From Actinomycetes bacterium (GTDB lineage Bacteria > Actinomycetota > Acidimicrobiia > Acidimicrobiales > RAAP-2), in assembly GCA_021791845.1 (NCBI GenBank), contig JAJYVT010000001.1:62001-126000 (forward strand): a stretch of 64,000 bases of DNA. Reading direction: 5' to 3'. Numbering within the stretch: the first letter of the stretch is position 1; every line of letters begins with the position of its first letter. The notes under the pieces were generated by a model, which had not been told where the DNA came from, made no database searches, and worked only from the letters and a program-made list of their open reading frames with translations. A program made the position numbers and the translations under genes. Of the stretch, positions 1 to 64,000 are shown piece after piece.

Positions 1-335
1 CCGGCCTCGTTCGCACGACGCAGCTCGGTCCGGGCACGCTCGCACTCGGCGCAGAACTCGACCCACTCGGCCTCGCGCTCGGCGGTGTAGAGCGCCTCCA
101 GCGTCGCCAGGGTCTCCTCCCCCGCCCCCACCTCGAAGCAGAGGGCCTGGCCGCCCGACCGGCGCACCAGCGCCGTCGCCCGCTCGAGGCCGTGGTCGAA
201 GCGGTCGCCCACCGGGACCGCCCAGGTCGCCGACTGCAGGGCCACGGCCCCCACCCGGCGGAGCTCCCGCCACACGGCCACCCGGTGGCGCGACTGGTCT
301 CCGGCCAGACGATAGGTGAGGACCCGCCACTGCAT
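1..335 (-). CDS. ChrB N-terminal-domain-like protein (3' part missing)
   Basis: Minus-strand frame starting at an ATG at 335 and running off the left edge, so only about 111 N-terminal residues are visible. It opens MQWRVLTYRLAGDQSRHR, followed by VWRELRRVGAVALQSATWAVP, which matches the start of ChrB-type chromate-resistance regulators, where a W-R-x-L-R-R-L-G-A-V-x-L-Q core is typical. It then has an acidic stretch with AEWVEFCAECERAR. ChrB proteins bind DNA or act in chromate or oxyanion response; whether this one does so is inference, as the C-terminal half is absent and no ChrA transporter is visible. A TAGCAT -10-like element lies 7 nt before the ATG, suggesting a leaderless transcript. 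It is divergent from the PAP2 gene. Confidence 0.7.
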   Translation of the reverse strand, partial: MQWRVLTYRLAGDQSRHRVAVWRELRRVGAVALQSATWAVPVGDRFDHGLERATALVRRSGGQALCFEVGAGEETLATLEALYTAEREAEWVEFCAECERARTELRRANEA

Positions 336-342
336 GTAACCA

Positions 343-348
343 ATGCTA
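343..348 (-). promoter_or_regulatory. -10 element of a likely leaderless promoter
   Basis: TAGCAT on the minus strand ends 7 nt upstream of the ATG at 335, with no Shine-Dalgarno sequence between. This is the spacing expected when transcription begins at or next to the start codon. No convincing -35 is seen. Confidence 0.4.
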
Positions 349-428
349 CAGGTTCGATCCGTGATCTGAGCTACGGTATCTGCCGACGTCCGTTCGCGCT
401 CTGGTCACGTCCGTCACGGAGAAGCCCC

Positions 429-1286
429 ATGGATCACCTCGCCGCCGTCCAGATGCCGCCCCGGGCCCGCCTGGTGCCGCTCCTCGCCGACGTCCGTGGC
501 GTCCACGGCGTCCACGGCGTGCGAGTGCTGCCGCCCCAGGGCCTCAACACCTCCATCTACCTGGACCTCAACCACTTCTCCCGGCAGACGGCGTGGGCGC
601 ACGGCTTCATGCACACCTACGCCCTCTGGCTCGGCCCGGTGGCCCTGGCCGCCGTGTTCGTTGCCGTCTTTGCCGTCGCCTGGTGGCGGCGGGCACCGCG
701 GGTCGCAGCGCTCCTCTTCCTCGGCGGCGTCGGGACGATCGTGGCCCTCGGCCTCAACCAACTGGTCGCTCATGCGGCCAAGGAGCTGCGGCCCTATGCC
801 ACCCACCCCCACGTGCTCGTCCTGGTGACGAGAACGAGCGACTACTCGTTCCCGTCGGACCACTCGATCGTTGCCGGCGGCCTGACGGCCTCGCTCCTCC
901 TCCTGCTCGGCGGCGAGGTGTGGCGGCACCGGCGGCGGCCGGTGGTGGGGCTGGCCGACGTCGGTGCGAACCGCACGCGCGTCCCGGGCGTTGTCGTGGC
1001 CCTCGCAGCGGTCAATGTCGTCCTCGGGCTCTTCCTGTGCTTCGCCCGGGTGTACGTGGGCGCCCACTACCCCGGCGACGTGGTGGCGGGCTACCTGCTG
1101 GCATCGGCGGTCGTGGTGCTCGTCGGGTTGCTCCGGCCCCTGGCCTACCGGGCGGTGGACGTCATCGAGCCCACGATTTTCGGGGTCCTCGTGCGCCGCC
1201 CGGTTTCGGCGGCCGCCCCCGACCGGGGGTCCGGGGCGATGCTCCGTTCGACCCCGGATACCCGTCGGCAGGGGCACCTGCAGTAG
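429..1286 (+). CDS. PAP2-family membrane phosphatase
   Basis: Integral-membrane phosphatase of the PAP2 (phosphatidic acid phosphatase type 2 / undecaprenyl-PP phosphatase) superfamily. The three signature blocks are present: KELRPYA (block 1), YSFPSDHS (block 2, PSDH instead of the more usual PSGH) and ARVYVGAHYPGDVVAG (block 3, with the catalytic His and Asp). Several hydrophobic segments surround them. The ATG at 429 has a purine-rich GGAGAAG shortly upstream; an internal GTG near 520 would remove a low-complexity 30-residue leader and is an alternative. A likely role is dephosphorylation of a lipid phosphate, possibly undecaprenyl pyrophosphate recycling, but the substrate cannot be read from sequence. 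It is followed by a GC-rich hairpin repeat. Confidence 0.85.
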   Translation: MDHLAAVQMPPRARLVPLLADVRGVHGVHGVRVLPPQGLNTSIYLDLNHFSRQTAWAHGFMHTYALWLGPVALAAVFVAVFAVAWWRRAPRVAALLFLGGVGTIVALGLNQLVAHAAKELRPYATHPHVLVLVTRTSDYSFPSDHSIVAGGLTASLLLLLGGEVWRHRRRPVVGLADVGANRTRVPGVVVALAAVNVVLGLFLCFARVYVGAHYPGDVVAGYLLASAVVVLVGLLRPLAYRAVDVIEPTIFGVLVRRPVSAAAPDRGSGAMLRSTPDTRRQGHLQ

Positions 1287-1306
1287 CAGGATCGCCCGGC
1301 GCCGCC

Positions 1307-1346
1307 CGGCGCTGCAGGGCGCCGCACGGCGCTGCGGGGCGCCGCT
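1307..1346. repeat. Two tandem 20-bp GC-rich units, each a hairpin
   Basis: CGGCGCTGCAGGGCGCCGCA at 1307-1326 is followed by CGGCGCTGCGGGGCGCCGCT at 1327-1346, 18 of 20 positions identical. Each unit contains GGCGC/GCGCC arms and could fold. It begins 20 nt after the PAP2 stop codon, so it may work as a terminator of the first gene, although there is no T-tract. Confidence 0.6.
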
Positions 1347-1384
1347 CACCCACGTTGCCGGGCCCGACGCCCATCGGGTAGGCA

Positions 1385-2788
1385 GTGACGGCCATGGACC
1401 CCGCTCTGGAGCGCCGCTACCGAGCCCGCAGCCTCTGGCTCGATCAGATGCCGGGGACGCTCACGCCCCGACCGTCGCTCACCGGCGACACCGTGTGCGA
1501 CGTGGCGATCGTGGGGGCGGGGTTCACGGGGCTGTGGACCGCCTACTACCTGAAGCGCCACCAGCCCGACGCCCGCGTCGTCGTGCTGGAACGGGAGATC
1601 GCCGGCTTCGGGCCGTCCGGGCGCAATGGGGGATGGGCGTCGTCCCGCATCGCCGGCAGCTGGAGCGTCTATGCCCGCCGGCACGGGGAGGACGCAGTGC
1701 GTCGGGCCGAGCGGGAGACCTTCCGGGCCGTCGACGAGATCGGCCGGGTGGTGGCCCGCGAGCGGATCGACTGCGGCTTCAGGAAGGACGGCACCCTGAC
1801 CGTCGCCGTGACGGCGCCCCAGGCGGCGCGCACCCGGGCCCAGCTGGAGGCCGCCCGCCGGCACGGGCTGGGCGAGGACGACCTGCGGCCGCTCGAACCG
1901 GGCGAGCTCGAGCGGCTCGTCCGTGTGCCGGGCTGCCGGTCGTCCCTCTTCTCGCCCCACTGCGCCCGGGTCGACCCGGCGCGGCTGGCGCGTGGGCTGG
2001 CCGACGCGTGCGAACGGACCGGCGTGGTGATCCTCGAGGGGACGGAGGCGATCGAGGTGGGCCCGCGCCAGGTCCGCTGCCGCCAAGGCGTCGTGACCGC
2101 CGACCACGTCGTGCGGGCCACGGAGTCCTACACCACCCAGCTGCCGGGAGAGACGCTCCGCTACCTTCCCCTCTACAGCCTGATGATCGCCACCGAGCCC
2201 CTGTCGGAGGCGGTCTGGAGCGAGCTCGGCTGGCAGGAGGAGGGCCTCACCATCCGGGACCAGCGCCATCTCTTCTTCTACGCGCAGCGCACGGCCGACG
2301 GGCGGATCGCCATCGGCGGTCGTGGCGCGCCGTACCGCCTCGACCGTCCGATCGACGAAGGCCGGGAGCACGACGCCGCCGTGTACGAGCGGCTGCGGGC
2401 AACGGTCCGGCGGCACTTCCCGCCGGCCGCCGACGCCGAGGTGACGCACCACTGGGGCGGTCCGCTCGCCGTGCCGAGGGACTGGTGCATGAGCGTGCAC
2501 TACGACCCCACCACCGGGTTCGGCTGGGCCGGCGGCTACTCGGGGCACGGGGTCGTCGCGTCGAGCATCGCGGGCCGCACGATGGCCGACCTCCTGCTCG
2601 GCCGCAGCACCGAGCTCGTGACGCTGCCCTGGGTCGGGCACCGCGCCCGCCGCTGGGAGCCGGAGCCGCTGCGCTACCTCGCCTCGCAGGCGATCGTCAC
2701 CGTCCTGGCGTCCGCCGATCGCTACGAGGACCGCACCGACCGCGCGGCGCGCCGGACCGCGCTCGTGGCTCCCTTCGTCCAGCCGTAG
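1385..2788 (+). CDS. FAD-dependent amine/amino-acid oxidoreductase (DAO family)
   Basis: About 467 residues. The N-terminal dinucleotide-binding fold is clear: CDVAIVGAGFTGLWTAYYL (GxGxxG, residues about 39-58), then an acidic VVLERE end of the second strand and GPSGRNGGW, typical of DadA / gamma-glutamylputrescine-oxidase-like enzymes. The C-terminal FAD-closing motif is WAGGYSGHGVVASSIAGRTMADLL. Such enzymes oxidise amines or N-substituted amino acids and may release H2O2; the substrate is unknown. GTG at 1385 and ATG at 1394 are both possible starts. No neighbouring transport or catabolic genes narrow the function. Confidence 0.85.
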   Translation: MTAMDPALERRYRARSLWLDQMPGTLTPRPSLTGDTVCDVAIVGAGFTGLWTAYYLKRHQPDARVVVLEREIAGFGPSGRNGGWASSRIAGSWSVYARRHGEDAVRRAERETFRAVDEIGRVVARERIDCGFRKDGTLTVAVTAPQAARTRAQLEAARRHGLGEDDLRPLEPGELERLVRVPGCRSSLFSPHCARVDPARLARGLADACERTGVVILEGTEAIEVGPRQVRCRQGVVTADHVVRATESYTTQLPGETLRYLPLYSLMIATEPLSEAVWSELGWQEEGLTIRDQRHLFFYAQRTADGRIAIGGRGAPYRLDRPIDEGREHDAAVYERLRATVRRHFPPAADAEVTHHWGGPLAVPRDWCMSVHYDPTTGFGWAGGYSGHGVVASSIAGRTMADLLLGRSTELVTLPWVGHRARRWEPEPLRYLASQAIVTVLASADRYEDRTDRAARRTALVAPFVQP

Positions 2789-2957
2789 GGGCCCCAAGGT
2801 CGTCGAGACGGCGCTCACCGGCACGCGGCGCTGCGCCTGCGCCTGCCATTGCCGCGTCCCCCGCACCGGCAGATCGGCCCCGCAGTCTCGTTCGCGCTGC
2901 CGCGCCGTTACGCTCGGACGCAAGCAACCCCGCGACACCACCCTCCCCTGCAGACAC

Positions 2958-4319
2958 ATGGCCCGCCTGACGATCCGCATACTGGTTGGCCTCGCGGGCC
3001 TGCTGGCGGTGGCCGCCCTCTCGACCGCCTTCGCACTGCGCGTCACGCCGGCGCAGTCGGTCGCCGCTCTCGGGCAGACCGTGGACGTCGGCACGGCGAC
3101 ACCGACGCTGAGCCTGTCGGGCCCCGGTGTCCTCGATCTGTTCGGACAGTCGCTCCCGACCAGTGCGACGTTCACAGGGCCGGTCCGGCCGCGCTTGGCG
3201 TTGACCAACATCACGATCAACCAACAGGTGGCCAACTTCCTGACGCCGGCGGGGCGGAGGTCCGAGGAGTCGGTGCTGGGGCGCACGCTTGCCGACGGCT
3301 GGATCCGCTACTTCGCCTGGGAGATCGGGTTCACCGCGCTCGGTGCGCTCGTCCTCGGCTTGGCCTACGTGGGCGTCCGGCGTCCCACGTGGCGGCGATC
3401 GCTCCTCACGTTGGGGGTGGCCGTGGCCGTGGCCGAGGCGGCGAACCTCGGCGGCGTGATGCTCACCGCGTACAGCGCGCCCGGGATCCTGCGACACGTC
3501 CACTCGCTGACCGCCCTCGTCGGCCGCAGCCCGCAACCGCCGATCGCCGCCGCGGCGGGGCCCCCGACGCGAGGCGTCGACGCGGTGGTGCTCGGCGACT
3601 CGACGGCGGCGGGGCTCGGCAACCGGCCCGTGCCCAGCCCGAGCGCACTCGACCAAGCCTGTGGCCGGAGCTCCGACGCGTACGCGGTGGACCTCGCCGA
3701 CGTCAACGGCTGGAACGTCGAGAACCTTGCCTGTAGCGGGGCGACGATCGCCAACGGCATCCTCGGACCGCAGCGGCTCGAGCGGGGTCTCACGGCGCCG
3801 GCGCAGTTGGCGGAGGCGAAGCGAGCGCGAGGGGTGAAGGCGATCTTTGTGAGCGTGGGCGCCGACGACGTGCGATGGGACGTCATGGTCGAGCTGTGCG
3901 CGGTGTCCAAGACCTGTGACAGCGCGGCGTCGACGGCCTACTTCCAGAGCAACCTCAACCAGTTCACGAAGGACTACTACGAGCTGCTCGCGCAGCTGGC
4001 GGCGCTGCACGGCCATCCCAAGGTGGTGGTGAACCAGTACTACGACCCCTTCGGTTCCGACCTGCGTTGCCTCAACCACGTGGGGCTCACGTCGGACAAG
4101 GTCAAGGTGCTCGTGCAGCGGCTCGACGCGCTGAACGCCGTGCTCTCCAAGGGCGCCAAGGCGTCGGGCTTCCGCTCGGTGCAACCCGACTTCTCCGGAC
4201 ATCAGCTGTGCAGCGCGCAGCCCTACGTGCAAGGGCTGACGGACCCGGCGCCGTTCCACCCGACGGCGAGCGGCGAGCTCGCCATCGGGTTCGCCGACGA
4301 AGGTGCGCTGGGGCGCTGA
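2958..4319 (+). CDS. Membrane-anchored SGNH/GDSL-hydrolase-like protein
   Basis: 453 residues. A hydrophobic N-terminal segment (about 5-27) precedes an extracellular stretch, then two more hydrophobic segments near residues 120-165, and a C-terminal SGNH-like domain from about residue 208. Block I is VVLGDSTAAGLG (GDS with the nucleophilic Ser); block II is NLACSGATI. Block III reads SVGADDVRWD, where family members usually have GxND, so the oxyanion-hole Asn is Asp here. The C-terminal His is in PFHPTASGE, with no Asp three residues before it. Family members are lipases, esterases or acyl-carbohydrate esterases; activity here is uncertain because of these substitutions. It stands alone on the plus strand. 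Confidence 0.75.
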   Translation: MARLTIRILVGLAGLLAVAALSTAFALRVTPAQSVAALGQTVDVGTATPTLSLSGPGVLDLFGQSLPTSATFTGPVRPRLALTNITINQQVANFLTPAGRRSEESVLGRTLADGWIRYFAWEIGFTALGALVLGLAYVGVRRPTWRRSLLTLGVAVAVAEAANLGGVMLTAYSAPGILRHVHSLTALVGRSPQPPIAAAAGPPTRGVDAVVLGDSTAAGLGNRPVPSPSALDQACGRSSDAYAVDLADVNGWNVENLACSGATIANGILGPQRLERGLTAPAQLAEAKRARGVKAIFVSVGADDVRWDVMVELCAVSKTCDSAASTAYFQSNLNQFTKDYYELLAQLAALHGHPKVVVNQYYDPFGSDLRCLNHVGLTSDKVKVLVQRLDALNAVLSKGAKASGFRSVQPDFSGHQLCSAQPYVQGLTDPAPFHPTASGELAIGFADEGALGR

Positions 4320-4702
4320 GCGCGTCACGTGATTGCAGGGCGGAAGAAGTGCAGTATCGCCCGAATTGGCGCGCCGCCCGTGCGGCCCGCTAGGTTGCAG
4401 GCGCTGAACGCGAGACGGCATAGCTCGAGAGAGCTCGGAACACGCTGACTGCGGGAGGGGGCGGGACACGGCGGCGCCCCGACCGTTCGGTGATCACAAC
4501 CGACAGCACGCAGACGCGGGAGGAAAACCCCGGCCCTACCAGGACCTTTGGGACCACACACCGGTCGCACACCCTGTAGCGACGAGCTAGGACGGTCAGC
4601 GCCTGCCGCGCCCCGTCCGGGGAATGCATGCATTGACCGCGGTCCGCAAACCACCACCAGGCGGAGAGCGGCGTTTCGTACGCCCGAACCACAGGAGGTG
4701 CC
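4320..4702. other. 383-bp gene-free leader region before the Rpf-like gene
   Basis: No convincing coding frame. It contains a perfect hairpin CCCCG-TC-CGGGG at 4611-4622 and, immediately after, a perfect 12-bp palindrome AATGCATGCATT at 4623-4634. The length is compatible with a structured 5' leader. I looked for the conserved blocks of the c-di-AMP (ydaO) riboswitch that often precedes rpf genes and did not find them. Confidence 0.5.
4623..4634. promoter_or_regulatory. Perfect 12-bp palindrome upstream of the Rpf-like gene
   Basis: AATGCATGCATT is its own reverse complement and lies 69 bp upstream of the start codon in an otherwise very GC-rich region. It is a candidate operator for a dimeric regulator, with no known regulator assigned. 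Confidence 0.35.
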
Positions 4703-5392
4703 GTGCGGGCTCGCATCGCACTCGTCGCGGCCGTTGCCGCATCCACGGCCGTCAGTGCCGCTGTCACCAGCGCACTCGCGTCAACCAACAAGTCATCCAT
4801 CGCAGGAGCGGCGAACCATGCCGCGATTCGGGAACGGAAGGGCGCGAGTGGCGCGCATCCACTCGTCGCTCCGCATCCGTCGACCGTGTCGTGGCAGCTC
4901 GCCCGATGGCAGGTGTCGCTGCGGGCGCTCGCGCTGTCGCCGCCGCCGGTTCTTGCGCGATCGGTCGCGCCGGCGCCGGCGCCGACGCCGCCCGCGCCGA
5001 CGCCGACGGCGGCCGCACCCGCGCCAGCCGCGCCTCCACCGGCGCCAGTCGCGCCGGCACCGGCTCCCACGCCGCCGGCTCCGGCACCGGCACCGGTCGT
5101 CGTGTCCTACTCCTCCACAGACGCGGCGTCGACGACAACGCCCGACTGGGCGTGCATCCGCTCCCACGAGTCCGGCGGCAACTACTCGGAGAACTCCGGC
5201 AACGGCTACTCCGGTGCGTACCAGTTCATGCCGAGCACGTGGAACGAGGCCGTCACCGGCGCCGGCTATCCCCAGTACGCCAATGGCGAAGCGTTCATGG
5301 CGCCGCCGGCGGTGCAGAACGCCGCGGCGCTCTGGCTCTATCGCCGGGACGGCTGGTCCCCGTGGAGCACGCGCTACGTGTGCGGGCTGTGA
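4703..5392 (+). CDS. Secreted Rpf-like transglycosylase (resuscitation-promoting-factor family)
   Basis: 229 residues. A signal peptide of about 27 residues ends in SALAS. A long Ala/Pro linker follows (about residues 85-135, with repeated APAP and PPAP), then a C-terminal transglycosylase-like domain: WACIRSHESGGNYSENSG, then NGYSGAYQFMPSTWN, then AALWLYRRDGWSPWS. The Glu of HESGGN is the expected catalytic acid of the lysozyme-like Rpf fold. These enzymes cleave peptidoglycan glycan strands during growth and resuscitation. The start is a GTG with a strong AGGAGG six bases upstream. The Pro-rich linker would let the catalytic domain reach through the wall. It is monocistronic with a long leader. 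Confidence 0.88.
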   Translation: MRARIALVAAVAASTAVSAAVTSALASTNKSSIAGAANHAAIRERKGASGAHPLVAPHPSTVSWQLARWQVSLRALALSPPPVLARSVAPAPAPTPPAPTPTAAAPAPAAPPPAPVAPAPAPTPPAPAPAPVVVSYSSTDAASTTTPDWACIRSHESGGNYSENSGNGYSGAYQFMPSTWNEAVTGAGYPQYANGEAFMAPPAVQNAAALWLYRRDGWSPWSTRYVCGL

Positions 5393-5528
5393 ACGTGACT
5401 GTCAACGTCGCTGTGAGGGCGCTCCGCCCGATGTGACCCGACGCTGCGGCGCCGACGCGTCGTGCGGCAGCGAACGACGTTGCCGGCCCCGGTCGGAGTC
5501 GGTCTCTGTCCGCCCACCGCGTCGCGCC

Positions 5529-5558
5529 TTGCAGCGGGGCTGTCTACCACCCGATAAT
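5529..5558 (+). promoter_or_regulatory. Sigma-70-like promoter of the diguanylate cyclase gene
   Basis: TTGCAG at 5529-5534, 18-nt spacer, GATAAT at 5553-5558. Transcription would begin near 5565, after the ATG at 5557, which favours the in-frame ATG at 5578 as the start codon of the downstream gene. Confidence 0.5.
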
Positions 5559-5577
5559 GGGGCCATGGGGATGGCGG

Positions 5578-6639
5578 ATGGGGAGGGGTGAACCTCCGAG
5601 CTCGGGTGCGTCGCGCCGTGCATGGGCGCGGGCTGATCTGCTGACGCTGAGCGGCCGGGCGCTCGGCCTGCTCTACGTGGGCGGCGCCCTCTTCGGGTTG
5701 GTGGCGATCGGGCTGCCGCACGGGGCCCACTTCAACGTGTTGGCGGACCTGGTGCTGGCGGCGATCGCCATGACGATCGGCGTGTGGGCGTGGTCGCGTC
5801 GCGAACTGGGCCCGGTGCCCACGCACGTGCTGCTGGCGCTGGGCGCGGCGATGGTGTCGGGGGGCGTGTACTCGGGCAGGGGCGACGACGTCTCGATGAG
5901 CGCCGCCGTGCTCTACGTCGTCCTCGCCCTCGGCGCCGGGCTCTTCACGTCGTTGCGGGGCGTCGCGGTCCAGGTGACCCTGATGGGCGGGGCGTATGCC
6001 GCCGTGCTGGCCCTGTCGGGCAACCGGGGGGCGTTCGCCGAGTGGCTGTTCGTCATCGGGGCCGTGACGGTGACCGCCTGGGTCACGGCCGCCAACCGGA
6101 CCCAGCTCGTCCGTCTGGCCCAGCTGGACCCCCTGACCGGCCTGGCCAACCGGGCCGGTCTCGGCAGCGTGCTGGACCGAGAGCTCGCGAAGTCGCGGCG
6201 GAGCAGCCAGCCGCTCAGCGTGGCGGTGGTCGACCTCGACGACTTCAAGGCCCTCAACGACGAGCACGGCCACCTGGCCGGCGACCGGGCGCTCGTGCGG
6301 CTGGTCGAGACGTGGCGCTCGGCGCTCCGGGGAGGCGACCTGCTGGCCCGGTTCGGCGGCGACGAGTTCGTGATCGTGCTCCCCGAGGCCGCCACCTGGC
6401 AGGCCACCCGGGTGCTCCAGCGCCTGCGGCAGCACGGCGGCGCGTGCCCCTGGAGCGCCGGCCTCGCCACGTGGGACGGGGTGGAGAGCGTGGACCGCCT
6501 GCTCCAGCGGGCCGACGGCGCCCTGTACCGGGCCAAGGCCCGCCGCCGGGGCTCCTGGCTGGCCCTGGCGCGCCCGGTCCCGACCGGCGTCGAGCCGGCG
6601 CCCCGGCTCAGCCGCCCCCCGGCCGTCACCGCGCGCTGA
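5578..6639 (+). CDS. Membrane diguanylate cyclase (GGDEF)
   Basis: About 353 residues from the ATG at 5578; an in-frame ATG at 5557 is possible but lies inside the predicted -10 element. Six or so hydrophobic segments fill residues 25-175, without an identifiable ligand-binding domain. A C-terminal GGDEF domain starts at LDPLTGLANRAGL. The active site is intact (RFGGDEFVIVLPEA, GGDEF at about 260-264). An RxxD inhibitory site (RGGD, about 251-254) sits at the canonical five-residue spacing, so product feedback is expected. It should make cyclic di-GMP from GTP at the membrane. No EAL or HD-GYP partner is adjacent. A second complete GGDEF protein lies in the polysaccharide locus at 49112. Confidence 0.88.
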   Translation: MGRGEPPSSGASRRAWARADLLTLSGRALGLLYVGGALFGLVAIGLPHGAHFNVLADLVLAAIAMTIGVWAWSRRELGPVPTHVLLALGAAMVSGGVYSGRGDDVSMSAAVLYVVLALGAGLFTSLRGVAVQVTLMGGAYAAVLALSGNRGAFAEWLFVIGAVTVTAWVTAANRTQLVRLAQLDPLTGLANRAGLGSVLDRELAKSRRSSQPLSVAVVDLDDFKALNDEHGHLAGDRALVRLVETWRSALRGGDLLARFGGDEFVIVLPEAATWQATRVLQRLRQHGGACPWSAGLATWDGVESVDRLLQRADGALYRAKARRRGSWLALARPVPTGVEPAPRLSRPPAVTAR

Positions 6640-6699
6640 CCGGGCACCTGTTCCCTTCGGCCCTACTGCGCCCGGCACCCGCATGCCAACCCTGGGGGC

Positions 6700-9531
6700 G
6701 TGGGACCGCACGACCAGGGTCTGGACGACGCGCCACCCGATCTGTTGGCGGCGCAGACGGCCGAGGCGATGGCCGACGTCCCGGAGGCGGCGACCACGGA
6801 AGCCGAAGACCCGAGGATCCAGCTCACCTTGCTCTACCGGAACCTGCGAGCCTCACCGCGGGGCCTCACGAGCCTGCAGGCTGAGCGCCGGCTGGTCCGG
6901 TTCGGACCCAACGAGCTGACCCGCCGACAGGGCCGGCGATGGCCACGAGAGCTGGCACGGCAGTTCACCCACCCGCTGGCGCTGCTCCTGACGGCCGCCG
7001 CCGTCCTCGCCGAGATCAGCGGCACCCCGCGACTGGCGGTCGCCATCCTCGTCGTGATCGTGCTCAACGCGGTCTTCGCCTTCGTCCAGGAGCTGCAGGC
7101 GGAACGGGCGGTGGAGGCACTCGCCGCCTACGTGCCGGAGCAGGCGCACGTGCTGCGCGACGGGAAGCTCGTGCCGATCGACGCCAAGTCCCTGGTGCCC
7201 GGCGACGTGCTCGTGATCGAAGAGGGCGACCGCATCTGCGCCGACGGCCGGCTCATCGACGGCTCGATCCAGGTCGACCTTTCCATGCTGAACGGCGAGT
7301 CCCGTCCTGCCACGCGTTCGGCCGACCTCCTCGACACCTCGGGCCCCCTCATCGAGGCCCGCGACCTCGTGTTCTCCGGCACTGCGTGCGTTGGAGGGGA
7401 AGGCCGTGCGCTCGTGACCGGGACCGGGATGCACACCGAGCTCGGCCGGATCGCGTCGCTCTCCCAGCGAGTCGGACAAGAGGAGAGCCCGCTCGAACGG
7501 CAGGTGAAGCGGGTGGCGTGGCTGATCGCCGCCGTCGCCGTCGGTGCGGGCCTGGCGTTCCTGCCGATGGGCGCCGCTGCCGGCCTGTCGCTGGCGGCCG
7601 CTGCGAGCTTCGCCATCGGGCTCCTGGTGGCCAACGTGCCCGAGGGGCTCCTCCCCATCATCACGCTGGCGCTCGCGGTGGGGGTGCGCGACCTGGCGGG
7701 CCGGGGCGCGGTGATGAAGCGGCTGTCGGCGGTCGAGACGCTCGGCTCGACCACCGTCGTCTGCACCGACAAGACCGGCACGCTGACCCAGAACCGGATG
7801 ACCGTGACCAGGCTGTGGGTGCCCGGAAGGGACGTCGAGGTGCCGCGCGGCGCGTGGCCGGACGCCCCGGCGGCGGTCCACGCCCTCGTGCGCGCCGCGG
7901 TGGCCTGTACCCACCTCCAAGCGACCACGGCCGGCGACCTGGGGGACCCGACCGAGCTCGCGCTGCTCCGGCTCGGCGACGCCGTGGGCGACGGGGAGTC
8001 GACCGCCGAACGGACGGCGAGGCGGCGCGCCACGTTCCACTTCGACCCGAAGGTGAAGCGGATGTCCACCGTCGACGAGGAGGCGGACGGCGCGCTGGCC
8101 GTGCACGCCAAGGGCGCTCCCGAGACCGTCCTGCCCTGCTGCTCGAGCATCGCCACGGCAACCGGCGGACAACGGCCGCTGACGGCGCAGGACCGCGCCG
8201 GGGTCCTGGCGGCCGTCGACCGGTACGCGGCCGGCGGTCTCCGGGTCCTCGCAGTGGCGCGCAAGCCCCTCGGCCGGGCCGTCCCCGCCCAGCGGGAGGA
8301 GGCCGAGTCCGGTCTGTGCCTGCTCGGCCTGCTGGCGATGATCGATCCCCCGCGACCCGAGGTTCCTCCTGCGCTCGAGCGGGCGCACCGGGCGGGGATC
8401 CGCTTTCACGTCGTCACCGGCGACAACGGCCTCACCGCCTCCGCCATTGCCCGTGAGGTTGGCATCGGGGGGCCCGGCTCGCCGACGGTGACAGGCGGCC
8501 GGCTCGACGCGATGAGCGACGAGGAGCTCGACCACCTCATCGCCGGTGGTGAGGAGATCGTGTTCGCACGCAGCTCGCCGGAGGCAAAGCTCCGGATCGC
8601 CGACGCCCTGCGGGCCCATGGCGAGGTGGTGGCCATGACGGGCGACGGCGTGAACGACGCGCCGGCGCTGCACCGGGCGGACATCGGCGTCGCCATGGGT
8701 CGCTCGGGGACCGACGTGGCACGCGAGGCGGCGACGATGGTCCTCACCGACGACAACGCGGCCACCATCGTTGCCGCCGTCGAGGAAGGGCGGCGGGTCT
8801 TCGACAACGTGCGCAAGTTCGTCCTCTACATCTTCACGCACGCCGTCCCCGAGGTCGTCCCCTTCTTCGTCTTCGCCCTCTCGGGCGGCGCCATCCCACT
8901 GCCGCTGACCGTCATGCAGATCCTCGCCGTGGACCTCGGTACGGACACGCTGCCGGCGCTGGCACTCAGCCGGGAGCCGGCCGAGCCCGGCCTCATGGAC
9001 CGGCCGCCACGCTCGCGACGGGAGGGCGTGATCACCCGGCACATGCTGGCGCGCTCGTGGGGGTTCATGGGGGTGATCTCGGCGGTGCTCGTCATGGCCG
9101 GCTTCTTCGTCGTCCTGCTCCAAGCCGGCTGGCATCCCGGAGCCGCCACCGGGAGCGGGACGCGCCTGCACGCCGCCTACCTCGAGGCCACCACCGTCGC
9201 CTGGCTCGGGATCGTGGCATGCCAGGTGGGAACCGCCTTCGCGGCACGGAGCGAATGGGCATCGCTGCGGACGATCGGCTTCTTCACCAACCGCCCCCTC
9301 CTGCTGGGGATCGCCGTCGAGCTCGGCTTCGCCCTCGCGCTCGTGTACGCGCCGCCGTTCCACGGGCTGTTCGGCACCGCGTCCCTCTCGGTCACCCAGC
9401 TTGCGCTCGTGGTGCCGTTCCCCTTCGTCGTGTGGGGCGCCGACGAGGCGCGACGGTGGCGGGCTCGCCGGCGCGCCGCCGCTCGCCGGTCCGGGCTCGG
9501 CCGGACCCAGCCCCCGGCGTCACCCGCGTGA
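6700..9531 (+). CDS. P2-type cation-transporting P-type ATPase
   Basis: 943 residues. Cation-ATPase N-terminal domain; paired transmembrane helices near residues 90-125; actuator loop with [10 protein letters not shown] (the TGES-like motif reads NGES). The fourth helix has [10 protein letters not shown]. The phosphorylation site is [11 protein letters not shown], with Asp at about 357. Nucleotide-binding KGAPE and the hinge [11 protein letters not shown] are present. Six C-terminal transmembrane helices complete a ten-helix P2 layout. The NVPEGL motif resembles Na+/K+- and H+/K+-type pumps more than classic bacterial Ca2+ or Mg2+ pumps, so transported ions could include Na+, K+ or Ca2+. GTG at 6700 follows a G-rich stretch. 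It converges on the aldo/keto reductase gene. Confidence 0.9.
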
Positions 9532-9540
9532 CGGCCGGCG

Positions 9541-9592
9541 GCCTGGGTCAGCAGCCTGGGTCAGCGGCCTGGGTCAGCGGCCTGGGTCAGCG
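9541..9592. repeat. Four tandem 13-bp repeats between convergent genes
   Basis: Unit GCCTGGGTCAGCG (first copy ends in A) repeated four times. Each unit carries TCA, a TGA stop when read on the minus strand; the stop codon of the minus-strand aldo/keto reductase at 9587-9589 lies inside the last unit. Changes in copy number would move the stop only slightly. Confidence 0.85.
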
Positions 9593-10549
9593 GCGACGGG
9601 CCGGTTCGAACACCGCCGGCGGTGGAGCCGTGGCGGCACTCACGGCGGCGAGCTCGTCGGCCGACAGCCGGACGGCGACGGCGCGGGCGTTCTTTACGAC
9701 CTGCTCGGGCTTCGTCGCCCCGACGAGCACGCTCGGGACCGTCGGCTGCGCGGCGAGCCACCCCACGGCCAGCTCCAGCAGCGACCGCCCGTGTTGCTTG
9801 GCCATCGTGTCGAGCCGCTCCACGATGTCGAACACCGCTGTGGTGGCCCAGCTGGCGAACAGGGCGCTGTTGCCCAGCCTCGTGCCCCTGGGAGGCGGTT
9901 CGCCCCGCTGGTACTTCCCGGTGAGCAGTCCCGAGGCCAGCGGGAAGTACGGCACGACGCCGATGCCGTAGGCCGCGCAGGCGGGCACCACCTCCGCCTC
10001 GATGCCCCGGCGGAGCAGGCTCCACTCGGACTGGCTGGCGACGGGGCGGCTCCACCCGTTCGCCCGGGCCACGTGCTCGGCCTCGGCGATCTGCCAGCCG
10101 GCGAAGTTGGAGGTGGCGACGTAGCGGACCTTGCCGGCGCGGACGAGGTCGTCGAGGGCGCCCAACGTCTCTGTGACCGGGGTCTCGGGGTCGGGAAAGT
10201 GCTGGTAGTAGAGATCGATGTAGTCCGTTCCGAGGCGGCGCAGGCTCCGCTCGCAGGCGGCCATCACGACCTTGCGCGACGCGCCGGCGAGGTAGGGGCC
10301 CTCTCCGCCGGAGAACTTCGTCGCCACGACGACCTCGTCCCGACGGTCCCCCAGGGCGCGGCCCAGGATCTCCTCGGAACGGCCCTCGCCGTAGATGTCG
10401 GCGGTGTCGAAGAAGGTGACGCCGGCCTCGAGGCAGGCGTGCACCACCGCGGCGGAGCCCTGCTCGTCGAGGCGGCCACCGAAGTTGTTGCAGCCCAGCC
10501 CGAGCGCCGACACCTTGAGGCCGGAGCGGCCGACGGCGTGCAGGTCCAC
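9587..10549 (-). CDS. Aldo/keto reductase
   Basis: 320 residues from a GTG at 10549 preceded by GAGAGGG; the frame is open further upstream but that extension is Arg/Ser/Pro-rich and unlike the family. A complete AKR barrel is visible: GLGCNNFGG at the N-terminus, FFDTADIYGEG with catalytic Asp and Tyr, VVVATKFSGG with the catalytic Lys, YYQHFPDP with the active-site His, and cofactor-binding VLVGATKPEQV. It should reduce carbonyls using NADPH; the substrate is unknown. Closest in style to the large AKR group that includes YajO- and Tas-like enzymes. It is divergent from the unrecognised gene at 10840 across a 290-bp gap with hairpins. Confidence 0.88.
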   Translation of the reverse strand: MDLHAVGRSGLKVSALGLGCNNFGGRLDEQGSAAVVHACLEAGVTFFDTADIYGEGRSEEILGRALGDRRDEVVVATKFSGGEGPYLAGASRKVVMAACERSLRRLGTDYIDLYYQHFPDPETPVTETLGALDDLVRAGKVRYVATSNFAGWQIAEAEHVARANGWSRPVASQSEWSLLRRGIEAEVVPACAAYGIGVVPYFPLASGLLTGKYQRGEPPPRGTRLGNSALFASWATTAVFDIVERLDTMAKQHGRSLLELAVGWLAAQPTVPSVLVGATKPEQVVKNARAVAVRLSADELAAVSAATAPPPAVFEPARRR

Positions 10550-10623
10550 GTCGCCCTCTCTAGCAGGTCGGACCGGGAAGGACGGCGATGTGCGCCGGTT
10601 GCGACCTCGTTCCGCCGTTCTAC

Positions 10624-10660
10624 GGCTCGGAGGGCTCCGAGCCCCCACCGGTTCCGGTGG
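10624..10660. other. Two adjacent perfect hairpins in a divergent intergenic region
   Basis: GGCTCGGA-GGGC-TCCGAGCC (10624-10643, 8-bp stem) is followed after one base by CCACCGG-TT-CCGGTGG (10645-10660, 7-bp arms). They lie between the aldo/keto reductase start and the gene at 10840. Possible roles are insulation of the divergent promoters or structured leaders; no T-tract follows either. Confidence 0.5.
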
Positions 10661-10839
10661 CCGGCCTCGCCGCGCCGGACGGTGGCGGCTCCACCGTCGT
10701 CGACGGAGCGGGGTCCGGGGCGACCTACGGATCCTGACCCGGCGACCGTCCGCGGCCGCCGTGCGAGGGGCCGTTCGACCCTGGTGGCCAGCCGGGCTCG
10801 ACGCCCCAATGGTCATGGGCCTTTGGAACGGCGAGCACG

Positions 10840-11955
10840 ATGACGAAGCGGCGTACGAGCGATCCCGGTGCAAGCACCACGTCCAGGGTCCGCGCCCTTT
10901 TCGGGCGGCACCGCGCTGCGGTCTCCGTCGTGGTGGCGCTCTGCGTCATCGCTCTCGCCGTGACCCTGCTCGCCCGCCCATGGCAGGGATCGGGCCCGGG
11001 GGGACCGGAGCACGAGGCGACGACGGTCCCACCGTCGTCGTCGAGCCCCACGACGGCGAGCACCTCGACCACCGCTCCGGCGCCAGCCGTGCGCTCGACG
11101 CCGGCGCTGTACCCGGCCTCCCTCCCCACCGGGGTCGCGCCGGGGTCGTTGCAGGTCGACGCCTGGTCCCCGCCAACCTTCGGAGGCTACGTCCAGAGCT
11201 ACGAGGGGACCCGGGTGCGCGGCCAGTCCCTGCCCGAGCTGGTGATCGGCGGGCCCCAGGCCCAGCAGATGTTCGCCACGTCCGGCCACGCGCCCGAGTC
11301 GACCGTCCTGGCCGGGTACCCGGTCACGGTGTGGCGCATCGTGTCGGCCGAGCAGGCGGCGGTCGCGGGCGGTGCCACGGTGACGGGGTTGACGGCCACC
11401 CTCGCCGGCCGGGTCGTCTCGCTGATCGGGGTCTCCCTCACCGACGCCGAGCTCGCGTTCGTGCTCCATGGCCTCCACCCCCGTCCGAACGGGCCCGGGT
11501 GGGAGACCGGCGCGCTGCCGGCCACACTCGTGCTCGTCGCCCAGGGCGAGCGGTCCGAGGACCCGTCGTTCGTGCCGTACCGGGTCCAGTTCGGACCCGA
11601 CCTCGTGCTCGGCGTCACCCACGACGTCGTGATCCCACGCGGTGCGTGCGTCTGCAACGCGGAGTCCTGGCCGGTCGAGCTGACCACCGTCGGGTCGGTG
11701 CGGGCCACCGTGATCGACATGCTGCCCACCGGCGACCAGACCACCCAGCTCCACCAGATCGAATGGCAGTACTCCCCGGACGCCGACGTCACCCTCACCT
11801 ATGGCGGCATCACCACCGAGGAGGCGCTCCGCATCGCCGCCAGCGTCCACGCGGCGAGCCCCGCCCTGTGGGCATCGCTGCCGTGCACCAAGAACGCTGC
11901 GGGTGTCGGCGTCGTGGCCTGCGATCCCGAGCAGGAGATCCCGACGGTTCCCTGA
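10840..11955 (+). CDS. Membrane-anchored extracytoplasmic protein of unknown function
   Basis: 371 residues with no family I recognise. A basic N-terminus, one transmembrane segment at about 27-46 (AVSVVVALCVIALAVTLL), then a Ser/Thr/Pro-rich linker with TTVPPSSSSPTTASTSTT, and a roughly 270-residue extracytoplasmic domain. The domain has a CVC motif (RGACVCNAE) and another Cys pair near the C-terminus (LPCTKN and VACDPE), suggesting disulphides, and is rich in short beta-type segments. The layout fits a type II membrane or lipid-free anchored sensor or wall-associated protein. The start context is weak (GGAACGGCGAGCACG before the ATG). No operon partner; a tRNA gene follows on the other strand. 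Confidence 0.65.
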   Translation: MTKRRTSDPGASTTSRVRALFGRHRAAVSVVVALCVIALAVTLLARPWQGSGPGGPEHEATTVPPSSSSPTTASTSTTAPAPAVRSTPALYPASLPTGVAPGSLQVDAWSPPTFGGYVQSYEGTRVRGQSLPELVIGGPQAQQMFATSGHAPESTVLAGYPVTVWRIVSAEQAAVAGGATVTGLTATLAGRVVSLIGVSLTDAELAFVLHGLHPRPNGPGWETGALPATLVLVAQGERSEDPSFVPYRVQFGPDLVLGVTHDVVIPRGACVCNAESWPVELTTVGSVRATVIDMLPTGDQTTQLHQIEWQYSPDADVTLTYGGITTEEALRIAASVHAASPALWASLPCTKNAAGVGVVACDPEQEIPTVP

Positions 11956-12030
11956 GCGACGACGAACGTCACGCTCGATCCCCCGGCCGTTTCGAGGCCA
12001 GTCCGCAGCCGTCCACCTGAGAAGACGAAG

Positions 12031-12101
12031 AGCGGGTACGGGGAATTGAACCCCGATCTACAGCTTGGGAAGCTGTCGTTCTACCATTGAACTACACCCG
12101 C
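12031..12101 (-). tRNA. tRNA-Gly (anticodon CCC)
   Basis: 71 nt on the minus strand. The acceptor GCGGGTG pairs with TACCCGC; D arm GTTC/GAAC; the anticodon stem ACAGC/GCTGT encloses the loop TTCCCAA with anticodon CCC; the T arm CGGGG-TTCAATT-CCCCG is canonical. The discriminator base is U and no CCA is encoded. It reads GGG glycine codons, which are common in this GC-rich genome. Confidence 0.95.
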
Positions 12102-12529
12102 AGGTCGCAGCACCGCTGCGCGTCGGGCCCGCGAGCAGAGGTCCTACGGCCGCTGCTCGGCCTCGGACTACGTTCGTGAGCGGTTGTCACACTATCGTCT
12201 CGGCCGACGATGGGTCTTTCACGAACCCCCTGCGCCGCCCGGCGGCTTCCAGGCGCCGAGTGGGCGCCCACGCCCGAGTGGGCCGACCGGTCCTCCCGCC
12301 CTGCACGTGCTCGTCGCAGCGGGGTCGACGGCGTCACGGTGTCGTTCTCCCAGGTGGCGGGTAGCCGGCCGGGGTTGCGGGTACAGAAGTGACCGTGGAG
12401 TAACTTCGTCGGGCCACCAGGTCGGTGCGGGGCGGGTGCCCGAGACCGGCGCCGGCGGTGAGGCGCAGCGAGGCAGCGACAACCACAACGGGGCGGAGGC
12501 AGCCCCACGGAGCGGATCGGGAGGACGGG
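12102..12529. other. 428-bp gene-free region between tRNA-Gly and the Fe-S gene
   Basis: No coding frame with family resemblance. On the minus strand a -10-like GATAGT at 12190-12195 could serve the tRNA, about 90 nt upstream of its 5' end. On the plus strand TTGCGG (12375-12380) and TAACTT (12401-12406), spaced 20 nt, could serve the Fe-S gene. Both are weak. Confidence 0.3.
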
Positions 12530-14665
12530 GTGCTCGTACGGATCGTCATCGGGTTGGCCGTGACGGCGGCGTGCCTCGGCCTGGCCGGCCGCCGGTTCTG
12601 GTGGCTGTCCCGGCTGGTCCGGTCCGGGCAGCCCGCCCCCGAGCGTCTCCACCGGCGGGTCGAGCCGACCGTGCAGGCGGAGGTGACCGAGGTGGCCGGG
12701 CAGCGCAAGCTGCTCGAGTGGACGGTGCCGGGCCTCGCCCACTTCTTCACGATGTGGGGCTTCACCATCCTGCTCTTCACGATCATCGAAGCCTACGGGG
12801 ACCTCTTCCAGCCGACCTTCCACATCCCCGGCATCGGCACCTCCCCGGTCCTGGGCTTCATCGAGGACTTCTTTGCCGTAGCCGTCCTGGTCGCCCTGGT
12901 GGTGTTCACGGTGATCCGGATCAAGAACGCACCCGCCCGGCGTGAGCGGGCGTCCCGCTTCTACGGGTCCCACACCACGGCCGCCTGGATCACGCTGCTG
13001 CTCATCTTCGGCGTGATCGCCACCCTCCTCCTCTACCGGGGCGCCCAGGTCGACACCACGCCCCGGCAGTTCCCCTACGACAACTGGGCGTTCGCCTCGC
13101 ACGCCATCGGCGCCGGGCTCTCCGGGCTGGGGGCGGGTGTGAACGGCGCCCTGGCCACCACGTTCGTGATCCTCAATGTGTGCATCATCAGCGGCTTCCT
13201 CGTCTTCGTCTCCTACTCGAAGCACCTGCACATCTTCCTGGCCCCGTTCAACGTCGGCTTCTCCCGGCGGCCGCGGGCGCTCGGCGCGCTGGACAAGACG
13301 CCGGACATGGACATGGAGAACGTCTCCGAGGACACGGTGTTCGGGGCGGGGTTGATCGAGCACTTCACCTGGAAGCAGATGCTCGACTTCGCCACCTGCA
13401 CCGAGTGCGGGCGGTGCCAGTCGGTCTGCCCGGCGTGGACGACGGGGAAGCCGCTCTCCCCCAAGCTCGTGATCCTGGACCTGCGGGACAACATGTTCGC
13501 CTCGGCGTCCCGGCTCCTCGCCCAGCGCGCCGCGGCCGCCGGCGGCGAGGGCCAGGGAGCCGGGACCGACGGCGGCGCCACGGGGGCGGCGGCATCGTTC
13601 GAGCCGGTTCCTCTCGTGCCCAACGTCATCGAGCCGGACGTCCTGTGGTCGTGCACCACCTGCGGGTCGTGCGTCGAGCAGTGCCCGGTGGACATCGAGC
13701 ACGTGGACACCATCCTCGACATGCGCCGCTACCAGGTGCTCATGGAGTCCAGCTTCCCGAGCGAGGCGGGGCTGATGCTGCGCAACGTGGAGAACCAGGG
13801 CGACCCGTGGGGGCTCGGCCAGTCCAAGCGGACCGAGTGGACCCAGGCCCTGGACTTCGAGGTCCCGGTGGTGACCGGCACCATCCCCGACGACGTGGAG
13901 TACCTCTACTGGGTGGGCTGCGCCGGCGCGCTCGACGAGCGGGCCCGCAAGCAGGTGCAGGCGACCGCCCGGCTCCTGCACCGCGCCGGCGTCTCCTTCG
14001 CCATCCTCGGCCCCAAGGAGTCGTGCACGGGCGACCCGGCCCGCCGCATCGGCAACGAGTACCTGTACCAGGAGCAGGCCAAGGCCAACATCGCCACGCT
14101 GGACGGGGCCGGGGTGAAGAAGATCGTGGCCACCTGTCCCCACTGCTTCAACACCCTGAAGAACGAGTACCCCGCCCTGGGCGGCAACTACGAGGTGGTC
14201 CACCACGCCGAGCTGTTGGACCACCTGGTCCGGGCGGGTCGGCTCACGCCCGGCACCGGCTACCAGGGCACGGTCACCTACCACGACCCGTGCTACCTCG
14301 GCCGCCACAACCGGGTGTTCGACGAGCCCCGCACCGTCATCGACGCCATCCCCGGCGCGAGCTCGGTCGAGATGCGCCGGTGCCGGGAGCGCGGCTTCTG
14401 CTGCGGCGCCGGGGGCGCCCGCATGTGGATGGAGGAGTCGATCGGGACGCGGGTGAACGCGGACCGGACGGCGGAGGCCATCGGTACGGGAGCGGACGTG
14501 GTCTCGACCGCCTGTCCCTACTGCATGATCATGCTCGACGACGCGGTGCGGGCCAGCGGGAAGGAGGACGACGTCCGGGTCCTCGACCTCTCCCAGCTGG
14601 TGGAGGAGTCCATGGGCGAGCGGGTGCCGGCGGGAGCCGACCCGGACGGTCAGCCCATGCCGTAG
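12530..14665 (+). CDS. Membrane Fe-S oxidoreductase (HdrD/GlpC-like, CCG domains)
   Basis: About 711 residues from a GTG at 12530 with GGAGG upstream; the open frame extends to 12425 but that part is low-complexity. The N-terminal half holds five or so transmembrane helices like a nitrate-reductase-gamma/heme-b membrane subunit. Two [4Fe-4S] motifs follow: CTECGRCQSVCP and CTTCGSCVEQCP, the second separated by an Ala/Gly-rich insertion. Two CCG (heterodisulfide-reductase) domains are next: CPHCFNTLKNEY with PCYLGRHN, and RGFCCGAGGARMW with CPYCMIML. It likely passes electrons between a soluble flavoprotein and the membrane quinone pool. Mycobacterial homologues of this layout (Rv0338c-like) are linked to electron-transfer flavoprotein oxidation. 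Its tail overlaps the convergent PPOX gene by 16 nt. Confidence 0.85.
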   Translation: MLVRIVIGLAVTAACLGLAGRRFWWLSRLVRSGQPAPERLHRRVEPTVQAEVTEVAGQRKLLEWTVPGLAHFFTMWGFTILLFTIIEAYGDLFQPTFHIPGIGTSPVLGFIEDFFAVAVLVALVVFTVIRIKNAPARRERASRFYGSHTTAAWITLLLIFGVIATLLLYRGAQVDTTPRQFPYDNWAFASHAIGAGLSGLGAGVNGALATTFVILNVCIISGFLVFVSYSKHLHIFLAPFNVGFSRRPRALGALDKTPDMDMENVSEDTVFGAGLIEHFTWKQMLDFATCTECGRCQSVCPAWTTGKPLSPKLVILDLRDNMFASASRLLAQRAAAAGGEGQGAGTDGGATGAAASFEPVPLVPNVIEPDVLWSCTTCGSCVEQCPVDIEHVDTILDMRRYQVLMESSFPSEAGLMLRNVENQGDPWGLGQSKRTEWTQALDFEVPVVTGTIPDDVEYLYWVGCAGALDERARKQVQATARLLHRAGVSFAILGPKESCTGDPARRIGNEYLYQEQAKANIATLDGAGVKKIVATCPHCFNTLKNEYPALGGNYEVVHHAELLDHLVRAGRLTPGTGYQGTVTYHDPCYLGRHNRVFDEPRTVIDAIPGASSVEMRRCRERGFCCGAGGARMWMEESIGTRVNADRTAEAIGTGADVVSTACPYCMIMLDDAVRASGKEDDVRVLDLSQLVEESMGERVPAGADPDGQPMP

Positions 14666-15069
14666 GCGTGGGTGGGGCGGAAGCGCGCCACGAGGCGCCG
14701 CTCTGTCACCATGGCCCGGCGGAACTCGTCCCAGTCGGGGTGCTCCTCGCCCCGGACCGTGCGGTAGAGGGCGACGAGCTCCTCCACCGTCTCGTCGTCG
14801 GGCGCACCGGCCACGGCCGAGAGCGACGTCGTGCCGTCCAGCACCACGTAGGACCAGAAGTCGTCACCGGGAACGTAGAGGGAGGAGACCGGATCTCGCC
14901 GGAGGTTCCGGGTCTTGGCCCGGTCGTCGGTGACCGAGATGCGGGCCAGCCCGCCGGGCTCCATGGCGTACCCGATGTTCGAGAGCTGCGGTGCCCCGCT
15001 CCGGCGCCGGGTCACGAGCACCCCTTGGTGGCGGGGGCGGGCGAAGGCGATCGCGTCGATCAGCTCCAT
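14650..15069 (-). CDS. PPOX-class protein, probably F420-dependent
   Basis: 139 residues, a single split-barrel domain. The N-terminus MELIDAIAFARPRHQGVLVTRR, with APQLSNIGYAME, and the motif DRAKTRNLRRDP match the small F420-dependent pyridoxamine-oxidase-like group (TIGR03618 type) common in Actinobacteria. The C-terminus has WDEFRRAMVTERRLVARFRP. Such proteins bind F420 or flavin and reduce diverse substrates; the substrate is not predictable. It ends 16 nt inside the 3' end of the convergent Fe-S gene. The cNMP-binding gene is immediately upstream on the same strand, 21 bp away, so co-transcription is likely. Confidence 0.8.
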   Translation of the reverse strand: MELIDAIAFARPRHQGVLVTRRRSGAPQLSNIGYAMEPGGLARISVTDDRAKTRNLRRDPVSSLYVPGDDFWSYVVLDGTTSLSAVAGAPDDETVEELVALYRTVRGEEHPDWDEFRRAMVTERRLVARFRPTHAYGMG

Positions 15070-15090
15070 GGACCGCAGCCTTGCACGACC

Positions 15091-15522
15091 TCAGTGGGAG
15101 ATGAGGGCCGAGACCTTGGAGTCGGCCTCGCGCAGCCGCTCCGACATGGCGGCGAGCAGCTTGCGGCCGAGCGGCGGCACGTCCTCCAAGAGCCCGGTGA
15201 ACTCCCGCTGGCTCATGGTGAGCAGCACCATGTCCGTGTCCGCCACGACGGTGGCCGATCGTGGCTTTCGGTCGAGGAGGGCGAGCTCGCCGAAGTAGTC
15301 CCCGGGTCCGAGGGCGGCGATCTTCCGGCCGCCCCGCTTCACCGAGGCCCGACCCTCCACGATGAAGAAGAACTCGCGCCCCACCGTGCCCTCCTCGCAC
15401 AGCATGGTGCCCGCCGGTGCCGCCACCTGGTCGAGGGCTCGGCGCACCATGCGCAGCTCCTTGGCCGAGCAGGTGGAGAACAGCCAGATGGTCGACAGGT
15501 CGAGCGGCTGCTGACGGGCCAT
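15091..15522 (-). CDS. Stand-alone cyclic-nucleotide-binding-domain protein
   Basis: 143 residues, containing only a Crp-type cNMP-binding domain. The phosphate-binding cassette is FGELALLDRKPRSATVVAD, with FFFIVEGRASV and GPGDYF before it. A short C-terminal helix follows, and the DNA-binding helix-turn-helix of Crp/Fnr proteins is missing. The start ATG at 15522 is preceded by TACCGT at a 6-nt gap, indicating a leaderless mRNA; the frame is open further upstream but that part is low-complexity. It may act as a small regulatory subunit or sensor. Divergent from the ammonium transporter and likely co-transcribed with the PPOX gene. Confidence 0.82.
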   Translation of the reverse strand: MARQQPLDLSTIWLFSTCSAKELRMVRRALDQVAAPAGTMLCEEGTVGREFFFIVEGRASVKRGGRKIAALGPGDYFGELALLDRKPRSATVVADTDMVLLTMSQREFTGLLEDVPPLGRKLLAAMSERLREADSKVSALISH

Positions 15523-15528
15523 GGCGAA

Positions 15529-15534
15529 ACGGTA
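15529..15534 (-). promoter_or_regulatory. -10 element of a leaderless promoter (TACCGT)
   Basis: TACCGT on the minus strand, 6 nt before the ATG at 15522, preceded by GCGG. The same hexamer at the same spacing precedes genes at 48972 (minus) and 49112 (plus). Confidence 0.45.
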
Positions 15535-15601
15535 CCGCCAACGCCCGTTTCCCAAACCGTCCGGGCGCGACCACGCCGGGCCCGGGCCCGGTCCGGCAGA
15601 G

Positions 15602-15639
15602 TTCACGGCCCGGAAACACCTGCGTAGCCGCCCGGAAAC
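15602..15639 (+). promoter_or_regulatory. GlnR-like operator upstream of the ammonium transporter
   Basis: TTCAC-n6-GAAAC-n6-GTAGC-n6-GAAAC. This matches the actinobacterial GlnR pattern gTnAC-n6-GaAAC-n6-gTnAC-n6-GaAAC in spacing at all four boxes: both GAAAC boxes are exact and the two gTnAC boxes are 4 of 5. A -10-like CATACT lies at 15650-15655 and the gene starts at 15728. GlnR control of amt under nitrogen limitation is known in Streptomyces and mycobacteria. A GlnR protein is not in this window. Confidence 0.65.
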
Positions 15640-15727
15640 GGGGCCACCGCATACTCGGACCTCAGCCGGTCCCGACCCAGCGGACCGCCCGAGCCCGGCG
15701 ACGGAGCCGGGGGAGCGAGGAGCGCAC

Positions 15728-17263
15728 GTGGGCCTGGTCGCGACGAACATCGCCTACCCGAGCTGGCTCAACACGGGGGACAACACGTGGCAGCTGGTGG
15801 CGGCCACCCTCGTCGGGCTGATGAGCCTCCCCGGCCTGACCGTCCTCTACGGCGGCCTGGTGCAGCGCAAGTGGGTGGTCAACACCATGCTCATGACCTT
15901 CGCCGGCTTCAGCCTCGTGCTGTTGGTCTGGGTGCTGTGGGGCTACAACATGAGCTTCGGGACCTTCGCCCACCTGGGCCCGGCCGGTTCGTTCTGGTCC
16001 GAGCTGGTGGGCAAGCCGCACCCGATCGTGAGCCACGTGGGGGAGCAGAGCCAGGCGGTCTCCGGCGCCAACAGCCTGATCCCGTTCCACTTCCCGACCT
16101 CCACCCTCGCCTACTTCCAGTTCGTGTTCGCCGCCATCACGCCGCTCCTCTTCCTCGGGAGCGTGCTCGGGCGGATGAAGTTCAAGGCCTGGCTCCTCTT
16201 CGTGCCGTTGTGGATCACCTTCGTCTACGCCGTGAACGCCGCCCTGCTGTGGGGCGGGGGCTTCTTCGCCCAGCACGGTGCGGTCGACTACTCCGGGGGC
16301 TACGTCATCCACCTCGCCGCCGGGGTGACCGGCTTTGTCGCCGCCGCCATGGTCGGCCCCCGGCTCGACCGTGACCGCCGCCACGGCGCCCCCAACAACC
16401 TCATGTTCGTGGCCGTGGGGGCCGGCATCCTGTGGCTCGGCTGGAACGGGTTCAACGGCGGCGACCCGTACTACGCCGGGATCGATGCCGCTTCCGCCGT
16501 GCTGAACACCAACATCGCCACGGCGGCGGGGCTGCTCACCTGGATGGGGGCGGACATGCTCTTCTCCAAGCAGCGCAAGCCCACCTTCCTCGGCGCGATC
16601 AACGGGATGATCTGCGGGTTGGTCGGGATCACGCCCTCCGCCGGCTGGGTCGACGGCACGGGTGCCGTCCTGGTCGGGCTGGTGTGCTCCTCGGTGGTGT
16701 GGGCGGCCTGGAACTACCTCCCTCGGGTCTGGCCGTTCTCCAAGGTCGACGACGCCCTGGGCGTCGTCTACACCCACGGGATCGCCGGGCTGTGCGGCGG
16801 CTTGCTGGTCGGGCTCCTCGCCGACCCGGGGATGGTCGAGTACGGCGTCAAGGGCTCGAACTTCGCCGGCAGGGGGGCGGTCTCGGTGGGAGGGCTCTTC
16901 TACACCGGCTCCTGGCACCAGGAGTGGGAGCAGCTGCTCGCCGCGGCGTGGATCATCTGCTTCACCGCCGTCATGAGCGCCGTCGTGCTCTCGGTCGTGA
17001 AGCTCGTCTGCCGCGGCCTGCGCGAGACGGGCGACGCCATCGAGATCGGCGACCTCGTCATCCACGACGAGGAGGCCTACTCCCAGGAGACCTTCGCCGA
17101 GCGGGTGTTCTCGATGGCCGGGGAGCCCGCGGCGCTCGGCGAGGACCCGGCGCTCGGCGACCGCCCGGGGTTCGGCCGCGGCCCGGCGCTCGGTGCGTAC
17201 GCCCTCGGCGAGGAGCCGCCCGTCGGGGCGTACGCGGCGGTGGGCGAGGAGGCGCCCGACTGA
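15728..17263 (+). CDS. amt: Ammonium transporter (Amt family)
   Basis: 511 residues from a GTG at 15728 with GAGGAG upstream; the open frame extends to 15521, across the predicted operator. Eleven or so transmembrane helices. Pore and family motifs include YGGLVQRKWVVNTMLM, GGYVIHLAAGVTGFVAA with the first conserved pore His, ILWLGWNGFNGGDPY, and DALGVVYTHGIAGLCGG with the second conserved His in a slightly altered context. The cytoplasmic C-terminus has GDLVIHDEEAYS, then a repetitive tail of ALGEDP/ALGAYA/VGAYA units (about residues 475-511) not usual in the family. It moves ammonium/ammonia across the membrane. No glnK or glnD follows. Confidence 0.92.
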   Translation: MGLVATNIAYPSWLNTGDNTWQLVAATLVGLMSLPGLTVLYGGLVQRKWVVNTMLMTFAGFSLVLLVWVLWGYNMSFGTFAHLGPAGSFWSELVGKPHPIVSHVGEQSQAVSGANSLIPFHFPTSTLAYFQFVFAAITPLLFLGSVLGRMKFKAWLLFVPLWITFVYAVNAALLWGGGFFAQHGAVDYSGGYVIHLAAGVTGFVAAAMVGPRLDRDRRHGAPNNLMFVAVGAGILWLGWNGFNGGDPYYAGIDAASAVLNTNIATAAGLLTWMGADMLFSKQRKPTFLGAINGMICGLVGITPSAGWVDGTGAVLVGLVCSSVVWAAWNYLPRVWPFSKVDDALGVVYTHGIAGLCGGLLVGLLADPGMVEYGVKGSNFAGRGAVSVGGLFYTGSWHQEWEQLLAAAWIICFTAVMSAVVLSVVKLVCRGLRETGDAIEIGDLVIHDEEAYSQETFAERVFSMAGEPAALGEDPALGDRPGFGRGPALGAYALGEEPPVGAYAAVGEEAPD

Positions 17264-17275
17264 GCAGCCTACGAC

Positions 17276-17329
17276 GACCGCTGTGACCGAAGCGACCGCA
17301 GTGACCGGAGCGACCGCAGTGACCGGAGC
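17276..17329. repeat. Three tandem 18-bp repeats between convergent genes
   Basis: GACCGCTGTGACCGAAGC followed by two copies of GACCGCAGTGACCGGAGC. Located between the amt stop codon and the stop codon of the convergent phosphoglycerate mutase gene. No hairpin with T-tract. Confidence 0.85.
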
Positions 17330-17338
17330 GGCATCGCC

Positions 17339-18097
17339 TCAGCCGGCTTGACGGGCCACCGCCTCGGCCGCCCGCGCCGCGGCCTCGGGATCCCCGAGGT
17401 ACTCGGCGCCGAGCACGGCGAGGTCGGTGTCGAAGCGGTACCGGTAGGGGATCCCGGTGGGGATGTCGAGGCCGACGATGTCCTCGTCGCTGATGGCGTC
17501 GAGATGCTTGCGCAGGGCCCGGATGCTGTTGCCGTGGGCCACCACCAGCACGGCACCGCCCCGGGCGGCAGCGGCGTAGAGGTCCGGGACGATCACGTCG
17601 TCCCAATAGGGGAGGACCCGGGCGACCACGTCCGCCAGGCACTCGGTGGCCGGGAGGACGTGGTCGGGGACGCCCTGGTAGCGGGGATCGAAGCGGGGGT
17701 GCCGCTCGTCGTCGTCGGCCAGCGCCGGCGGCGGGACGTCGTAGCTGCGGCGCCACAGCAGCACCTGCTCCTTGCCGTGGCGCTCCGCCGTCTCCTTCTT
17801 GTTCAGCCCCTGGAGGGCGCCGTAGTGCCGCTCGTTGAGCCGCCAGTGCCGCCGCACCGGCAGCCACGAGAGGGCTGCGGCGTCGAGGGAGAGGTTGGCC
17901 GTCCGGATGGCCCGGGTGAGCACCGAGGTATGGACCAGCCGGAGGTCCAGCGCCGGCTCGTCGGCGAGCAGCGACCCGGCCCGGGTCGCCTCCTCCTCGC
18001 CGGCCGCGCTCAGGTCCACGTCGGTCCAGCCCGTGAACCGGTTCTCCGCGTTCCAGGTGGACTCGCCGTGCCGGAGAAGGACCAGGTCGAGCTCCAT
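17339..18097 (-). CDS. gpmA: 2,3-bisphosphoglycerate-dependent phosphoglycerate mutase
   Basis: 252 residues, the usual length. Start ATG at 18097 with a strong GGAGG upstream; longer in-frame starts would add a Pro/Ala leader. The phosphohistidine motif is [20 protein letters not shown], with active-site [14 protein letters not shown] and the second catalytic His in [15 protein letters not shown]. It interconverts 3- and 2-phosphoglycerate in glycolysis and gluconeogenesis. The frame ends in an Ala-rich tail. It is convergent with amt and divergent from the dnaK operon. Confidence 0.93.
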
Positions 18098-18296
18098 GCA
18101 GACCTCCGTTGTCGTCGGCACCGCCGGGACGGTGCCTGCTGCGGGCGACTCCGCCGGGACCCGCCCGCGAGTCGGCAGCGATCGGTGCGCCACGGTGAGC
18201 GTACCCAGGCTGCCGCCGGCACCGGTGGTGATGCCCCACCGCCGGCCTCCCGCCCGCGGCGGCCCGCCGCGGCGCGCCGTGCACTCGGCGCCCGAT

Positions 18297-18342
18297 GCGC
18301 CGTGTCCGACGCCCGACGCCCGACGCGCCGTGTCCGACGCCC
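18297..18342. repeat. 18-bp direct repeat upstream of the heat-shock operon
   Basis: GCGCCGTGTCCGACGCCC occurs at 18297-18314 and again at 18325-18342, followed by GACGCTG repeats. It lies between the gpmA start and the dnaK promoter. Confidence 0.7.
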
Positions 18343-18393
18343 GGACGCTGGACGCTGGACGCCCGGTAGGTATGCTGAATGTCGCTCAGAAAT

Positions 18394-18414
18394 CTTGTCA
18401 TATACGCACTCAAG
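18394..18414 (+). promoter_or_regulatory. HAIR-like HspR operator
   Basis: CTTGTCA-N7-ACTCAAG. The HAIR consensus is CTTGAGT-N7-ACTCAAG; the right half is exact, the left half keeps CTTG, and the 7-nt spacing is right. It overlaps the -35 element of the dnaK promoter, and hspR is the fourth gene of the same operon, so autorepression that relaxes on heat shock is expected. Confidence 0.7.
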
Positions 18415-18425
18415 TTTGCTATAGT
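18395..18425 (+). promoter_or_regulatory. dnaK operon promoter
   Basis: TTGTCA at 18395-18400 and TATAGT at 18420-18425, spacer 19 nt. The -35 hexamer lies within the left HAIR half-site. The start codon is about 70 nt downstream of the -10. Confidence 0.6.
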
Positions 18426-18495
18426 GGTGTTCGGCAGAACAGAGCTCGGATCAGGACGCGCCCGACGAAGGGCGCCGCGGGAAGGCAGGTAGGCA

Positions 18496-20342
<1,847 letters not shown>

Positions 20343-20346
<4 letters not shown>

Positions 20347-21281
20347 GCCGGTCCGATCCCGCCGCCGCCCGGTGGGGTGAGGCCGAGGACACCCCCGCCG
20401 AGGGGGACTCCCCCGACGCCGCGGCCGGCACCGCGTCGACGCCGGGCGCGGGGGCCGGTGCTCCCGACGCCCCGGCACAGCCGGCGGCCGACGCCGGCGG
20501 CGCGGCGGAGCCACGTGGCATCCACGGGGTCGCCGGAGCGCCCGGCACCGCAACAGGCGCCGCGCCCGGCGGCACGCCCGGCGGCACGCCCGGCACCGGT
20601 GCCATCCTGACCGACGTCGCCGCGCTCACCGCCGAGCGCGACGACTACCTCCAGTCGCTCCAGCGGCTGAAGGCGGACTTCGACAACTACCGCAAGCGGG
20701 TGGCCCGGCTCCAAGAGGAGCAGGCGGGCCGCGCCGCGGCGGCGCTGGTGCAGAAGTTGCTGCCCGTGCTCGACAACCTGGACCTCGCGGTCGCCCACCT
20801 CGTCCAGGACGAGCCGGCGACCGAGGACGCCCGGGCGCTCGCCCAGGCCCGGGACCAACTGCTCGACGTCCTCGGCAAGGAGGGGCTCGAGCGGGTGGAT
20901 GCGGTCGAGGTCGCCTTCGACCCGACGGTGCACGACGCCGTCGCCCATGCCGAGGCGACCCCGAAGAAGGCACCAGCGGACGCCGCCGCCGACGCCCCCG
21001 CCGCCGCCCCTGCCGCCGCCGCCCCCGACGGGGCCGGCCGGCCGGGGACCGCCCCGACCGCCGCCCCGGCACCCGATGCCGCTGCCGGCGCCGCCCCGGG
21101 CGGGGACGGGGCCGGCACGGAGGCGTCCGCCGCCGCCGAACCCGCGGCGCCGGTCGACGAGGACGGGGGCGCCGCCGCCGGGCCCGCCTCCCACGAGGTC
21201 GTGGTCGACGAGGTCATGCGGGCCGGCTACCGCTGGCGCGGGCAGGTCGTGCGTCCGGCGATGGTCCGGGTCCGGGGCTGA
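20343..21281 (+). CDS. grpE: Nucleotide exchange factor GrpE with a large insertion
   Basis: 312 residues, against about 180-230 for typical GrpE. A disordered Ala/Gly/Pro N-terminus (1-95) is followed by the long-helix core from about 98 ([20 protein letters not shown], then [10 protein letters not shown]) and [12 protein letters not shown]. The beta-wing domain begins [14 protein letters not shown], is interrupted by about 75 residues of Ala/Pro/Gly-rich sequence (about 205-285), and resumes with [19 protein letters not shown] and RPAMVRV. The insertion sits in the loop of the domain that contacts DnaK. It releases ADP from DnaK. ATGA overlap with dnaK, 3-bp gap to dnaJ. Confidence 0.93.
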
Positions 21282-21284
21282 TCC

Positions 21285-22409
21285 ATGGCGGCCCAGCGCG
21301 AGTGGTTCGAGAAGGACTACTACCAGGTGCTCGGCGTGCCCTCGACGGCCACCGACAAGGAGATCACGCGCGCCTACCGCAAGCTCGCCAAGCAGTACCA
21401 CCCGGACGCCAACCCCGGGAGCGAGGACCGGTTCAAGGAGATCAGCGCCGCCTACGACGTGCTCGGCGACGCGTCGCGCCGCAAGGAGTACGACAAGGTG
21501 CGGCGGCTCGGCCCGATGGCCGGCGGCTTCGGCCGCGGGGGATTTGGCGCTCCGGGCAGCGGCGGCACCTTCCGGGTGGAGGACCTCGGGGACCTGGGCG
21601 ATCTCTTCGGCGGGCTCTTCGGCGGCGGCCGGGGGAGGCGGCGCCCCCGCGGCCCGCAGCGGGGAGCGGACATCGAGTCGGAGCTGCACCTCTCGTTCAC
21701 CGACGCGGTGCACGGCGTGACCACGACGGTCAACGTCCCCGAGGACGTGCGCTGCCACACCTGCAACGGGTCGGGCGGGGCCCCGGGCACGAGCACCCAC
21801 ACCTGCCCTCGCTGCAACGGGCGGGGGACGCTGGACGAGAACCAGGGGCTGTTCTCGCTCAGCACGATCTGCCCCACCTGCAACGGGCGCGGGACCATCG
21901 TGGACACCCCCTGCCCCACGTGCGCCGGCACCGGCACGGAGCGGCGCATCCGGGCCGTCAAGGTCCGGATCCCGCCCGGCGTGGAGGACGCCCAGCGGAT
22001 CAGGGTCAAAGGACGCGGCGCGCCCGGGCAGGGCTCGGCGCCGGCGGGCGACCTCTACGTGGTGGTGCGGGTGGCGTCCGACCCGCGCTTCGGGCGCCGC
22101 GGCCGCAACCTGACCTCGACCGTGCACGTGACGTACCCGGAGGCCGCGCTGGGCACGACGGTCAGCGTCACAACGCTCGACGGCCCGGTCACCCTGCGCG
22201 TGCCGCCCGGCACCCAGCCCGGGACCCAACTGCGGGTGAAGGGCCGGGGCGTGCCGGCGGGGGGGCGCAACGGGGCGAAGCCCGGTGACCTCCTCGTGCG
22301 GGTGGACGTGTCGGTGCCCAAGGCCCTCACCGACGAGCAGAAGGCCCTCATGGAGCAGCTGGCCGCCACCTACGGGCTCGACCGACGCGTGGCGGGGGCG
22401 GAAGCCTGA
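21285..22409 (+). CDS. dnaJ: Co-chaperone DnaJ (Hsp40 type I)
   Basis: 374 residues. The J domain is at 10-75 with YHPDANPG (HPD motif). A Gly-rich region follows, with GDLFGGLFGGGRG. Four zinc-finger CxxCxGxG repeats: CHTCNGSG, CPRCNGRG, CPTCNGRG, CPTCAGTG. The C-terminal substrate-binding domain holds IPPGVEDAQRIRVKGRGAPG. It stimulates DnaK ATPase and delivers clients. The family in Actinobacteria often has two DnaJ copies (DnaJ1 and DnaJ2); the one in the dnaK-grpE-hspR operon corresponds to DnaJ1. Its stop shares one base with the hspR start (TGATG). Confidence 0.97.
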   Translation: MAAQREWFEKDYYQVLGVPSTATDKEITRAYRKLAKQYHPDANPGSEDRFKEISAAYDVLGDASRRKEYDKVRRLGPMAGGFGRGGFGAPGSGGTFRVEDLGDLGDLFGGLFGGGRGRRRPRGPQRGADIESELHLSFTDAVHGVTTTVNVPEDVRCHTCNGSGGAPGTSTHTCPRCNGRGTLDENQGLFSLSTICPTCNGRGTIVDTPCPTCAGTGTERRIRAVKVRIPPGVEDAQRIRVKGRGAPGQGSAPAGDLYVVVRVASDPRFGRRGRNLTSTVHVTYPEAALGTTVSVTTLDGPVTLRVPPGTQPGTQLRVKGRGVPAGGRNGAKPGDLLVRVDVSVPKALTDEQKALMEQLAATYGLDRRVAGAEA

Positions 22410-22915
22410 TGGCGGCCGACCACCCTTCGGGCAACGGGCGCCCGCCGTCGGGGCCGTCCGCGGCCCAGCCCGGTGGCGCCCGCCCGGCGGGCCGTGACCC
22501 GGCGCGCTCGGGGAACTGTGCGCACGGCACCGGGGGCGGGTCCCGGGCGGTCTACGTGATCTCGGTGGCGGCGGAGCTGGCAGGGGTCCATCCCCAGACC
22601 CTCCGGGTCTACGAGCGCAAGGGGCTGCTCGACCCGTCCCGCACGACGGGCGGCTCCCGGCGCTTCTCCGACCGGGACCTGGCCCGCCTGCGGCGGATCC
22701 AGGACCTGACCGCAGCCGGGCTCAACCTGGAGGGCGTGCGCCGCGTGCTCGAGCTCGAGAGCGAGGTGGCGCGCCTGCAGGCGGAGCTCGACCGGGTGCG
22801 GTCCGAGGCGCAGGAAGCGGTGGCGCGCGTCCACCGCCAGTACCGGCGGGACCTGGTGCCGTTCGACCCGGCGCCCGTCCCCTACGTCCCGGGCGCGACC
22901 CGGTCGAGACGCTGA
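22409..22915 (+). CDS. hspR: Heat-shock repressor HspR (MerR family)
   Basis: 168 residues. A Pro/Gly-rich N-terminal extension of about 47 residues precedes the MerR-type winged helix: VYVISVAAELAGVHPQTLRV, then YERKGLLDPSRTTGGSRRFS, and LARLRRIQDLTAAGLNLEGV. A coiled region with LESEVARLQAELDRVRSEA follows. HspR binds HAIR operators and, with DnaK as co-repressor, shuts off the dnaK operon in Streptomyces and mycobacteria. The matching HAIR-like site lies upstream of dnaK. An internal start near the winged helix would give the usual family length. Confidence 0.92.
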   Translation: MAADHPSGNGRPPSGPSAAQPGGARPAGRDPARSGNCAHGTGGGSRAVYVISVAAELAGVHPQTLRVYERKGLLDPSRTTGGSRRFSDRDLARLRRIQDLTAAGLNLEGVRRVLELESEVARLQAELDRVRSEAQEAVARVHRQYRRDLVPFDPAPVPYVPGATRSRR

Positions 22916-22946
22916 GGTTCGAGACGCCGCGGTTCGAAACGCTGCG
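22902..22946. repeat. Three imperfect 15-bp tandem repeats at the hspR 3' end
   Basis: GGTCGAGACGCTGAG, GTTCGAGACGCCGCG, GTTCGAAACGCTGCG. The first copy includes the hspR stop codon; the others lie in the gap before clpB. Confidence 0.7.
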
Positions 22947-23043
22947 GTCGGGCGTGGCACCGAGCCCGCACGGCAGGCCGGCCAGCCCGCCGCACGACGG
23001 GCACGCACGATCGCACGAGGGACATCAGAGGAGGTAGCACGCG

Positions 23044-25533
<2,490 letters not shown>

Positions 25534-25598
25534 CGGCGACCCTGCCGGCTTGCGCCGACCGCGACCGCGGTTCCCGAGCACCACGCGCCCCCAGGTCG

Positions 25599-25604
25599 TA
25601 GCCT
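25599..25604 (+). promoter_or_regulatory. -10 element of a likely leaderless promoter (TAGCCT)
   Basis: TAGCCT ends 7 nt before the ATG at 25612, with no ribosome-binding site between them. Confidence 0.35.
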
Positions 25605-25611
25605 TCGCGCC

Positions 25612-26727
25612 ATGAGCTCGGTACGCATCCTCGTCGGGACCCGCAAGGGTGCGTTCGTCATCACCGCCGACGGCAGCCGGCGAGCGTGGACGATCGACGG
25701 CCCGCACTTCGCCGGCTGGGAGATCTACCACCTGAAGGGGTCGCCGGCCGACCCCGGCCGGGTCTACGCCTCGCAGTCGAGCTCGTGGTTCGGCCAGGTC
25801 GTCCACCGGTCCGACGACGGCGGCGCGACGTGGGAGACCGTCGGCAACCAGTTCGCCTACGACGGGGAGACGGGAACCCACCAGTGGTACGACGGCACGC
25901 CCCACCCCTGGGAGTTCGCCAGGGTGTGGCACTTCGAGCCGTCCCTCGACGACCCCACAACGGTGTACGCCGGCGTGGAGGACGCCGCCCTCTTCCGCTC
26001 GACCGACGGCGGCGCGTCGTGGTCCGAGCTCGCCGGGCTGCGCACCCACGGCACGGGGTCCTCGTGGCAGCCGGGCGCGGGCGGGATGTGCCTCCACTCC
26101 ATCGTCCTGGACCCGTCGGACCCCGAGCGCATGTTCGTGGCCATCTCCGCCGCCGGCGTCTTCCGCTCCGACGACGGCGGGACCACCTGGCGGCCCGCCA
26201 ACCGGGGCCTCAGCTCGCAGTTCATGCCCGAGCCGGGGGCCGAGGTCGGCCACTGCGTCCACCACATCGCCCAGCACCCGGACCGGCCCGGCACGCTCTT
26301 CATGCAGAAGCACTGGGACGTCATGCGCTCCGACGACGCCGGCGACACCTGGCACGAGGTGAGCGGCAACCTCCCCTCGGACTTCGGCTTCCCGATCGCC
26401 GTGCACGCCCACGAGCCCGAGACCGTGTACGTCGTGCCCATCGAGAGCGACGCCGTCCACTACCCGCCCGAGGGCAAGCTGCGCGTCTACCGCTCGCGCA
26501 CCGGGGGGAACGAGTGGGAGGCGCTCACCGCGGGCCTTCCGCAGTCCGACTGCTACGTGAACGTCCTGCGCGACGCCATGGACGTGGACCGGCTGGACCC
26601 CTGCGGCGTCTACTTCGGCACGACCGGCGGCCAGGTCTACGGGTCGGCCGACGGCGGGGACACCTGGACGGCGATCGCCGAGCACCTTCCGGCCGTGCTC
26701 TCGGTCGAGGCCCAGGTGCTCCCGTGA
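25612..26727 (+). CDS. BNR-repeat beta-propeller protein (sialidase/VPS10-like)
   Basis: 371 residues, probably cytoplasmic as no signal peptide is visible. The start [20 protein letters not shown] is followed by repeated BNR/Asp-box motifs: [60 protein letters not shown] and [12 protein letters not shown]. That is about six blades of a propeller. Similar proteins are annotated as WD40/YVTN/BNR-like or exo-alpha-sialidase, but the arginine triad of true sialidases is not evident. The next gene, 18 bp downstream, encodes a MoaD/ThiS-like protein, so the pair is likely one transcript. Function unknown. Confidence 0.8.
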
Positions 26728-26745
26728 CGCACCGCTGACACCGCC

Positions 26746-27057
26746 GTGCCCGTGACGACGGTGCGGGTGGTGCTCCCGACCCACCTGCGCACCCTGGCCG
26801 GCCTCGACCGCGGCGAGGTGCGCCTGGCGGTGGAGGGCCCGGTCACCCAGCGCAGCGTGCTCGACGCGCTCGAGGCCCGCTATCCGGCGCTGGCCGGCAC
26901 GGTGCGGGACCGGGCCACCGACCGGCGCCGGCCCTTCGTCCGGTTCTTCGCCTGCCAGGAGGACCTCTCGCACGAGCCGCCCGACGCGCCCCTGCCAGAG
27001 CCCGTCTGCGCCGGGACCGAGCCGTTCATCGTGCTCGGTGCCATCGCCGGCGGCTGA
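26746..27057 (+). CDS. MoaD/ThiS-family ubiquitin-like protein
   Basis: 103 residues from a GTG at 26746 (another in-frame GTG is at 26752). A beta-grasp fold is suggested by [31 protein letters not shown] and [17 protein letters not shown]. The C-terminus is the diagnostic double glycine, IAGG, which in MoaD and ThiS is adenylated and converted to a thiocarboxylate to donate sulphur. No MoaE, ThiF/MoeB or molybdopterin gene is adjacent; its neighbour is the BNR-propeller protein. It may be a sulphur carrier or protein modifier for a process linked to that neighbour. Confidence 0.78.
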
Positions 27058-27078
27058 GCCGCGGGCGTCCGAGGGACC

Positions 27079-27897
27079 GTGCCGAGCGAGCCGACCGGTC
27101 CGACCGGGCCGCCGCGCGCCGGGCCGCCGCCCGCTCCCCTGCCCGGGGTGGCCGGTCGCGTCGCCCTGGTCACCGGGGCCTCGCGAGGGATCGGCGCTGC
27201 GGTCGCCCGGGCCCTCGACGACGCCGGGGCGCGGGTGGTGCTCGTCGCCCGCGACCGCGAGGCCCTCGCGTCGGTGGCCGCCGGGCTGGCCAACGACCCG
27301 GTGGTGCTGCCGGCCGACCTCGCCGACCCCGACGCGCCCGCTCGGGTGGCCGGGTCGGCGGTGGCGGCGGCCGGCGGCGTCGACGTCCTGGTCAACAACG
27401 CCGCCGTGGCCGTGCGGGTGCCGGTGACCGAGACCGACGCCGCCGCGGTCGACCGGATGCTGGCGGTGAACGTGCGGGCCCCGATCCTCCTCGTGGGCGC
27501 CCTGGTGCCGCAGATGGCGGCCCGGGGTGGCGGCGCCGTCGTCAACCTCTCCTCGGTCTCGGGGCTGGTCGGGACGCCGCACCGGGCCGCCTACGCCGCG
27601 ACCAAGGGGGCGATCGACGCCGCCACCCGGTCGCTGGCCATGGACCTCGGGCCGATGGGCATCCGGGTCAACGCGGTGGCGCCGGGGGTGGTGGACACGG
27701 CGATGTGGGCCGCCAACAAGGCGGTGCCGGGGGTGGTGGCGTCGGTCGAGGCCCTCACCCCGCTCGGCCGGTGGGCCACGCCGGAGGACGTCGCGGCGGT
27801 GGTGGTGTTCCTGGCCTCCGACGCGGCCCGGTTCGTGACGGGCGAGACCGTGGCCGCCGACGGTGGCATGGCGCACACCCTGGACCTCTACGGCTGA
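27079..27897 (+). CDS. Short-chain dehydrogenase/reductase (SDR)
   Basis: 272 residues from a GTG at 27079. A Pro/Gly-rich leader of about 25 residues precedes the Rossmann motif VALVTGASRGIGAAVA. LVNNAAVAV is the NAG-like motif. Catalytic residues: NLSSVSGLVG with the Ser, and YAATKGAID with the Tyr and Lys. The C-terminal FVTGETVAADGGMAHTLDLYG resembles FabG and other classical SDRs. It oxidises or reduces an alcohol/carbonyl with NAD(P); substrate unknown. It lies 21 bp after the MoaD/ThiS gene on the same strand and may be the last gene of that transcript. Confidence 0.85.
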   Translation: MPSEPTGPTGPPRAGPPPAPLPGVAGRVALVTGASRGIGAAVARALDDAGARVVLVARDREALASVAAGLANDPVVLPADLADPDAPARVAGSAVAAAGGVDVLVNNAAVAVRVPVTETDAAAVDRMLAVNVRAPILLVGALVPQMAARGGGAVVNLSSVSGLVGTPHRAAYAATKGAIDAATRSLAMDLGPMGIRVNAVAPGVVDTAMWAANKAVPGVVASVEALTPLGRWATPEDVAAVVVFLASDAARFVTGETVAADGGMAHTLDLYG

Positions 27898-27969
27898 CGC
27901 GCCCGGGACCGGCCCCGACTGTCGCCTACCCGCCTTCCCCGCCTTCCCCGGCCGCGTGGACCCGTCGGG

Positions 27970-27975
27970 TACACT
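27970..27975 (+). promoter_or_regulatory. -10 element before purA
   Basis: TACACT in the context GGTACACTGC, 33 nt before the purA GTG. The same GGTACACT is found before purF at 37034-37041. No good -35 is seen. Confidence 0.4.
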
Positions 27976-28008
27976 GCGGCGTAAGCGCCGCCGAGTCAGG
28001 GGAGCAGC

Positions 28009-29285
<1,277 letters not shown>

Positions 29286-29289
<4 letters not shown>

Positions 29290-30568
29290 CGCCCCCCACC
29301 GTCTGCGTCGTGGGCTCGGGCGGGCGCGAGCACGCCCTGGCCGCCGTCCTGGCCCGCAGCGCCGAGGTGGTGGTCACCCCGGGGAACCCCGGGATGCCGG
29401 GCGCATCCTCCGAGGCGCACCGGGTCACCGTCACCGGGGCGCCGGCCGAGGCGGTCGAAGCCGACCTGTACGTCGTCGGGCCGGAGGCGCCCCTGGTCGA
29501 GGGCCTGGCCGATCGGCTGCGGGCCAGGGGTCGTCCCGTGGTGGGGCCGGGTGCCGACGGCGCCCGGATCGAGGGGTCCAAGGCCTTCATGAAGGACCTG
29601 CTGGCGGCGGCGGGGGTCCCAACCGCCCGCTACGGCGTCTTCGACCAGGTCGAGGAGGCCCGGCGGTTCCTCCGCTCGCTGCCCGGGCCGTTCGTGGTGA
29701 AGACCGACGGCCTGGCCGCCGGGAAGGGCGTCTACGTGGCCGAGACCCTGGCCGAGGCCGAGGCCGACGTCGAGGCCAAGCTGGCCGGCGCCTTCGGGCG
29801 GGCTGGCCGGCGGGTGGTGGTGGAGGAGGGCCTGGCGGGTCCCGAGTGCTCGCTGCTCGCCCTGTGCGACGGCACCACCGCGGTGCCGATGGTGCCCGCC
29901 CAGGACTTCAAACGGGTGGGCGACGGCGACCGCGGCCCCAACACCGGCGGCATGGGGGCCTTCGGGCCGTTGCCCTGGCTCGGCCTCCAGGCGGTGGACG
30001 AGCTCATGGACACCGCCGTCGAGCCGCTGCTGGCCGAGCTGGGACGCCGGGGCGTCGAGTACCGGGGCGTGCTCTACGCCGGGCTCATGCTGACGGCCGA
30101 CGGCCCCCGGGTCCTCGAGTTCAACGTCCGCTTCGGCGATCCCGAGGCCCAGGTGGTCCTGCCCCTGCTGCGGGAGGACCCGGTGGAGGTATTGGGCGCG
30201 GTGGCCGCCGGGCGACTGGCCTCGGTGCTCCCCGCCGGCCGGCTGGCGGCACCGGAGGGCGCTGCCGTCTGCGTGGTCATGGCGGCCGAGGGCTATCCGG
30301 GCGAGCCCCGCACCGGGGACCCGATCGCGGGCCTCGACGACGAGGGCCGGCTGGCGGCGCCGGTCGACGGCGTGACCGTGTACCACGCCGGGACCCGGCG
30401 CGACGGGCCCGGCGAGCCGTTCCGCACCGCCGGCGGGCGGGTGCTCGGGGTCGGCGCGCTGGGCGCCGACGTGGCCGACGCCCGCCGGCGCGCCTACGCC
30501 GCGGTCGAGACCATCACCTGGCCTGGGGCCCAGCACCGGCGGGACATCGCCGAGGCGGTGGCCGTCCG

Positions 30569-30572
<4 letters not shown>
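29286..30572 (+). CDS. purD: Phosphoribosylamine-glycine ligase
   Basis: 428 residues. GTG start in a GTGA overlap with purA. The N-terminus [20 protein letters not shown] is the PurD signature. ATP-grasp motifs include [35 protein letters not shown] and [14 protein letters not shown]. It makes glycinamide ribonucleotide, step 2 of purine synthesis. Overlaps purB by GTGA. Confidence 0.97.
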
Positions 30573-31944
<1,372 letters not shown>

Positions 31945-31948
<4 letters not shown>

Positions 31949-32856
31949 CCCCGCCGCTCGTCCGGGTGCATGCCGGCAAGGTGCGCGAGCTGTTCGACGC
32001 CGGCGACGGGCTCCTCCTCATGGTCGCCTCCGACCGGATCAGCGCCTACGACGTCGTCTTCGCCGAGCCCATCCCCGAGAAGGGGCGCGTGCTCACGGCC
32101 ATGACGGCCTTCTGGTGCGACGAGCTCGCCGACCTCGCCCCCGGCACGGTGGTCACCGCCGATCCCGCAGAGATCGCCGAGCGGGTGCCCGGCGCGGCGG
32201 CGCTCGCCGGCAACGGCTGGTCGAGCATCGACGGGCGGGCGCTCCTGGTGCGGCGGGCCGAGATGCTGCAGATCGAGTGCATCGTGCGGGGGTACCTGGC
32301 CGGCCAGGCCTACGACGAGTACGCCGCGTCCGGCACGGTGCACGGGACGCCGATGCCGCCGGGGCTGCAGCTGGCCGACCGCCTGCCCGAGCCGATGTTC
32401 ACCCCCTCCACCAAGGCGGAGCAGGGCCACGACCTCAACATCGGGTTCGCCGAGGCGGCGGCCATCGTCGGGGGCGACGCCGCGGCCGATGCCCGCCGGA
32501 TCTGCCTCGGGCTGTACGAGCGGGCCGCGGCGCGGGCCGCCGCCGCCGGGTTCGTCCTGGCGGACACCAAGTTCGAGCTCGGCTACGTGGACGGCGTCCT
32601 GTCGCTGTGCGACGAGGTGGTGACCCCCGACTCGTCCCGGCTGTGGCCGGCGGACGCCGTGGTGCCCGGCCGGACCCCGCCGGCGTTCGACAAGCAGCCC
32701 CTCCGGGACTGGGCCGCCTCCAGCGGCTGGGACAAGCGCCCGCCGCCGCCGCCGCTGCCTCCCGAGATCGTGCGGGAGACGTCGGACCGCTACGTGGCCG
32801 CCTACGAGCGCGTGACCGGTCTCTCGCTGTCCGACTGGTACGGTGCGCGGCGATGA
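31945..32856 (+). CDS. purC: SAICAR synthase
   Basis: 303 residues. GTG start overlapping purB. VHAGKVRELFDAGDGLLLMV (K-x-R-x-L-F phosphate loop), SDRISAYDVVFAEPIPEKG, ECIVRGYLAGQAYDEY and VLADTKFELGYVDG are characteristic. It couples CAIR with aspartate, using ATP. A Pro-rich stretch near the C-terminus ([12 protein letters not shown]) is common in this enzyme. Stop overlaps purS by ATGA. Confidence 0.97.
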
Positions 32857-33113
32857 GGTTCGCAGCGCGGGTGGAGGTACGGCTGCGACCGGGCATCGCC
32901 GATCCGGAGGGCGCCACCATCGAGCGGGCCCTGCCCGCCCTCGGGTTCGAGGGGGTGCGCGACGTGCGCGCCGGGCGGTCCTTCCGCTTCGAGGTGGATG
33001 CCGCCGACGAGGGGGAGGCCCGCCGGCGGGCCGAGGAGCTCGCCCACCGGCTGCTCGCCAACCCCGTCATCGAGGACAGCGTCCTGGAGCTCGCCCCGGT
33101 GGAGGGGGCCTGA
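32853..33113 (+). CDS. purS: FGAM synthase subunit PurS
   Basis: 86 residues. ATG start overlapping purC. MRFAARVEVRLRPGIADPEG, GATIERALPALGFEGVRDVR and a C-terminal NPVIEDSVLEL match PurS, the small adapter that holds PurQ and PurL together. Adjacent purQ and purL confirm it. One-base overlap with purQ (TGATG). Confidence 0.95.
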   Translation: MRFAARVEVRLRPGIADPEGATIERALPALGFEGVRDVRAGRSFRFEVDAADEGEARRRAEELAHRLLANPVIEDSVLELAPVEGA

Positions 33114-33793
33114 TGGCGGCCCGGGTCGCGGTGGTCGTCTTCCCGGGGACCAACTGCGAGCACGACGTGGTGACGGCCATGGAGCGGGTGGGGGCCGAGG
33201 CGTCCCTCGTCTGGCACGGCGACCGCGACCTCGGCCCGGCCGACGCCGTGGTGCTCCCCGGCGGCTTCGCCCACGGCGACTACCTCCGCCCGGGTGCGCT
33301 GGCGCGGTTCTCGCCGGTGATGGAGGCGGTGGCCCGCTTTGCCGCCGAGGGCGGCCCCGTGGTCGGGATCTGCAACGGCTTCCAGGTGCTGACCGAGGCC
33401 GGCCTGCTGCCCGGCGCGCTGGTGAAGAACCGCGGGCTGCGGTTCGTCTGCGCCCCGGCCCGCGTGCGGGTCGACTCCGACCGGTCCGTGCTCACGGCCG
33501 GCCTGCCCCTCGGCACCACGCTCTCGGTCCCGGTCAACCACTTCTCGGGCAGCTACGTCTGCGACCCCGCCACCCTGGCCCGGCTCCGCGACGGGGGCCA
33601 GGTGGTGCTCCGGTACCTGGAGAACCCCAACGGGTCGGTGGACGACATCGCCGGCGTGGCCAACGCCGCCGGCAACGTGGTCGGGCTGATGCCCCACCCC
33701 GAGCGGGCGGTCGACGCGCTCTTGGGCTCCGCCGACGGCCAGCTGCTGCTGCGCGCCCTCGTGCAGCAGGCGGCCGGCGTGCGCGCCGCGTGA
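33113..33793 (+). CDS. purQ: FGAM synthase glutaminase subunit PurQ
   Basis: 226 residues. Class I glutamine amidotransferase with VVVFPGTNCEHDVVTAM, VLPGGFAHGDYLRPGA, nucleophilic Cys in GICNGFQVLTEAGLLPGALV and the His-Glu pair in LMPHPERA. It supplies ammonia to PurL. Overlaps purL by GTGA. Confidence 0.97.
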   Translation: MAARVAVVVFPGTNCEHDVVTAMERVGAEASLVWHGDRDLGPADAVVLPGGFAHGDYLRPGALARFSPVMEAVARFAAEGGPVVGICNGFQVLTEAGLLPGALVKNRGLRFVCAPARVRVDSDRSVLTAGLPLGTTLSVPVNHFSGSYVCDPATLARLRDGGQVVLRYLENPNGSVDDIAGVANAAGNVVGLMPHPERAVDALLGSADGQLLLRALVQQAAGVRAA

Positions 33794-36087
33794 CGGTGGC
33801 GGAGGAGCCGCTCCACCGCGCGCTCGGCCTGACCGACGACGAGCTGGCGATGGCCACCGCCGTCCTGGGTCGGGAGCCGAACCACCTCGAGCTGGCCCTC
33901 TACGCGGTGATGTGGAGCGAGCACTGCTCCTACAAGTCGTCGCGGCTCCACCTGCGGCGGCTCCCGACCGAGGGCAGCCGGGTCCTGGTCGGCCCGGGCG
34001 AGAACGCCGGGGTGGTCGACGCCGGGGACGGGGTGGCCGTCGCCATCCGCATCGAGAGCCACAACCACCCCTCCGCCATCGAGCCCCACCAGGGCGCGGC
34101 CACCGGGGTGGGCGGCATCCTGCGCGACGTCTTCACCATGGGGGCCCGCCCGCTGGCCGTCATGGACCCCCTCTTCTTCGGCCCGCTCGACGCCGCCCGC
34201 CAGCGCTGGCTGGTGGAGGGCGTGGTCGCCGGCATCTCGGCCTACGGGAACTCGGTGGGCGTGCCCACCGTCGGCGGCGAGCTCACCTTCGACCCGTGCT
34301 ACGCCGGCAACCCGCTCGTCAACGTGCTCTGCCTCGGCGCCCTCCCGGTGGGGCGGCTGGTCCTCGGCCGGGCGTCGGGCCCTGGCAACCTGGCCGTCCT
34401 GCTCGGCTCCACCACCGGGCGCGACGGCATCGGCGGGGTGAGCGTCCTGGCCTCGGCCGGTTTCGGCGGCGAGGGGGCGGGGACCGACGACGCAAAACGG
34501 CCCAGCGTGCAGGTGGGCGACCCGTTCGAGGAGAAGCGGCTCATCGAGGCCTGCCTCGCCCTGCTCGACGCCGGCCTGGTGGTGGGGATCCAGGACCTGG
34601 GAGGCGCCGGGCTGGCCTGCGCCACCAGCGAGACGGCGGCCCGGGGCGGCGTGGGAATGGACGTGGACGTGTCGGCCGTCCCCTGCCGGGAGCCGCACAT
34701 GGCGCCCTGGGAGGTCATGACGTCGGAGAGCCAGGAGCGGATGCTCGCCATCGTCACCCCCGGGGACTGGCCGGCGGTGGCCGAGCTGTGCGCCCGCTGG
34801 GAGGTACGGGCCACGGTGATCGGCACGGTGACGGAGCCGGTGCCCGGTGACGGGGGCGCGGTCGGGCGCCTGCGCATCCTCGACGGACCGGGCGGGCAGG
34901 TGCTGGCCGACGTGCCCGCCGCCTCGCTGGCCGACGACGCCCCCCTCTACGACCGCCCGCGGGCCGAGCCGGCCGACCGGACGGCCCGGCTGGCCGACGA
35001 CCCCACGGCCGACGAGCCGGCGGGCGACTGCGCCGCCGACCTCGGCGCGCTCCTGGTCGATCCCAGTTGGGTGTACCGGCAGTACGACCACCAGCTCTTC
35101 TTGAACACGGTCGTCGGCCCGGGCGCCGACGCCGCCCTGCTGCGCCTGGCCGGGCCCGGGCTCCCGCCCAGCGAGCGCGGGCTGGCGGTCACCACCGACT
35201 CGAGCCCCCGCTGGTGCGCCATCGACCCGCGGGCGGGGACCGCCTTGGTGCTTGCCGAAGCAGTCGCCAACCTGGCGTGCGTGGGGGCGTCGCCGGTGGC
35301 GGTGGTCAACTGCCTCAACTTCGGGAACCCCGAGCACCCCGAGGTGATGTGGCAGCTGTCGGAGGTTGTCGACGGGCTGGCCGGCGCCTGCCGCGACCTC
35401 GGGCTCCCCGTGGTCGGGGGCAACGTCAGCCTCTACAACGAGAGCGCGGGCGCCGACATCGACCCCACCCCGGTGGTGGGCGTCCTGGGCCTGGTGGACG
35501 CCCTGCGGGCCCGGCCGCCGGGCATGGGGCTCGTCGCGGGGGCGACCGTCGCCCTGCTGGGGGAGCGGGCCGCTCCCGGCGACCAGCCCCATCCCCTCGC
35601 CGGCACGCGCTGGGCGGTGGAGCGGCGCGACCGCCGGTCCGGCCGGCTGCCGGCCCTCGACCCGGCCGCCCACGGCCGCCTGGTCGCGCTGGTGGCTGCG
35701 CTGGTCTCGGAGACGGTGGCCGGGGGGCCCGGCCTGCTCGCCTCCGTCCACGACGTCTCGGGAGGCGGGATCGGCGTCGCCCTGGCCGAGATGGCGATCG
35801 CCGGCGGGATCGGCGCCCGGGTGCGGGGCATCGCCGGGCACCGCGAGCTCTTCACCGAGCTGCCGTCGAGGTTCGTTGTCGCCACCCACGACCCCGAGGC
35901 GCTCGTGGCGCGGGCGGAGGCGTCGGGGGTGGCGGTGTCGCTGCTCGGGATGGCCGCCGGCGACCGGCTGGTGGTGGAGGACGCCGAGGGGACCGCCCTC
36001 GTGGACGTGCCCCTGGCCGAGCTCACCGCCTCCTGGCGCGACGCCCTCCCGGGCCGGCTGGACGACGTGGCCGACGCCGCCGGTTGA
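33790..36087 (+). CDS. purL: FGAM synthase large subunit PurL (small form)
   Basis: 765 residues, the PurS/PurQ-dependent form rather than the 1300-residue fused enzyme. GTG start overlapping purQ. WSEHCSYKSSRLHLRRLPT with the catalytic His, RIESHNHPSAIEPHQGAATG for ATP/Mg binding, ISAYGNSVGVPTVGGEL, and GNVSLYNESAGADI in the second half. It converts FGAR to FGAM. Last gene of the purA-to-purL run; a hairpin follows the stop. Confidence 0.97.
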   Translation: MTVAEEPLHRALGLTDDELAMATAVLGREPNHLELALYAVMWSEHCSYKSSRLHLRRLPTEGSRVLVGPGENAGVVDAGDGVAVAIRIESHNHPSAIEPHQGAATGVGGILRDVFTMGARPLAVMDPLFFGPLDAARQRWLVEGVVAGISAYGNSVGVPTVGGELTFDPCYAGNPLVNVLCLGALPVGRLVLGRASGPGNLAVLLGSTTGRDGIGGVSVLASAGFGGEGAGTDDAKRPSVQVGDPFEEKRLIEACLALLDAGLVVGIQDLGGAGLACATSETAARGGVGMDVDVSAVPCREPHMAPWEVMTSESQERMLAIVTPGDWPAVAELCARWEVRATVIGTVTEPVPGDGGAVGRLRILDGPGGQVLADVPAASLADDAPLYDRPRAEPADRTARLADDPTADEPAGDCAADLGALLVDPSWVYRQYDHQLFLNTVVGPGADAALLRLAGPGLPPSERGLAVTTDSSPRWCAIDPRAGTALVLAEAVANLACVGASPVAVVNCLNFGNPEHPEVMWQLSEVVDGLAGACRDLGLPVVGGNVSLYNESAGADIDPTPVVGVLGLVDALRARPPGMGLVAGATVALLGERAAPGDQPHPLAGTRWAVERRDRRSGRLPALDPAAHGRLVALVAALVSETVAGGPGLLASVHDVSGGGIGVALAEMAIAGGIGARVRGIAGHRELFTELPSRFVVATHDPEALVARAEASGVAVSLLGMAAGDRLVVEDAEGTALVDVPLAELTASWRDALPGRLDDVADAAG

Positions 36088-36089
36088 GG

Positions 36090-36105
36090 ACGGCCGCCCG
36101 GCCGT
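36090..36105. terminator. Possible terminator hairpin between purL and the PHP gene
   Basis: ACGGCC-GCCC-GGCCGT forms a 6-bp stem with a 4-nt loop directly after the purL stop codon, between two convergent genes. There is no T-tract, so it is only a candidate. Confidence 0.35.
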
Positions 36106-36139
36106 TGGTCGACCCTCCTGCGGTCGGCCGGGCCCGGGG

Positions 36140-36982
36140 TCAGCCCGGCCGCCGGGCCACGAGCGCCTCGAGCGCGCCGTCGGGCACGGCCAGGTCACCT
36201 TCGCCCGTCCCCACCGACAACCCGGCCTTCACCTCGCCGTGGTAGTCGGACCCCCCGGTGGCCACGAGGTCGTGGCGCCCGGCCAGCGCGACGAGCTCGG
36301 CCCGCGTCTCCGGCGAGTACCGGCCGTAGTAGGCCTCGATGCCGGCGAAGCCCGCCTCGGCCAGGTGTCCCACCGCCGTGTCGAGCTCGCCGGCGTCGAG
36401 CCCCAGCGTGAGGGGGTGGGCGAGGACGGCGACGGCGCCCGATGCCCGGGCGGCGGCGGCCAGGGCATCGGGCTCCAGGCGGGCCTTGGGGACGTAGGCC
36501 GGGGCCCCGGTCCCGAGCCAGCGGTCGAAGGCGTCGGGGATGGAATCGGCGTAGCCGTGGCGGACGAGCACCGCCGCCACGTGCGGCCGCCCCGCGCTCT
36601 GCTCGCCGGCCGCCTGGGCCACGATCTCCTCGTAGGTGACGTCGAGCCCCAGCGTCCGCAGCCGGTCGGCCAGCTCCCGGTTGCGCGCCACCCGGTCCCG
36701 CCGCAGTGCCGCCAGCTCCACCTGGAGCGGCCCGTCGTCGGCCTCGGCGAAGTAGACGAGGACGTGGGCGCTGCCCCGCCCGTAGGCGCAGGAGACCTCG
36801 CACCCGGGCACCAGGGTGATCCCCAGCTCCTGGGCCCGGGCCATGGCCCGGGGCAGCCCGGAGAGCGTGTCGTGGTCGGTGAGGGCGACGGCGCTGCACC
36901 CGGCGGTCACGGCCAGCTCGACCACCCGCTCGGGCGGGTCGGTGCCATCGGAGCAGGTGGAGTGGGTGTGCAGGTCGATCAT
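36140..36982 (-). CDS. PHP-domain phosphoesterase
   Basis: 280 residues. MIDLHTHSTCSDGTDPPERV carries the HxH metal motif, with ALTDHDTLSG next, GCEVSCAYGRGSAHVLVY, VLAHPLTLG, and a C-terminal GGSDYHGEVKAG that closes the trinuclear metal site. This matches the YciV/RNase AM and 3',5'-nucleoside bisphosphate phosphatase type, which act on short RNAs or pAp. Its position opposite purL and divergent from purF does not say more. Divergent gap of 146 bp to purF. Confidence 0.88.
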   Translation of the reverse strand: MIDLHTHSTCSDGTDPPERVVELAVTAGCSAVALTDHDTLSGLPRAMARAQELGITLVPGCEVSCAYGRGSAHVLVYFAEADDGPLQVELAALRRDRVARNRELADRLRTLGLDVTYEEIVAQAAGEQSAGRPHVAAVLVRHGYADSIPDAFDRWLGTGAPAYVPKARLEPDALAAAARASGAVAVLAHPLTLGLDAGELDTAVGHLAEAGFAGIEAYYGRYSPETRAELVALAGRHDLVATGGSDYHGEVKAGLSVGTGEGDLAVPDGALEALVARRPG

Positions 36983-37035
36983 GGGACGCCAGACGACGCT
37001 AGTGCCCGGCGGGCGGGCTCCCGACCCCCGGACGG

Positions 37036-37041
37036 TACACT
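37036..37041 (+). promoter_or_regulatory. -10 element before purF
   Basis: TACACT in GGTACACTCGGTTCG, 87 nt before the purF start. It resembles the purA promoter element. A recognisable -35 is lacking. Confidence 0.4.
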
Positions 37042-37128
37042 CGGTTCGAATCGACGACCGGGCGCACGCCAGCCGCGCCTTCGTGGCCCGCTCGGCGTCC
37101 GGGATCGCACAAAGGCGGAGTCCGGAAC

Positions 37129-38604
37129 GTGAAGGAAGCCTGCGGAGTGTTCGGGGTGCACGCGCCCGGGCGCACGGCGTCGCACCTCACCTTCGACGGG
37201 CTGTACGCCCTCCAGCACCGCGGCCAGGAGTCGGCCGGCATGGCCGTGAGCGACGGCCGGACCGTCACCGTGGTGAAGAACATGGGCCTCGTGACCCGGG
37301 TGTTCGACGAGCGCACCCTGTCCGGGCTGACCGGCCATCTGGCGATGGGCCACACCCGGTACTCCACCCACGGCTCGTCCGACTGGCTGGCCGCCCAGCC
37401 CGTCTACCGCCCCGCCGGGCGAGCCGGCTTCGCCCTGGGCCACAACGGGAACCTCACCAACACCGCGGCGCTGGCCGAGCGGGCCGGCATGCTCCCGGGC
37501 ATGACGGTGACCGACAGCGACGTCGTGGCCGAGCTGCTCTCGCAAGCGTGTGCCCGGGTCTCCCACGTCGAGACCGGGGACCCGGGGGGCGAGGGTCTGG
37601 GCGCCGCCCTCCGGGCGGTGCTCCCGCTGGTGGAGGGGGCGTACTCGCTGGTGCTCATGGACGAGTCCCGGCTCTACGGCGTGCGCGACCCCCACGGTTT
37701 CCGCCCGCTGTGCCTGGGCCGGCTCGGCACCGCCGCCGCGCCCGAGGGGTGGGTCCTGGCCTCGGAGTCGCCCGCGCTCGACGTGGTGGGCGCGACCTTC
37801 GTGCGCGAGCTCGAGCCGGGGGAGCTCGTGACGATCGACGAGCACGGGCCCCGCTCCGAGCAGCTGTGGGGCCCCGACGGGCCGGACCCCCGGCTGTGCA
37901 TCTTCGAGCTCGTCTACTTCGCCCGGCCCGACAGCCGCCTCTACGGGCGCGAGGTCCACGGGGCCCGCCGGCGGATGGGCGAGCTCCTGGCCGAGCAGGC
38001 GCCGGTCGAGGCCGACCTCGTGATGGGCGTGCCCGAGTCGGGGGTGCCGGCAGCCGAGGGGTTCGCCCGCAGGAGCGGCATCCCCTACGGGCAGGGGCTC
38101 GTGAAGAACCGCTACATCGGTCGCACCTTCATCAACCCCGACTCCGACGCCCGCCGCAACGCCGTCCGGCGCAAGCTCAACCCGCTGCGGGAGAACATCG
38201 CCGGGAAGCGGCTGGTGGTGGTGGACGACTCCATCGTCCGCGGCACCACCACCCGGGCCATCGTGGGGATGCTGCGGGACGCAGGGGCGACCGAGGTCCA
38301 CATGCGCGTCTCGTCCCCGCCGATCCGCTGGCCCTGCTTCTACGGCATCGACACGCCCACACGGAACGAGCTGTTGGCCGCCACGATGACGCTGGAGGAG
38401 ATCAAGGTCTTCCTCGGCGTGGACTCGATCGCCTACATCGGGCTCGACCAGCTGAAGGAGGCGATCGGCGCCGGGCATGCCGGTTGGTGCGACGCCTGCC
38501 TGACCGGGCGGTACCCGACGGCGGTCCCGGTCGAGCTGGTGGCCGCCGGCGCAGTGGCCGACGCGCCGGACCGCGCCCTCCAGGGCGCCCTCCCGGGTGT
38601 CTGA
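37129..38604 (+). CDS. purF: Amidophosphoribosyltransferase
   Basis: 491 residues. GTG start. The N-terminus reads MKEACGVFGV, so the catalytic Cys is residue 5 and a four-residue propeptide would have to be removed. Glutaminase motifs: YALQHRGQESAGMAV, GHTRYSTHGSS, GHNGNLTN. The phosphoribosyltransferase domain has VVVDDSIVRGTTTRAIV (PRPP motif), and cysteines at GWCDACLTGRYP are probable Fe-S ligands with others earlier. It commits PRPP to purine synthesis. Overlaps purM by 8 nt. Confidence 0.97.
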   Translation: MKEACGVFGVHAPGRTASHLTFDGLYALQHRGQESAGMAVSDGRTVTVVKNMGLVTRVFDERTLSGLTGHLAMGHTRYSTHGSSDWLAAQPVYRPAGRAGFALGHNGNLTNTAALAERAGMLPGMTVTDSDVVAELLSQACARVSHVETGDPGGEGLGAALRAVLPLVEGAYSLVLMDESRLYGVRDPHGFRPLCLGRLGTAAAPEGWVLASESPALDVVGATFVRELEPGELVTIDEHGPRSEQLWGPDGPDPRLCIFELVYFARPDSRLYGREVHGARRRMGELLAEQAPVEADLVMGVPESGVPAAEGFARRSGIPYGQGLVKNRYIGRTFINPDSDARRNAVRRKLNPLRENIAGKRLVVVDDSIVRGTTTRAIVGMLRDAGATEVHMRVSSPPIRWPCFYGIDTPTRNELLAATMTLEEIKVFLGVDSIAYIGLDQLKEAIGAGHAGWCDACLTGRYPTAVPVELVAAGAVADAPDRALQGALPGV

Positions 38605-39712
38605 CGATCCCGGCCGCGACCCGGCCACCGGCGCGGCAGCCACCGGCGGCCCGGCCACCACCGGCGCCCCGGCCACCGGCGCAGTGACCTACGCCGCCGC
38701 CGGCGTGGACATCGCCGCCGGCGACGAGGCGGTGCGGCGCATCCGGGCCGCCGCCGCGTCGACCGCCCGCCCCGGCGTGCTCGAGGGCATCGGCGGCTTC
38801 GCCGGGCGCTTCGCCCTCGACACGGCGCGCTACCGGCACCCGGTCCTCGTCTCCTCCACCGACGGCGTCGGCACCAAGCTGCTCGTGGCCCGGGCCACCG
38901 GCCGCTACGACACCGTCGGCGTCGACCTGGTCGCCATGTGCGTGGACGACCTCGTGTGCCTGGGTGCCGAGCCGCTCTTCCTCTTGGACTACGTGGCGAT
39001 GGGCCACCTGGACGCCGGCCGGCTGGAGGCGATCGTGGCCGGGATCGCCGCCGGCTGCCGGGACGCCGGCTGTGCGCTCCTCGGGGGGGAGACGGCCGAG
39101 CACCCCGACGCCATGGACGTCGAGGACGTCGACGTGGCCGGGTTCGCCGTCGGGGTGGTCGAGTCGGGGGCCGAGCTGGGCCCCGGCCGCGTGCGCCCGG
39201 GCGACGTCCTGGTGGGCCTGCTCTCCCCCGGGTTGCGCTCGAACGGCTACTCGCTCGCCCGCCACGTGCTGCTCCAGCGGGCGGCGCGCCCGCTCGACGC
39301 CCCGGCGTGGGAGGGGGCGGGGCACTCCCTCGCCGACGAGCTGCTGCGCCCGTCGGTGGTCTACGCCCCCGCCGTCCTGGCCGCCGCCGCCGCCGGCGGG
39401 CTCCACGCCTGCGCCCACGTCACCGGGGGCGGTATTCCCGGCAATCTGGTCCGGGTCCTTCCCCCCGACCTCGATGCCCGCGTCCGGCGCGACGCATGGA
39501 CGCCGCCCCGCATCTTCGGGGAGATCGCGCGCCTCGGACCGGTGAATGACGAGGAGATGCTGCAGGTGTTCAACATGGGCCTCGGCATGGTGCTCGTGGT
39601 GGCGGCCGACGCCGTCGACTCCGTGCTCGGCGCGCTGGCAGGCGGTGCTCCCGAGGTGCGCACGGCCGTCGTCGGCGAGGTCGTGGCGGGATCCGGGAGG
39701 GTCCGGCTGTGA
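38597..39712 (+). CDS. purM: Phosphoribosylformylglycinamidine cyclo-ligase (AIR synthase)
   Basis: 371 residues from a GTG inside the end of purF. A Thr/Gly/Pro/Ala-rich leader of about 28 residues is followed by VTYAAAGVDIAAGDEAVRRI; STDGVGTKLLVA, MCVDDLVCLGAEPLFLLDY, GGETAEHPDAM and HVTGGGIPGNLVRVLP are AIR-synthase motifs. It closes the imidazole ring of AIR. GTGA overlap with pyrE. Confidence 0.96.
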   Translation: MSDDPGRDPATGAAATGGPATTGAPATGAVTYAAAGVDIAAGDEAVRRIRAAAASTARPGVLEGIGGFAGRFALDTARYRHPVLVSSTDGVGTKLLVARATGRYDTVGVDLVAMCVDDLVCLGAEPLFLLDYVAMGHLDAGRLEAIVAGIAAGCRDAGCALLGGETAEHPDAMDVEDVDVAGFAVGVVESGAELGPGRVRPGDVLVGLLSPGLRSNGYSLARHVLLQRAARPLDAPAWEGAGHSLADELLRPSVVYAPAVLAAAAAGGLHACAHVTGGGIPGNLVRVLPPDLDARVRRDAWTPPRIFGEIARLGPVNDEEMLQVFNMGLGMVLVVAADAVDSVLGALAGGAPEVRTAVVGEVVAGSGRVRL

Positions 39713-40338
39713 CCCGGCCCGCCGGCGGGCCCGGCGGAGGAGCGCCGACGCCCGGCCGCCCCGGACCCGAGGAGCCGGCGCTTCCCGAGGTGGTGCTCGA
39801 GCCGCTCCGCGCCCACCTGCTCGCGCACGCCGTGCGCCGCGGCAAATTCGTCTTGAAGTCGGGCAAGAAGAGCACGTGGTTCATCGACGCCAAGCAGACC
39901 GTGTGCCGCCCGGAGGCGATGCTGCTCGTTGCCGAGGCCGTGCTCGCCCTGACGCCACCGGACGTCACGGCCATCGGCGGTCTCACGATGGGGGCGGACC
40001 CGGTGGCGTTCGTCACCGCAGCGGTGGCGGCAACCCGGGGGCGGCCGCTCAAGGCCTTCAGCGTCCGCAAGGAGGTGAAGGACCATGGTGCCGGCGGCCG
40101 GATCGCCGGGGCGCTGGACCCGGGAGACCGGGTGGTGGTGACCGAGGACGCGGTCACCCGCGGGACCTCGCTGCTCGAGGCGGCCCACGCCGTGCGCGAC
40201 GCCGGCGCCGAGCCGGTGCTGCTGGTGGCGGTCGTCGACCGCGGCGGGACGGTGTCGGCGCTGGCGGCGGCCGAGGGCCTTCCCTTCCGGGCCGTCCTGG
40301 GGGCGCCGGACCTGGGCTTCCCCTTCGAAGGAGGATGA
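39709..40338 (+). CDS. pyrE: Orotate phosphoribosyltransferase
   Basis: 209 residues. A Pro/Gly-rich leader of about 30 residues, then the core: RRGKFVLKSGKKSTWFIDAK with the family's substrate-binding region, GLTMGADPVAFVTA, SVRKEVKDHG with active-site lysines, and the PRPP motif VVVTEDAVTRGTSLLEA. It attaches orotate to PRPP in pyrimidine synthesis. Notable as a pyrimidine gene placed at the end of purF-purM with overlapping codons; both pathways draw on PRPP. Confidence 0.95.
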   Translation: MTRPAGGPGGGAPTPGRPGPEEPALPEVVLEPLRAHLLAHAVRRGKFVLKSGKKSTWFIDAKQTVCRPEAMLLVAEAVLALTPPDVTAIGGLTMGADPVAFVTAAVAATRGRPLKAFSVRKEVKDHGAGGRIAGALDPGDRVVVTEDAVTRGTSLLEAAHAVRDAGAEPVLLVAVVDRGGTVSALAAAEGLPFRAVLGAPDLGFPFEGG

Positions 40339-40401
40339 GCCAGCGTGCCCGCGCTTTCGGACTGCGCGTGCAGTTGCATAGCCACTGAACTGCTACCGGT
40401 C

Positions 40402-40431
40402 TTGCAGCGATTGCACGGACGGCGGTACAGT
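40402..40431 (+). promoter_or_regulatory. Sigma-70-like promoter of the BTAD regulator
   Basis: TTGCAG at 40402-40407, 18-nt spacer, TACAGT at 40426-40431. Same -35 and spacing as the promoter at 5529-5558. Confidence 0.55.
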
Positions 40432-40439
40432 CGGTGACC

Positions 40440-40464
40440 GGCAATTTCTGTCGGATCGATTGCC
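40440..40464 (+). promoter_or_regulatory. Inverted repeat over the regulator's transcription start
   Basis: GGCAAT-N13-ATTGCC, perfect 6-bp arms, beginning 8 nt after the -10 hexamer. It would cover the transcription start and is a candidate autoregulatory operator. Confidence 0.45.
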
Positions 40465-40486
40465 TGAACGTTGCGGAGAGAAGGCA

Positions 40487-40678
40487 GTGACGGTCTCGGG
40501 GGAGGGGACGATCACGCCTGCCGAGGACGCGCCCGCGCCCCGAGGTCGGGGCCGGCGGCGCGCGTGCTCGAGCAGAAGGCCCAGCGGTCCCCGTGCGACC
40601 GCTGACCCGCCCGCCGCGGGCGCGCGCACCCCCGGGGGCGCACCCCCGCCCGCCACCGGCCGGAGGCCGGGCCCGTGA
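40487..40678 (+). CDS. Possible 63-residue leader peptide overlapping the regulator start
   Basis: A GTG at 40487 with GGAGAGAAGG upstream opens a 63-residue frame, MTVSGEGTITPAEDAPAPRG followed by Arg/Pro/Ala-rich sequence, ending in TGA at 40676-40678 that overlaps the GTG of the next gene (GTGA). It has the better ribosome site of the two, so translation of the regulator may be coupled to it. The composition is low-complexity and no family is recognised, so it may equally be non-coding leader. Confidence 0.35.
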   Translation: MTVSGEGTITPAEDAPAPRGRGRRRACSSRRPSGPRATADPPAAGARTPGGAPPPATGRRPGP

Positions 40679-43600
40679 CCCCGCGCCCGGGCCGGCTGGC
40701 CTACGAGCGGCGCGACCCCGCGCCGCCGCGGGCCGCCAACGTGCACGCCGGCCTGGTGGCACGCAACCGGGAGCTGGCGCACGTCGACCAGATGCTGTGG
40801 CAGGCCCGGCGGGGTGCGGCCGGCGTGGTCGGCCTCCGGGGTGAGTCGGGGGTCGGCAAGAGCTCGCTGATCGAGGCGGTCGTGGCCCGGGCGACCGAGT
40901 TCCGGACCGTCCAGGTCCGGGGTCGCCTGGCGTCCGAGCACGCGGCGTCGCTGCCCCAGTGGCCGGGACCGTTGAGCGAGCTCGCCGAGGCGGCCGGCCA
41001 CGCCGGTCAGCCCGTGGCCCCGCGGCCGCGCCTCGCCTCGGATCCCGGCGGGACGGCGGTGACGGACGCGCCACCGGCGGACCTGGTCGAGGCGGCGGCC
41101 GGCTCGCTGCGGCGCATGGCGACCTCGTCGGGGAGCCCGCTCCTCGTCACGGTCGACGACTGCCAGGTCCTGCCGCCGGCCTTGGTGGCCGCCATCGCCG
41201 CCGCCGTCACCACGCAGCTGGCCGCCGAGCCCATCAGCCTGGTGCTGGCATGGCGCGACACGCCGCACCTCGCGTCCTTCGAGCTCGACCGGAGCGACGT
41301 CCCCGTCCACCGCCTGGGAGGCTTGACGCTGCCCCAGGCCCGCCAGCTCCTCGCGTCGCGCTTCGACCTGCTGCCGAGCGAGGGCGTGCTGGGGGAGCTC
41401 GTGGGACGCACGGGCGGCAACCCCCTGGCGCTGATCGACGTGTGCGGTCGGCTGACGCCCGCACAGTTGGGCGGCTGGCACCCGCTGCCGGACCCGCTCC
41501 CGGTGGGCGAGACGCTCACCGAGGCCTTCGACGTGGTGCGGTACCTGCCGCCGGCAACGCGCCGGGCGCTGGCGGTGGTCGCCGCCGGGGGGGCCTCGCG
41601 CGACGTCCTGATCGCGGCCATGGCCCGCCTCGGCGTGGAGGTCGCCGACCTCGCGCCGGCCCGGGAAGCCGGCGTCATCTACGAGCGCGGCCCCCGGGTG
41701 GACTTCCGGCACCCCCTCGTGCGGAGCGTGGCCTTCCACCGCGAGCCGCCGGAGGTGCGCTACGCCGTGCGCAGCGCGCTCAGCGACGTCCTGGCGGAGC
41801 AGCAGGCCATCGAGGCCAGCGCCTACCAGGCCGCCATCGACGTGGTCGAGCCGGACGAGCTGGCGTCGCGGCGGCTGGCCGAGGCGGCGAGGGTGGCGCT
41901 CGACCGCGGCGACCCCGCCGCGGCCGCCCGGCACGAGGAGCTGGCGGCCATGTGCGCCCCCACGGCCGACGCGGTCGGCCAGCACCTGGCCGACGCCTGC
42001 GGGCATTGGATGGCCGCCGGCGAGCTCGAGCGGGCACGCCAGTGCGTGGGCTCCGCCGCCGTCCGGACCATGAGCGCGTCGGTGGAGGCCGAGGTCGCCT
42101 ACCAGCGGGCCCGGCTCGTGGTCGACCACGACGAGCGCGCTGCCGCCGACCGGATGGTGGACGCCGCCGAGGCGTGCATGGCCGAGCGGCCGCACCGGGC
42201 GCTGGCCATGCTGGTGGACGCCGCCGCCTGGCGCATCCTGTCCAACCAGGCGTCGGAGGCGGAGCGGGTGGCCGAGCGGGCCGTGACCGTGGCCACCGCG
42301 GTGAGCAGCCACTCCGAGGTGCTGGCGCGCACCATGCGCGGCGCGGCGGTGCTGGCCTGCGGAGGAGCGGTGGACGAGGTCGCCCTGCGGGGCCACGTGT
42401 CGCTGCTCATCGGCCAGACCGAGCGCTTCCCCTCCTCCCCCGAGGTGGCGCTCGTGATCGGCCGGAGCCTGTCCCTCCAGGGGCTCCGCCACCAGGCGCA
42501 CCGCTGGGCGCAGTGGATCGACCGCTGCGCCGAGCACAGCGGGGACGTCGGCCTCGGCGTCGTGCCACCGCTCCTCACCGGGTCGCTCCTCCTGGCGGAC
42601 GGCCACGTGGCGGAGGCGACGGACGCCATCGTGCAGGGTGCCTCTTCGGCCCGGCGCGCCGGGAGCGCGCCCCTCGCCGCCTGGGGCTCGCACCTGGCGG
42701 TGTACGCCCACGCCGTGGCCGGCGCCTACGAGCTCGGCCTCTCGGAGGCGGCCGCCCTGTTCGCCACGACCGAGCGGTCGGGCGGCCTGGCGCGGCTCCG
42801 CCAGCTGCCCGCACTGTCGTTCCTCGAGCTCCAGCGAGGTCGCGACCGGGCCGCCGTGGCGTGGATCCGGACGCTCGAGCACGACCTGGGCATCGGGGAC
42901 CCCGGGCACCAGCGGGGTGCGCTCGACGAGGAGCTGGCGGCCCCGGTCGCCTCGCTGCTCCTGCTCGCCCGGAGCCGGGAGGGGCTGGAGGAGTGGGGGG
43001 CGGCCGTCGAGGCGTCGCTCGTGCCGGCCACATCGGCGGGGACGGTGCGGGAGACCTGGCTCCGGGGCGTGCTCGAGCCCGATCCGGCCCGGGCCGCGGA
43101 GTTGCTGGAGGCCGCCAGCGCCGCCTGCCGCGACCTGCCGCTCCGGCAGGCGCTGGTGGACGTGTGCCGCGCCGTGCGCCTCGGGGAGTGCGGTCGGGCC
43201 GCCGATGCGGCCTCCCTGTTCGAGTCGGTCGAGCGCCGCTCGGCCGACGCCGGCGCAGGCGGATTGGCGACGCTGGCGGGGCGGGAGCGGACGGGGCTGC
43301 CCGTCCAGGCGGCCGCCGCCCTGCACGACGCGCCGGTGCTGTCGACGGGCCCTCGGGACGCCGCCGCCGGCGCCGTCGCCGGGGTCGGCTCGGCCCCAGC
43401 GGCCGACTGGGAGATCACCCTCCTCGGCGGCTTCTCCATCCGCCACCGGGGCAAGCCGGTGGCCCTGCCCGCCAGCCTGGCCACCCAGGCCGTCAAGATC
43501 GTCGCCCTCCAGCCTCGCATCACCGTGGACGAGCTCATCGAGTACCTGTGGGAGGACGCCGAGCCGGGCGTGGGCGCCCGCCGCCTGCGCAACGTCCTGT

Positions 43601-44115
43601 GGCGGATCCGCTCGGCCTGTGGCGAGCTGCTCGTGCGGGAGGGCAACTTCCTTCGCCTCGCCCCCGGCGCGGTCACGGACGTCACCCGCTTCCGCGAGCT
43701 GGCGGACCAGGCGCTGGTCGGTGGGGACGCCGGCACCGCCCGGGCGGTCGAGGCGGCGCGGGCGGCGCTCGACTACTACCGGGGCGAGCTCCTCCCGGGG
43801 GACCGCTACGCCGACTGGGCCGCCGCCGTTCGCGAGTCCATCGCCCGTACGCATCTGCGGCTCCTCGACCTCCTGGTCGACGACGCCGTGGCCGGCGACC
43901 GCCAGGCCGAGGCGCTGGTGCTCCTCGACCGGCTGGCGGAGGTCGACCCCTTCGACGAGCGCCACCACCTCCGGACGGCCGAGATCCATCTCCAGGCCGG
44001 CAACCGCGGCCGGGCGCTCGACGCCCTGGAGCGGGCCGAGCGCATGCTGGCCGACCTGAACGTGGCCCCCTCACCGGCCGTCCGCCAGCTCCGGGAGTGC
44101 CTGGACCGTCCCTGA
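40675..44115 (+). CDS. Large AAA-ATPase/TPR regulator with C-terminal winged helix and BTAD (SARP-like)
   Basis: 1146 residues. An N-terminal AAA/NTPase of the LAL/MalT type: LRGESGVGKSSLIEAVVA (Walker A, about 54-71), PLLVTVDDCQVLPP (Walker B). A central region of about 550 residues rich in Ala-Arg helical hairpins resembles TPR. The C-terminus, from about 910, has ITLLGGFSIRHRGKPVALPA and VDELIEYLWEDAEPGVGARR, typical of the OmpR-like winged helix of SARP regulators. It continues into a BTAD helical domain ending RALDALERAERMLADLNVAP. In classical SARPs the winged helix and BTAD come first, so the order is reversed. It lies between pyrE and the polysaccharide locus and may control the latter. 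Confidence 0.8.
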   Translation: MTPRPGRLAYERRDPAPPRAANVHAGLVARNRELAHVDQMLWQARRGAAGVVGLRGESGVGKSSLIEAVVARATEFRTVQVRGRLASEHAASLPQWPGPLSELAEAAGHAGQPVAPRPRLASDPGGTAVTDAPPADLVEAAAGSLRRMATSSGSPLLVTVDDCQVLPPALVAAIAAAVTTQLAAEPISLVLAWRDTPHLASFELDRSDVPVHRLGGLTLPQARQLLASRFDLLPSEGVLGELVGRTGGNPLALIDVCGRLTPAQLGGWHPLPDPLPVGETLTEAFDVVRYLPPATRRALAVVAAGGASRDVLIAAMARLGVEVADLAPAREAGVIYERGPRVDFRHPLVRSVAFHREPPEVRYAVRSALSDVLAEQQAIEASAYQAAIDVVEPDELASRRLAEAARVALDRGDPAAAARHEELAAMCAPTADAVGQHLADACGHWMAAGELERARQCVGSAAVRTMSASVEAEVAYQRARLVVDHDERAAADRMVDAAEACMAERPHRALAMLVDAAAWRILSNQASEAERVAERAVTVATAVSSHSEVLARTMRGAAVLACGGAVDEVALRGHVSLLIGQTERFPSSPEVALVIGRSLSLQGLRHQAHRWAQWIDRCAEHSGDVGLGVVPPLLTGSLLLADGHVAEATDAIVQGASSARRAGSAPLAAWGSHLAVYAHAVAGAYELGLSEAAALFATTERSGGLARLRQLPALSFLELQRGRDRAAVAWIRTLEHDLGIGDPGHQRGALDEELAAPVASLLLLARSREGLEEWGAAVEASLVPATSAGTVRETWLRGVLEPDPARAAELLEAASAACRDLPLRQALVDVCRAVRLGECGRAADAASLFESVERRSADAGAGGLATLAGRERTGLPVQAAAALHDAPVLSTGPRDAAAGAVAGVGSAPAADWEITLLGGFSIRHRGKPVALPASLATQAVKIVALQPRITVDELIEYLWEDAEPGVGARRLRNVLWRIRSACGELLVREGNFLRLAPGAVTDVTRFRELADQALVGGDAGTARAVEAARAALDYYRGELLPGDRYADWAAAVRESIARTHLRLLDLLVDDAVAGDRQAEALVLLDRLAEVDPFDERHHLRTAEIHLQAGNRGRALDALERAERMLADLNVAPSPAVRQLRECLDRP

Positions 44116-44181
44116 GGTCCCGTGCGCGTCCCGCCACGGTGCGGGACGCGCCGCGGATGGCCCGGTGGCATTGATGGAGGC

Positions 44182-45171
44182 ATGGCAACGCTGCTCGTAG
44201 CAGCGGCCGGGGGCCACCTGGAGGAGCTGTGGCAGCTGCGACCGCGGCTGGTCCCCGCCGCCGAGGCGACAGTCACGTGGGTCACGAGCGACACCGCCCA
44301 GTCCCGCACGCTGCTGGCCGGCGAGCAGCGGCTCTTCGCGCCCCCGGCGCGGCCGAGGGACGCGGGGGCCACCGTCGCCAATCTCCGCTTCGCCCGGCAC
44401 GTGCTGGCGCTCGACCGCTGGACCGACATCGTGAGCACCGGACCGTTGATGGCCGTGCCGTTCATGGCCCTCGGGCGGGCCCAGGGGATCCGCTGCCACT
44501 TCATCGAGAGCCCGGCCCGGGTGGTCGGTCCGTCGCTCAGCGCCAAGATCCTGGAGCGGATCCCGGGCGTCCAGTGCTACAGCCCGTACCCGTGGTGGCG
44601 GCGCCCGTCGTGGGTGCACCGGGGGTCGGTGCTCGACGGCTACGAACCGGCGCCCGCCGCCGCCCCGGGGGTGCAACGAGTCGTCGTGACCGTGGGCACC
44701 AGCAGCTACGGGTTCGCGCGCCTCGTCGAGCGGCTGGTGGAGATCATCCCGCCCGAGTGGGAGGTGTTCTGGCAGACCGGCAGCACCGACGTCCGCGGTC
44801 TCGGCATCGACGGGCGCTCGTTCGTCGGCGAGCGTGAGCTGTCCGACCAGCTCGCCGCGGCCGACCTGGTGATCGCCCACGCCGGCGTCGGCTCGGCGCT
44901 CGCCGCCATGCGGGCCGGCCGCGCCCCGCTCCTCGTGCCCCGGCGGGCCGCCCGCGGCGAGCACGTCGACGACCACCAGGTCCAGATCGCCGGCGAGCTC
45001 GAGCAGCGCGGGCTGGCCCTGTCGTGCGAGGTCGGCACACTCGACCTGGCCACCCTCGAGCGCGCCGCCGGCCGCCGGGTCACCCGGTCGGCGCAGCCCC
45101 CCCGGTTCCGGCTGGAGCGCCGACGCCCGGCGGCGCCGCAAGTGCTCGCCGGGCGGCGTGCCAGTGCATGA
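44182..45171 (+). CDS. Glycosyltransferase, fused Alg14/Alg13-like (GT28 type)
   Basis: 329 residues from an ATG with GGAGG upstream. The first half starts LLVAAAGGHLEELWQLRPRL, as in Alg14/PssD; IVSTGPLMAVPFMALGRAQG and CHFIESPARV follow. The second half has VVVTVGTSSYGFARLVERLV and the Alg13/PssE/MurG-like donor-site motif IAHAGVGSALAAMRAGRAPL. It probably transfers an early sugar in exopolysaccharide repeat-unit assembly on the inner face of the membrane. The last 92 bp overlap the convergent GT2 gene. First gene on the left of the polysaccharide locus. Confidence 0.82.
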   Translation: MATLLVAAAGGHLEELWQLRPRLVPAAEATVTWVTSDTAQSRTLLAGEQRLFAPPARPRDAGATVANLRFARHVLALDRWTDIVSTGPLMAVPFMALGRAQGIRCHFIESPARVVGPSLSAKILERIPGVQCYSPYPWWRRPSWVHRGSVLDGYEPAPAAAPGVQRVVVTVGTSSYGFARLVERLVEIIPPEWEVFWQTGSTDVRGLGIDGRSFVGERELSDQLAAADLVIAHAGVGSALAAMRAGRAPLLVPRRAARGEHVDDHQVQIAGELEQRGLALSCEVGTLDLATLERAAGRRVTRSAQPPRFRLERRRPAAPQVLAGRRASA

Positions 45172-46066
45172 TGCGCCGGGCGACCTTGGCCGGCGCCAGT
45201 GGGTCGCCCCGCCCGATGCGGGCGGTCGCCCGCTCCCACGGCTCGCCCAGCCGCATCAGGGCCCGGGCGACGGCGGGCCCTGCCGGCGTGCTGCCGCAGG
45301 CCGCCACGAACAGCCGGAGGGGGCGGGGCAGTGTGGCCACCAGCTGGGGCAGGCGGAAGGGGGGGAGCCGCTCGGGGTGCGCCCGGTGGAGAGCGACCCG
45401 GCCGGCGCCCTGTCGGGCCGAGTCGCGGAGGAACTCGGCGTCCGTGCGGCGGTGGAGGTGCACGGCCCCGAGGGTCGGGTCGAACCGCCCCGTGAACCCT
45501 GCGTCGGCCAGGCGCAGGCCGAGGTCCCAGTCGGCGTGGTAGTGGCCGGGGAAGGCGGGGTTGGCCAAGCCGACGCGGAGGCAGTCGGCGCGGCGCATGG
45601 ACCAGTTGCCCGTCCACAGCGCCTCGAGCACGCCCACGTCCCCCCGCCGGATCGACTCGACGTGCTTGCGGTAGTCGGTGGCGTAGAGCCGGGTGCCGCG
45701 GCTGGGGACCGCCCCGTCGGGCACCTCGACGGGCATGGACCCCACCACGACCAGTCCGGCCGCGCCCTGGTGGTGGCGGAGGTGTGCCACGACCCCTCCG
45801 TCGGCCGGCAGCACGTCGTCGTCGAGCAGTACGACGACGTCGGCGCCGGAGGCCTGCACCCCGGCGTCGAGGGCGGCCAGCTGGCCCCCCCGCTCGACGG
45901 CGAGCACCCGCAGGCGCGGCTCGCCGGCCGCCAGCTCGTCCAGGACGGCGATCGACGCGCCGTCCGGTCCGTCGACCACGACCACCAGCTCCAGGACGCC
46001 CGGGTCGGCGAGCACGGTCCGCACCAGCGGTTCGAGGCGCTCCGGGCGCCCCACGGTCGCCAGCAC
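45080..46066 (-). CDS. Family 2 glycosyltransferase
   Basis: About 328 residues; the start is uncertain. GTG at 46066 gives MLATVGRPERLEPLVRT, but has no ribosome site; the frame is open further upstream through Gly/Pro-rich sequence. GT-A fold motifs: ELVVVVDGPDGAS, VVVLLDDDVLPADGG (metal-binding DxD), WTGNWSMRRADCLRVG and HADWDLGLRLADAG (catalytic base region). It transfers a nucleotide-activated sugar to a lipid-linked acceptor. Tail-to-tail overlap with the Alg14/13-like gene and divergent from the GT4 gene. Confidence 0.8.
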   Translation of the reverse strand: MLATVGRPERLEPLVRTVLADPGVLELVVVVDGPDGASIAVLDELAAGEPRLRVLAVERGGQLAALDAGVQASGADVVVLLDDDVLPADGGVVAHLRHHQGAAGLVVVGSMPVEVPDGAVPSRGTRLYATDYRKHVESIRRGDVGVLEALWTGNWSMRRADCLRVGLANPAFPGHYHADWDLGLRLADAGFTGRFDPTLGAVHLHRRTDAEFLRDSARQGAGRVALHRAHPERLPPFRLPQLVATLPRPLRLFVAACGSTPAGPAVARALMRLGEPWERATARIGRGDPLAPAKVARRIMHWHAARRALAAPPGVGAPAGTGGAAPTG

Positions 46067-46156
46067 GGCGCCGACGGTCCGGGGCCCGGGCGCGCCGCCG
46101 GGCCCGGGCGCGCCGACGGGTCCCGCCGCGCCGACGGGGGGCGACGGGGAGGCGGC

Positions 46157-47116
46157 GTGCTCCTCCTCGCCTGGGGGGCCGTCGCCGGACGGTCGCGGGA
46201 GCTCGCCGTCGAGCTGGGTGGCTCGGCGACGAGCTTCTTCCCGCCCGGCGGCCCCCGTCCCCCGGTGCCCGTGCGGTGGGCGCTCTCGGCAGCCGGCACC
46301 GTGGCGCGGGTCCTGTGGCAACGGCCGGACGTCCTCGTCGTCACCAACCCGCCGGCGCCGGCGGCGCTGGTCGGATGGGTGACGTCCCGGCTGGTCGGGG
46401 CCCGGTTCGCCCTCGACAGCCACCCCGGGTCGTTCGGGGCCCAGGGCGACCGGGTGGCGGCTCGGCTCCAGCGGCTCAACCGGTGGGTGACCAAGCGGGC
46501 CGTGGTGACCATGGTGGCCTCCGAGCACTGGCGGAGCGTCGTCGGATCGTGGGGAGCGACGGCCGTCGTGGTCCACGAGGCCCCGTCGGTCTGGGAGTGC
46601 CGTCCGGCGCCGGAGCGGCGCGACCGGCCCCAGGTGCTCTACGTCGGCCGGTTCGCCCGGGACGAGCCCTGGCACGTGGTCCTCGAGGCGGCCGGCGCCG
46701 TGCCGGGCGTGGACGTCGTGGTGACCGGCGACCCCCCGCCGGGACTGGACCGGTCCGCCGTGCCGCCCAACGTGCGTCTCGCCGGCTTCTTGGACCCCGA
46801 GCGCTACCGGGCCGCCGTGTACGAGGCCGACTGCGTGATGGCGCTCACCACCGAGCCCGGCTCGATCGTCCGCGCCGGCTGCGAGGCCGTCTGGGCCGGC
46901 AGGCCGCTCATCGTGTCCGACTGGCCGGAGGGCCGTTCGGCGTTCCCGTACGCGCTCCACGTCCACAACGATGCCGCATCGGTCGCCGGGGCGCTGGCCC
47001 GCGCAGCCGACGACCTGAGCGACCTGCGAGAGCGGGTCGAGCCGGCCTACGCCGTCCACGCCGCCCGCTGGAGGGCCCAGCGGCAGACGCTCCTCGAGGC
47101 ACTCGGCCTGTCCTGA
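46157..47116 (+). CDS. Family 4-like glycosyltransferase
   Basis: 319 residues from a GTG with GGGGAGG upstream. It starts LLLAWGAVAGRSRELAVELG, with DVLVVTNPPAPAALVGWVTS and FALDSHPGSFGAQ in the N-terminal Rossmann half. The C-terminal half holds VLYVGRFARDEPWHVVLEAA, NVRLAGFLDPERY and VMALTTEPGSIVRAGCEAVW, the E-x7-E-like donor-binding region of GT-B enzymes. Likely adds a sugar to the exopolysaccharide repeat unit. Divergent from GT2 and convergent with the sugar-1-phosphate transferase gene. Confidence 0.78.
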   Translation: MLLLAWGAVAGRSRELAVELGGSATSFFPPGGPRPPVPVRWALSAAGTVARVLWQRPDVLVVTNPPAPAALVGWVTSRLVGARFALDSHPGSFGAQGDRVAARLQRLNRWVTKRAVVTMVASEHWRSVVGSWGATAVVVHEAPSVWECRPAPERRDRPQVLYVGRFARDEPWHVVLEAAGAVPGVDVVVTGDPPPGLDRSAVPPNVRLAGFLDPERYRAAVYEADCVMALTTEPGSIVRAGCEAVWAGRPLIVSDWPEGRSAFPYALHVHNDAASVAGALARAADDLSDLRERVEPAYAVHAARWRAQRQTLLEALGLS

Positions 47117-47118
47117 GC

Positions 47119-47184
47119 GGGCCGCGCCGTGCTGCGCCGTGCCGCGCCGCGCCGCGCCGAGCTGGGCCGTGCTGTGCTGGGCCG
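47119..47184. repeat. Low-complexity GC repeat between convergent genes
   Basis: Imperfect iterations of GCCGTGCTG, GCCGCGCC and GCTGGGCC fill the 69-bp gap between the GT4 gene and the sugar-1-phosphate transferase gene. No coding sense is seen. Confidence 0.5.
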
Positions 47185-47185
47185 T

Positions 47186-48682
47186 TCAGCGCCCCGGCGC
47201 GCTGCCGCGGAGCAGCCTTCCGGGCGTGCGCGCCAGGATCCGCAGGTCGCTGCGGACGCTCCAGCTCGTGGCGTACTGCACGTCGAGGCGGACCAGCTCC
47301 TCGAACGTCAGCTCGTGCTGGCCGCACACCTGCCACATGCCGGTCATGCCCGGCCGGACGTCGAAGCGGCGGGCCACCGGACCGCTCAGCGCCTCGCACT
47401 CCTCGGGGATGAACGGCCGGGGGCCGACGAGCGACATCTCGCCCCGGAGCACGTTGATCAGCTGGGGGAGCTCGTCGATCCCGGTGCGACGGAGGACGGA
47501 CCCGAGGCGGGTGATCCGTGCGGGGTCCGGAATGGTGTCGAAGGGCGTCCAGGCCCGGTCACCGCGCGTACCGGGACCGGCGTAGGCACCCGGCGGCACG
47601 GGCACGGCGTGCCCCCGGGGGTGCGGGTTGGGCGCCGGGCGCATGGTGCGGAACTTGAGGATCCGGAACCGGCGCTGGCCCCGGCCCACCCGCACCTGGC
47701 GGAAGAGGACGGGAGCGCCCGACTCGACCCGCACCGCCAGCGCCACCACCAGGAGGAGCGGGCTCAGGAGGGCGAGGCTGGCAGCGGACACCGCCACGTC
47801 CATCGCCCGCTTGGCTGCCCGTTGCGCCCACCCCGGAGGGGTGCCGAGGCTGAGCAGGGGGAGGCCTGTGACGTCGGTCAGCTGGCTGTCCCACCCGGTG
47901 ACCTCGAAGAAGCGGACGACCACGTCCACCTCGGCCACGGAGCGCACCGCGTGGACGACCTCGGCCGTGCGGGCCGGGTGGCGCTCGGAGAAGGCGATGA
48001 CGACGCGGTCGACCCCCAGCGTCTCGCACAGCCGGGGGAGCTCGTCGAAGCGCCCCAGCACCCGCTCGCCGCCACCCGGGCGGTCGTCCACGATGCCGAG
48101 CACGTCCACGAGGGGCGAGCGGGCCAGGCGGGCGGTGAGGTAGCCGGCGATGAAGCCCGAGCCCACCACGACCACTCTCGAGACGTTGGCCCGGTTGCGG
48201 GCGGCCAGCACGACCGCCAGCTCGCGCGCCAGCGGCACGGTGAGCGCCGCCACGCCCAGGGCCACGCCGACCGGCAGCGGTCGGACCGCGGCGTCGAGCG
48301 CCGGCACAGACCGCAGGGCGAACAGGAGGAGGCCGGCGACGCACAGCGAGGAGACGATGAAGCCCAGGTCGTCGGCGACCCGGGGGGCGATCCGGCTCCG
48401 GCGCGCCCCGCGGGCTGCCAGCACGGCGACGAGGGAGGCGACGACGGCCCCCAGCAGCACCAGGCGGTCGCCCACGCCGGCGGACGCCTGCGTCCACGAG
48501 AGGAAGCTCATGCCCGCCGCAGCCGCGACGGCACCGCCCACGCCGTCGGCGACCAGCATGAGGCGTCGCACGTGGTTGCGGCGGGGCGCGATCCTGCGGA
48601 TGGGCGGCGCCTCGGCCAGCCCCGCCGGCGCCGTTCCCGACTGGACCACGGACGCCGCCTGGGGCGAGGAGACGGCCGTCAT
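47186..48682 (-). CDS. Polyprenyl-phosphate sugar-1-phosphate transferase (WbaP/WcaJ type)
   Basis: 498 residues. Four transmembrane segments (about 45-155), a CoA-binding-like Rossmann region (SRVVVVGSGFIAGYLTARL, LGIVDDRPGGGERVLG), then the bacterial sugar transferase domain: KRAMDVAVSAASLALLSPLL, LFRQVRVGRGQRRFRILKFR, RRTGIDELPQLINVL, GEMSLVGPRPFIPEE and DVRPGMTGMWQV. These carry the catalytic DE dyad and basic residues of monotopic phosphoglycosyl transferases. It attaches the first sugar-1-phosphate to undecaprenyl phosphate. ATGA overlap with the upstream small gene. Confidence 0.93.
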   Translation of the reverse strand: MTAVSSPQAASVVQSGTAPAGLAEAPPIRRIAPRRNHVRRLMLVADGVGGAVAAAAGMSFLSWTQASAGVGDRLVLLGAVVASLVAVLAARGARRSRIAPRVADDLGFIVSSLCVAGLLLFALRSVPALDAAVRPLPVGVALGVAALTVPLARELAVVLAARNRANVSRVVVVGSGFIAGYLTARLARSPLVDVLGIVDDRPGGGERVLGRFDELPRLCETLGVDRVVIAFSERHPARTAEVVHAVRSVAEVDVVVRFFEVTGWDSQLTDVTGLPLLSLGTPPGWAQRAAKRAMDVAVSAASLALLSPLLLVVALAVRVESGAPVLFRQVRVGRGQRRFRILKFRTMRPAPNPHPRGHAVPVPPGAYAGPGTRGDRAWTPFDTIPDPARITRLGSVLRRTGIDELPQLINVLRGEMSLVGPRPFIPEECEALSGPVARRFDVRPGMTGMWQVCGQHELTFEELVRLDVQYATSWSVRSDLRILARTPGRLLRGSAPGR

Positions 48683-48972
48683 CGGCCCGCCCCGTCGCGC
48701 CCCGGAAGGCTGCTGAGGGGTCGGTCGGTCTCCGCCCCCGCGCACGGATCGCACGGCTCGCGGTCGAGCGACGGATCGACCTCGAAGACGATCTCCCGGG
48801 CGGTCTCCTTGGAGGCCACCTGCACGGCCATGGTGGCGAGGACGAAGGCGGCAAGCTGGTCGATGTTGCGGATGCTCCGGCGCTGCCGGCTCGTCACGGC
48901 CTCGATCTCTCCCACGAAGCGGCCATCGGCGAGCGCGTCGGACCGGAGCCGCACGACGTACGAGATGAGCAT
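48679..48972 (-). CDS. Small protein of unknown function, first gene of the sugar-transferase transcript
   Basis: 97 residues: MLISYVVRLRSDALADGRFV followed by GEIEAVTSRQRRSIRNIDQL and a hydrophobic stretch AAFVLATMAVQV that is too short for a clear transmembrane helix, then an acidic tail with CDPCAGAE. I do not recognise a family. TACCGT 6 nt before the ATG indicates a leaderless transcript, and the stop overlaps the sugar transferase start by 4 nt, so translation of the pair is coupled. A regulatory or accessory role for the initiating transferase is plausible only by position. Confidence 0.7.
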   Translation of the reverse strand: MLISYVVRLRSDALADGRFVGEIEAVTSRQRRSIRNIDQLAAFVLATMAVQVASKETAREIVFEVDPSLDREPCDPCAGAETDRPLSSLPGRDGAGR

Positions 48973-48978
48973 GCCGGC

Positions 48979-48984
48979 ACGGTA
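48979..48984 (-). promoter_or_regulatory. -10 element (CGTACCGTG motif), leaderless
   Basis: TACCGT in CGTACCGTG on the minus strand, 6 nt before the ATG at 48972. The same nonamer occurs at 49097-49105 and 55591-55599 on the plus strand. Confidence 0.5.
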
Positions 48985-49098
48985 CGGCTGCCCCGTCCAT
49001 CCGGTGTCCTGCGGCCCCGTTGGACGCGCGTGAGACGCGGGCGGGAACCGGCACCCTGGACGGTCGCCGGGTGGGACGCCCGTGGGACCGGCCGCTCG

Positions 49099-49104
49099 TA
49101 CCGT
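49099..49104 (+). promoter_or_regulatory. -10 element (CGTACCGTG motif), leaderless
   Basis: TACCGT in CGTACCGTG, 7 nt before the GTG at 49112, with no ribosome site. Upstream, GGGACGCCC-GTGGGAC resembles the region before the promoter at 55593. Confidence 0.5.
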
Positions 49105-49111
49105 GGCGCCC

Positions 49112-50866
49112 GTGCAAACGGACCCTTTCATGGACGAGACGCTGCGCCTGGCCCGCGACCTGTGCCTGGGCGTCGGCGCCTTCGTCGTGACCGCGGCAGG
49201 GGACGTCTTCTCCAGCACGTCGGACGTGATGCAGCCCGAGGACGCCGATCGACGCATCGCCGACCTGGCCCGGGCATGCCTCACGCACCCGTCGGCCGGG
49301 GGACGCGAGCTCTTCTGGAGCGCCGAGGCGACCGACGAGGGGAGCGACGTCCACGCCGAGTGGTCCCTGGCGTGCGTCGTTTCCCCGATGTGGTGGGGCG
49401 ACACCTGGCTCGGGCTCCTCGGCGTCGTGGACGTGTGGCTGCCCGAGCTCGACGCGGAGCAGCGTTTCGGGCTGCAGGCCCTGGCAGAGGGGCTGGCGCG
49501 CCGCCTCCAGTCGCCTCCCGCCCAGGCTGCGGCCACCGGGGCGCCGGCACCGGTCTCGGGGGCGCCCGCGGGCGGTGGCGGGCCGAGCGACCCCTTCCTG
49601 GGCGAGGTGCTGGACAACCTGCCCGACGGGCTGATCGTGACCCGCGCCGACGGCACGATGGTGCTCGTCAACCAGACCTTCGCCGCGATGACCGGCCTGG
49701 CCATGGACGAGGTCCTGGGTGAGGACGTCCTGGGCGTGCTGCGGGGGAGCGGCGCGGCGGGGACCGGGGGCGCACCGGGCGCCGATCTCACAACCGAGCT
49801 CGCCGCGCTCCTCGGCTCGCCCGAGCCCGGCCGGAGCACCGTGCTCGCGTCCGTGGGCGGCGAGCCCCGTTCGCTGGTGGCCAGCGGGCGTCGCCTCCAG
49901 AGCCGGTTCGCCGGCGACTGCTTCATCACGCTGCTCCGCCCGCCGTCTGCCGGCGAGCCGGGCGCGGCGCAGTCCTCGCTCCCCTCGTCGGGGATCCAGG
50001 CCCTGCTGGACCACGTCGAGGACGGGATCGTGTGCTGCGACGCGGCCGGGGTCGTGGTGCTCGCCAACCGGGCCGCTCGCCGGCTCCAGGGCCTCGACGA
50101 TTCCGAGCTGCAGCCCGGGCAGCCGTTCCCGTCGGCCACGAAGCTCCAGACGCTCGAGGGGCACCCGCTCAGCGTGGACGCCCATCCCCTGATCCGGTCG
50201 ATGCTCGACGACGTCCCGGTGACCACAGATCTCCTGCTGCCCCGGGAGGACGCGGTCGTCTACGTGTCGGTGTCCTCCCACCCGCTGCGGGTGGACGGAG
50301 GCGACGGGGCCATCGCCGTGCTCCGCGACGTGACGGCGGAGCGGGAGCGCCAGGCCCATCTCGCCCACTACGCCCTGCACGACCCCCTCACGGGCGTGGC
50401 GAACCGGTACCTGCTGAACGACGCCCTCCAGCGCATGCTCGACGGCCTCTCGCGTCGCGGCGGCGTCGTCTCGCTGATCTACCTCGATCTCGACCGCTTC
50501 AAGGAGATCAACGACGTGCACGGGCACGAGATGGGCGACGAGGTCCTCCGGGCGGTGTCGCAGCGGCTCCAGCGCGCCGTGCGCGGCGAGGACGTCGTCG
50601 GACGCCTCGGCGGCGACGAGTTCGCCGTGGCCCACATCACCGCCGACCGGCTCTCCGACGGGGACGCCGTGACGGCACGGCTGCGGAAGGTGCTCACCAC
50701 GCCCTACCGGTTCGGCGACGTGGTGCTCGACGTGGGCGCGTCCATCGGCTGGGTGAGCACGTCGTCGGGCGGGGACACCCCCGAGAACCTGATCGCCAAG
50801 GCCGACCGGGCGATGTACGAGCACAAGAACCAACGCCGCAGCGAGCGGCCGGAGTCGGCGGCATGA
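49112..50866 (+). CDS. PAS-PAS-GGDEF diguanylate cyclase of the polysaccharide locus
   Basis: 584 residues from GTG 49112, chosen because of the -10 element 7 nt upstream; an upstream GTG at 49082 and an ATG at 49130 are alternatives. An N-terminal GAF-like domain (about 5-135) has WWGDTWLGLLGVVDVW. The first PAS is at about 155-270 (VLDNLPDGLIVTRADG), the second at about 285-415 (LLDHVEDGIVCCDAAG). The GGDEF domain starts HDPLTGVANRYLL with an intact active site (GGDEF 500-504) and an intact I-site RGED (491-494). Soluble; it should make c-di-GMP in response to an unknown signal, with feedback. ATGA overlap with the Wzz-like gene ties it to polysaccharide export. Confidence 0.9.
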   Translation: MQTDPFMDETLRLARDLCLGVGAFVVTAAGDVFSSTSDVMQPEDADRRIADLARACLTHPSAGGRELFWSAEATDEGSDVHAEWSLACVVSPMWWGDTWLGLLGVVDVWLPELDAEQRFGLQALAEGLARRLQSPPAQAAATGAPAPVSGAPAGGGGPSDPFLGEVLDNLPDGLIVTRADGTMVLVNQTFAAMTGLAMDEVLGEDVLGVLRGSGAAGTGGAPGADLTTELAALLGSPEPGRSTVLASVGGEPRSLVASGRRLQSRFAGDCFITLLRPPSAGEPGAAQSSLPSSGIQALLDHVEDGIVCCDAAGVVVLANRAARRLQGLDDSELQPGQPFPSATKLQTLEGHPLSVDAHPLIRSMLDDVPVTTDLLLPREDAVVYVSVSSHPLRVDGGDGAIAVLRDVTAERERQAHLAHYALHDPLTGVANRYLLNDALQRMLDGLSRRGGVVSLIYLDLDRFKEINDVHGHEMGDEVLRAVSQRLQRAVRGEDVVGRLGGDEFAVAHITADRLSDGDAVTARLRKVLTTPYRFGDVVLDVGASIGWVSTSSGGDTPENLIAKADRAMYEHKNQRRSERPESAA

Positions 50867-52689
50867 CGGTCCCGCCCCCCGTTCGCAGCGACGGGCGCCC
50901 CCTGTCGGCGGAGCGCCTCGAGGCCGCAGCCGAGGAGGGGCGGCGCCTGGCGGCCCGCGGCCTGGCCACGGCCGGTGCGCCGCTGCCCGCCGGCAACCCG
51001 GTCGAGGTGCTGGCCCGCTCGAGCATCCCCCGCCTGCGCGAGCTGGGGGTCGTCACCGAGGTCGTACGCGCCCGCCGGGGATGCCTCGTGGTCCGCACCA
51101 TGCCGCGCGTCGAGGGCTACGCCGCCGAGGCCTGCGCCCTCGTGCAGGCATGGCTGGGCGCCTTGCCCGCCGCGCTGTACGGGGCGGCCGGCACCGTTGC
51201 CGAGTCCAGCTGCGGCGCCCGGGGCGGCAGGGCCTGTATGCACACCCTGATGTGGCAGGAGCCGGCGGGGATCCGCCGCCTGCCGCTCGACCCCCCGTCG
51301 CCTGCCGCGAGCGAGGCGCCTGGCGCCCACCGCCCGGCACAGTCTGGAGGTGCCGCCCCGGCACCGTCACCGGGGGCCGCGAACCCCACTCCCATCCCCA
51401 TCCCCGCGGCCCACGAGACGTTGCCGGTGGCACCTCCACCTCCTGCGCCCCCGGCCCCCACGGGCACGGGCGCCTTCCTGGCCCCGCTGAACGGCCATGG
51501 CGGCCAGGCGGCCCCACCCCCGCTGGTGGTGGCACCGCTGCCGGCCCCGTGGCCCACGAGGGGGTTCCGGGACCCATCGTCGCCGGGCGACGGACAGCCG
51601 GCGGACCCGTCGGCCGCGGCCCGACGGCAGGTGCCCGAGCCCGACCGCGACCTCGATGTCGGCTCCTCGGGCTCCGGCCATCGTCGCCGCTGGGCGTGGC
51701 TCCGCCGTCGGGCGTGGCTGCTCGCCGTCGGCCTGGTCGCCGGGTGCCTCGGCGGCTTCGTCGCCGGCCACCGGGCCGGCACGTCCTACACGGCCACCGG
51801 GGTGCTGGTCGTGCAGGCGCGTGGGTCGACAGCGGCCACCTCGAGCGCCAACGGGGCCCAGGCCCTGGCGACCACCTACGCCGCCCTCATCCCCGACGAC
51901 CAGGCCATGCTCCACCGCGTGGCCGCCGAGCTCGGGCTCTCCACAGCCGCGGTCGCCCACAGCCTCGCCGTGCAGGCGGAGTCGGGAACGGCGCTCGTGG
52001 AGATCCGGTTCTCCGCCGGCGACGCCACGACGGCCGTGCGCGGCGCCAACGACGTGGTGCGCCTGCTCAGCTCGGCCAATCCCCCGGGGCGGGCGATCGC
52101 TCCCGGGTCGGTGGCCGTCGTCTCGGCGCCGACCGCGGCCGCCCTCTCCGGCACCCTGCACAAGTACGGGCTGCCGCTCGGGGTGGTGGGTGGCCTCATG
52201 GTGGGCCTCGTCGCCGCCCTGGTCGCCGAGCGAACCGACCGGCGGGTCGACGACCTGGACGCCCTCGGGAGCGCGGCGGACTGCTCCGCCACCATGCGCC
52301 CCGACGGCCTCACCGCGGCCGAGCTGGCCCGGTCGCTGCAGCGAAGCGGAGGAGACCAGGTCACCGTGGTCCCGATGCGGGCCGAGCAGCACGAGGCGGC
52401 CAACGAGCTCGCATGGGCCGTGCGCGAGACATGGCCCGGGGCCCAGTTCCCGGGCGGAGCCGTGGCAGCCGGCGGTGGGCGTCCCGACGTCCTCGTCAGC
52501 CCGCCGTTCGCCAACGAGCCGCAGTCGATGAGCGCCGGGTCGGGCCAGACGGTGCTGGTGGTGGGATCGGGCGACCGGGCGGTCGCGGTGCGGGAGGCGG
52601 CCGAGCGGCTCCGTCTCCTCGGACGCGGGCCGACGTGGGCGGTCCTGGTGTCCCCCAACCGGGACCGGCCGGACGAGCGTGCGCGCTGA
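50863..52689 (+). CDS. Wzz-like polysaccharide co-polymerase with an N-terminal V4R-like domain
   Basis: 608 residues. An N-terminal cytoplasmic domain (about 15-135), VEVLARSSIPRLRELGVVTE to SSCGARGGRACMHTLMW, resembles 4-vinyl-reductase/V4R-type ligand domains with a paired-Cys ending (Cys117, Cys125). A Pro/Ala linker of about 130 residues follows. A Wzz-type module has transmembrane helices at about 284-303 and 434-456 flanking an extracytoplasmic helical region (GTSYTATGVLVVQARGSTAA, then SLAVQAESGTALVEIRFSAG). The C-terminal cytoplasmic region (about 460-608) lacks the Walker motifs of BY-kinases. It should set chain length of the polymer. Overlaps its neighbours on both sides. Confidence 0.75.
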   Translation: MTVPPPVRSDGRPLSAERLEAAAEEGRRLAARGLATAGAPLPAGNPVEVLARSSIPRLRELGVVTEVVRARRGCLVVRTMPRVEGYAAEACALVQAWLGALPAALYGAAGTVAESSCGARGGRACMHTLMWQEPAGIRRLPLDPPSPAASEAPGAHRPAQSGGAAPAPSPGAANPTPIPIPAAHETLPVAPPPPAPPAPTGTGAFLAPLNGHGGQAAPPPLVVAPLPAPWPTRGFRDPSSPGDGQPADPSAAARRQVPEPDRDLDVGSSGSGHRRRWAWLRRRAWLLAVGLVAGCLGGFVAGHRAGTSYTATGVLVVQARGSTAATSSANGAQALATTYAALIPDDQAMLHRVAAELGLSTAAVAHSLAVQAESGTALVEIRFSAGDATTAVRGANDVVRLLSSANPPGRAIAPGSVAVVSAPTAAALSGTLHKYGLPLGVVGGLMVGLVAALVAERTDRRVDDLDALGSAADCSATMRPDGLTAAELARSLQRSGGDQVTVVPMRAEQHEAANELAWAVRETWPGAQFPGGAVAAGGGRPDVLVSPPFANEPQSMSAGSGQTVLVVGSGDRAVAVREAAERLRLLGRGPTWAVLVSPNRDRPDERAR

Positions 52690-54394
52690 CCGGGCGCTCG
52701 TCGTCCGGCGACGCACCCCGGCCCCGGGCTCCGGCACGGCCGGCTCGCCCGGCTCGCCCGGCTCGGCCGGCTCGGCCGGCGCGGCCGGCTCGCCCGGCGC
52801 GGCCGGCGCCGTAGCGTCGGCGCCCCGAAGGCGCCGCTCCGGGAGCCCGCACAGGCCGGGCAGGCCGGACGGGCCGGGCAGGCCGGACGTGGACGCCCGG
52901 GGGACCGGCGAGCTCGGCGTCGGGTGGCTGGCCAGGCGGACCCGTCCGCTGGTCCTGGCGGCGGCGTGCACGTTCGTCGCCCTCGGCGTGGGCTACCTCC
53001 TCCCCACGAAGCCCAAGGACGCCGTGGCGCTGCTCGGCGGGGCGGTCGTCGTCGCCGCCGTGCTGTTGCGACCGGTGATCGGCGCCGTCCTCCTGGTGGC
53101 CCTCGTCCCGGCCACCTCGGGGTTCGCCCCGGGGTTCCCGGTGTCGCACGTCCGGCTCTCGGAGGCGATCATCGGCCTGGTCGGCGTGACGCTGATCGCC
53201 TCCGTCCGGCGGACCGAGGCCGTCCCGTGGGACACCCTCGACTGGGCGCTCCTCGGCTACGGCCTCACCTGGGCCGCCTTCGCCGTGCTGGACCAGCACC
53301 AGCTGCACGAGCACCTCACACTCGGCGCGTGGGGATCGGCGCTGGGCCAGCTGCAGTTCTTCCTCATCTACCGCGGCGTGCGGGTGGCGGTGCGCTCGGA
53401 GCGGGAGCGGCGGCTGTCGCTGACGGCGCTCATGGTCGCCAGCCTCCCCGTCGCCGCGCTCGCCGTGCTCCAGGAGATGCGGGTCCATGCGGTCCAGTCC
53501 TTCATCAACACGCTGACGGGGGGCCTCACAGGTGGCTCCGCTCCCACAGCCGCCGGGTCGGTGCGGGTCACCGGCCCCTTCGTCAACTGGGCGGCACTGG
53601 CCGGTTACCTGCTGCCGATCCTGCTCGTCGTGGTGGCGCTCGCCCTGTCGAACTCCGAGCTGCGACGGGCGCGCTGGTTCGCCGCCGTCGGTGTGGCCGG
53701 TGGGCTGGCCATGGTGCTCACCCTCGAGCAGTCGGCGATCATCTGCGGGCTGTTCGGCGTGTTCGTCCTGCTCCGGAGGTACGACCGCAACGGGCGCATG
53801 ACCCGCATCTTCCTGGCCGCGCTGGCGGTCCTCCTGGTGGCGGCCAGCCCCGTGCTTATCGGGCGCTTCGCCCACGAGCTGGCGGGGACGCCGGGCAGCG
53901 GCCGGATCCCCTGGGTCCCCCAGACGCTCAGCTTCCGCTGGGGCGTCTGGACGAGGCAGTACTTCCCGGCCATCGGCGCGCGTCCGTTGCGCGGGTACGG
54001 GATGGTCTACCCCACCTCGATCAGCTGGCCCTTCCCGGAGTCCCAGTACATCTCCTTCCTGATGGAGGGCGGGGTGCTGATGGTGGCGGCCTTCGCCGTC
54101 CTGACGTGGGCGATGCTGCGCCGGACCTGGGCTGCCGCCCACGCCGCCGACCCGCTCGACCGGGCGCTCGGCTTCGCCCTCACGATCGGCGTGGTCTCCC
54201 TGGTCGTCATGGCCTTCACGTGGCCGTTCCTGAGCAACGGCGGCATGCCGCAGGTGCTCTGGGCGCTCATGGGCCTGCTCCTGCCCGTGCACCGCCCGGC
54301 GGGAACGGATGCCGGCGCCCTGTGGCGCGCCTCCCCGGCGGCGGTCCCCGACCGCGTGGAGCCGCCGACGCTGGCGATTCGGAGCGCGCCGTGA
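52679..54394 (+). CDS. O-antigen polymerase/ligase-like membrane protein (Wzy/WaaL type)
   Basis: 571 residues from a GTG 11 nt inside the previous gene. A disordered N-terminus (1-80) holds Gly-Ser/Ala-Pro repeats encoded by a 9-bp tandem repeat. Eleven or so transmembrane helices follow, with a large extracytoplasmic loop (about 395-450) containing GSGRIPWVPQTLSFRWGVW and GYGMVYPTSISWPF, placed as in Wzy/WaaL proteins. TGPFVNWAALAGYLLP precedes the loop. It likely polymerises lipid-linked repeat units outside the membrane. GTGA overlap with the glycosidase-like gene. Confidence 0.82.
   Translation: MRADRALVVRRRTPAPGSGTAGSPGSPGSAGSAGAAGSPGAAGAVASAPRRRRSGSPHRPGRPDGPGRPDVDARGTGELGVGWLARRTRPLVLAAACTFVALGVGYLLPTKPKDAVALLGGAVVVAAVLLRPVIGAVLLVALVPATSGFAPGFPVSHVRLSEAIIGLVGVTLIASVRRTEAVPWDTLDWALLGYGLTWAAFAVLDQHQLHEHLTLGAWGSALGQLQFFLIYRGVRVAVRSERERRLSLTALMVASLPVAALAVLQEMRVHAVQSFINTLTGGLTGGSAPTAAGSVRVTGPFVNWAALAGYLLPILLVVVALALSNSELRRARWFAAVGVAGGLAMVLTLEQSAIICGLFGVFVLLRRYDRNGRMTRIFLAALAVLLVAASPVLIGRFAHELAGTPGSGRIPWVPQTLSFRWGVWTRQYFPAIGARPLRGYGMVYPTSISWPFPESQYISFLMEGGVLMVAAFAVLTWAMLRRTWAAAHAADPLDRALGFALTIGVVSLVVMAFTWPFLSNGGMPQVLWALMGLLLPVHRPAGTDAGALWRASPAAVPDRVEPPTLAIRSAP
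52742..52804 (+). repeat. Seven tandem 9-bp units in the polymerase gene
   Basis: Units GGCTCGCCC, GGCTCGGCC and GGCGCGGCC encode Gly-(Ser/Ala)-(Pro/Ala) triplets in the cytoplasmic N-terminus of the Wzy-like protein. Confidence 0.85.
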
Positions 54395-55494
54395 GCGGCG
54401 ACCGGCTGCCGCGGCTCCGCCCGCGCACGCGGCGACGTCTCACCGCCGGGATCCTGGCGGCCGTGGCCGTCGTGGGGCTCGCCGTCGCGCTGATCGGGTC
54501 GTCGTCCTCGCCGACGGTGGCGGGCAACGACGGCAGCGGCCACCCGGCCGCCACGACGAGGGGCGGCCCGACAAAGGCGCACGACCCGGGGCCGCCCGCG
54601 TCGACATCGAAGCGCACCGCGGCCACCGACGCGCAGGCGCCGCCGCTCGGCGTCTACACCGGCCCGGGGAACTCGGCGGCGGCGGAGGCGGTCGCCGCCC
54701 AGCTCGGCAACCGGGTCCCCTATGCGCTGGACTACCTCCCTCGGACCACGTGGACAGCGCTCACCGACCCGAGCTGGCTGGCCCAGCGGTGGCAGGGCTC
54801 GCCCTTCCACCTGGTCATCGGCGTGCCGATGCTGCCCAGCTCGGGCGCGACGCTCGCCCAGGGGGCGACGGGGGCGTTCGACGCCCAGTTCCAGACCCTG
54901 GCCGAGCGGCTCGTCCAAGACGGTCTCGGTGGCGCGATCCTCATGCTCGGCTACCAACCCGACGACGAGGACACCCCGTGGTACGTGGGGTCGCGGGCCG
55001 CGGCGCTCGACTACGTCCGCTACTGGCGCGCCATCCGGGCGACGATGCTCGCCGTGCCGGGCGCGGCCTTCCTCTTCGAGTGGGACGCCGGGGACGCGGG
55101 CACGTCGCCCGAGAGCCCCGCCGCCATGTACCCGGGGAGCGCCTTCGTCGACATCGTCGCCACCGACGCCTTCGACTTCGTGGGGGCCGACCCCGCCACA
55201 CACGGCCACTGGGCCACCGTGCTCGACCAGCGGTACGGCCCGGCATGGATGTCGGCGTTCGCCGCGTCCCACCACAAGCCCATGGCCATCGCCATCTGGG
55301 GCGAGGTCCCGGCGTCCACAGGCGGCGCCGGCGACCAGCCGGCGTACGTCACCCAGCTCCTGCGGTGGGCGGCCGCCAAGCGGGTGGTCATGTGCGTGCT
55401 CTGGGACTACCAGAACATGACGCTGACCGGCGGCGCGTTCCCGGCGGCTTCGGCCGCGCTCAGCCGTGCCGTCGCCGGTGCGGCGGGCGCGTAG
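54391..55494 (+). CDS. Secreted TIM-barrel glycosidase-like protein (GH26-like, atypical active site)
   Basis: 367 residues. An N-terminal signal anchor (about 16-36), a Thr/Pro/Lys linker, and a barrel domain from about 85: LGVYTGPGNSAAAEAVAAQL, FHLVIGVPMLPSSGATLAQG, ILMLGYQPDDEDTPWY, AFLFEWDAGDAGTSPES, FVDIVATDAFDFVGAD, PMAIAIWGEVPAST and CVLWDYQNM. The layout matches beta-mannanase-like GH26 proteins found in exopolysaccharide loci. The acid/base glutamate expected at the end of strand 4 (as in xGxExN) reads GYQPDDED, and the nucleophile position reads IWGEV. It may trim or bind the polymer outside the cell. Last gene of the first forward operon. Confidence 0.7.
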   Translation: MSGDRLPRLRPRTRRRLTAGILAAVAVVGLAVALIGSSSSPTVAGNDGSGHPAATTRGGPTKAHDPGPPASTSKRTAATDAQAPPLGVYTGPGNSAAAEAVAAQLGNRVPYALDYLPRTTWTALTDPSWLAQRWQGSPFHLVIGVPMLPSSGATLAQGATGAFDAQFQTLAERLVQDGLGGAILMLGYQPDDEDTPWYVGSRAAALDYVRYWRAIRATMLAVPGAAFLFEWDAGDAGTSPESPAAMYPGSAFVDIVATDAFDFVGADPATHGHWATVLDQRYGPAWMSAFAASHHKPMAIAIWGEVPASTGGAGDQPAYVTQLLRWAAAKRVVMCVLWDYQNMTLTGGAFPAASAALSRAVAGAAGA

Positions 55495-55592
55495 CGGCTC
55501 CTTCACGGTCCGCCGGCAGGATCCGCCGTCAGGATCCGCCGGCGGGACGCCCGGTGGGACGCGCTGCAAACGGCGCTGAGACGGCCGTTCCG

Positions 55593-55598
55593 TACCGT
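55593..55598 (+). promoter_or_regulatory. -10 element (CGTACCGTG motif) before the GAF/degenerate-GGDEF gene
   Basis: TACCGT in CGTACCGTG, 74 nt before the ATG at 55673. Upstream GGGACGCCCGGTGGGAC closely repeats the sequence before the promoter at 49099. Confidence 0.45.
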
Positions 55599-55672
55599 GT
55601 GACATCGGCCGAGCTACGGCTGAGCAGCTGGGTTGGGGCCATCCGATCGACGGAGCCGGGGAGCGCAGAGCA

Positions 55673-57001
55673 ATGGAACAAGCACTGAGCGGGGGGACGA
55701 CGAATCTCCTCCGGATGGCCCGGAGCGGGTGCCAGAGCGCCTCGTCGTTCGTCGCCCTCGCGCTCACCGACGACTCGTTCGCCACTGCGGTCTACCCGGC
55801 CACGCCCGAGCTTGGATCCCTGGACATCGCCACCGTGGACCACCTGATGCGCCAGCTCTGGCACGACCCGGGGCTCGGTCGGGGCAAGGCGCTGGTCCGG
55901 ACGATCCCCGTCGGGAACGACCGCATCGCGGTCGCTGCCGTCCCGCTGGCCGTCAACGAGCAGGGACAGCCGTCGGGTCTGCTCGGCGTCGCCGACCCGA
56001 GCGGCAAGTCCTTCGGCGTGCCCGACCTCGAGCTGCTCTCGCGGATCGCCCAGCGGCTGACATCGTACGTGCAGGCCCGCCGGACCGTCCGGTCCCAGAT
56101 TTCCCCTTCGGCCGCTCCGGGGGACCGGGGCCCTGCAGCTCCCGGCCAGCCCGCCGGCCAGGGGCCCGGCGAGGCGCCCGGCGACGCCTTCGGCCGGCCG
56201 GCGCCCCAACCGGAGGCCGCCCAGGTCGTGGAGGGCCCCCCGACGGTCCCGGGCCCGGTGTGGTGGGGCGAGCACGGCAGCGGGACCCTTCCCCTGCCCC
56301 CGTTCCCACCGCCGGCCGGCACCGCCGGGGTCGGCCGCACGGTCGCCGCGCCCGGAGCCGAGCGCCCGCAGGCGACCGAGCGCCCGCAGGTGACCGAGCG
56401 CCCGCAGGTGACCGAGCGCCCGCAGGCGACCGAGCGCCCGCAGGCGACCGAGCGCCCGCAGGCGACCGAGCGCCCGCAGGCGACCGAGCGCCCGCGCACC
56501 GGTGCCGCGGAGGGTGCCGCTCCGCATGCTGCGGCAACGCCGTCTTCGCGGGACGAGTCCCTCCGGTCCTTCCTCGCCGGTGACGGGGAGATCGACGGGC
56601 TCGTCTCGCTCGGCACGCTCCTGGGCCGCGCCGGCCGGCTGCTCGGCGCCGGGACGGCGGCAAGCGGATCCCTTACGGTGGTCGTGCTCGGCGTGGAGGG
56701 CGTGCCCGAGCCGACGGCCGAGGAGGTGGGACGCGTCGCCCGGTCGATCCGGGCGGAGCTGCGCTTCGACGACCCGCTCGCCCGCATCGGGGAGCTCTCC
56801 TTCGTGGCCGTGGTGCCGTTGGCACCGGGCGCCGCGACCGCCGCCCAAGTCGAAGCCCACCTGTCGGCGCGGGTCCGCAGCGCCGTCATCCAGCATCCCG
56901 GCGCGCGGGTTCACGCCGCACACGTGGTGGCACCGCTCGACGGCAGGCAAGACGCAGACGAGCTGCTCCGCGCTGCGGTGGTGAAGCTCCGTGCGCGCTG
57001 A
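55673..57001 (+). CDS. GAF protein with hexapeptide repeats and a degenerate GGDEF domain
   Basis: 442 residues. An N-terminal GAF-like domain (about 1-140) has GLLGVADPSGKSFGVPDLEL. A Pro-rich linker contains seven ERPQ(A/V)T repeats (about 230-271). The C-terminal domain (about 298-442) is GGDEF-like in its order of elements, with IDGLVSLGTLLGRAGRLLGA and LRFDDPLARIGELSFVAVVP. The active-site motif has become GELSF (373-377), but the RxxD I-site is intact as RFDD (364-367) with the canonical five-residue spacing. It is expected to be catalytically dead and may bind c-di-GMP. ATG start in a weak ribosome context; 17 bp before the flippase gene, whose C-terminus carries a related domain. Confidence 0.82.
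   Translation: MEQALSGGTTNLLRMARSGCQSASSFVALALTDDSFATAVYPATPELGSLDIATVDHLMRQLWHDPGLGRGKALVRTIPVGNDRIAVAAVPLAVNEQGQPSGLLGVADPSGKSFGVPDLELLSRIAQRLTSYVQARRTVRSQISPSAAPGDRGPAAPGQPAGQGPGEAPGDAFGRPAPQPEAAQVVEGPPTVPGPVWWGEHGSGTLPLPPFPPPAGTAGVGRTVAAPGAERPQATERPQVTERPQVTERPQATERPQATERPQATERPQATERPRTGAAEGAAPHAAATPSSRDESLRSFLAGDGEIDGLVSLGTLLGRAGRLLGAGTAASGSLTVVVLGVEGVPEPTAEEVGRVARSIRAELRFDDPLARIGELSFVAVVPLAPGAATAAQVEAHLSARVRSAVIQHPGARVHAAHVVAPLDGRQDADELLRAAVVKLRAR
56360..56485 (+). repeat. Seven tandem 18-bp units encoding ERPQ(A/V)T
   Basis: GAGCGCCCGCAGGCGACC repeated seven times, two units having GTG for GCG, then a partial eighth unit. In frame, so each gain or loss changes the linker by six residues. 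Confidence 0.95.
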
Positions 57002-57018
57002 CCCGAGCACGGGACCCG

Positions 57019-59361
57019 ATGCCGCGCCGGACGACCGTCGCACCGAGCACGGACTCGCCGGACTCGCCGGACTCGCGCGCGACCTCGGACGGAGGGTCGC
57101 TGCGCGAGACGGCGATCCGCAGCGGCGCGTACCTCGTCGGCCGGGAGGCCGTGGGCATCGGCGTCAGGCTCCTGGGCCTGGTGCTCGTCATGCGGCGGAT
57201 CGGTCCGGCCGACTTCGGCATCTACGGGGCGGCCGCGGCCTATGTGATCCTGGCCTCCACGCTGGCGCAGATGGGAGCGGAGGTGTTCCTCATCCGGCAG
57301 CCGGGACCGCTGCCGCGGCGCCGCTACGACGAGGTGTTCACCACGCTGCTGGTCACGTCGGCGGTGGTGGTGGTGGTGGGGCTGGCGCTGTCCTTCGCCG
57401 TCGCGCCCTGGCTGCGCCCGGTGGGCGTCGTGGTCCCGGCGCGGGTCATGGTGCTGAGCGTGCCGCTCAACGTCCTGTGGGCGCCGATGCAGGCGTGCAT
57501 CGAGCGGCAGTTCGCGTACCGGCGGCTCGGCTTTCTGGAGGTCGGCAGCGACGTGGTCCTGTACGGGACGGCGGTGCCGCTGGCGTTCCTCGGAGCGGGG
57601 CCGTGGTCGCTGATCGCCGGCTTCTTCGCCTGGCAAGCGTGGCGGTTGGTCGGCAGCATGGCGCTGTCGGGGCTCTGGCCGCGGCTGGCCTGGTCGTCCG
57701 GGACGGCTCGGGAGCTGATCGCCCATGGGCGGACCTACGCCCTCACGACATGGATCGCCGGCGCCAGGGCGGCGATCCTGACGTTGATCGTCGGGACCTA
57801 TGCCGGGGCGACCGGGGTCGGCCTGGTCAACTTCGCCCAGCGCATGGTCACAACCATGAACTTCACCGACCGGGGCGTGCACCGCATCGGCATGGTCGCG
57901 ATCTCGAAGGCCAGCCGGGAACGGCCCGGGCGGCTGTCGGTGGCCATGGAGGAGGGGACGCTGCTCCTACAGGTGGTGGCGGCGGTTCCGTTCATCGCCT
58001 TCGGGCTGGCCGCTCCGTGGATGGTCCCCGACGTCTTCGGGCGCGACTGGCTGCCGGCGATGCCGGTCTACGTGCTGCTGGCGCTGTGGGCGATGCTGCG
58101 CGTTCCCGTCACCGTCCAGCGGACGCTCCTCTACGCCCACGGACGCAACATCCCGCCGGCGATCACCAGCACGATCGAGCTGGTGCTGGTGAGCACGGTC
58201 GCGCTGGTGGCGGTTCGTCAGCTGGGCATCGTGGGATTCGGGATCGCCAGCGTCGTGGCGGTGAGCTCGAGCGTCTACACCCACCACGCCGCACGCCGGC
58301 TGGTGCAGCTCCGCTACCGGCGCCTGGTGCTGCCGATGGTCGCCCTGGTCCCGCCGGTGTTCGCCGCCGTGGTCCCCGTACCCTGGGCGTTCCTCCTGCT
58401 CCTCGTACCGGTGTCGGTGCTCGCCCTTCCCTCGATGCGGGCCGAGCTGCGCCACCTGATCTCGACGGCCCGAGCCACGGTCGGCCGGCCCCGAGCCGCG
58501 GGTGCCGTGCCATCGACGTCGCAACCGGCGCCGGCCGTGGTCACCGCGCTGCCCGTTCGCACCCCGCCCCGGGTTGCCACCCTGGGCGCGCCTGGCACCG
58601 GGGGTCGTGAGATGGCGATGAACGGCTCCTCTCGAACCACGCCGAACGTGTCGCTCTTCCCACCGTTCCAGGCATGGCGCCTCCAAGCGGGGTCGGTGGT
58701 GGACCCCACCAACCCTCGGATCGCCGATCGGGCGTCGCTCGACGCGCACGGGCTCACCTTCCGCCCGACCCCGCCGGCAGCGGGTGACGAGCGGCGCACC
58801 GCGGGGCACGAGGACGGACCCGGGCGGTCGGACGCGCCCATGCACGTGGACGGGACAGCCTCGGGGCTGGAGCCCCGGGTCCCCGACATGGTCCAGGCGC
58901 TGCTGGCCGAGACCGACCCGGTGACGGGGCTTCCCTCGCCGGTGGTGCTGCTGGCCCGGCTCGGCCGGCTGCTCGGCGCCGTGCGGGAGACCGGGTGGAC
59001 GCTCGCCGTCGTGGCGGTGGAGCTCCGACGGGGCGAGGGCGCCCGGCCGGGTGCGGCCCCCGAGGAGATGCTGGCCGACGTGGCCGAGGGACTCCGGGCC
59101 GTGCTCCGGTTCGACGACCTGGTGGCCCGGGTGGGGGCGGCGACCTTTGTCGCAGCCGTCACCCTGGTGGGACGGGGGCTGGACGGCATCCACGTCGCCG
59201 CCCACGTCGAGGGATCGGTTCGCGCCGCGCTGGCGGCATCGGGCCACGGAGCGCTGTCCGAGCGCTGGACCGTGCGGTCCGCCCACGAGGTGGTGCCGTT
59301 GCCGTGCGACCGCGACGCCGACGAGCTGGTGCGCCGGGTGCTGGAGGCGCTCGATGGCTGA
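57019..59361 (+). CDS. Polysaccharide flippase fused to a degenerate GGDEF domain
   Basis: 780 residues. Residues about 25-475 form a Wzx/MurJ-like multidrug-oligosaccharide-polysaccharide flippase with twelve to fourteen transmembrane helices, starting SGAYLVGREAVGIGVRLLGL, with GPADFGIYGAAAAYVILAST. A cytoplasmic linker follows (about 480-630). The C-terminal domain starts TDPVTGLPSPVVLLARLGRL (from 631), matching the entry of GGDEF domains. The active site GGDEF is replaced by GAATF (706-710), yet RFDD (697-700) keeps the I-site at the right spacing. It should move lipid-linked repeat units outward and may be gated by c-di-GMP; the fusion is the main reason to think so. Overlaps acpS by 8 nt. 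Confidence 0.85.
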   Translation: MPRRTTVAPSTDSPDSPDSRATSDGGSLRETAIRSGAYLVGREAVGIGVRLLGLVLVMRRIGPADFGIYGAAAAYVILASTLAQMGAEVFLIRQPGPLPRRRYDEVFTTLLVTSAVVVVVGLALSFAVAPWLRPVGVVVPARVMVLSVPLNVLWAPMQACIERQFAYRRLGFLEVGSDVVLYGTAVPLAFLGAGPWSLIAGFFAWQAWRLVGSMALSGLWPRLAWSSGTARELIAHGRTYALTTWIAGARAAILTLIVGTYAGATGVGLVNFAQRMVTTMNFTDRGVHRIGMVAISKASRERPGRLSVAMEEGTLLLQVVAAVPFIAFGLAAPWMVPDVFGRDWLPAMPVYVLLALWAMLRVPVTVQRTLLYAHGRNIPPAITSTIELVLVSTVALVAVRQLGIVGFGIASVVAVSSSVYTHHAARRLVQLRYRRLVLPMVALVPPVFAAVVPVPWAFLLLLVPVSVLALPSMRAELRHLISTARATVGRPRAAGAVPSTSQPAPAVVTALPVRTPPRVATLGAPGTGGREMAMNGSSRTTPNVSLFPPFQAWRLQAGSVVDPTNPRIADRASLDAHGLTFRPTPPAAGDERRTAGHEDGPGRSDAPMHVDGTASGLEPRVPDMVQALLAETDPVTGLPSPVVLLARLGRLLGAVRETGWTLAVVAVELRRGEGARPGAAPEEMLADVAEGLRAVLRFDDLVARVGAATFVAAVTLVGRGLDGIHVAAHVEGSVRAALAASGHGALSERWTVRSAHEVVPLPCDRDADELVRRVLEALDG

Positions 59362-59860
59362 TCGTGGTCCGGCACAGGCCGTGGATGCCACCGCCACCGT
59401 GGATGCCATCGCCGCCGTGGGCGCGCCCGTGAGGGTCGGCGTGGACGTCACCGCCGTGGCGGAGGTGGCCGACGCCGTCGCCATCTTCGGCGACCGCTAC
59501 CTGCACCGGCTCTTCACCCCCCACGAGGTCGAGAGCTGTGGGGGAGCGGCCGCCGCCGCCTCCCTGGCCGCGCGCTTTGCCGCCAAGGAGGCCGTCGTCA
59601 AGGTGCTCGAGCCCTCGGGTGCCCGCCCGCCGTGGCGGGACATCGAGGTGGTCCGGCGCCCCGACGGCGCCTGCCGCATCCGGCTGCACCGGACGGCGGC
59701 ATCGCTGGCGGCCGAGCACGGCGTGGGCCCCATCAGCGTGAGCCTCAGCCACGAGGCCGGGCTCGCCGTGGCCGTCGTGGCCGCGGCGTGCGAGGGCCCG
59801 GCCGACGGCCCGCGACAACGTTCAACCGAGCAATCCAACACCGGAGGAGCAGACCGATGA
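59354..59860 (+). CDS. Holo-ACP synthase-type phosphopantetheinyl transferase
   Basis: 168 residues. An Ala/Val-rich N-terminal extension, then VRVGVDVTAVAEVADAVAIF with the Mg-binding Asp, YLHRLFTPHEVESC and SLAARFAAKEAVVKVLEPSG with the catalytic Glu. SVSLSHEAGLAVAVVA ends the domain. It transfers 4'-phosphopantetheine from CoA to the Ser of a carrier protein. The adjacent carrier-protein gene overlaps by 4 nt, so this is probably its dedicated activator rather than the fatty-acid AcpS of the cell. Confidence 0.9.
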   Translation: MADRGPAQAVDATATVDAIAAVGAPVRVGVDVTAVAEVADAVAIFGDRYLHRLFTPHEVESCGGAAAAASLAARFAAKEAVVKVLEPSGARPPWRDIEVVRRPDGACRIRLHRTAASLAAEHGVGPISVSLSHEAGLAVAVVAAACEGPADGPRQRSTEQSNTGGADR

Positions 59861-60126
59861 CGACGACCGACGAGAGCACCCGACGCATTCGCGAGGTGCT
59901 GGCCGACCACGGCCGGCTCCCGGTGGACGTGGGCCAGCTGTCCGACGACGACGACCTGTTCCAGGCGGGAATGACGTCACACGCCAGCGTGAACGTCATG
60001 CTCGCCCTGGAGGACGCCTTCGACGTGGAGTTCCCCGAGGCCATGCTGCGCAAGAGCACCTTCGCCTCGATCGGCGCGCTGCGCCGAGCCCTCGCCGAGC
60101 TCGAGACCATGGAGGTGCCGGCATGA
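59857..60126 (+). CDS. Acyl/aminoacyl carrier protein
   Basis: 89 residues, ATG with GGAGGAG upstream. Four-helix carrier fold: STRRIREVLADHGRLPVDVG, DDDLFQAGMTSHASVNVMLA and LEDAFDVEFPEAMLRKSTFA. The phosphopantetheine Ser is residue 41, in GMTSHASV instead of the usual GxDSL. Carrier proteins with this context are the partners of amino acid:carrier-protein ligases such as the one encoded at 61328. Overlaps both neighbours by 4 nt. Confidence 0.92.
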   Translation: MTTTDESTRRIREVLADHGRLPVDVGQLSDDDDLFQAGMTSHASVNVMLALEDAFDVEFPEAMLRKSTFASIGALRRALAELETMEVPA

Positions 60127-61331
60127 CCGTGTCCTTGACCCAGCCCACCACCGGCCCGGTGCCGTCGGGGCTGCTGCGCTCGGTGGAGCGGCTCGGCCGC
60201 GACGTCGCCGCCGCCCATGCCGACGACGTCGACCGCTCGGCGCGGTTCCCCGCCGAGACCTTCGACGCGCTGAAGGAGGCAGGGGTGCTCGGCGCCCTCG
60301 TGCCGCGAGCGCTCGGAGGCGCGGGGCTGACCCTCGCCGAGGCGTGCGCCGGCGTGCGCGCCCTGGGACGCCACTGCGCCTCGAGCGCCATGGTGCTCGC
60401 CATGCACCATCTCCAGGTGGCATGCCTGGTCCGCCACGGCCGGTCCGAGGCCCTCCGCCAGCTCCTGGCCGACGTGGCCGACCGCCAGCTCCTGCTCGCG
60501 TCGGCAACGACCGAGGCGGGCATCGGCGGGCGGCTGCGGGAGAGCAGCTGCGCCGTGCACGCCGACGGAGAGCGCTTCGAGCTGGAGAAGCAGGCCCCGG
60601 TCATCTCCTATGGCGCCCACGCCGACGCGGTGCTGGTCACGGCCCGGCGGACCCCGGACAGCCCGCCCGGCGACCAGGTGCTGGTCGCCTGCGTCAAGCC
60701 CGGGGTCTCGCTGGAGCAGGTGGGCGAGTGGGACACGCTCGGGCTGCGGGGCACCTGCAGCCCCGGCTTCGTCCTGCGGGCTGCCGGCCCGCTGTCGATG
60801 ATCCTCGACGACCCGTTCGCCGACGTCGCGGCCGAGACGATGCTGCCCTACTCCCACATCCTCTGGAGCCACGTCTGGCTCGGCATCGCCGACGCCGCCA
60901 TGTCCAAGGCGGGCGCGCTCGTGCGCAAGAAGGCGCGCCAGGACCCGGGCACGGTGCCGCCGGGCGCCCGCCGCCTGGCCGAGCTCGACGTCGTCTTCCA
61001 CCAGCTCGAGAGCTTGGCGACGGCGACGCTCGCCCGTTACGACGAGGCCGCCGGCGGCCAGCGGGCCGAGAGCGTCGGCGACGCGGTCGCCCTCAATGCC
61101 CTCAAGGTGGGCGCCTCCCGGCTCGTCGTGGAGGTGGTGACCGGGGCGCTCGGGATCTGCGGCATGGACGGCTACCGCGAGGGCACGCCCTTCAGCCTCG
61201 GCCGCCAGCTCCGGGATGCCCACAGCGCCGCGCTCATGGTCAGCAACGACCGCATCCTGGGTGACAACGCCCAGCTCCTGCTGCTGTCGAGGGACCCCGG
61301 CGGCACCGATCGCACGGAAGGGAAGGTGTGA
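60123..61331 (+). CDS. Acyl-CoA dehydrogenase-family flavoenzyme
   Basis: 402 residues. N-terminal helical domain with FPAETFDALKEAGVLGALVP and ALGGAGLTLAEACAGVRALG; the middle beta domain has LLLASATTEAGIGGRLRES. C-terminal helices contain GALGICGMDGYREGTPFSLG, with a Glu where acyl-CoA dehydrogenases have their catalytic base, followed by RQLRDAHSAALMVSNDRIL. In this context the substrate is probably an aminoacyl thioester on the neighbouring carrier protein, as known for prolyl-carrier dehydrogenases, but that is inference. Overlaps on both sides. Confidence 0.87.
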   Translation: MTVSLTQPTTGPVPSGLLRSVERLGRDVAAAHADDVDRSARFPAETFDALKEAGVLGALVPRALGGAGLTLAEACAGVRALGRHCASSAMVLAMHHLQVACLVRHGRSEALRQLLADVADRQLLLASATTEAGIGGRLRESSCAVHADGERFELEKQAPVISYGAHADAVLVTARRTPDSPPGDQVLVACVKPGVSLEQVGEWDTLGLRGTCSPGFVLRAAGPLSMILDDPFADVAAETMLPYSHILWSHVWLGIADAAMSKAGALVRKKARQDPGTVPPGARRLAELDVVFHQLESLATATLARYDEAAGGQRAESVGDAVALNALKVGASRLVVEVVTGALGICGMDGYREGTPFSLGRQLRDAHSAALMVSNDRILGDNAQLLLLSRDPGGTDRTEGKV

Positions 61332-62320
61332 CCACCATGGTCCAGACCCACACACACCGCTCCGGAGGCGCCGCCGACATCAGCGCCGCCGACATCAGCC
61401 CCTCCGACGGGGCATCCTCCCTCGTCCGGCGCATGCTGGATGCGGGGCTGCTCGCCCCGACGGGCGTCCTCGGCCTCTACGGCCGGTCCGGGGCGTACCA
61501 GGACGTCGCCGACGGCATCGGCATGATGGTGCGCCGCTGGGGTGCGTCCCTCGGGGCACGCCGCTTGCACCTGCCGCCGGTCCTGGCGCGGGCGACCTTC
61601 GCCCACACGAACTACCTCGAGTCCTTCCCCGACCTCATGGGGTCGGTGCACGTCTTCACCGGCGGGGACGCCGAGCACAAGCAGCTGCTGCGCCGGGTCG
61701 AGTCCGGCGGGGACTGGCCCGCGCTCCTCGAGCCGGCGGAGGTGGTGCTGGCCTCGGCCGCGTGCCACGGCGTGTACCCGCTGTGCACCGGGACGCTGCC
61801 AGAGGAGGGCCTCACCTTCGACGTGCAGAGCTCCTGCTTCCGGCACGAGCCCAGCGCCCAGGCGGCCCGGATGCAGTCCTTCGTGATGCACGAGATCGTG
61901 CACGTGGGGACGGCGCAGAGCGCCTGGGACCACCGAGAGGAAGGTCTGGCCCGTGGCATCCGGATGCTGGAGGCCCTGGGGCTGTCGATGCAGGCCGTGC
62001 CGGCGTCGGACCCGTTCTTCGGCCGGGTCGGCTCCGTGCTCGCCGCCGGGCAGCTGGAAGAGCAGCTGAAGATCGAGGGGGTCACCCCGATCCCCGGCAC
62101 CGACGGCGTGACGGCGATCATGTCGGCCAACTGCCACCGGGACCACTTCGGCGTGCCGTTCTCCATCCGGACCGCCGGCGGCGACGTGGCGCACAGCGCC
62201 TGCGTGGCCTTCGGCGTCGACCGCATCGTGGTCGCGCTGCTGGCCGTGCACGGCTTCGAGCCGGAGCGCTGGCCGTTCTACGTGCGGGCCCAGCTCGGCC
62301 TGGCCGGGACCGAAGGCTGA
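61328..62320 (+). CDS. Amino acid:[carrier protein] ligase (class II synthetase-like)
   Basis: 330 residues from a GTG overlapping the dehydrogenase. It is a truncated seryl-tRNA-synthetase-like catalytic core without a tRNA-binding arm. Motif 2 is SSCFRHEPSAQAARMQSFVM; motif 3 is ACVAFGVDRIVVALLAVHG. Candidate zinc ligands are Cys in SAACHGVYPLC and SANCHRDHFG plus the Glu of FRHE, as in the Bradyrhizobium enzyme family (Bll0957 type). Those enzymes adenylate glycine or alanine and load it on a phosphopantetheine carrier protein. The carrier, its activator and the DUF1839 protein are all adjacent. Confidence 0.9.
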   Translation: MTTMVQTHTHRSGGAADISAADISPSDGASSLVRRMLDAGLLAPTGVLGLYGRSGAYQDVADGIGMMVRRWGASLGARRLHLPPVLARATFAHTNYLESFPDLMGSVHVFTGGDAEHKQLLRRVESGGDWPALLEPAEVVLASAACHGVYPLCTGTLPEEGLTFDVQSSCFRHEPSAQAARMQSFVMHEIVHVGTAQSAWDHREEGLARGIRMLEALGLSMQAVPASDPFFGRVGSVLAAGQLEEQLKIEGVTPIPGTDGVTAIMSANCHRDHFGVPFSIRTAGGDVAHSACVAFGVDRIVVALLAVHGFEPERWPFYVRAQLGLAGTEG

Positions 62321-62332
62321 CGGGGCCCGCCC

Positions 62333-63400
62333 ATGCGAGCCGACGTCCTGTGCATCGACCCGGCCGGGTACCGGTCCCACCCCCTCCACGGGGGGGACCG
62401 CGTCTGGACCGAGACGAACTGCGCCGCCGACCTGTGGATCGAGACCCTGCACGCCCTCGGCTACGACCCCGTGGCCGGGCTCGGGTTCGCCCTCGCCTCG
62501 GACTTCGACGGCGACCAGTGGCGCATGTTCACCTATCCGGCCGGCACGCTCCGGTCGCTCTACGGTCTCGAGGCCGACGAGCTGAACGTCTGGCGGCCCC
62601 TGCGCGAGCACGTCGTCGAGCAGCTCGCCTTCGGGAACCTGGTCGCCTTCGACGCCGACGCATGGTGGCTCCCGGACACCGCCGGGCTCACCTACCGCAG
62701 CGCGCACCAGAAGACCACCATCCTGGCGGCGCGCATCGACACCGAACGCTGCTGCCTGGGCTACATCCACAACGCCGGTTACTACGAGCTCGGCGGGGAG
62801 GACTTCGAGGCCCTGCTCCCGGCTCGCCCGGCGCCGGACCAGCTGCCGCCCTACACGCTGCAGGTGCGTCTGGCGGGGCGCCGGTCGCCGGGACCGGCCG
62901 ACCGGGAACGGGCGGTCCGGCTGGCCCGCGCCCACCTCGACCGCCGACCGCTCCACAACCCGGTGGCACGGATGGCGGCGCGGGTCCACCACGACCTCGA
63001 GCGCCTCCGGGCCGACGGCCTCGACGCCTTCCATCGCTGGGCGTTCGGGACCCTCCGCCAGTGCGGCGCCAACGCCGAGCTGGCCGCCTCCTTCGCCACG
63101 TGGCTGGAGGCGGCCGGGGTGGCCGGGGCGTCGGACGGCGCGGCCCCGCTGGAGGCGGTGGCGATGGGCATGAAGTCGGCGGAGATGGTCATGGCGCGGG
63201 CGGTCCGCGGACGCGCCGTGGACGTGGACGCCTTGTTCGGGCCGCTGGCGGCCAGCTGGGCGGCCGGGATCGACGGGGTGGCCGGCGCCGTGTCGGCGTC
63301 GTGCGCCGGCTCGCCGGCGACAGCGCCCGGAACCGAGGTCGAGGACGCGCCGGCAGGGGCACGGCCGTGGCGGGCCGAGCCCTCGATGGCGAGCCGGTGA
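62333..63400 (+). CDS. DUF1839 protein, probable aminoacyl transferase of the carrier-protein module
   Basis: 355 residues, cytoplasmic. It starts VLCIDPAGYRSHPLHGGDRV with WTETNCAADLWIETLHALGY, whose Cys may be a nucleophile. FGNLVAFDADAWWLPDTAGL and YRSAHQKTTILAARID carry conserved Asp and His, giving a papain-like Cys-His-Asp arrangement. CLGYIHNAGYYELGGEDFEA follows. DUF1839 genes are usually found beside amino acid:carrier-protein ligases, so a role in moving the aminoacyl group from the carrier to an acceptor is likely, but unproven. It overlaps the GH2 gene by 4 nt. Confidence 0.85.
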   Translation: MRADVLCIDPAGYRSHPLHGGDRVWTETNCAADLWIETLHALGYDPVAGLGFALASDFDGDQWRMFTYPAGTLRSLYGLEADELNVWRPLREHVVEQLAFGNLVAFDADAWWLPDTAGLTYRSAHQKTTILAARIDTERCCLGYIHNAGYYELGGEDFEALLPARPAPDQLPPYTLQVRLAGRRSPGPADRERAVRLARAHLDRRPLHNPVARMAARVHHDLERLRADGLDAFHRWAFGTLRQCGANAELAASFATWLEAAGVAGASDGAAPLEAVAMGMKSAEMVMARAVRGRAVDVDALFGPLAASWAAGIDGVAGAVSASCAGSPATAPGTEVEDAPAGARPWRAEPSMASR

Positions 63401-64000
63401 GGGGCGACGCGGTGCTGCTCGAGACCGGATGGGAGTGCGCCGAGAGCGCGTCGGGGACGGCGGCGGGCCCCGACGCGCTCTCGGCGCACCCCGGCTTGGA
63501 CTGGTTTCCGGCCCAGGTCCCGGGGACGGTGGCCTCGGCCCTGCGCGCCGCCGGGCGTCCGGTCGTCCGCGAGCTGCTGGATGAGCGGGACTGGTGGTTC
63601 CGCTGTCGCTTCGCCGGCCCGGGCGGCCCGCACCGGGTCCACTTCGGCGGCATCGCCACGGTGGCGGACGTCTGGCTCAACGGCTCCCACGTGCTGGCGT
63701 CGGCATCCATGCACCGGGCGCAGTCGGTGGACGTCGACGACCTGTCCGGGGAGTGCGAGCTCGTGGTCCGGTGCTCGGCGCTGGCCCGCGTCCTCGCCCG
63801 GCGGCGGCCCCGCCCCCGCTGGAAGACCTACCTGGTCGAGAGCCAGCAGCTGCGGTGGGTCCGCACGAGCCTGCTCGGCCGCGTTCCGGGCTGGGCCGAG
63901 GTCCCGCCCGCGGTGGGCCTGTGGCGCCCGGTCGAGCTCCAGCCGCTCGACGGCTCGACCGTGGCCGGCGTGCGGCTCCGGGCCCGGTGCGGTCCGGACG
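63397..64000 (+). CDS. Beta-mannosidase-like GH2 protein (3' part missing)
   Basis: The frame from a GTG overlapping the DUF1839 stop runs 201 codons and off the right edge. It has the N-terminal sugar-binding domain of GH2 enzymes: LETGWECAESASG, DWFPAQVPGTVASALRAAGR, LLDERDWWFRCRFAGPG and VHFGGIATVADVWLNGSHV, followed by WVRTSLLGRVPGWAEVPPAV and GLWRPVELQPLDG. No signal peptide is visible. The catalytic domain is outside the window, so activity cannot be judged. In its context it may act on mannose-containing parts of the exopolysaccharide or bind sugar for the aminoacyl transfer. Confidence 0.82.
   Translation, partial: MRGDAVLLETGWECAESASGTAAGPDALSAHPGLDWFPAQVPGTVASALRAAGRPVVRELLDERDWWFRCRFAGPGGPHRVHFGGIATVADVWLNGSHVLASASMHRAQSVDVDDLSGECELVVRCSALARVLARRRPRPRWKTYLVESQQLRWVRTSLLGRVPGWAEVPPAVGLWRPVELQPLDGSTVAGVRLRARCGPD

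Follow-up and report, generated by a model that had tools for sequence, protein, structure and literature searches.

In the window, the whole 64,000-nucleotide stretch of DNA that was analysed, a Wzx-type polysaccharide flippase carries a catalytically dead GGDEF domain as a C-terminal tail. With a probability of roughly 0.6, this tail is a c-di-GMP receptor that acts through its I-site, within the pathway proposed below. We infer both the binding of c-di-GMP by the tail and the control of export from sequence comparison, which suggests that sugar export itself may be switched by c-di-GMP. The coordinates of the fused gene and of its neighbours are collected in the table.

Table. Features of the flippase gene and of the surrounding polysaccharide cluster (positions are those of the window).
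Feature	Position	Strand	Residues	Basis or remark
Glycosyltransferases	44122-47113	both		polysaccharide cluster
Initiating phosphoglycosyl (sugar) transferase	47186..48610	-		PF02397, E 2.2e-57; 5' limit approximate
PAS-PAS-GGDEF diguanylate cyclase	49082..50866	+		PF00990, E 7.3e-40; intact RGED...GGDEF
Wzz/chain-length-determinant-like protein	50863..52689	+		TIGR01006, E 8.9e-8, below cut-off; conserved order
Multi-pass membrane protein in the Wzy/O-antigen-ligase position	52679..54394	+		inferred from conserved order; no Pfam match
Secreted protein, glycoside-hydrolase-like by inspection only	54388..55494	+		conserved order; no Pfam match; start approximate
GAF + linker + degenerate GGDEF gene	55673..57001	+		directly upstream of flippase; AF2, Foldseek, GAF_2
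Wzx/MOP-type flippase part	57019..58458	+	1-480	PF13440, NCBIfam, hydropathy
Linker, variable, Pro/Ala-rich	58459..58896	+	481-626	
Putative internal translation start	58600..58614	+		GGGGG, 7 nt, ATG at 58612 within TGAGATG (58608-58614)
Degenerate GGDEF domain	58897..59361	+	627-780	AF2, VIA, PF00990
I-site RxxD (RFDD)	59107..59118	+	697-700	R and D invariant in 23/23 degenerate domains
GAATF replacing GG(D/E)EF	59134..59148	+	706-710	
Third I-site residue equivalent, His	59203..59205	+	729	PelD Arg402; presumably PleD Arg390

The open reading frame at 57019-59361 (+) begins with ATG and encodes 780 residues, with a flippase in the N-terminal part and a GGDEF-like domain in the C-terminal part. 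It is present exactly as the earlier note had given it, and Pfam matches were obtained for both parts. PF13440 (Polysacc_synt_3) matches residues 59-349 with an E-value of 1.4e-32, and PF13440 and PF01943 are the only Pfam matches of the flippase. The NCBIfam MOP flippase PRK10459 also matches (E 1e-16, below the equivalog cut-off), as does TuaB, likewise below its cut-off. By this family match and as a multi-helix membrane protein, the flippase is a Wzx / MOP-superfamily polysaccharide flippase. The name "Wzx/MurJ-like" in the earlier note is therefore kept for its Wzx/MOP-like part and dropped for MurJ, since no MVIN/MurJ model occurs among the Pfam matches up to E 10 or among the NCBIfam matches. 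A PelG or pel operon identity was also rejected, as no PelG family is found among the Pfam matches of the flippase up to E 10. Judging from its family and from the phosphoglycosyl transferase, Wzz and glycosyltransferase genes of the operon, the protein would flip lipid-linked repeat units.

The flippase probably has about 12-14 transmembrane helices, by hydropathy and family. Simple hydropathy analysis gave 11 segments in the flippase part of the window protein, plus 2 spurious segments in its GGDEF domain, and 12 and 13 segments in two relatives; a clear positive-inside signal was not found in these three proteins. The family and a basic stretch after the last helix point to a cytoplasmic location of the tail. 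The linker that precedes the tail can scarcely be aligned among orthologues except for an EM(A/S)xNGS motif, and the codon-position pattern is weaker there and normal in the degenerate GGDEF domain. The possibility of a sequencing or assembly artefact was rejected because nine further proteins, encoded in other assemblies, show the same fusion.

The Pfam GGDEF model (PF00990) matches residues 631-718 weakly when the whole protein is searched (E 0.0045), and the isolated tail domain gives an E-value of 6.9e-5, just under the curated cut-off. The DPVTGLPSP stretch begins at residue 633 and is followed by LRFDD, LVARV and GAATF in that order. The motifs DPVTGLPSP, RFDD and GAATF had all been picked out in the earlier note, and the same layout recurs in the nine further fused proteins. 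An active diguanylate cyclase was rejected because the catalytic residues are absent from the tail, which has GAATF instead of GG(D/E)EF.

An AlphaFold2 model of the tail was calculated from an alignment of 23 degenerate domains with no intact GGDEF among them, and had a pLDDT of 93.6 and a pTM of 0.89. The structural matches listed for this model are GGDEF structures, with a Foldseek E-value of 6.5e-8 for 4yme. VIA gave a Z-score of 16.7 against 4yme (2.7 Å over 143 residues) and of about 15 against PleD-c-di-GMP complexes. Furthermore, a profile of the degenerate domains searched against PDB sequences recovered solved GGDEF domains at E-values from 6e-16 (3icl) to 4e-9. The predicted fold of the tail is thus GGDEF, as the earlier note had supposed. 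PelD structures are absent among the PDB matches listed for the tail, which may nevertheless be kin to PelD.

The 23 related degenerate domains were compared with 43 intact GGDEF domains of the loci compared. Only four columns are invariant in the degenerate alignment, namely the G of TGL, one Leu, and R71 and D74 of the RxxD motif, the last two being kept in 23/23 domains at identities down to about 25%. RFDD is conserved in orthologues, as the earlier note had required; beyond these, the R and the D stay fixed while the intervening residues vary freely, to give RERD, RDSD, RDDD or RARD. The third I-site column is always basic, with Arg in 14 and His in 9 of the 23 domains; in the window's clade it is mostly His, which is not the textbook Arg. 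His729 of the window protein occupies the position of a residue that we take to be Arg390 in PleD. Its equivalence to PelD Arg402 draws on our own alignment, the spacing and the published roles of the residues (PMC8461298, PMC7112168). The second G, the D and the E of the GGDEF signature are found in none of the 23 degenerate domains and in all the intact ones. Overall, the catalytic columns (N, the metal-binding D, FK, ND, GH..GD, the second G-D-E of the signature and the terminal D/Y/K) are kept in 0-26% of the 23.

Intact GGDEF domains of the loci compared have RxxD as well (41 of 42); this sample was drawn partly from profile matches and is hence biased. The motif was therefore inherited rather than acquired, its presence in a single protein says little, and its frequency was rejected as a stand-alone statistic. 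The earlier note had taken retention of RxxD together with loss of the active site as the signature of a receptor; the joint pattern is upheld, whereas RxxD by itself does not have that meaning. The argument is made by the loss of the catalytic columns combined with a fixed R and D across diverged, catalytically dead copies, and part of this retention could still be inheritance, RxxD being ancestral in these GGDEF domains.

The same figures bear on the possibility that the tail has given up nucleotide binding and serves in protein-protein docking or dimerisation, its R and D persisting as common GGDEF framework. The prevalence of RxxD in intact domains is consistent with this, as is the retention of the neighbouring framework residues A77, R78 and F84 in about 90% of the degenerate domains; moreover, two adjacent proteins of the operon both carry the domain and could simply pair. 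However, the framework residues tolerate some change and R71 and D74 none, despite the low identity, and the third I-site position stays basic, so that a mere docking role is considered improbable, if well worth keeping in mind. It is far less probable still that the domain is a functionless, decaying leftover of a gene fusion. The lost active site and the variable linker would be expected of such a remnant, but the domain is predicted to fold, its frame is open in 10 proteins, its I-site is invariant and its codon pattern is normal. The predicted fold, the loss of the active site, and the RxxD with a third basic residue suggest that the tail belongs to the class of GGDEF-derived c-di-GMP receptors.

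Fused flippases were found ten times, in nine genomes, and fall into two supported clades of Acidimicrobiaceae-type MAGs from acid-soil and mine actinobacteria. The survey of other actinobacterial flippases that the earlier note had proposed thus yielded nine further proteins with the same tail. When named GTDB genomes were scanned with the flippase profile, 19 loci were recovered, and every one belongs to Acidimicrobiaceae or to other actinobacterial MAGs. Five of the proteins have the LRFDD-type tail (the window's, L039, L040, L041 and L049), and three have a diverged degenerate tail (L047 with RDSD, L048 with RDDD and L050 with RARD). In L044 and L045, a complete GAF-degenerate GGDEF protein continues the chain of the flippase (RERD). 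Other flippases have no tail, including the close relatives L042 and L046; the tail is therefore not needed for flipping. In the flippase tree the two fusion clades stand apart, with support of 98/99 and 98/95, and untailed proteins lie unresolved between them, which means that the tail either arose on two occasions or disappeared several times.

Three further genomes from the genus and family contain orthologous gene pairs, in which a GAF-degenerate GGDEF gene precedes a fused flippase; two such pairs occur in one of these genomes. A family-wide profile search placed the closest degenerate domains chiefly in the window's genus and in a few other members of the family, and its weaker matches, in many genomes, include ordinary GGDEF domains. 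In a phylum sample of 396 genomes the full-length fusion was found in the window's own genome only, a count that is a lower bound because only two candidates per genome were scored.

The linker of the window's clade contains a putative start signal. A TGAGATG heptamer is present in the linker of all five LRFDD-type genes (near 10157 in L039, 4975 in L040, 9929 in L041 and 4877 in L049), with GGGGG, GGGAGG or GAGG located 6-8 nt before the ATG. In the window, the product from this ATG would be a free degenerate GGDEF protein of 249 residues. The T of the heptamer is the wobble base of codons for R, A, P, A and A, and no other of the 803 codon columns has the same T or A at the wobble position in all five genes. 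Multiplied across the five genes, the wobble-T frequencies give 8.5e-7; for independent sites, this corresponds to an expectation of about 0.001 such T columns. The pattern was noticed after the fact. This conservation suggests selection on the nucleotide sequence, most simply for an internal start used besides the fusion. The SD-ATG signal was not found in the linker of the second fusion clade, which seems to be fused only. The probable internal start means that the tail domain may act partly in trans, and it complicates a simple fusion picture of the window's clade.

Two other readings of the heptamer were weighed. A -1 frameshift that ends the flippase at the TGA of TGAGATG, or a stop/start signal of the -1 frame, was considered; in each of the five genes the -1 frame runs through the linker without a stop, but no conserved slippery heptamer was seen in them by inspection. 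Alternatively, in the window's clade the domain may work mainly as the separate 249-residue protein, the fused form being minor or passive. The invariant heptamer with its SD-like, G-rich stretches and its singular wobble T agree with this, as do the following MAxNGS, which resembles a protein N-terminus, and the weaker codon bias of the linker. However, although the linkers differ in length, all five genes can be read from the flippase into the domain without meeting a stop, and the full fusion must therefore be made unless ribosomes shift frame; inspection, as noted, showed no conserved slippery site. Together with the absence of the signal from the linkers of the second clade, this makes a mainly separate domain unlikely, and the fused tail is retained as the form to be explained.

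The gene directly upstream of the flippase encodes a second degenerate GGDEF domain of the same family. The earlier note had remarked neither on this gene nor on the intact cyclase or the start signal in the linker. The two domains are related at an E-value of 3e-14, and the upstream protein has kept LRFDD and has GELSF in place of GGDEF. A weak GAF_2 match was obtained, and the AF2 model consists of two ordered domains separated by a disordered linker of about 150 residues, with GAF and GGDEF matches in Foldseek. The GAF fold starts at model residue 7, with no helical membrane region before it. This protein is a second candidate c-di-GMP receptor. Tandem ATERPQ/VTERPQ repeats were noted in its linker at about 56300-56500 of the window. 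A third copy, of the GAF-degenerate GGDEF type, lies elsewhere in the window's genome, beside another cyclase and without a flippase (G000:C86).

The order phosphoglycosyl transferase, cyclase, Wzz-like protein, membrane protein, secreted protein, GAF-degenerate GGDEF protein and flippase is conserved in many loci, as scored as far as each contig or retrieved stretch reaches. It continues past the flippase with ACPS, in some cases an acyl-CoA dehydrogenase, and an aaRS-like gene. Over the reach of each contig or stretch, the order from the cyclase to the aaRS-like gene is kept in L029/L040, L030/L039, L031/L049, L042, L044 and L046, and that up to the flippase in L032/L041. Most of the ten fused flippases lie in this operon, with an intact PAS-GGDEF cyclase and with the GAF-degenerate GGDEF gene immediately upstream.

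The cyclase in the same operon raises the possibility that the tail does not gate the flippase and instead anchors the cyclase at the export site, feeding the GAF-degenerate GGDEF receptor or limiting the cyclase. There is a parallel in Bacillus subtilis, where the degenerate GGDEF protein YdaK binds the cyclase DgcK directly and in an I-site-dependent manner (PMC7064775). However, the PAS-GGDEF cyclase also lies directly beside the GAF-degenerate GGDEF gene in L033-L037, where there is no flippase, which indicates that cyclase and receptor form a portable module of their own. An anchoring role is for this reason rather doubtful, and a receptor role of the tail is preferred.

Several other features of these loci were recorded. 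The window region 59342-63400, 3' of the flippase, encodes ACPS, an acyl carrier protein, an acyl-CoA dehydrogenase, a class-II aaRS-like protein and a DUF1839 protein. This cassette is kept in most of these EPS loci and might load a carrier protein with an aminoacyl or acyl group. The N-terminal extension of the Wzz-like protein (window 50863-51300) is well over 100 residues long, contains the Cys motif SSCGARGGRACMH and has no Pfam match; by eye, it recalls V4R-type sensor domains. Stop-to-stop frames, by arithmetic only, suggest fusions of a Wzy/ligase-like protein with a flippase in L053 (1111-4194), L055 (5418-9455) and L056 (5577-9452), and of a flippase with a secreted glycoside-hydrolase-like protein in L057 (1761-5978).

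The proposed system resembles several that are known. PelG is a flippase-like exporter. PelD, which binds c-di-GMP through RxxD and R402, is found in a complex with PelG (PMC8461298, PMC7112168). Like PelD, the protein encoded upstream of the flippase combines a GAF with a degenerate GGDEF domain, has RxxD and a third basic residue, and is encoded in the operon; unlike in PelD, four N-terminal transmembrane helices are missing, and the two domains are joined by a long disordered linker. Additionally, the flippase matches Polysacc_synt_3 rather than PelG, the operon is Wzx/Wzy-like rather than pel, and the flippase itself bears a receptor domain as well. YdaK likewise has a degenerate GGDEF domain with a kept I-site, which is needed for its direct contact with DgcK; it controls an EPS operon and works with its cognate cyclase (PMC7064775). 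PssE of Listeria is reported to be a degenerate GGDEF protein with a kept I-site and the receptor of an EPS operon (PMC4125290). Both are separate receptors, unjoined to a flippase. BcsE is another GGDEF-derived I-site receptor for EPS control (PMC8461298); however, it is a soluble accessory protein of cellulose secretion with no transporter fusion. Mycobacterial MurJ/MviN carries a C-terminal intracellular pseudokinase on a linker after TM14 (PMC6180346), but it belongs to another flippase family and is regulated by phosphorylation and FHA proteins, not by a nucleotide messenger. The nearest working precedents are PelD-PelG and DgcK-YdaK, and mycobacterial MurJ is one for a flippase that bears a dead enzyme as its tail. 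In the open-access literature no description of a flippase or Wzx protein joined to a GGDEF or degenerate GGDEF domain was found, in agreement with the statement in the earlier note that no such flippase was known to it, and two reviews of c-di-GMP receptors and EPS control make no mention of Wzx or flippases. As far as we have seen, the receptor class and the transporter class are both known and their joining is undescribed.

In the pathway that we propose, the PAS-GGDEF cyclase of the operon would make c-di-GMP locally. The nucleotide would then bind both the flippase tail and the neighbouring GAF-degenerate GGDEF protein at their I-sites, perhaps in the form of an intercalated dimer that bridges the two. 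Their contact would recruit or reshape the export complex, and lipid-linked repeat units would be flipped only at high c-di-GMP; that c-di-GMP activates rather than inhibits flipping is assumed by analogy. The GAF-degenerate GGDEF protein is put forward as the partner because the two genes are adjacent and because in L044/L045 the two proteins form one chain, which is independent evidence, of the Rosetta-stone kind, for an action of such receptors on the flippase. Several points speak against this pathway, namely the mostly His third I-site residue in the window's clade, the untailed L042 and L046, and the long linker, whose approximately 145 residues make direct allosteric coupling to the transporter uncertain. 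The complete proposal, in which Wzx-type flippases are gated by c-di-GMP held between the tail and its cyclase-fed partner, and in which one clade also frees the tail through an internal start and so tunes the switch, is tentative and somewhat more apt to fail than to hold in full.

c-di-GMP controls EPS at transcription, at polymerisation (PilZ on BcsA/Alg44, PgaCD) and through PelD-type receptors. To our knowledge, how the PelD-type receptors act on the export complex is not understood. If the tail is indeed a receptor, its presence on a Wzx-type flippase, beside a cyclase and a PelD-like partner, would put c-di-GMP control at the flipping of lipid-linked repeats, and the flippase and its neighbour would offer a two-protein system in which the action of an I-site receptor on a flippase could be tested directly.

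Follow-up and report, generated by a model that had tools for sequence, protein, structure and literature searches.

We found that a 64,000-nt stretch of the genome of an Actinomycetes bacterium (GCA_021791845.1, contig JAJYVT010000001.1, positions 62,001–126,000 of the forward strand; hereafter "the window") carries, as one operon behind a flippase gene, the genes for an AcpS-type transferase, a carrier protein (CP), an acyl-CoA-dehydrogenase-fold flavoprotein, an amino acid:CP ligase, a DUF1839 protein and a GH2 protein. The main new result comes from structure modeling, in which the DUF1839 protein is predicted to share the fold of CcbD, an amide synthase of lincosamide synthesis. We consider it about an even bet that the enzymes of the cassette activate an amino acid, tether it to the CP and link it through an amide bond to an amino sugar, probably for an exported surface polysaccharide.

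Organization of the Cassette and Its Locus

All six cassette genes lie on the + strand, with open frames and zero internal stops. The preceding gene (57019..59361, +) encodes a MOP-family flippase of the Wzx type that is extended by a long additional region at its C terminus (Polysacc_synt_3, 113.6 bits, residues 59–349); its stop at 59361 overlaps the ATG of AcpS at 59354 by 8 nt, with a GTG at 59399 as an alternative AcpS start. The AcpS-type 4′-phosphopantetheinyl transferase (59354..59860, +; PF01648, 56.5 bits; TIGR00556, 78 bits against a cut-off of 45) is followed by the aminoacyl CP (59857..60126, +; PF00550, 34.6 bits; PRK07081, 105 bits against a cut-off of 72), the flavoprotein (60123..61331, +; PF02771/PF00441, Acyl-CoA_dh_N/_1) and the class II, seryl-tRNA-synthetase-like amino acid:CP ligase (61328..62320, +; NF005479 (PRK07080), 376.8 bits against a cut-off of 357). 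The DUF1839 protein, a predicted papain-like aminoacyl-CP:aminosugar amide synthase (62333..63400, +; PF08893, 330 bits), and the N-terminal part of a beta-mannosidase-like GH2 protein (63397..64000, +, the gene continuing to 65985 along the contig; GH2 N-domain, 61 bits) complete the set. Overlaps of 4 nt join AcpS to CP, CP to flavoprotein, flavoprotein to ligase (GTG start) and DUF1839 to GH2, and the ligase and DUF1839 genes are separated by 12 nt. The preliminary description had reported just such a six-gene module, joined by 4-nt overlaps or a short gap and overlapping the flippase by 8 nt, and this is confirmed. A seventh gene, for a 727-aa twin alpha/beta hydrolase (65982–68165 when the window is numbered onward into the contig), shares a 4-nt overlap with the GH2 gene and is followed by a methyltransferase gene; the hydrolase gene is part of the module and lies outside the window.

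Of the genes expected of a Wzx/Wzy polysaccharide locus, the flippase and an initiating sugar-phosphate transferase (47186..48682, −; Bac_transf, 193.8 bits) are present. A multi-span membrane protein (52889..54394, +) is putatively Wzy-like by eye and has homologs upstream of the flippase in loci L011 and L037; it matched zero Pfam families at E 0.01. A GH26-like identity for 54463–55491 was set aside (single weak match, E 0.012). No aminosugar-making gene was identified within the window.

DUF1839 as a Predicted CcbD-Like Amide Synthase

The DUF1839 model (pLDDT 91.3) aligned with CcbD (PDB 7yn2) over 289 residues at Z 19.3 and an rmsd of 3.5 (target 349 residues), and Foldseek gave a probability of 1.00 for the CcbD-type fold. 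Matches to CcbD, AziU3/U2 and CtaG spanned 264–289 residues at Z 15.4–19.3, the next rows scoring at most 7.4, and the model contains the whole-length papain-like fold with C-terminal helices that typifies CcbD/LmbD. A profile of 33 DUF1839 sequences matched zero CcbD chains at E up to 1; with zero detectable sequence similarity, DUF1839 is thus CcbD-like in fold and not a member of the CcbD family. Residue conservation was counted here and below in length-filtered sets (84/84 DUF1839 proteins, 57/68 flavoproteins, 75/84 GH2 proteins, 69/70 ligases and 47/48 CPs). Cys30, the first residue of helix 30–41 in the model, and His146 are both kept in 84/84 sequences and His125 in 83/84; Thr/Ser129 and Asp157 are also conserved. 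The DUF1839 triad is given as C-(T/S)-H in the relevant passage of PMC10318531, and that of CcbD as Cys-His-Glu in the corresponding passage of PMC12945683, where a catalytic Cys serves to form an amide between a CP-bound amino acid and an aminosugar. The earlier suggestion that DUF1839 is the transferring enzyme is supported by the whole-length matches of the model to CcbD, AziU3/U2 and CtaG, and we predict that it is a CcbD-like amide synthase.

The resemblance to CcbD/LmbD (PDB 7yn2 and 9dkr), as those enzymes appear in passages of PMC12945683 and PMC4351081, covers the whole-length fold, the conserved Cys at a helix start, a partner CP encoded nearby and the pairing of an amino acid with an aminosugar. 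The cassette differs in its loader, a class II synthetase-like ligase where an adenylation domain is described there, and in the triad as printed. BtrH of butirosin synthesis, a papain-like acyltransferase with an ACP-linked acyl donor and an aminoglycoside acceptor, is likened to DUF1839 by its description in part of PMC10318531; it produced zero rows in our DUF1839 fold searches, so that comparison rests on print.

Predicted Loading of the Carrier Protein

Ser41 of the CP occurs in 47/47 aligned CPs and is the predicted attachment site, and in the close relative L011 AcpS and CP form a single fused protein. Cys143, Glu171 and Cys289 of the ligase are conserved in 95% or more of the 69 ligases compared; we take the three to be metal-ligand-like, with a metal role. 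The 327-aa ligase matched Bll0957 (PDB 3mey) with 235 bits, its residues 38–322 aligning with 47–332 of Bll0957, and corresponds to a catalytic core without tRNA-binding domain. The amino acid:[carrier protein] ligases, Bll0957 included, are attributed to Mocibob 2010 and 2013 in a passage of PMC9437257. The window ligase resembles the Bll0957 type in scoring above the NF005479 cut-off, and departs from that type as described in sharing an operon with a flippase.

The source genome encodes a second ligase and CP, inside another polysaccharide locus with heptose genes. The polysaccharide loci L009, L119 and L121 contain ligase and CP but neither flavoprotein nor DUF1839, the whole genome of L121 being devoid of DUF1839, which indicates that DUF1839 is neither obligate nor the sole route.

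Flavoprotein, Glycosidase, and Twin Hydrolase

The AlphaFold model of the flavoprotein (pLDDT 88) returned 50 rows at Z 38.7–41.1 in a fold search; dehydrogenases and monooxygenases are both among them, making a call between the two by fold comparison impossible. The protein has the fold (Z ∼40) and Pfam domains of an acyl-CoA dehydrogenase and lacks the catalytic Glu, as residue 373, at the canonical position (MCAD 376), is Ile/Val in 57/57 sequences and residue 244, at the alternative position (255), is Ser/Ala/Thr in 57/57. Because both known positions are otherwise occupied throughout, canonical dehydrogenation appears doubtful, and we predict that the flavoprotein modifies the aminoacyl group while it is bound to the CP. 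Of the earlier proposal that a dehydrogenase oxidizes the group on the carrier, the fold assignment stands and the acyl-CoA-dehydrogenase chemistry is in doubt. An analogy with azaserine and triacsin synthesis, which also pairs a CP with an acyl-CoA-dehydrogenase-like enzyme, was rejected because the loader named in the relevant part of PMC10445470 is an AMP-binding protein and not a ligase of the cassette type.

GH2 matched the beta-mannosidase 5n6u with 142 bits over 60–689 and keeps both catalytic Glu residues (Glu415 in 74/75, Glu496 in 75/75), and by this homology and the two residues it is beta-mannosidase-like. It occurs in 83/86 loci, and by eye it has no signal peptide and looks cytosolic. 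The halves of the twin hydrolase resemble exosortase-A-associated hydrolases 1 and 2 (TIGR03100/03101; 74.5 and 63.6 bits, below cut-offs). A link to exosortases, prompted by this likeness, was abandoned, the source genome having zero exosortase matches. In L118, GH2 adjoins a PIG-L de-N-acetylase that might supply the free amine, with same-cluster relatives in L014 and L039.

Distribution and Linkage to Glycan Genes

The order CP–flavoprotein–ligase–DUF1839–GH2 recurs in distant bacteria, across phyla, and the cassette is therefore not a chance assembly. In the 50 DUF1839 genomes searched for it, the ligase was found in 50/50, on the same contig within 20 kb in 48. We surveyed the best 80 of 530 loci found, a sample thereby skewed toward relatives of the query, and assigned genus groups from record titles. 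CP, flavoprotein, ligase, DUF1839 and GH2 were all found in 42/80 of these loci with in-sample models, a count in which absent CPs are not proven absent because our gene calling handles short genes and low-GC DNA only roughly. In rhizobia, EF-P/EpmA/lysine-aminomutase genes beside the cassette look like ordinary neighbors.

Within these best 80 of 530, a Bac_transf gene lay within 20 kb of the cassette in 15/80 genomes vs. 1.78 expected (eight short second hit fragments, 7 + 1 rows, none of them on a DUF1839 contig, were left out), representing 7/42 genus groups; 65/80, e.g., Agrobacterium and Azospirillum, had none in that range. Glycan-assembly genes occurred within ∼10 kb of 18/26 loci vs. 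0/26 random stretches of the same contigs, using models from which the tested loci were excluded and same-genus relatives kept. With in-sample models, 40/80 of the best loci and 25/42 genus groups had no recognized glycan-assembly gene within ∼10 kb. The glycan linkage is thus non-random but not universal. The preliminary description, which placed the module within an exopolysaccharide locus, holds for this genome and as an enrichment over chance, but not as a general rule; the finding it had named as contrary, a module mostly without polysaccharide genes, is partly borne out.

Alternative Explanations

The same chemistry might instead yield a small molecule, an aminoacyl-aminosugar akin to lincosamides or mycothiol that is either soluble or lipid-linked, with the polysaccharide neighborhood incidental or sharing a sugar donor, a reading that we consider possible, if somewhat unlikely. 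The many genomes without a nearby Bac_transf gene and the seemingly cytosolic GH2 argue for it. AziU3/U2 and CtaG, close folds of DUF1839, belong to small-molecule pathways. CcbD, the closest, is a small-molecule pathway enzyme in the relevant part of PMC12945683. Against this stand the significant enrichment beside polysaccharide genes in several lineages and the tight joining of flippase and cassette both in the window and in L011. That joining, the 8-nt overlap and enrichment in independent lineages likewise make it highly improbable that the cassette sits beside the flippase by chance in the source genome, even though in most genomes it lies elsewhere.

A Dlt/Alm-like ester aminoacylation of a polymer or lipid hydroxyl, the flavoprotein and GH2 acting separately, would accommodate L009, L119 and L121 and a weak match of the DltC model to the CP; we judge it distinctly unlikely, as zero DltB/MBOAT-type families appeared among the Pfam results for the window cassette and locus and the predicted DUF1839 fold suggests N-acyl transfer. 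For a role apart from sugars, in which the cassette makes a building block of a nonribosomal peptide or another secondary metabolite, one could cite a ligase relative between NRPS-like genes in G474 (L122) and distant relatives on Streptomyces plasmids, but NRPS/PKS genes were not recognized around the window cassette or among the flank families tested, and the near-constant GH2 suggests a glycoside, so that this role seems very unlikely.

Proposed Pathway and Relation to Known Systems

In the favored reading, amide-linked aminoacylation of an amino sugar, AcpS would arm the CP, and the ligase would activate a small amino acid, which homology suggests is glycine or alanine, for loading onto the CP, where the flavoprotein may alter the aminoacyl group by oxygenation or another oxidation. 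The group would then move to the DUF1839 cysteine and from there to the amino group of an amino sugar, the resulting amide corresponding to the bond that CcbD makes in lincosamide synthesis, while the GH2 protein and twin hydrolase may trim or proof-read a glycoside or thioester. As acceptor, the source genome would probably use one of the sugars in the lipid-linked repeat unit exported by the adjoining flippase.

This interpretation was already printed in 2010, so the idea in the preliminary description is supported but not new: a note added in proof to PMC2922099, on the genes surrounding the seryl-tRNA-synthetase paralog, predicted amide formation between an amino acid and a cell-surface aminosugar by this gene set. 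Its set likewise comprises a ligase, a CP, a redox enzyme predicted to modify the aminoacyl group, a conserved ORF (example Atu2574), a glycosidase and liposaccharide genes; the passages concerned call the redox enzyme Rossmann-fold and give no counts, structure or partner fold. To these our analysis adds counts with controls, the DUF1839–CcbD fold match, the missing catalytic Glu, the twin hydrolase and the forms without DUF1839. No experimental study of the cassette was found among the literature matches listed.

Alm places Gly on lipid A, and the ligase fold and transferase of Dlt and Alm are not known to be related to those of the cassette. As in Dlt, which puts D-Ala on teichoic acid, and in AlmEFG, both named as carrier-protein ligases in a passage of PMC12930378, the amino acid would be CP-activated and then put on a surface glycan. 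More speculatively, and with the odds in our view well against it, DUF1839 may represent a widespread, unrecognized CcbD-like amide synthase branch acting on surface glycans, and the cassette product an undescribed polysaccharide substituent, made by a flavoenzyme not acting as an acyl-CoA dehydrogenase, in which an amide joins an oxidized glycyl or alanyl group, such as N-hydroxyglycyl or glyoxylyl, to an amino sugar. Glycan aminoacylation would on this reading have lincosamide condensation as its small-molecule relative. The structure-backed DUF1839 function proposed here, together with genomes that join the cassette to a polysaccharide operon, makes direct assays feasible. The favored reading would add a third, unrelated bacterial route, beside Dlt and Alm, for placing amino acids onto surface glycans, and would tie that route to the enzyme type behind lincosamide antibiotics.

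Gene Content of the Cassette

The preliminary description reported a six-gene module for AcpS, a carrier protein, an acyl-CoA dehydrogenase (here called the flavoprotein), an amino acid:carrier-protein ligase, a DUF1839 protein and a GH2 protein; all six genes are indeed present, head-to-tail behind the flippase (57019–59361, + strand), and all are complete within the window except GH2, whose stop lies at 65985 when the contig is read beyond the window. Contig C155, from which the window is taken, belongs to a 3.55-Mb draft genome. A twin alpha/beta hydrolase of 727 aa (65982–68165, or 7983–10166 of locus L002) overlaps GH2 by 4 nt and is followed by a methyltransferase gene. One half of this protein is similar to exosortase-A-associated hydrolase 2 and the other to hydrolase 1 (74.5 and 63.6 bits, both below the cut-offs), and despite its presence no exosortase match was found anywhere in the source genome. 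In the nearest relative found (locus L011), whose DUF1839 protein is 72% identical, AcpS and the carrier protein are fused into a single protein immediately behind the flippase. Both of the nearest relatives have a FemAB-like GNAT gene (Acetyltransf_6) after the twin hydrolase (14288–15466 of L011, with a homologue in L037), possibly encoding another aminoacyl-transfer enzyme.

Just upstream of the cassette, 54463–55491 has a weak glycoside hydrolase family 26 match (E 0.012); a beta-mannan would fit GH2. The C-terminal part of 57019–59361 and the end of 55673–57001 look, by eye, like a degenerate GGDEF domain, with no Pfam match. The window also encodes a complete PAS-GGDEF protein (49130–50866), Williamsia cassettes have GGDEF and EAL genes on their flanks, and a link between the cassette and c-di-GMP is possible.

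Distribution and Conservation

DUF1839 is rare: searches of 296 class genomes and 396 phylum genomes each found it in 3. The ligase was detected in 10 of the 396 phylum genomes, in four of them over the cut-off. Scanning of genome contigs yielded 530 relatives, the best 80 of which were retained with up to 10 kb on each side and clustered by gene together with five plasmid loci and the window. Across these 86 loci, DUF1839 was present in 84, GH2 in 83, the ligase in 69, the flavoprotein in 68, the twin hydrolase in 55 and the carrier protein in 48. Carrier protein, flavoprotein, ligase, DUF1839 and GH2 occurred together in 42 of the best 80 loci, and DUF1839 and GH2 alone were within reach in 15 of these 80; many Rhodococcus have two cassette halves approximately 15 kb apart. 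All 50 genomes searched with both DUF1839 and ligase models contained the ligase, on the same contig and within 20 kb of DUF1839 in 48 and within 2 kb in 29. Annotated records of Azospirillum, Rhizobium and Mycetohabitans have the same gene order, which is also seen, without the hydrolase, in Caballeronia. EF-P, EpmA and lysine-aminomutase-like genes, or some of them, adjoin the cassette in several rhizobia (L007, L053, L055, L056, L071 and L072).

We take Atu2574 to be a DUF1839 protein, judging from gene order in Agrobacterium loci. In a Bradyrhizobium phaR mutant, bll0957 and the adjoining acd gene were each 3-fold up (PMC10888616), which supports co-regulation.

Association With Polysaccharide Loci

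Every initiating sugar-phosphate transferase (Bac_transf, PF02397) was mapped in the 80 genomes and its distance to DUF1839 compared with random placement. Fifteen of the 80 had one within 20 kb, vs. 1.78 expected, a count reached in 0 of 20,000 simulations. By genus group, 7 of 42 had any such neighbor (group-mean sum 6.05 vs. 0.96 expected). Because the linked genomes span Phreatobacter, Williamsia, a Hyphomicrobiales MAG, a Deltaproteobacteria MAG, one Rhodococcus and two actinobacterial MAGs, the association with glycan genes either originated or was retained in distinct lineages. A second test used five models built locally (GT2, GT4, Bac_transf, Wzy_C and Wzx) and gave at least one match in 18 of 26 cassette loci vs. 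0 of 26 control stretches, each 20 kb long and taken at random from the contigs that carry the loci, although 10 of the 26 pairs are from Rhodococcus and the pairs are thus not independent.

Models of this kind, here in-sample, found a glycan gene in 40 of the best 80 of 530 loci and 17 of 42 genus groups; the cassette is therefore drawn to glycan loci yet not dependent on one, Agrobacterium showing 0 of 8. The previous interpretation, with its proposed transfer of an amino-acid-derived group to a sugar, was right in direction, but its polysaccharide setting was over-general: adjoining glycan genes are enriched in other genomes, whereas half of the loci lack a glycan-model gene and Bac_transf is nearby in a minority.

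The class relatives G020 and G015 illustrate this range. In G020 (locus L118) the cassette is surrounded by GT4 genes, an O-acyltransferase, a WecG/TagA transferase, a Bac_transf-like gene and a PIG-L de-N-acetylase; in G015 (L117) none of these was recognized around the cassette. The PIG-L gene (L118, 10683–11408) sits between GH2 and the twin hydrolase, its cluster recurs in L014 and L039, and its product could be a source of free amine.

The Modeled DUF1839 Fold Resembles a Lincosamide Condensing Enzyme

An AlphaFold model of DUF1839 built from 31 sequences (mean pLDDT 91.3) gave as top Foldseek matches AziU3/U2 (E 4e-9), CtaG (2e-6) and the lincosamide condensing enzyme CcbD (1.9e-4), all with probability 1.00. 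VIA-align placed CcbD at Z 19.3 (rmsd 3.5, 289 residues), AziU3/U2 at 18.0 and CtaG at 16.7, with subsequent rows dropping to 7.4. CcbD is described as accepting carrier-bound proline on its own cysteine and delivering it to a thiooctose at the sugar's amino group, and as binding the carrier through arginines near its C-terminus (PMC12945683). In DUF1839, Cys30, Asp109, Lys127, His146 and Asp157 are kept in 84 of 84 sequences and Arg289 in 83; judged solely from the offset between the two ends of the alignment (326 to 358), Lys281, Arg289 and Arg292 would lie at the CcbD carrier-binding arginines.

An earlier study assigned DUF1839 a papain-like fold and a C-(T/S)-H triad, and guessed at glycan processing from the genomic context (PMC10318531), and in 2015 LmbD/CcbD were described as without database relatives (PMC4351081). 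In the literature searched, DUF1839 is named in one paper, and no publication was found that links the two. The interpretation of the cassette itself already appeared as a prediction in a 2010 note added in proof (PMC2922099).

The Flavoprotein

By sequence and fold the flavoprotein sits equally among acyl-CoA dehydrogenases and monooxygenase relatives. In the alignment, all 57 flavoproteins have Ile or Val at residue 373, opposite the Glu of the dehydrogenase YEGT motif, and Ser, Ala or Thr at residue 244, opposite the alternative Glu position; His245 is kept in all 57. We take these two to be the catalytic positions of acyl-CoA dehydrogenases. The title of PDB entry 1egd (T255E, E376G) agrees with them. 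These substitutions are evidence that the enzyme is probably not a normal dehydrogenase, so that oxidation of the carrier-bound group by the dehydrogenase, as first suggested, is uncertain. The 2010 note guessed monooxygenation (PMC2922099).

A Smaller Form Without DUF1839

The source genome encodes another ligase (343 bits) on the 16-kb contig C116 (locus L119, C116:1–16053), which carries no flavoprotein, DUF1839 or GH2. This ligase lies in another polysaccharide locus, together with AcpS, a carrier protein, a twin hydrolase, Bac_transf, GT4s and a weak Wzx match, along with heptose-type genes (gmhB-like, gmhA-like, sugar-1-phosphate nucleotidyltransferase-like and a truncated hddA-like gene). 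By analogy only, these heptose-type genes recall the pathway to the lincosamide sugar, whose enzymes include the kinase LmbP, the phosphatase LmbK and LmbN, an isomerase that also has a carrier domain (PMC12945683, PMC4351081). Similar DUF1839-free sets occur in polysaccharide loci of Tsukamurella and of genome G730, in which the search of 396 phylum genomes found no DUF1839 at all. Ligase, carrier protein and twin hydrolase therefore form a smaller core, of which the flavoprotein–DUF1839–GH2 part looks like an extension. Elsewhere, a ligase relative lies between giant NRPS-like genes (L122, contig C31 of G474), which suggests the same ligase put to a different use.

The analysis thus adds to the 2010 prediction a glycan link quantified with controls, evidence against a normal dehydrogenase, a second and smaller version of the system that the source genome also encodes, and a modeled whole-length structural match of the putative transfer enzyme to one known for the proposed type of reaction on an aminosugar.
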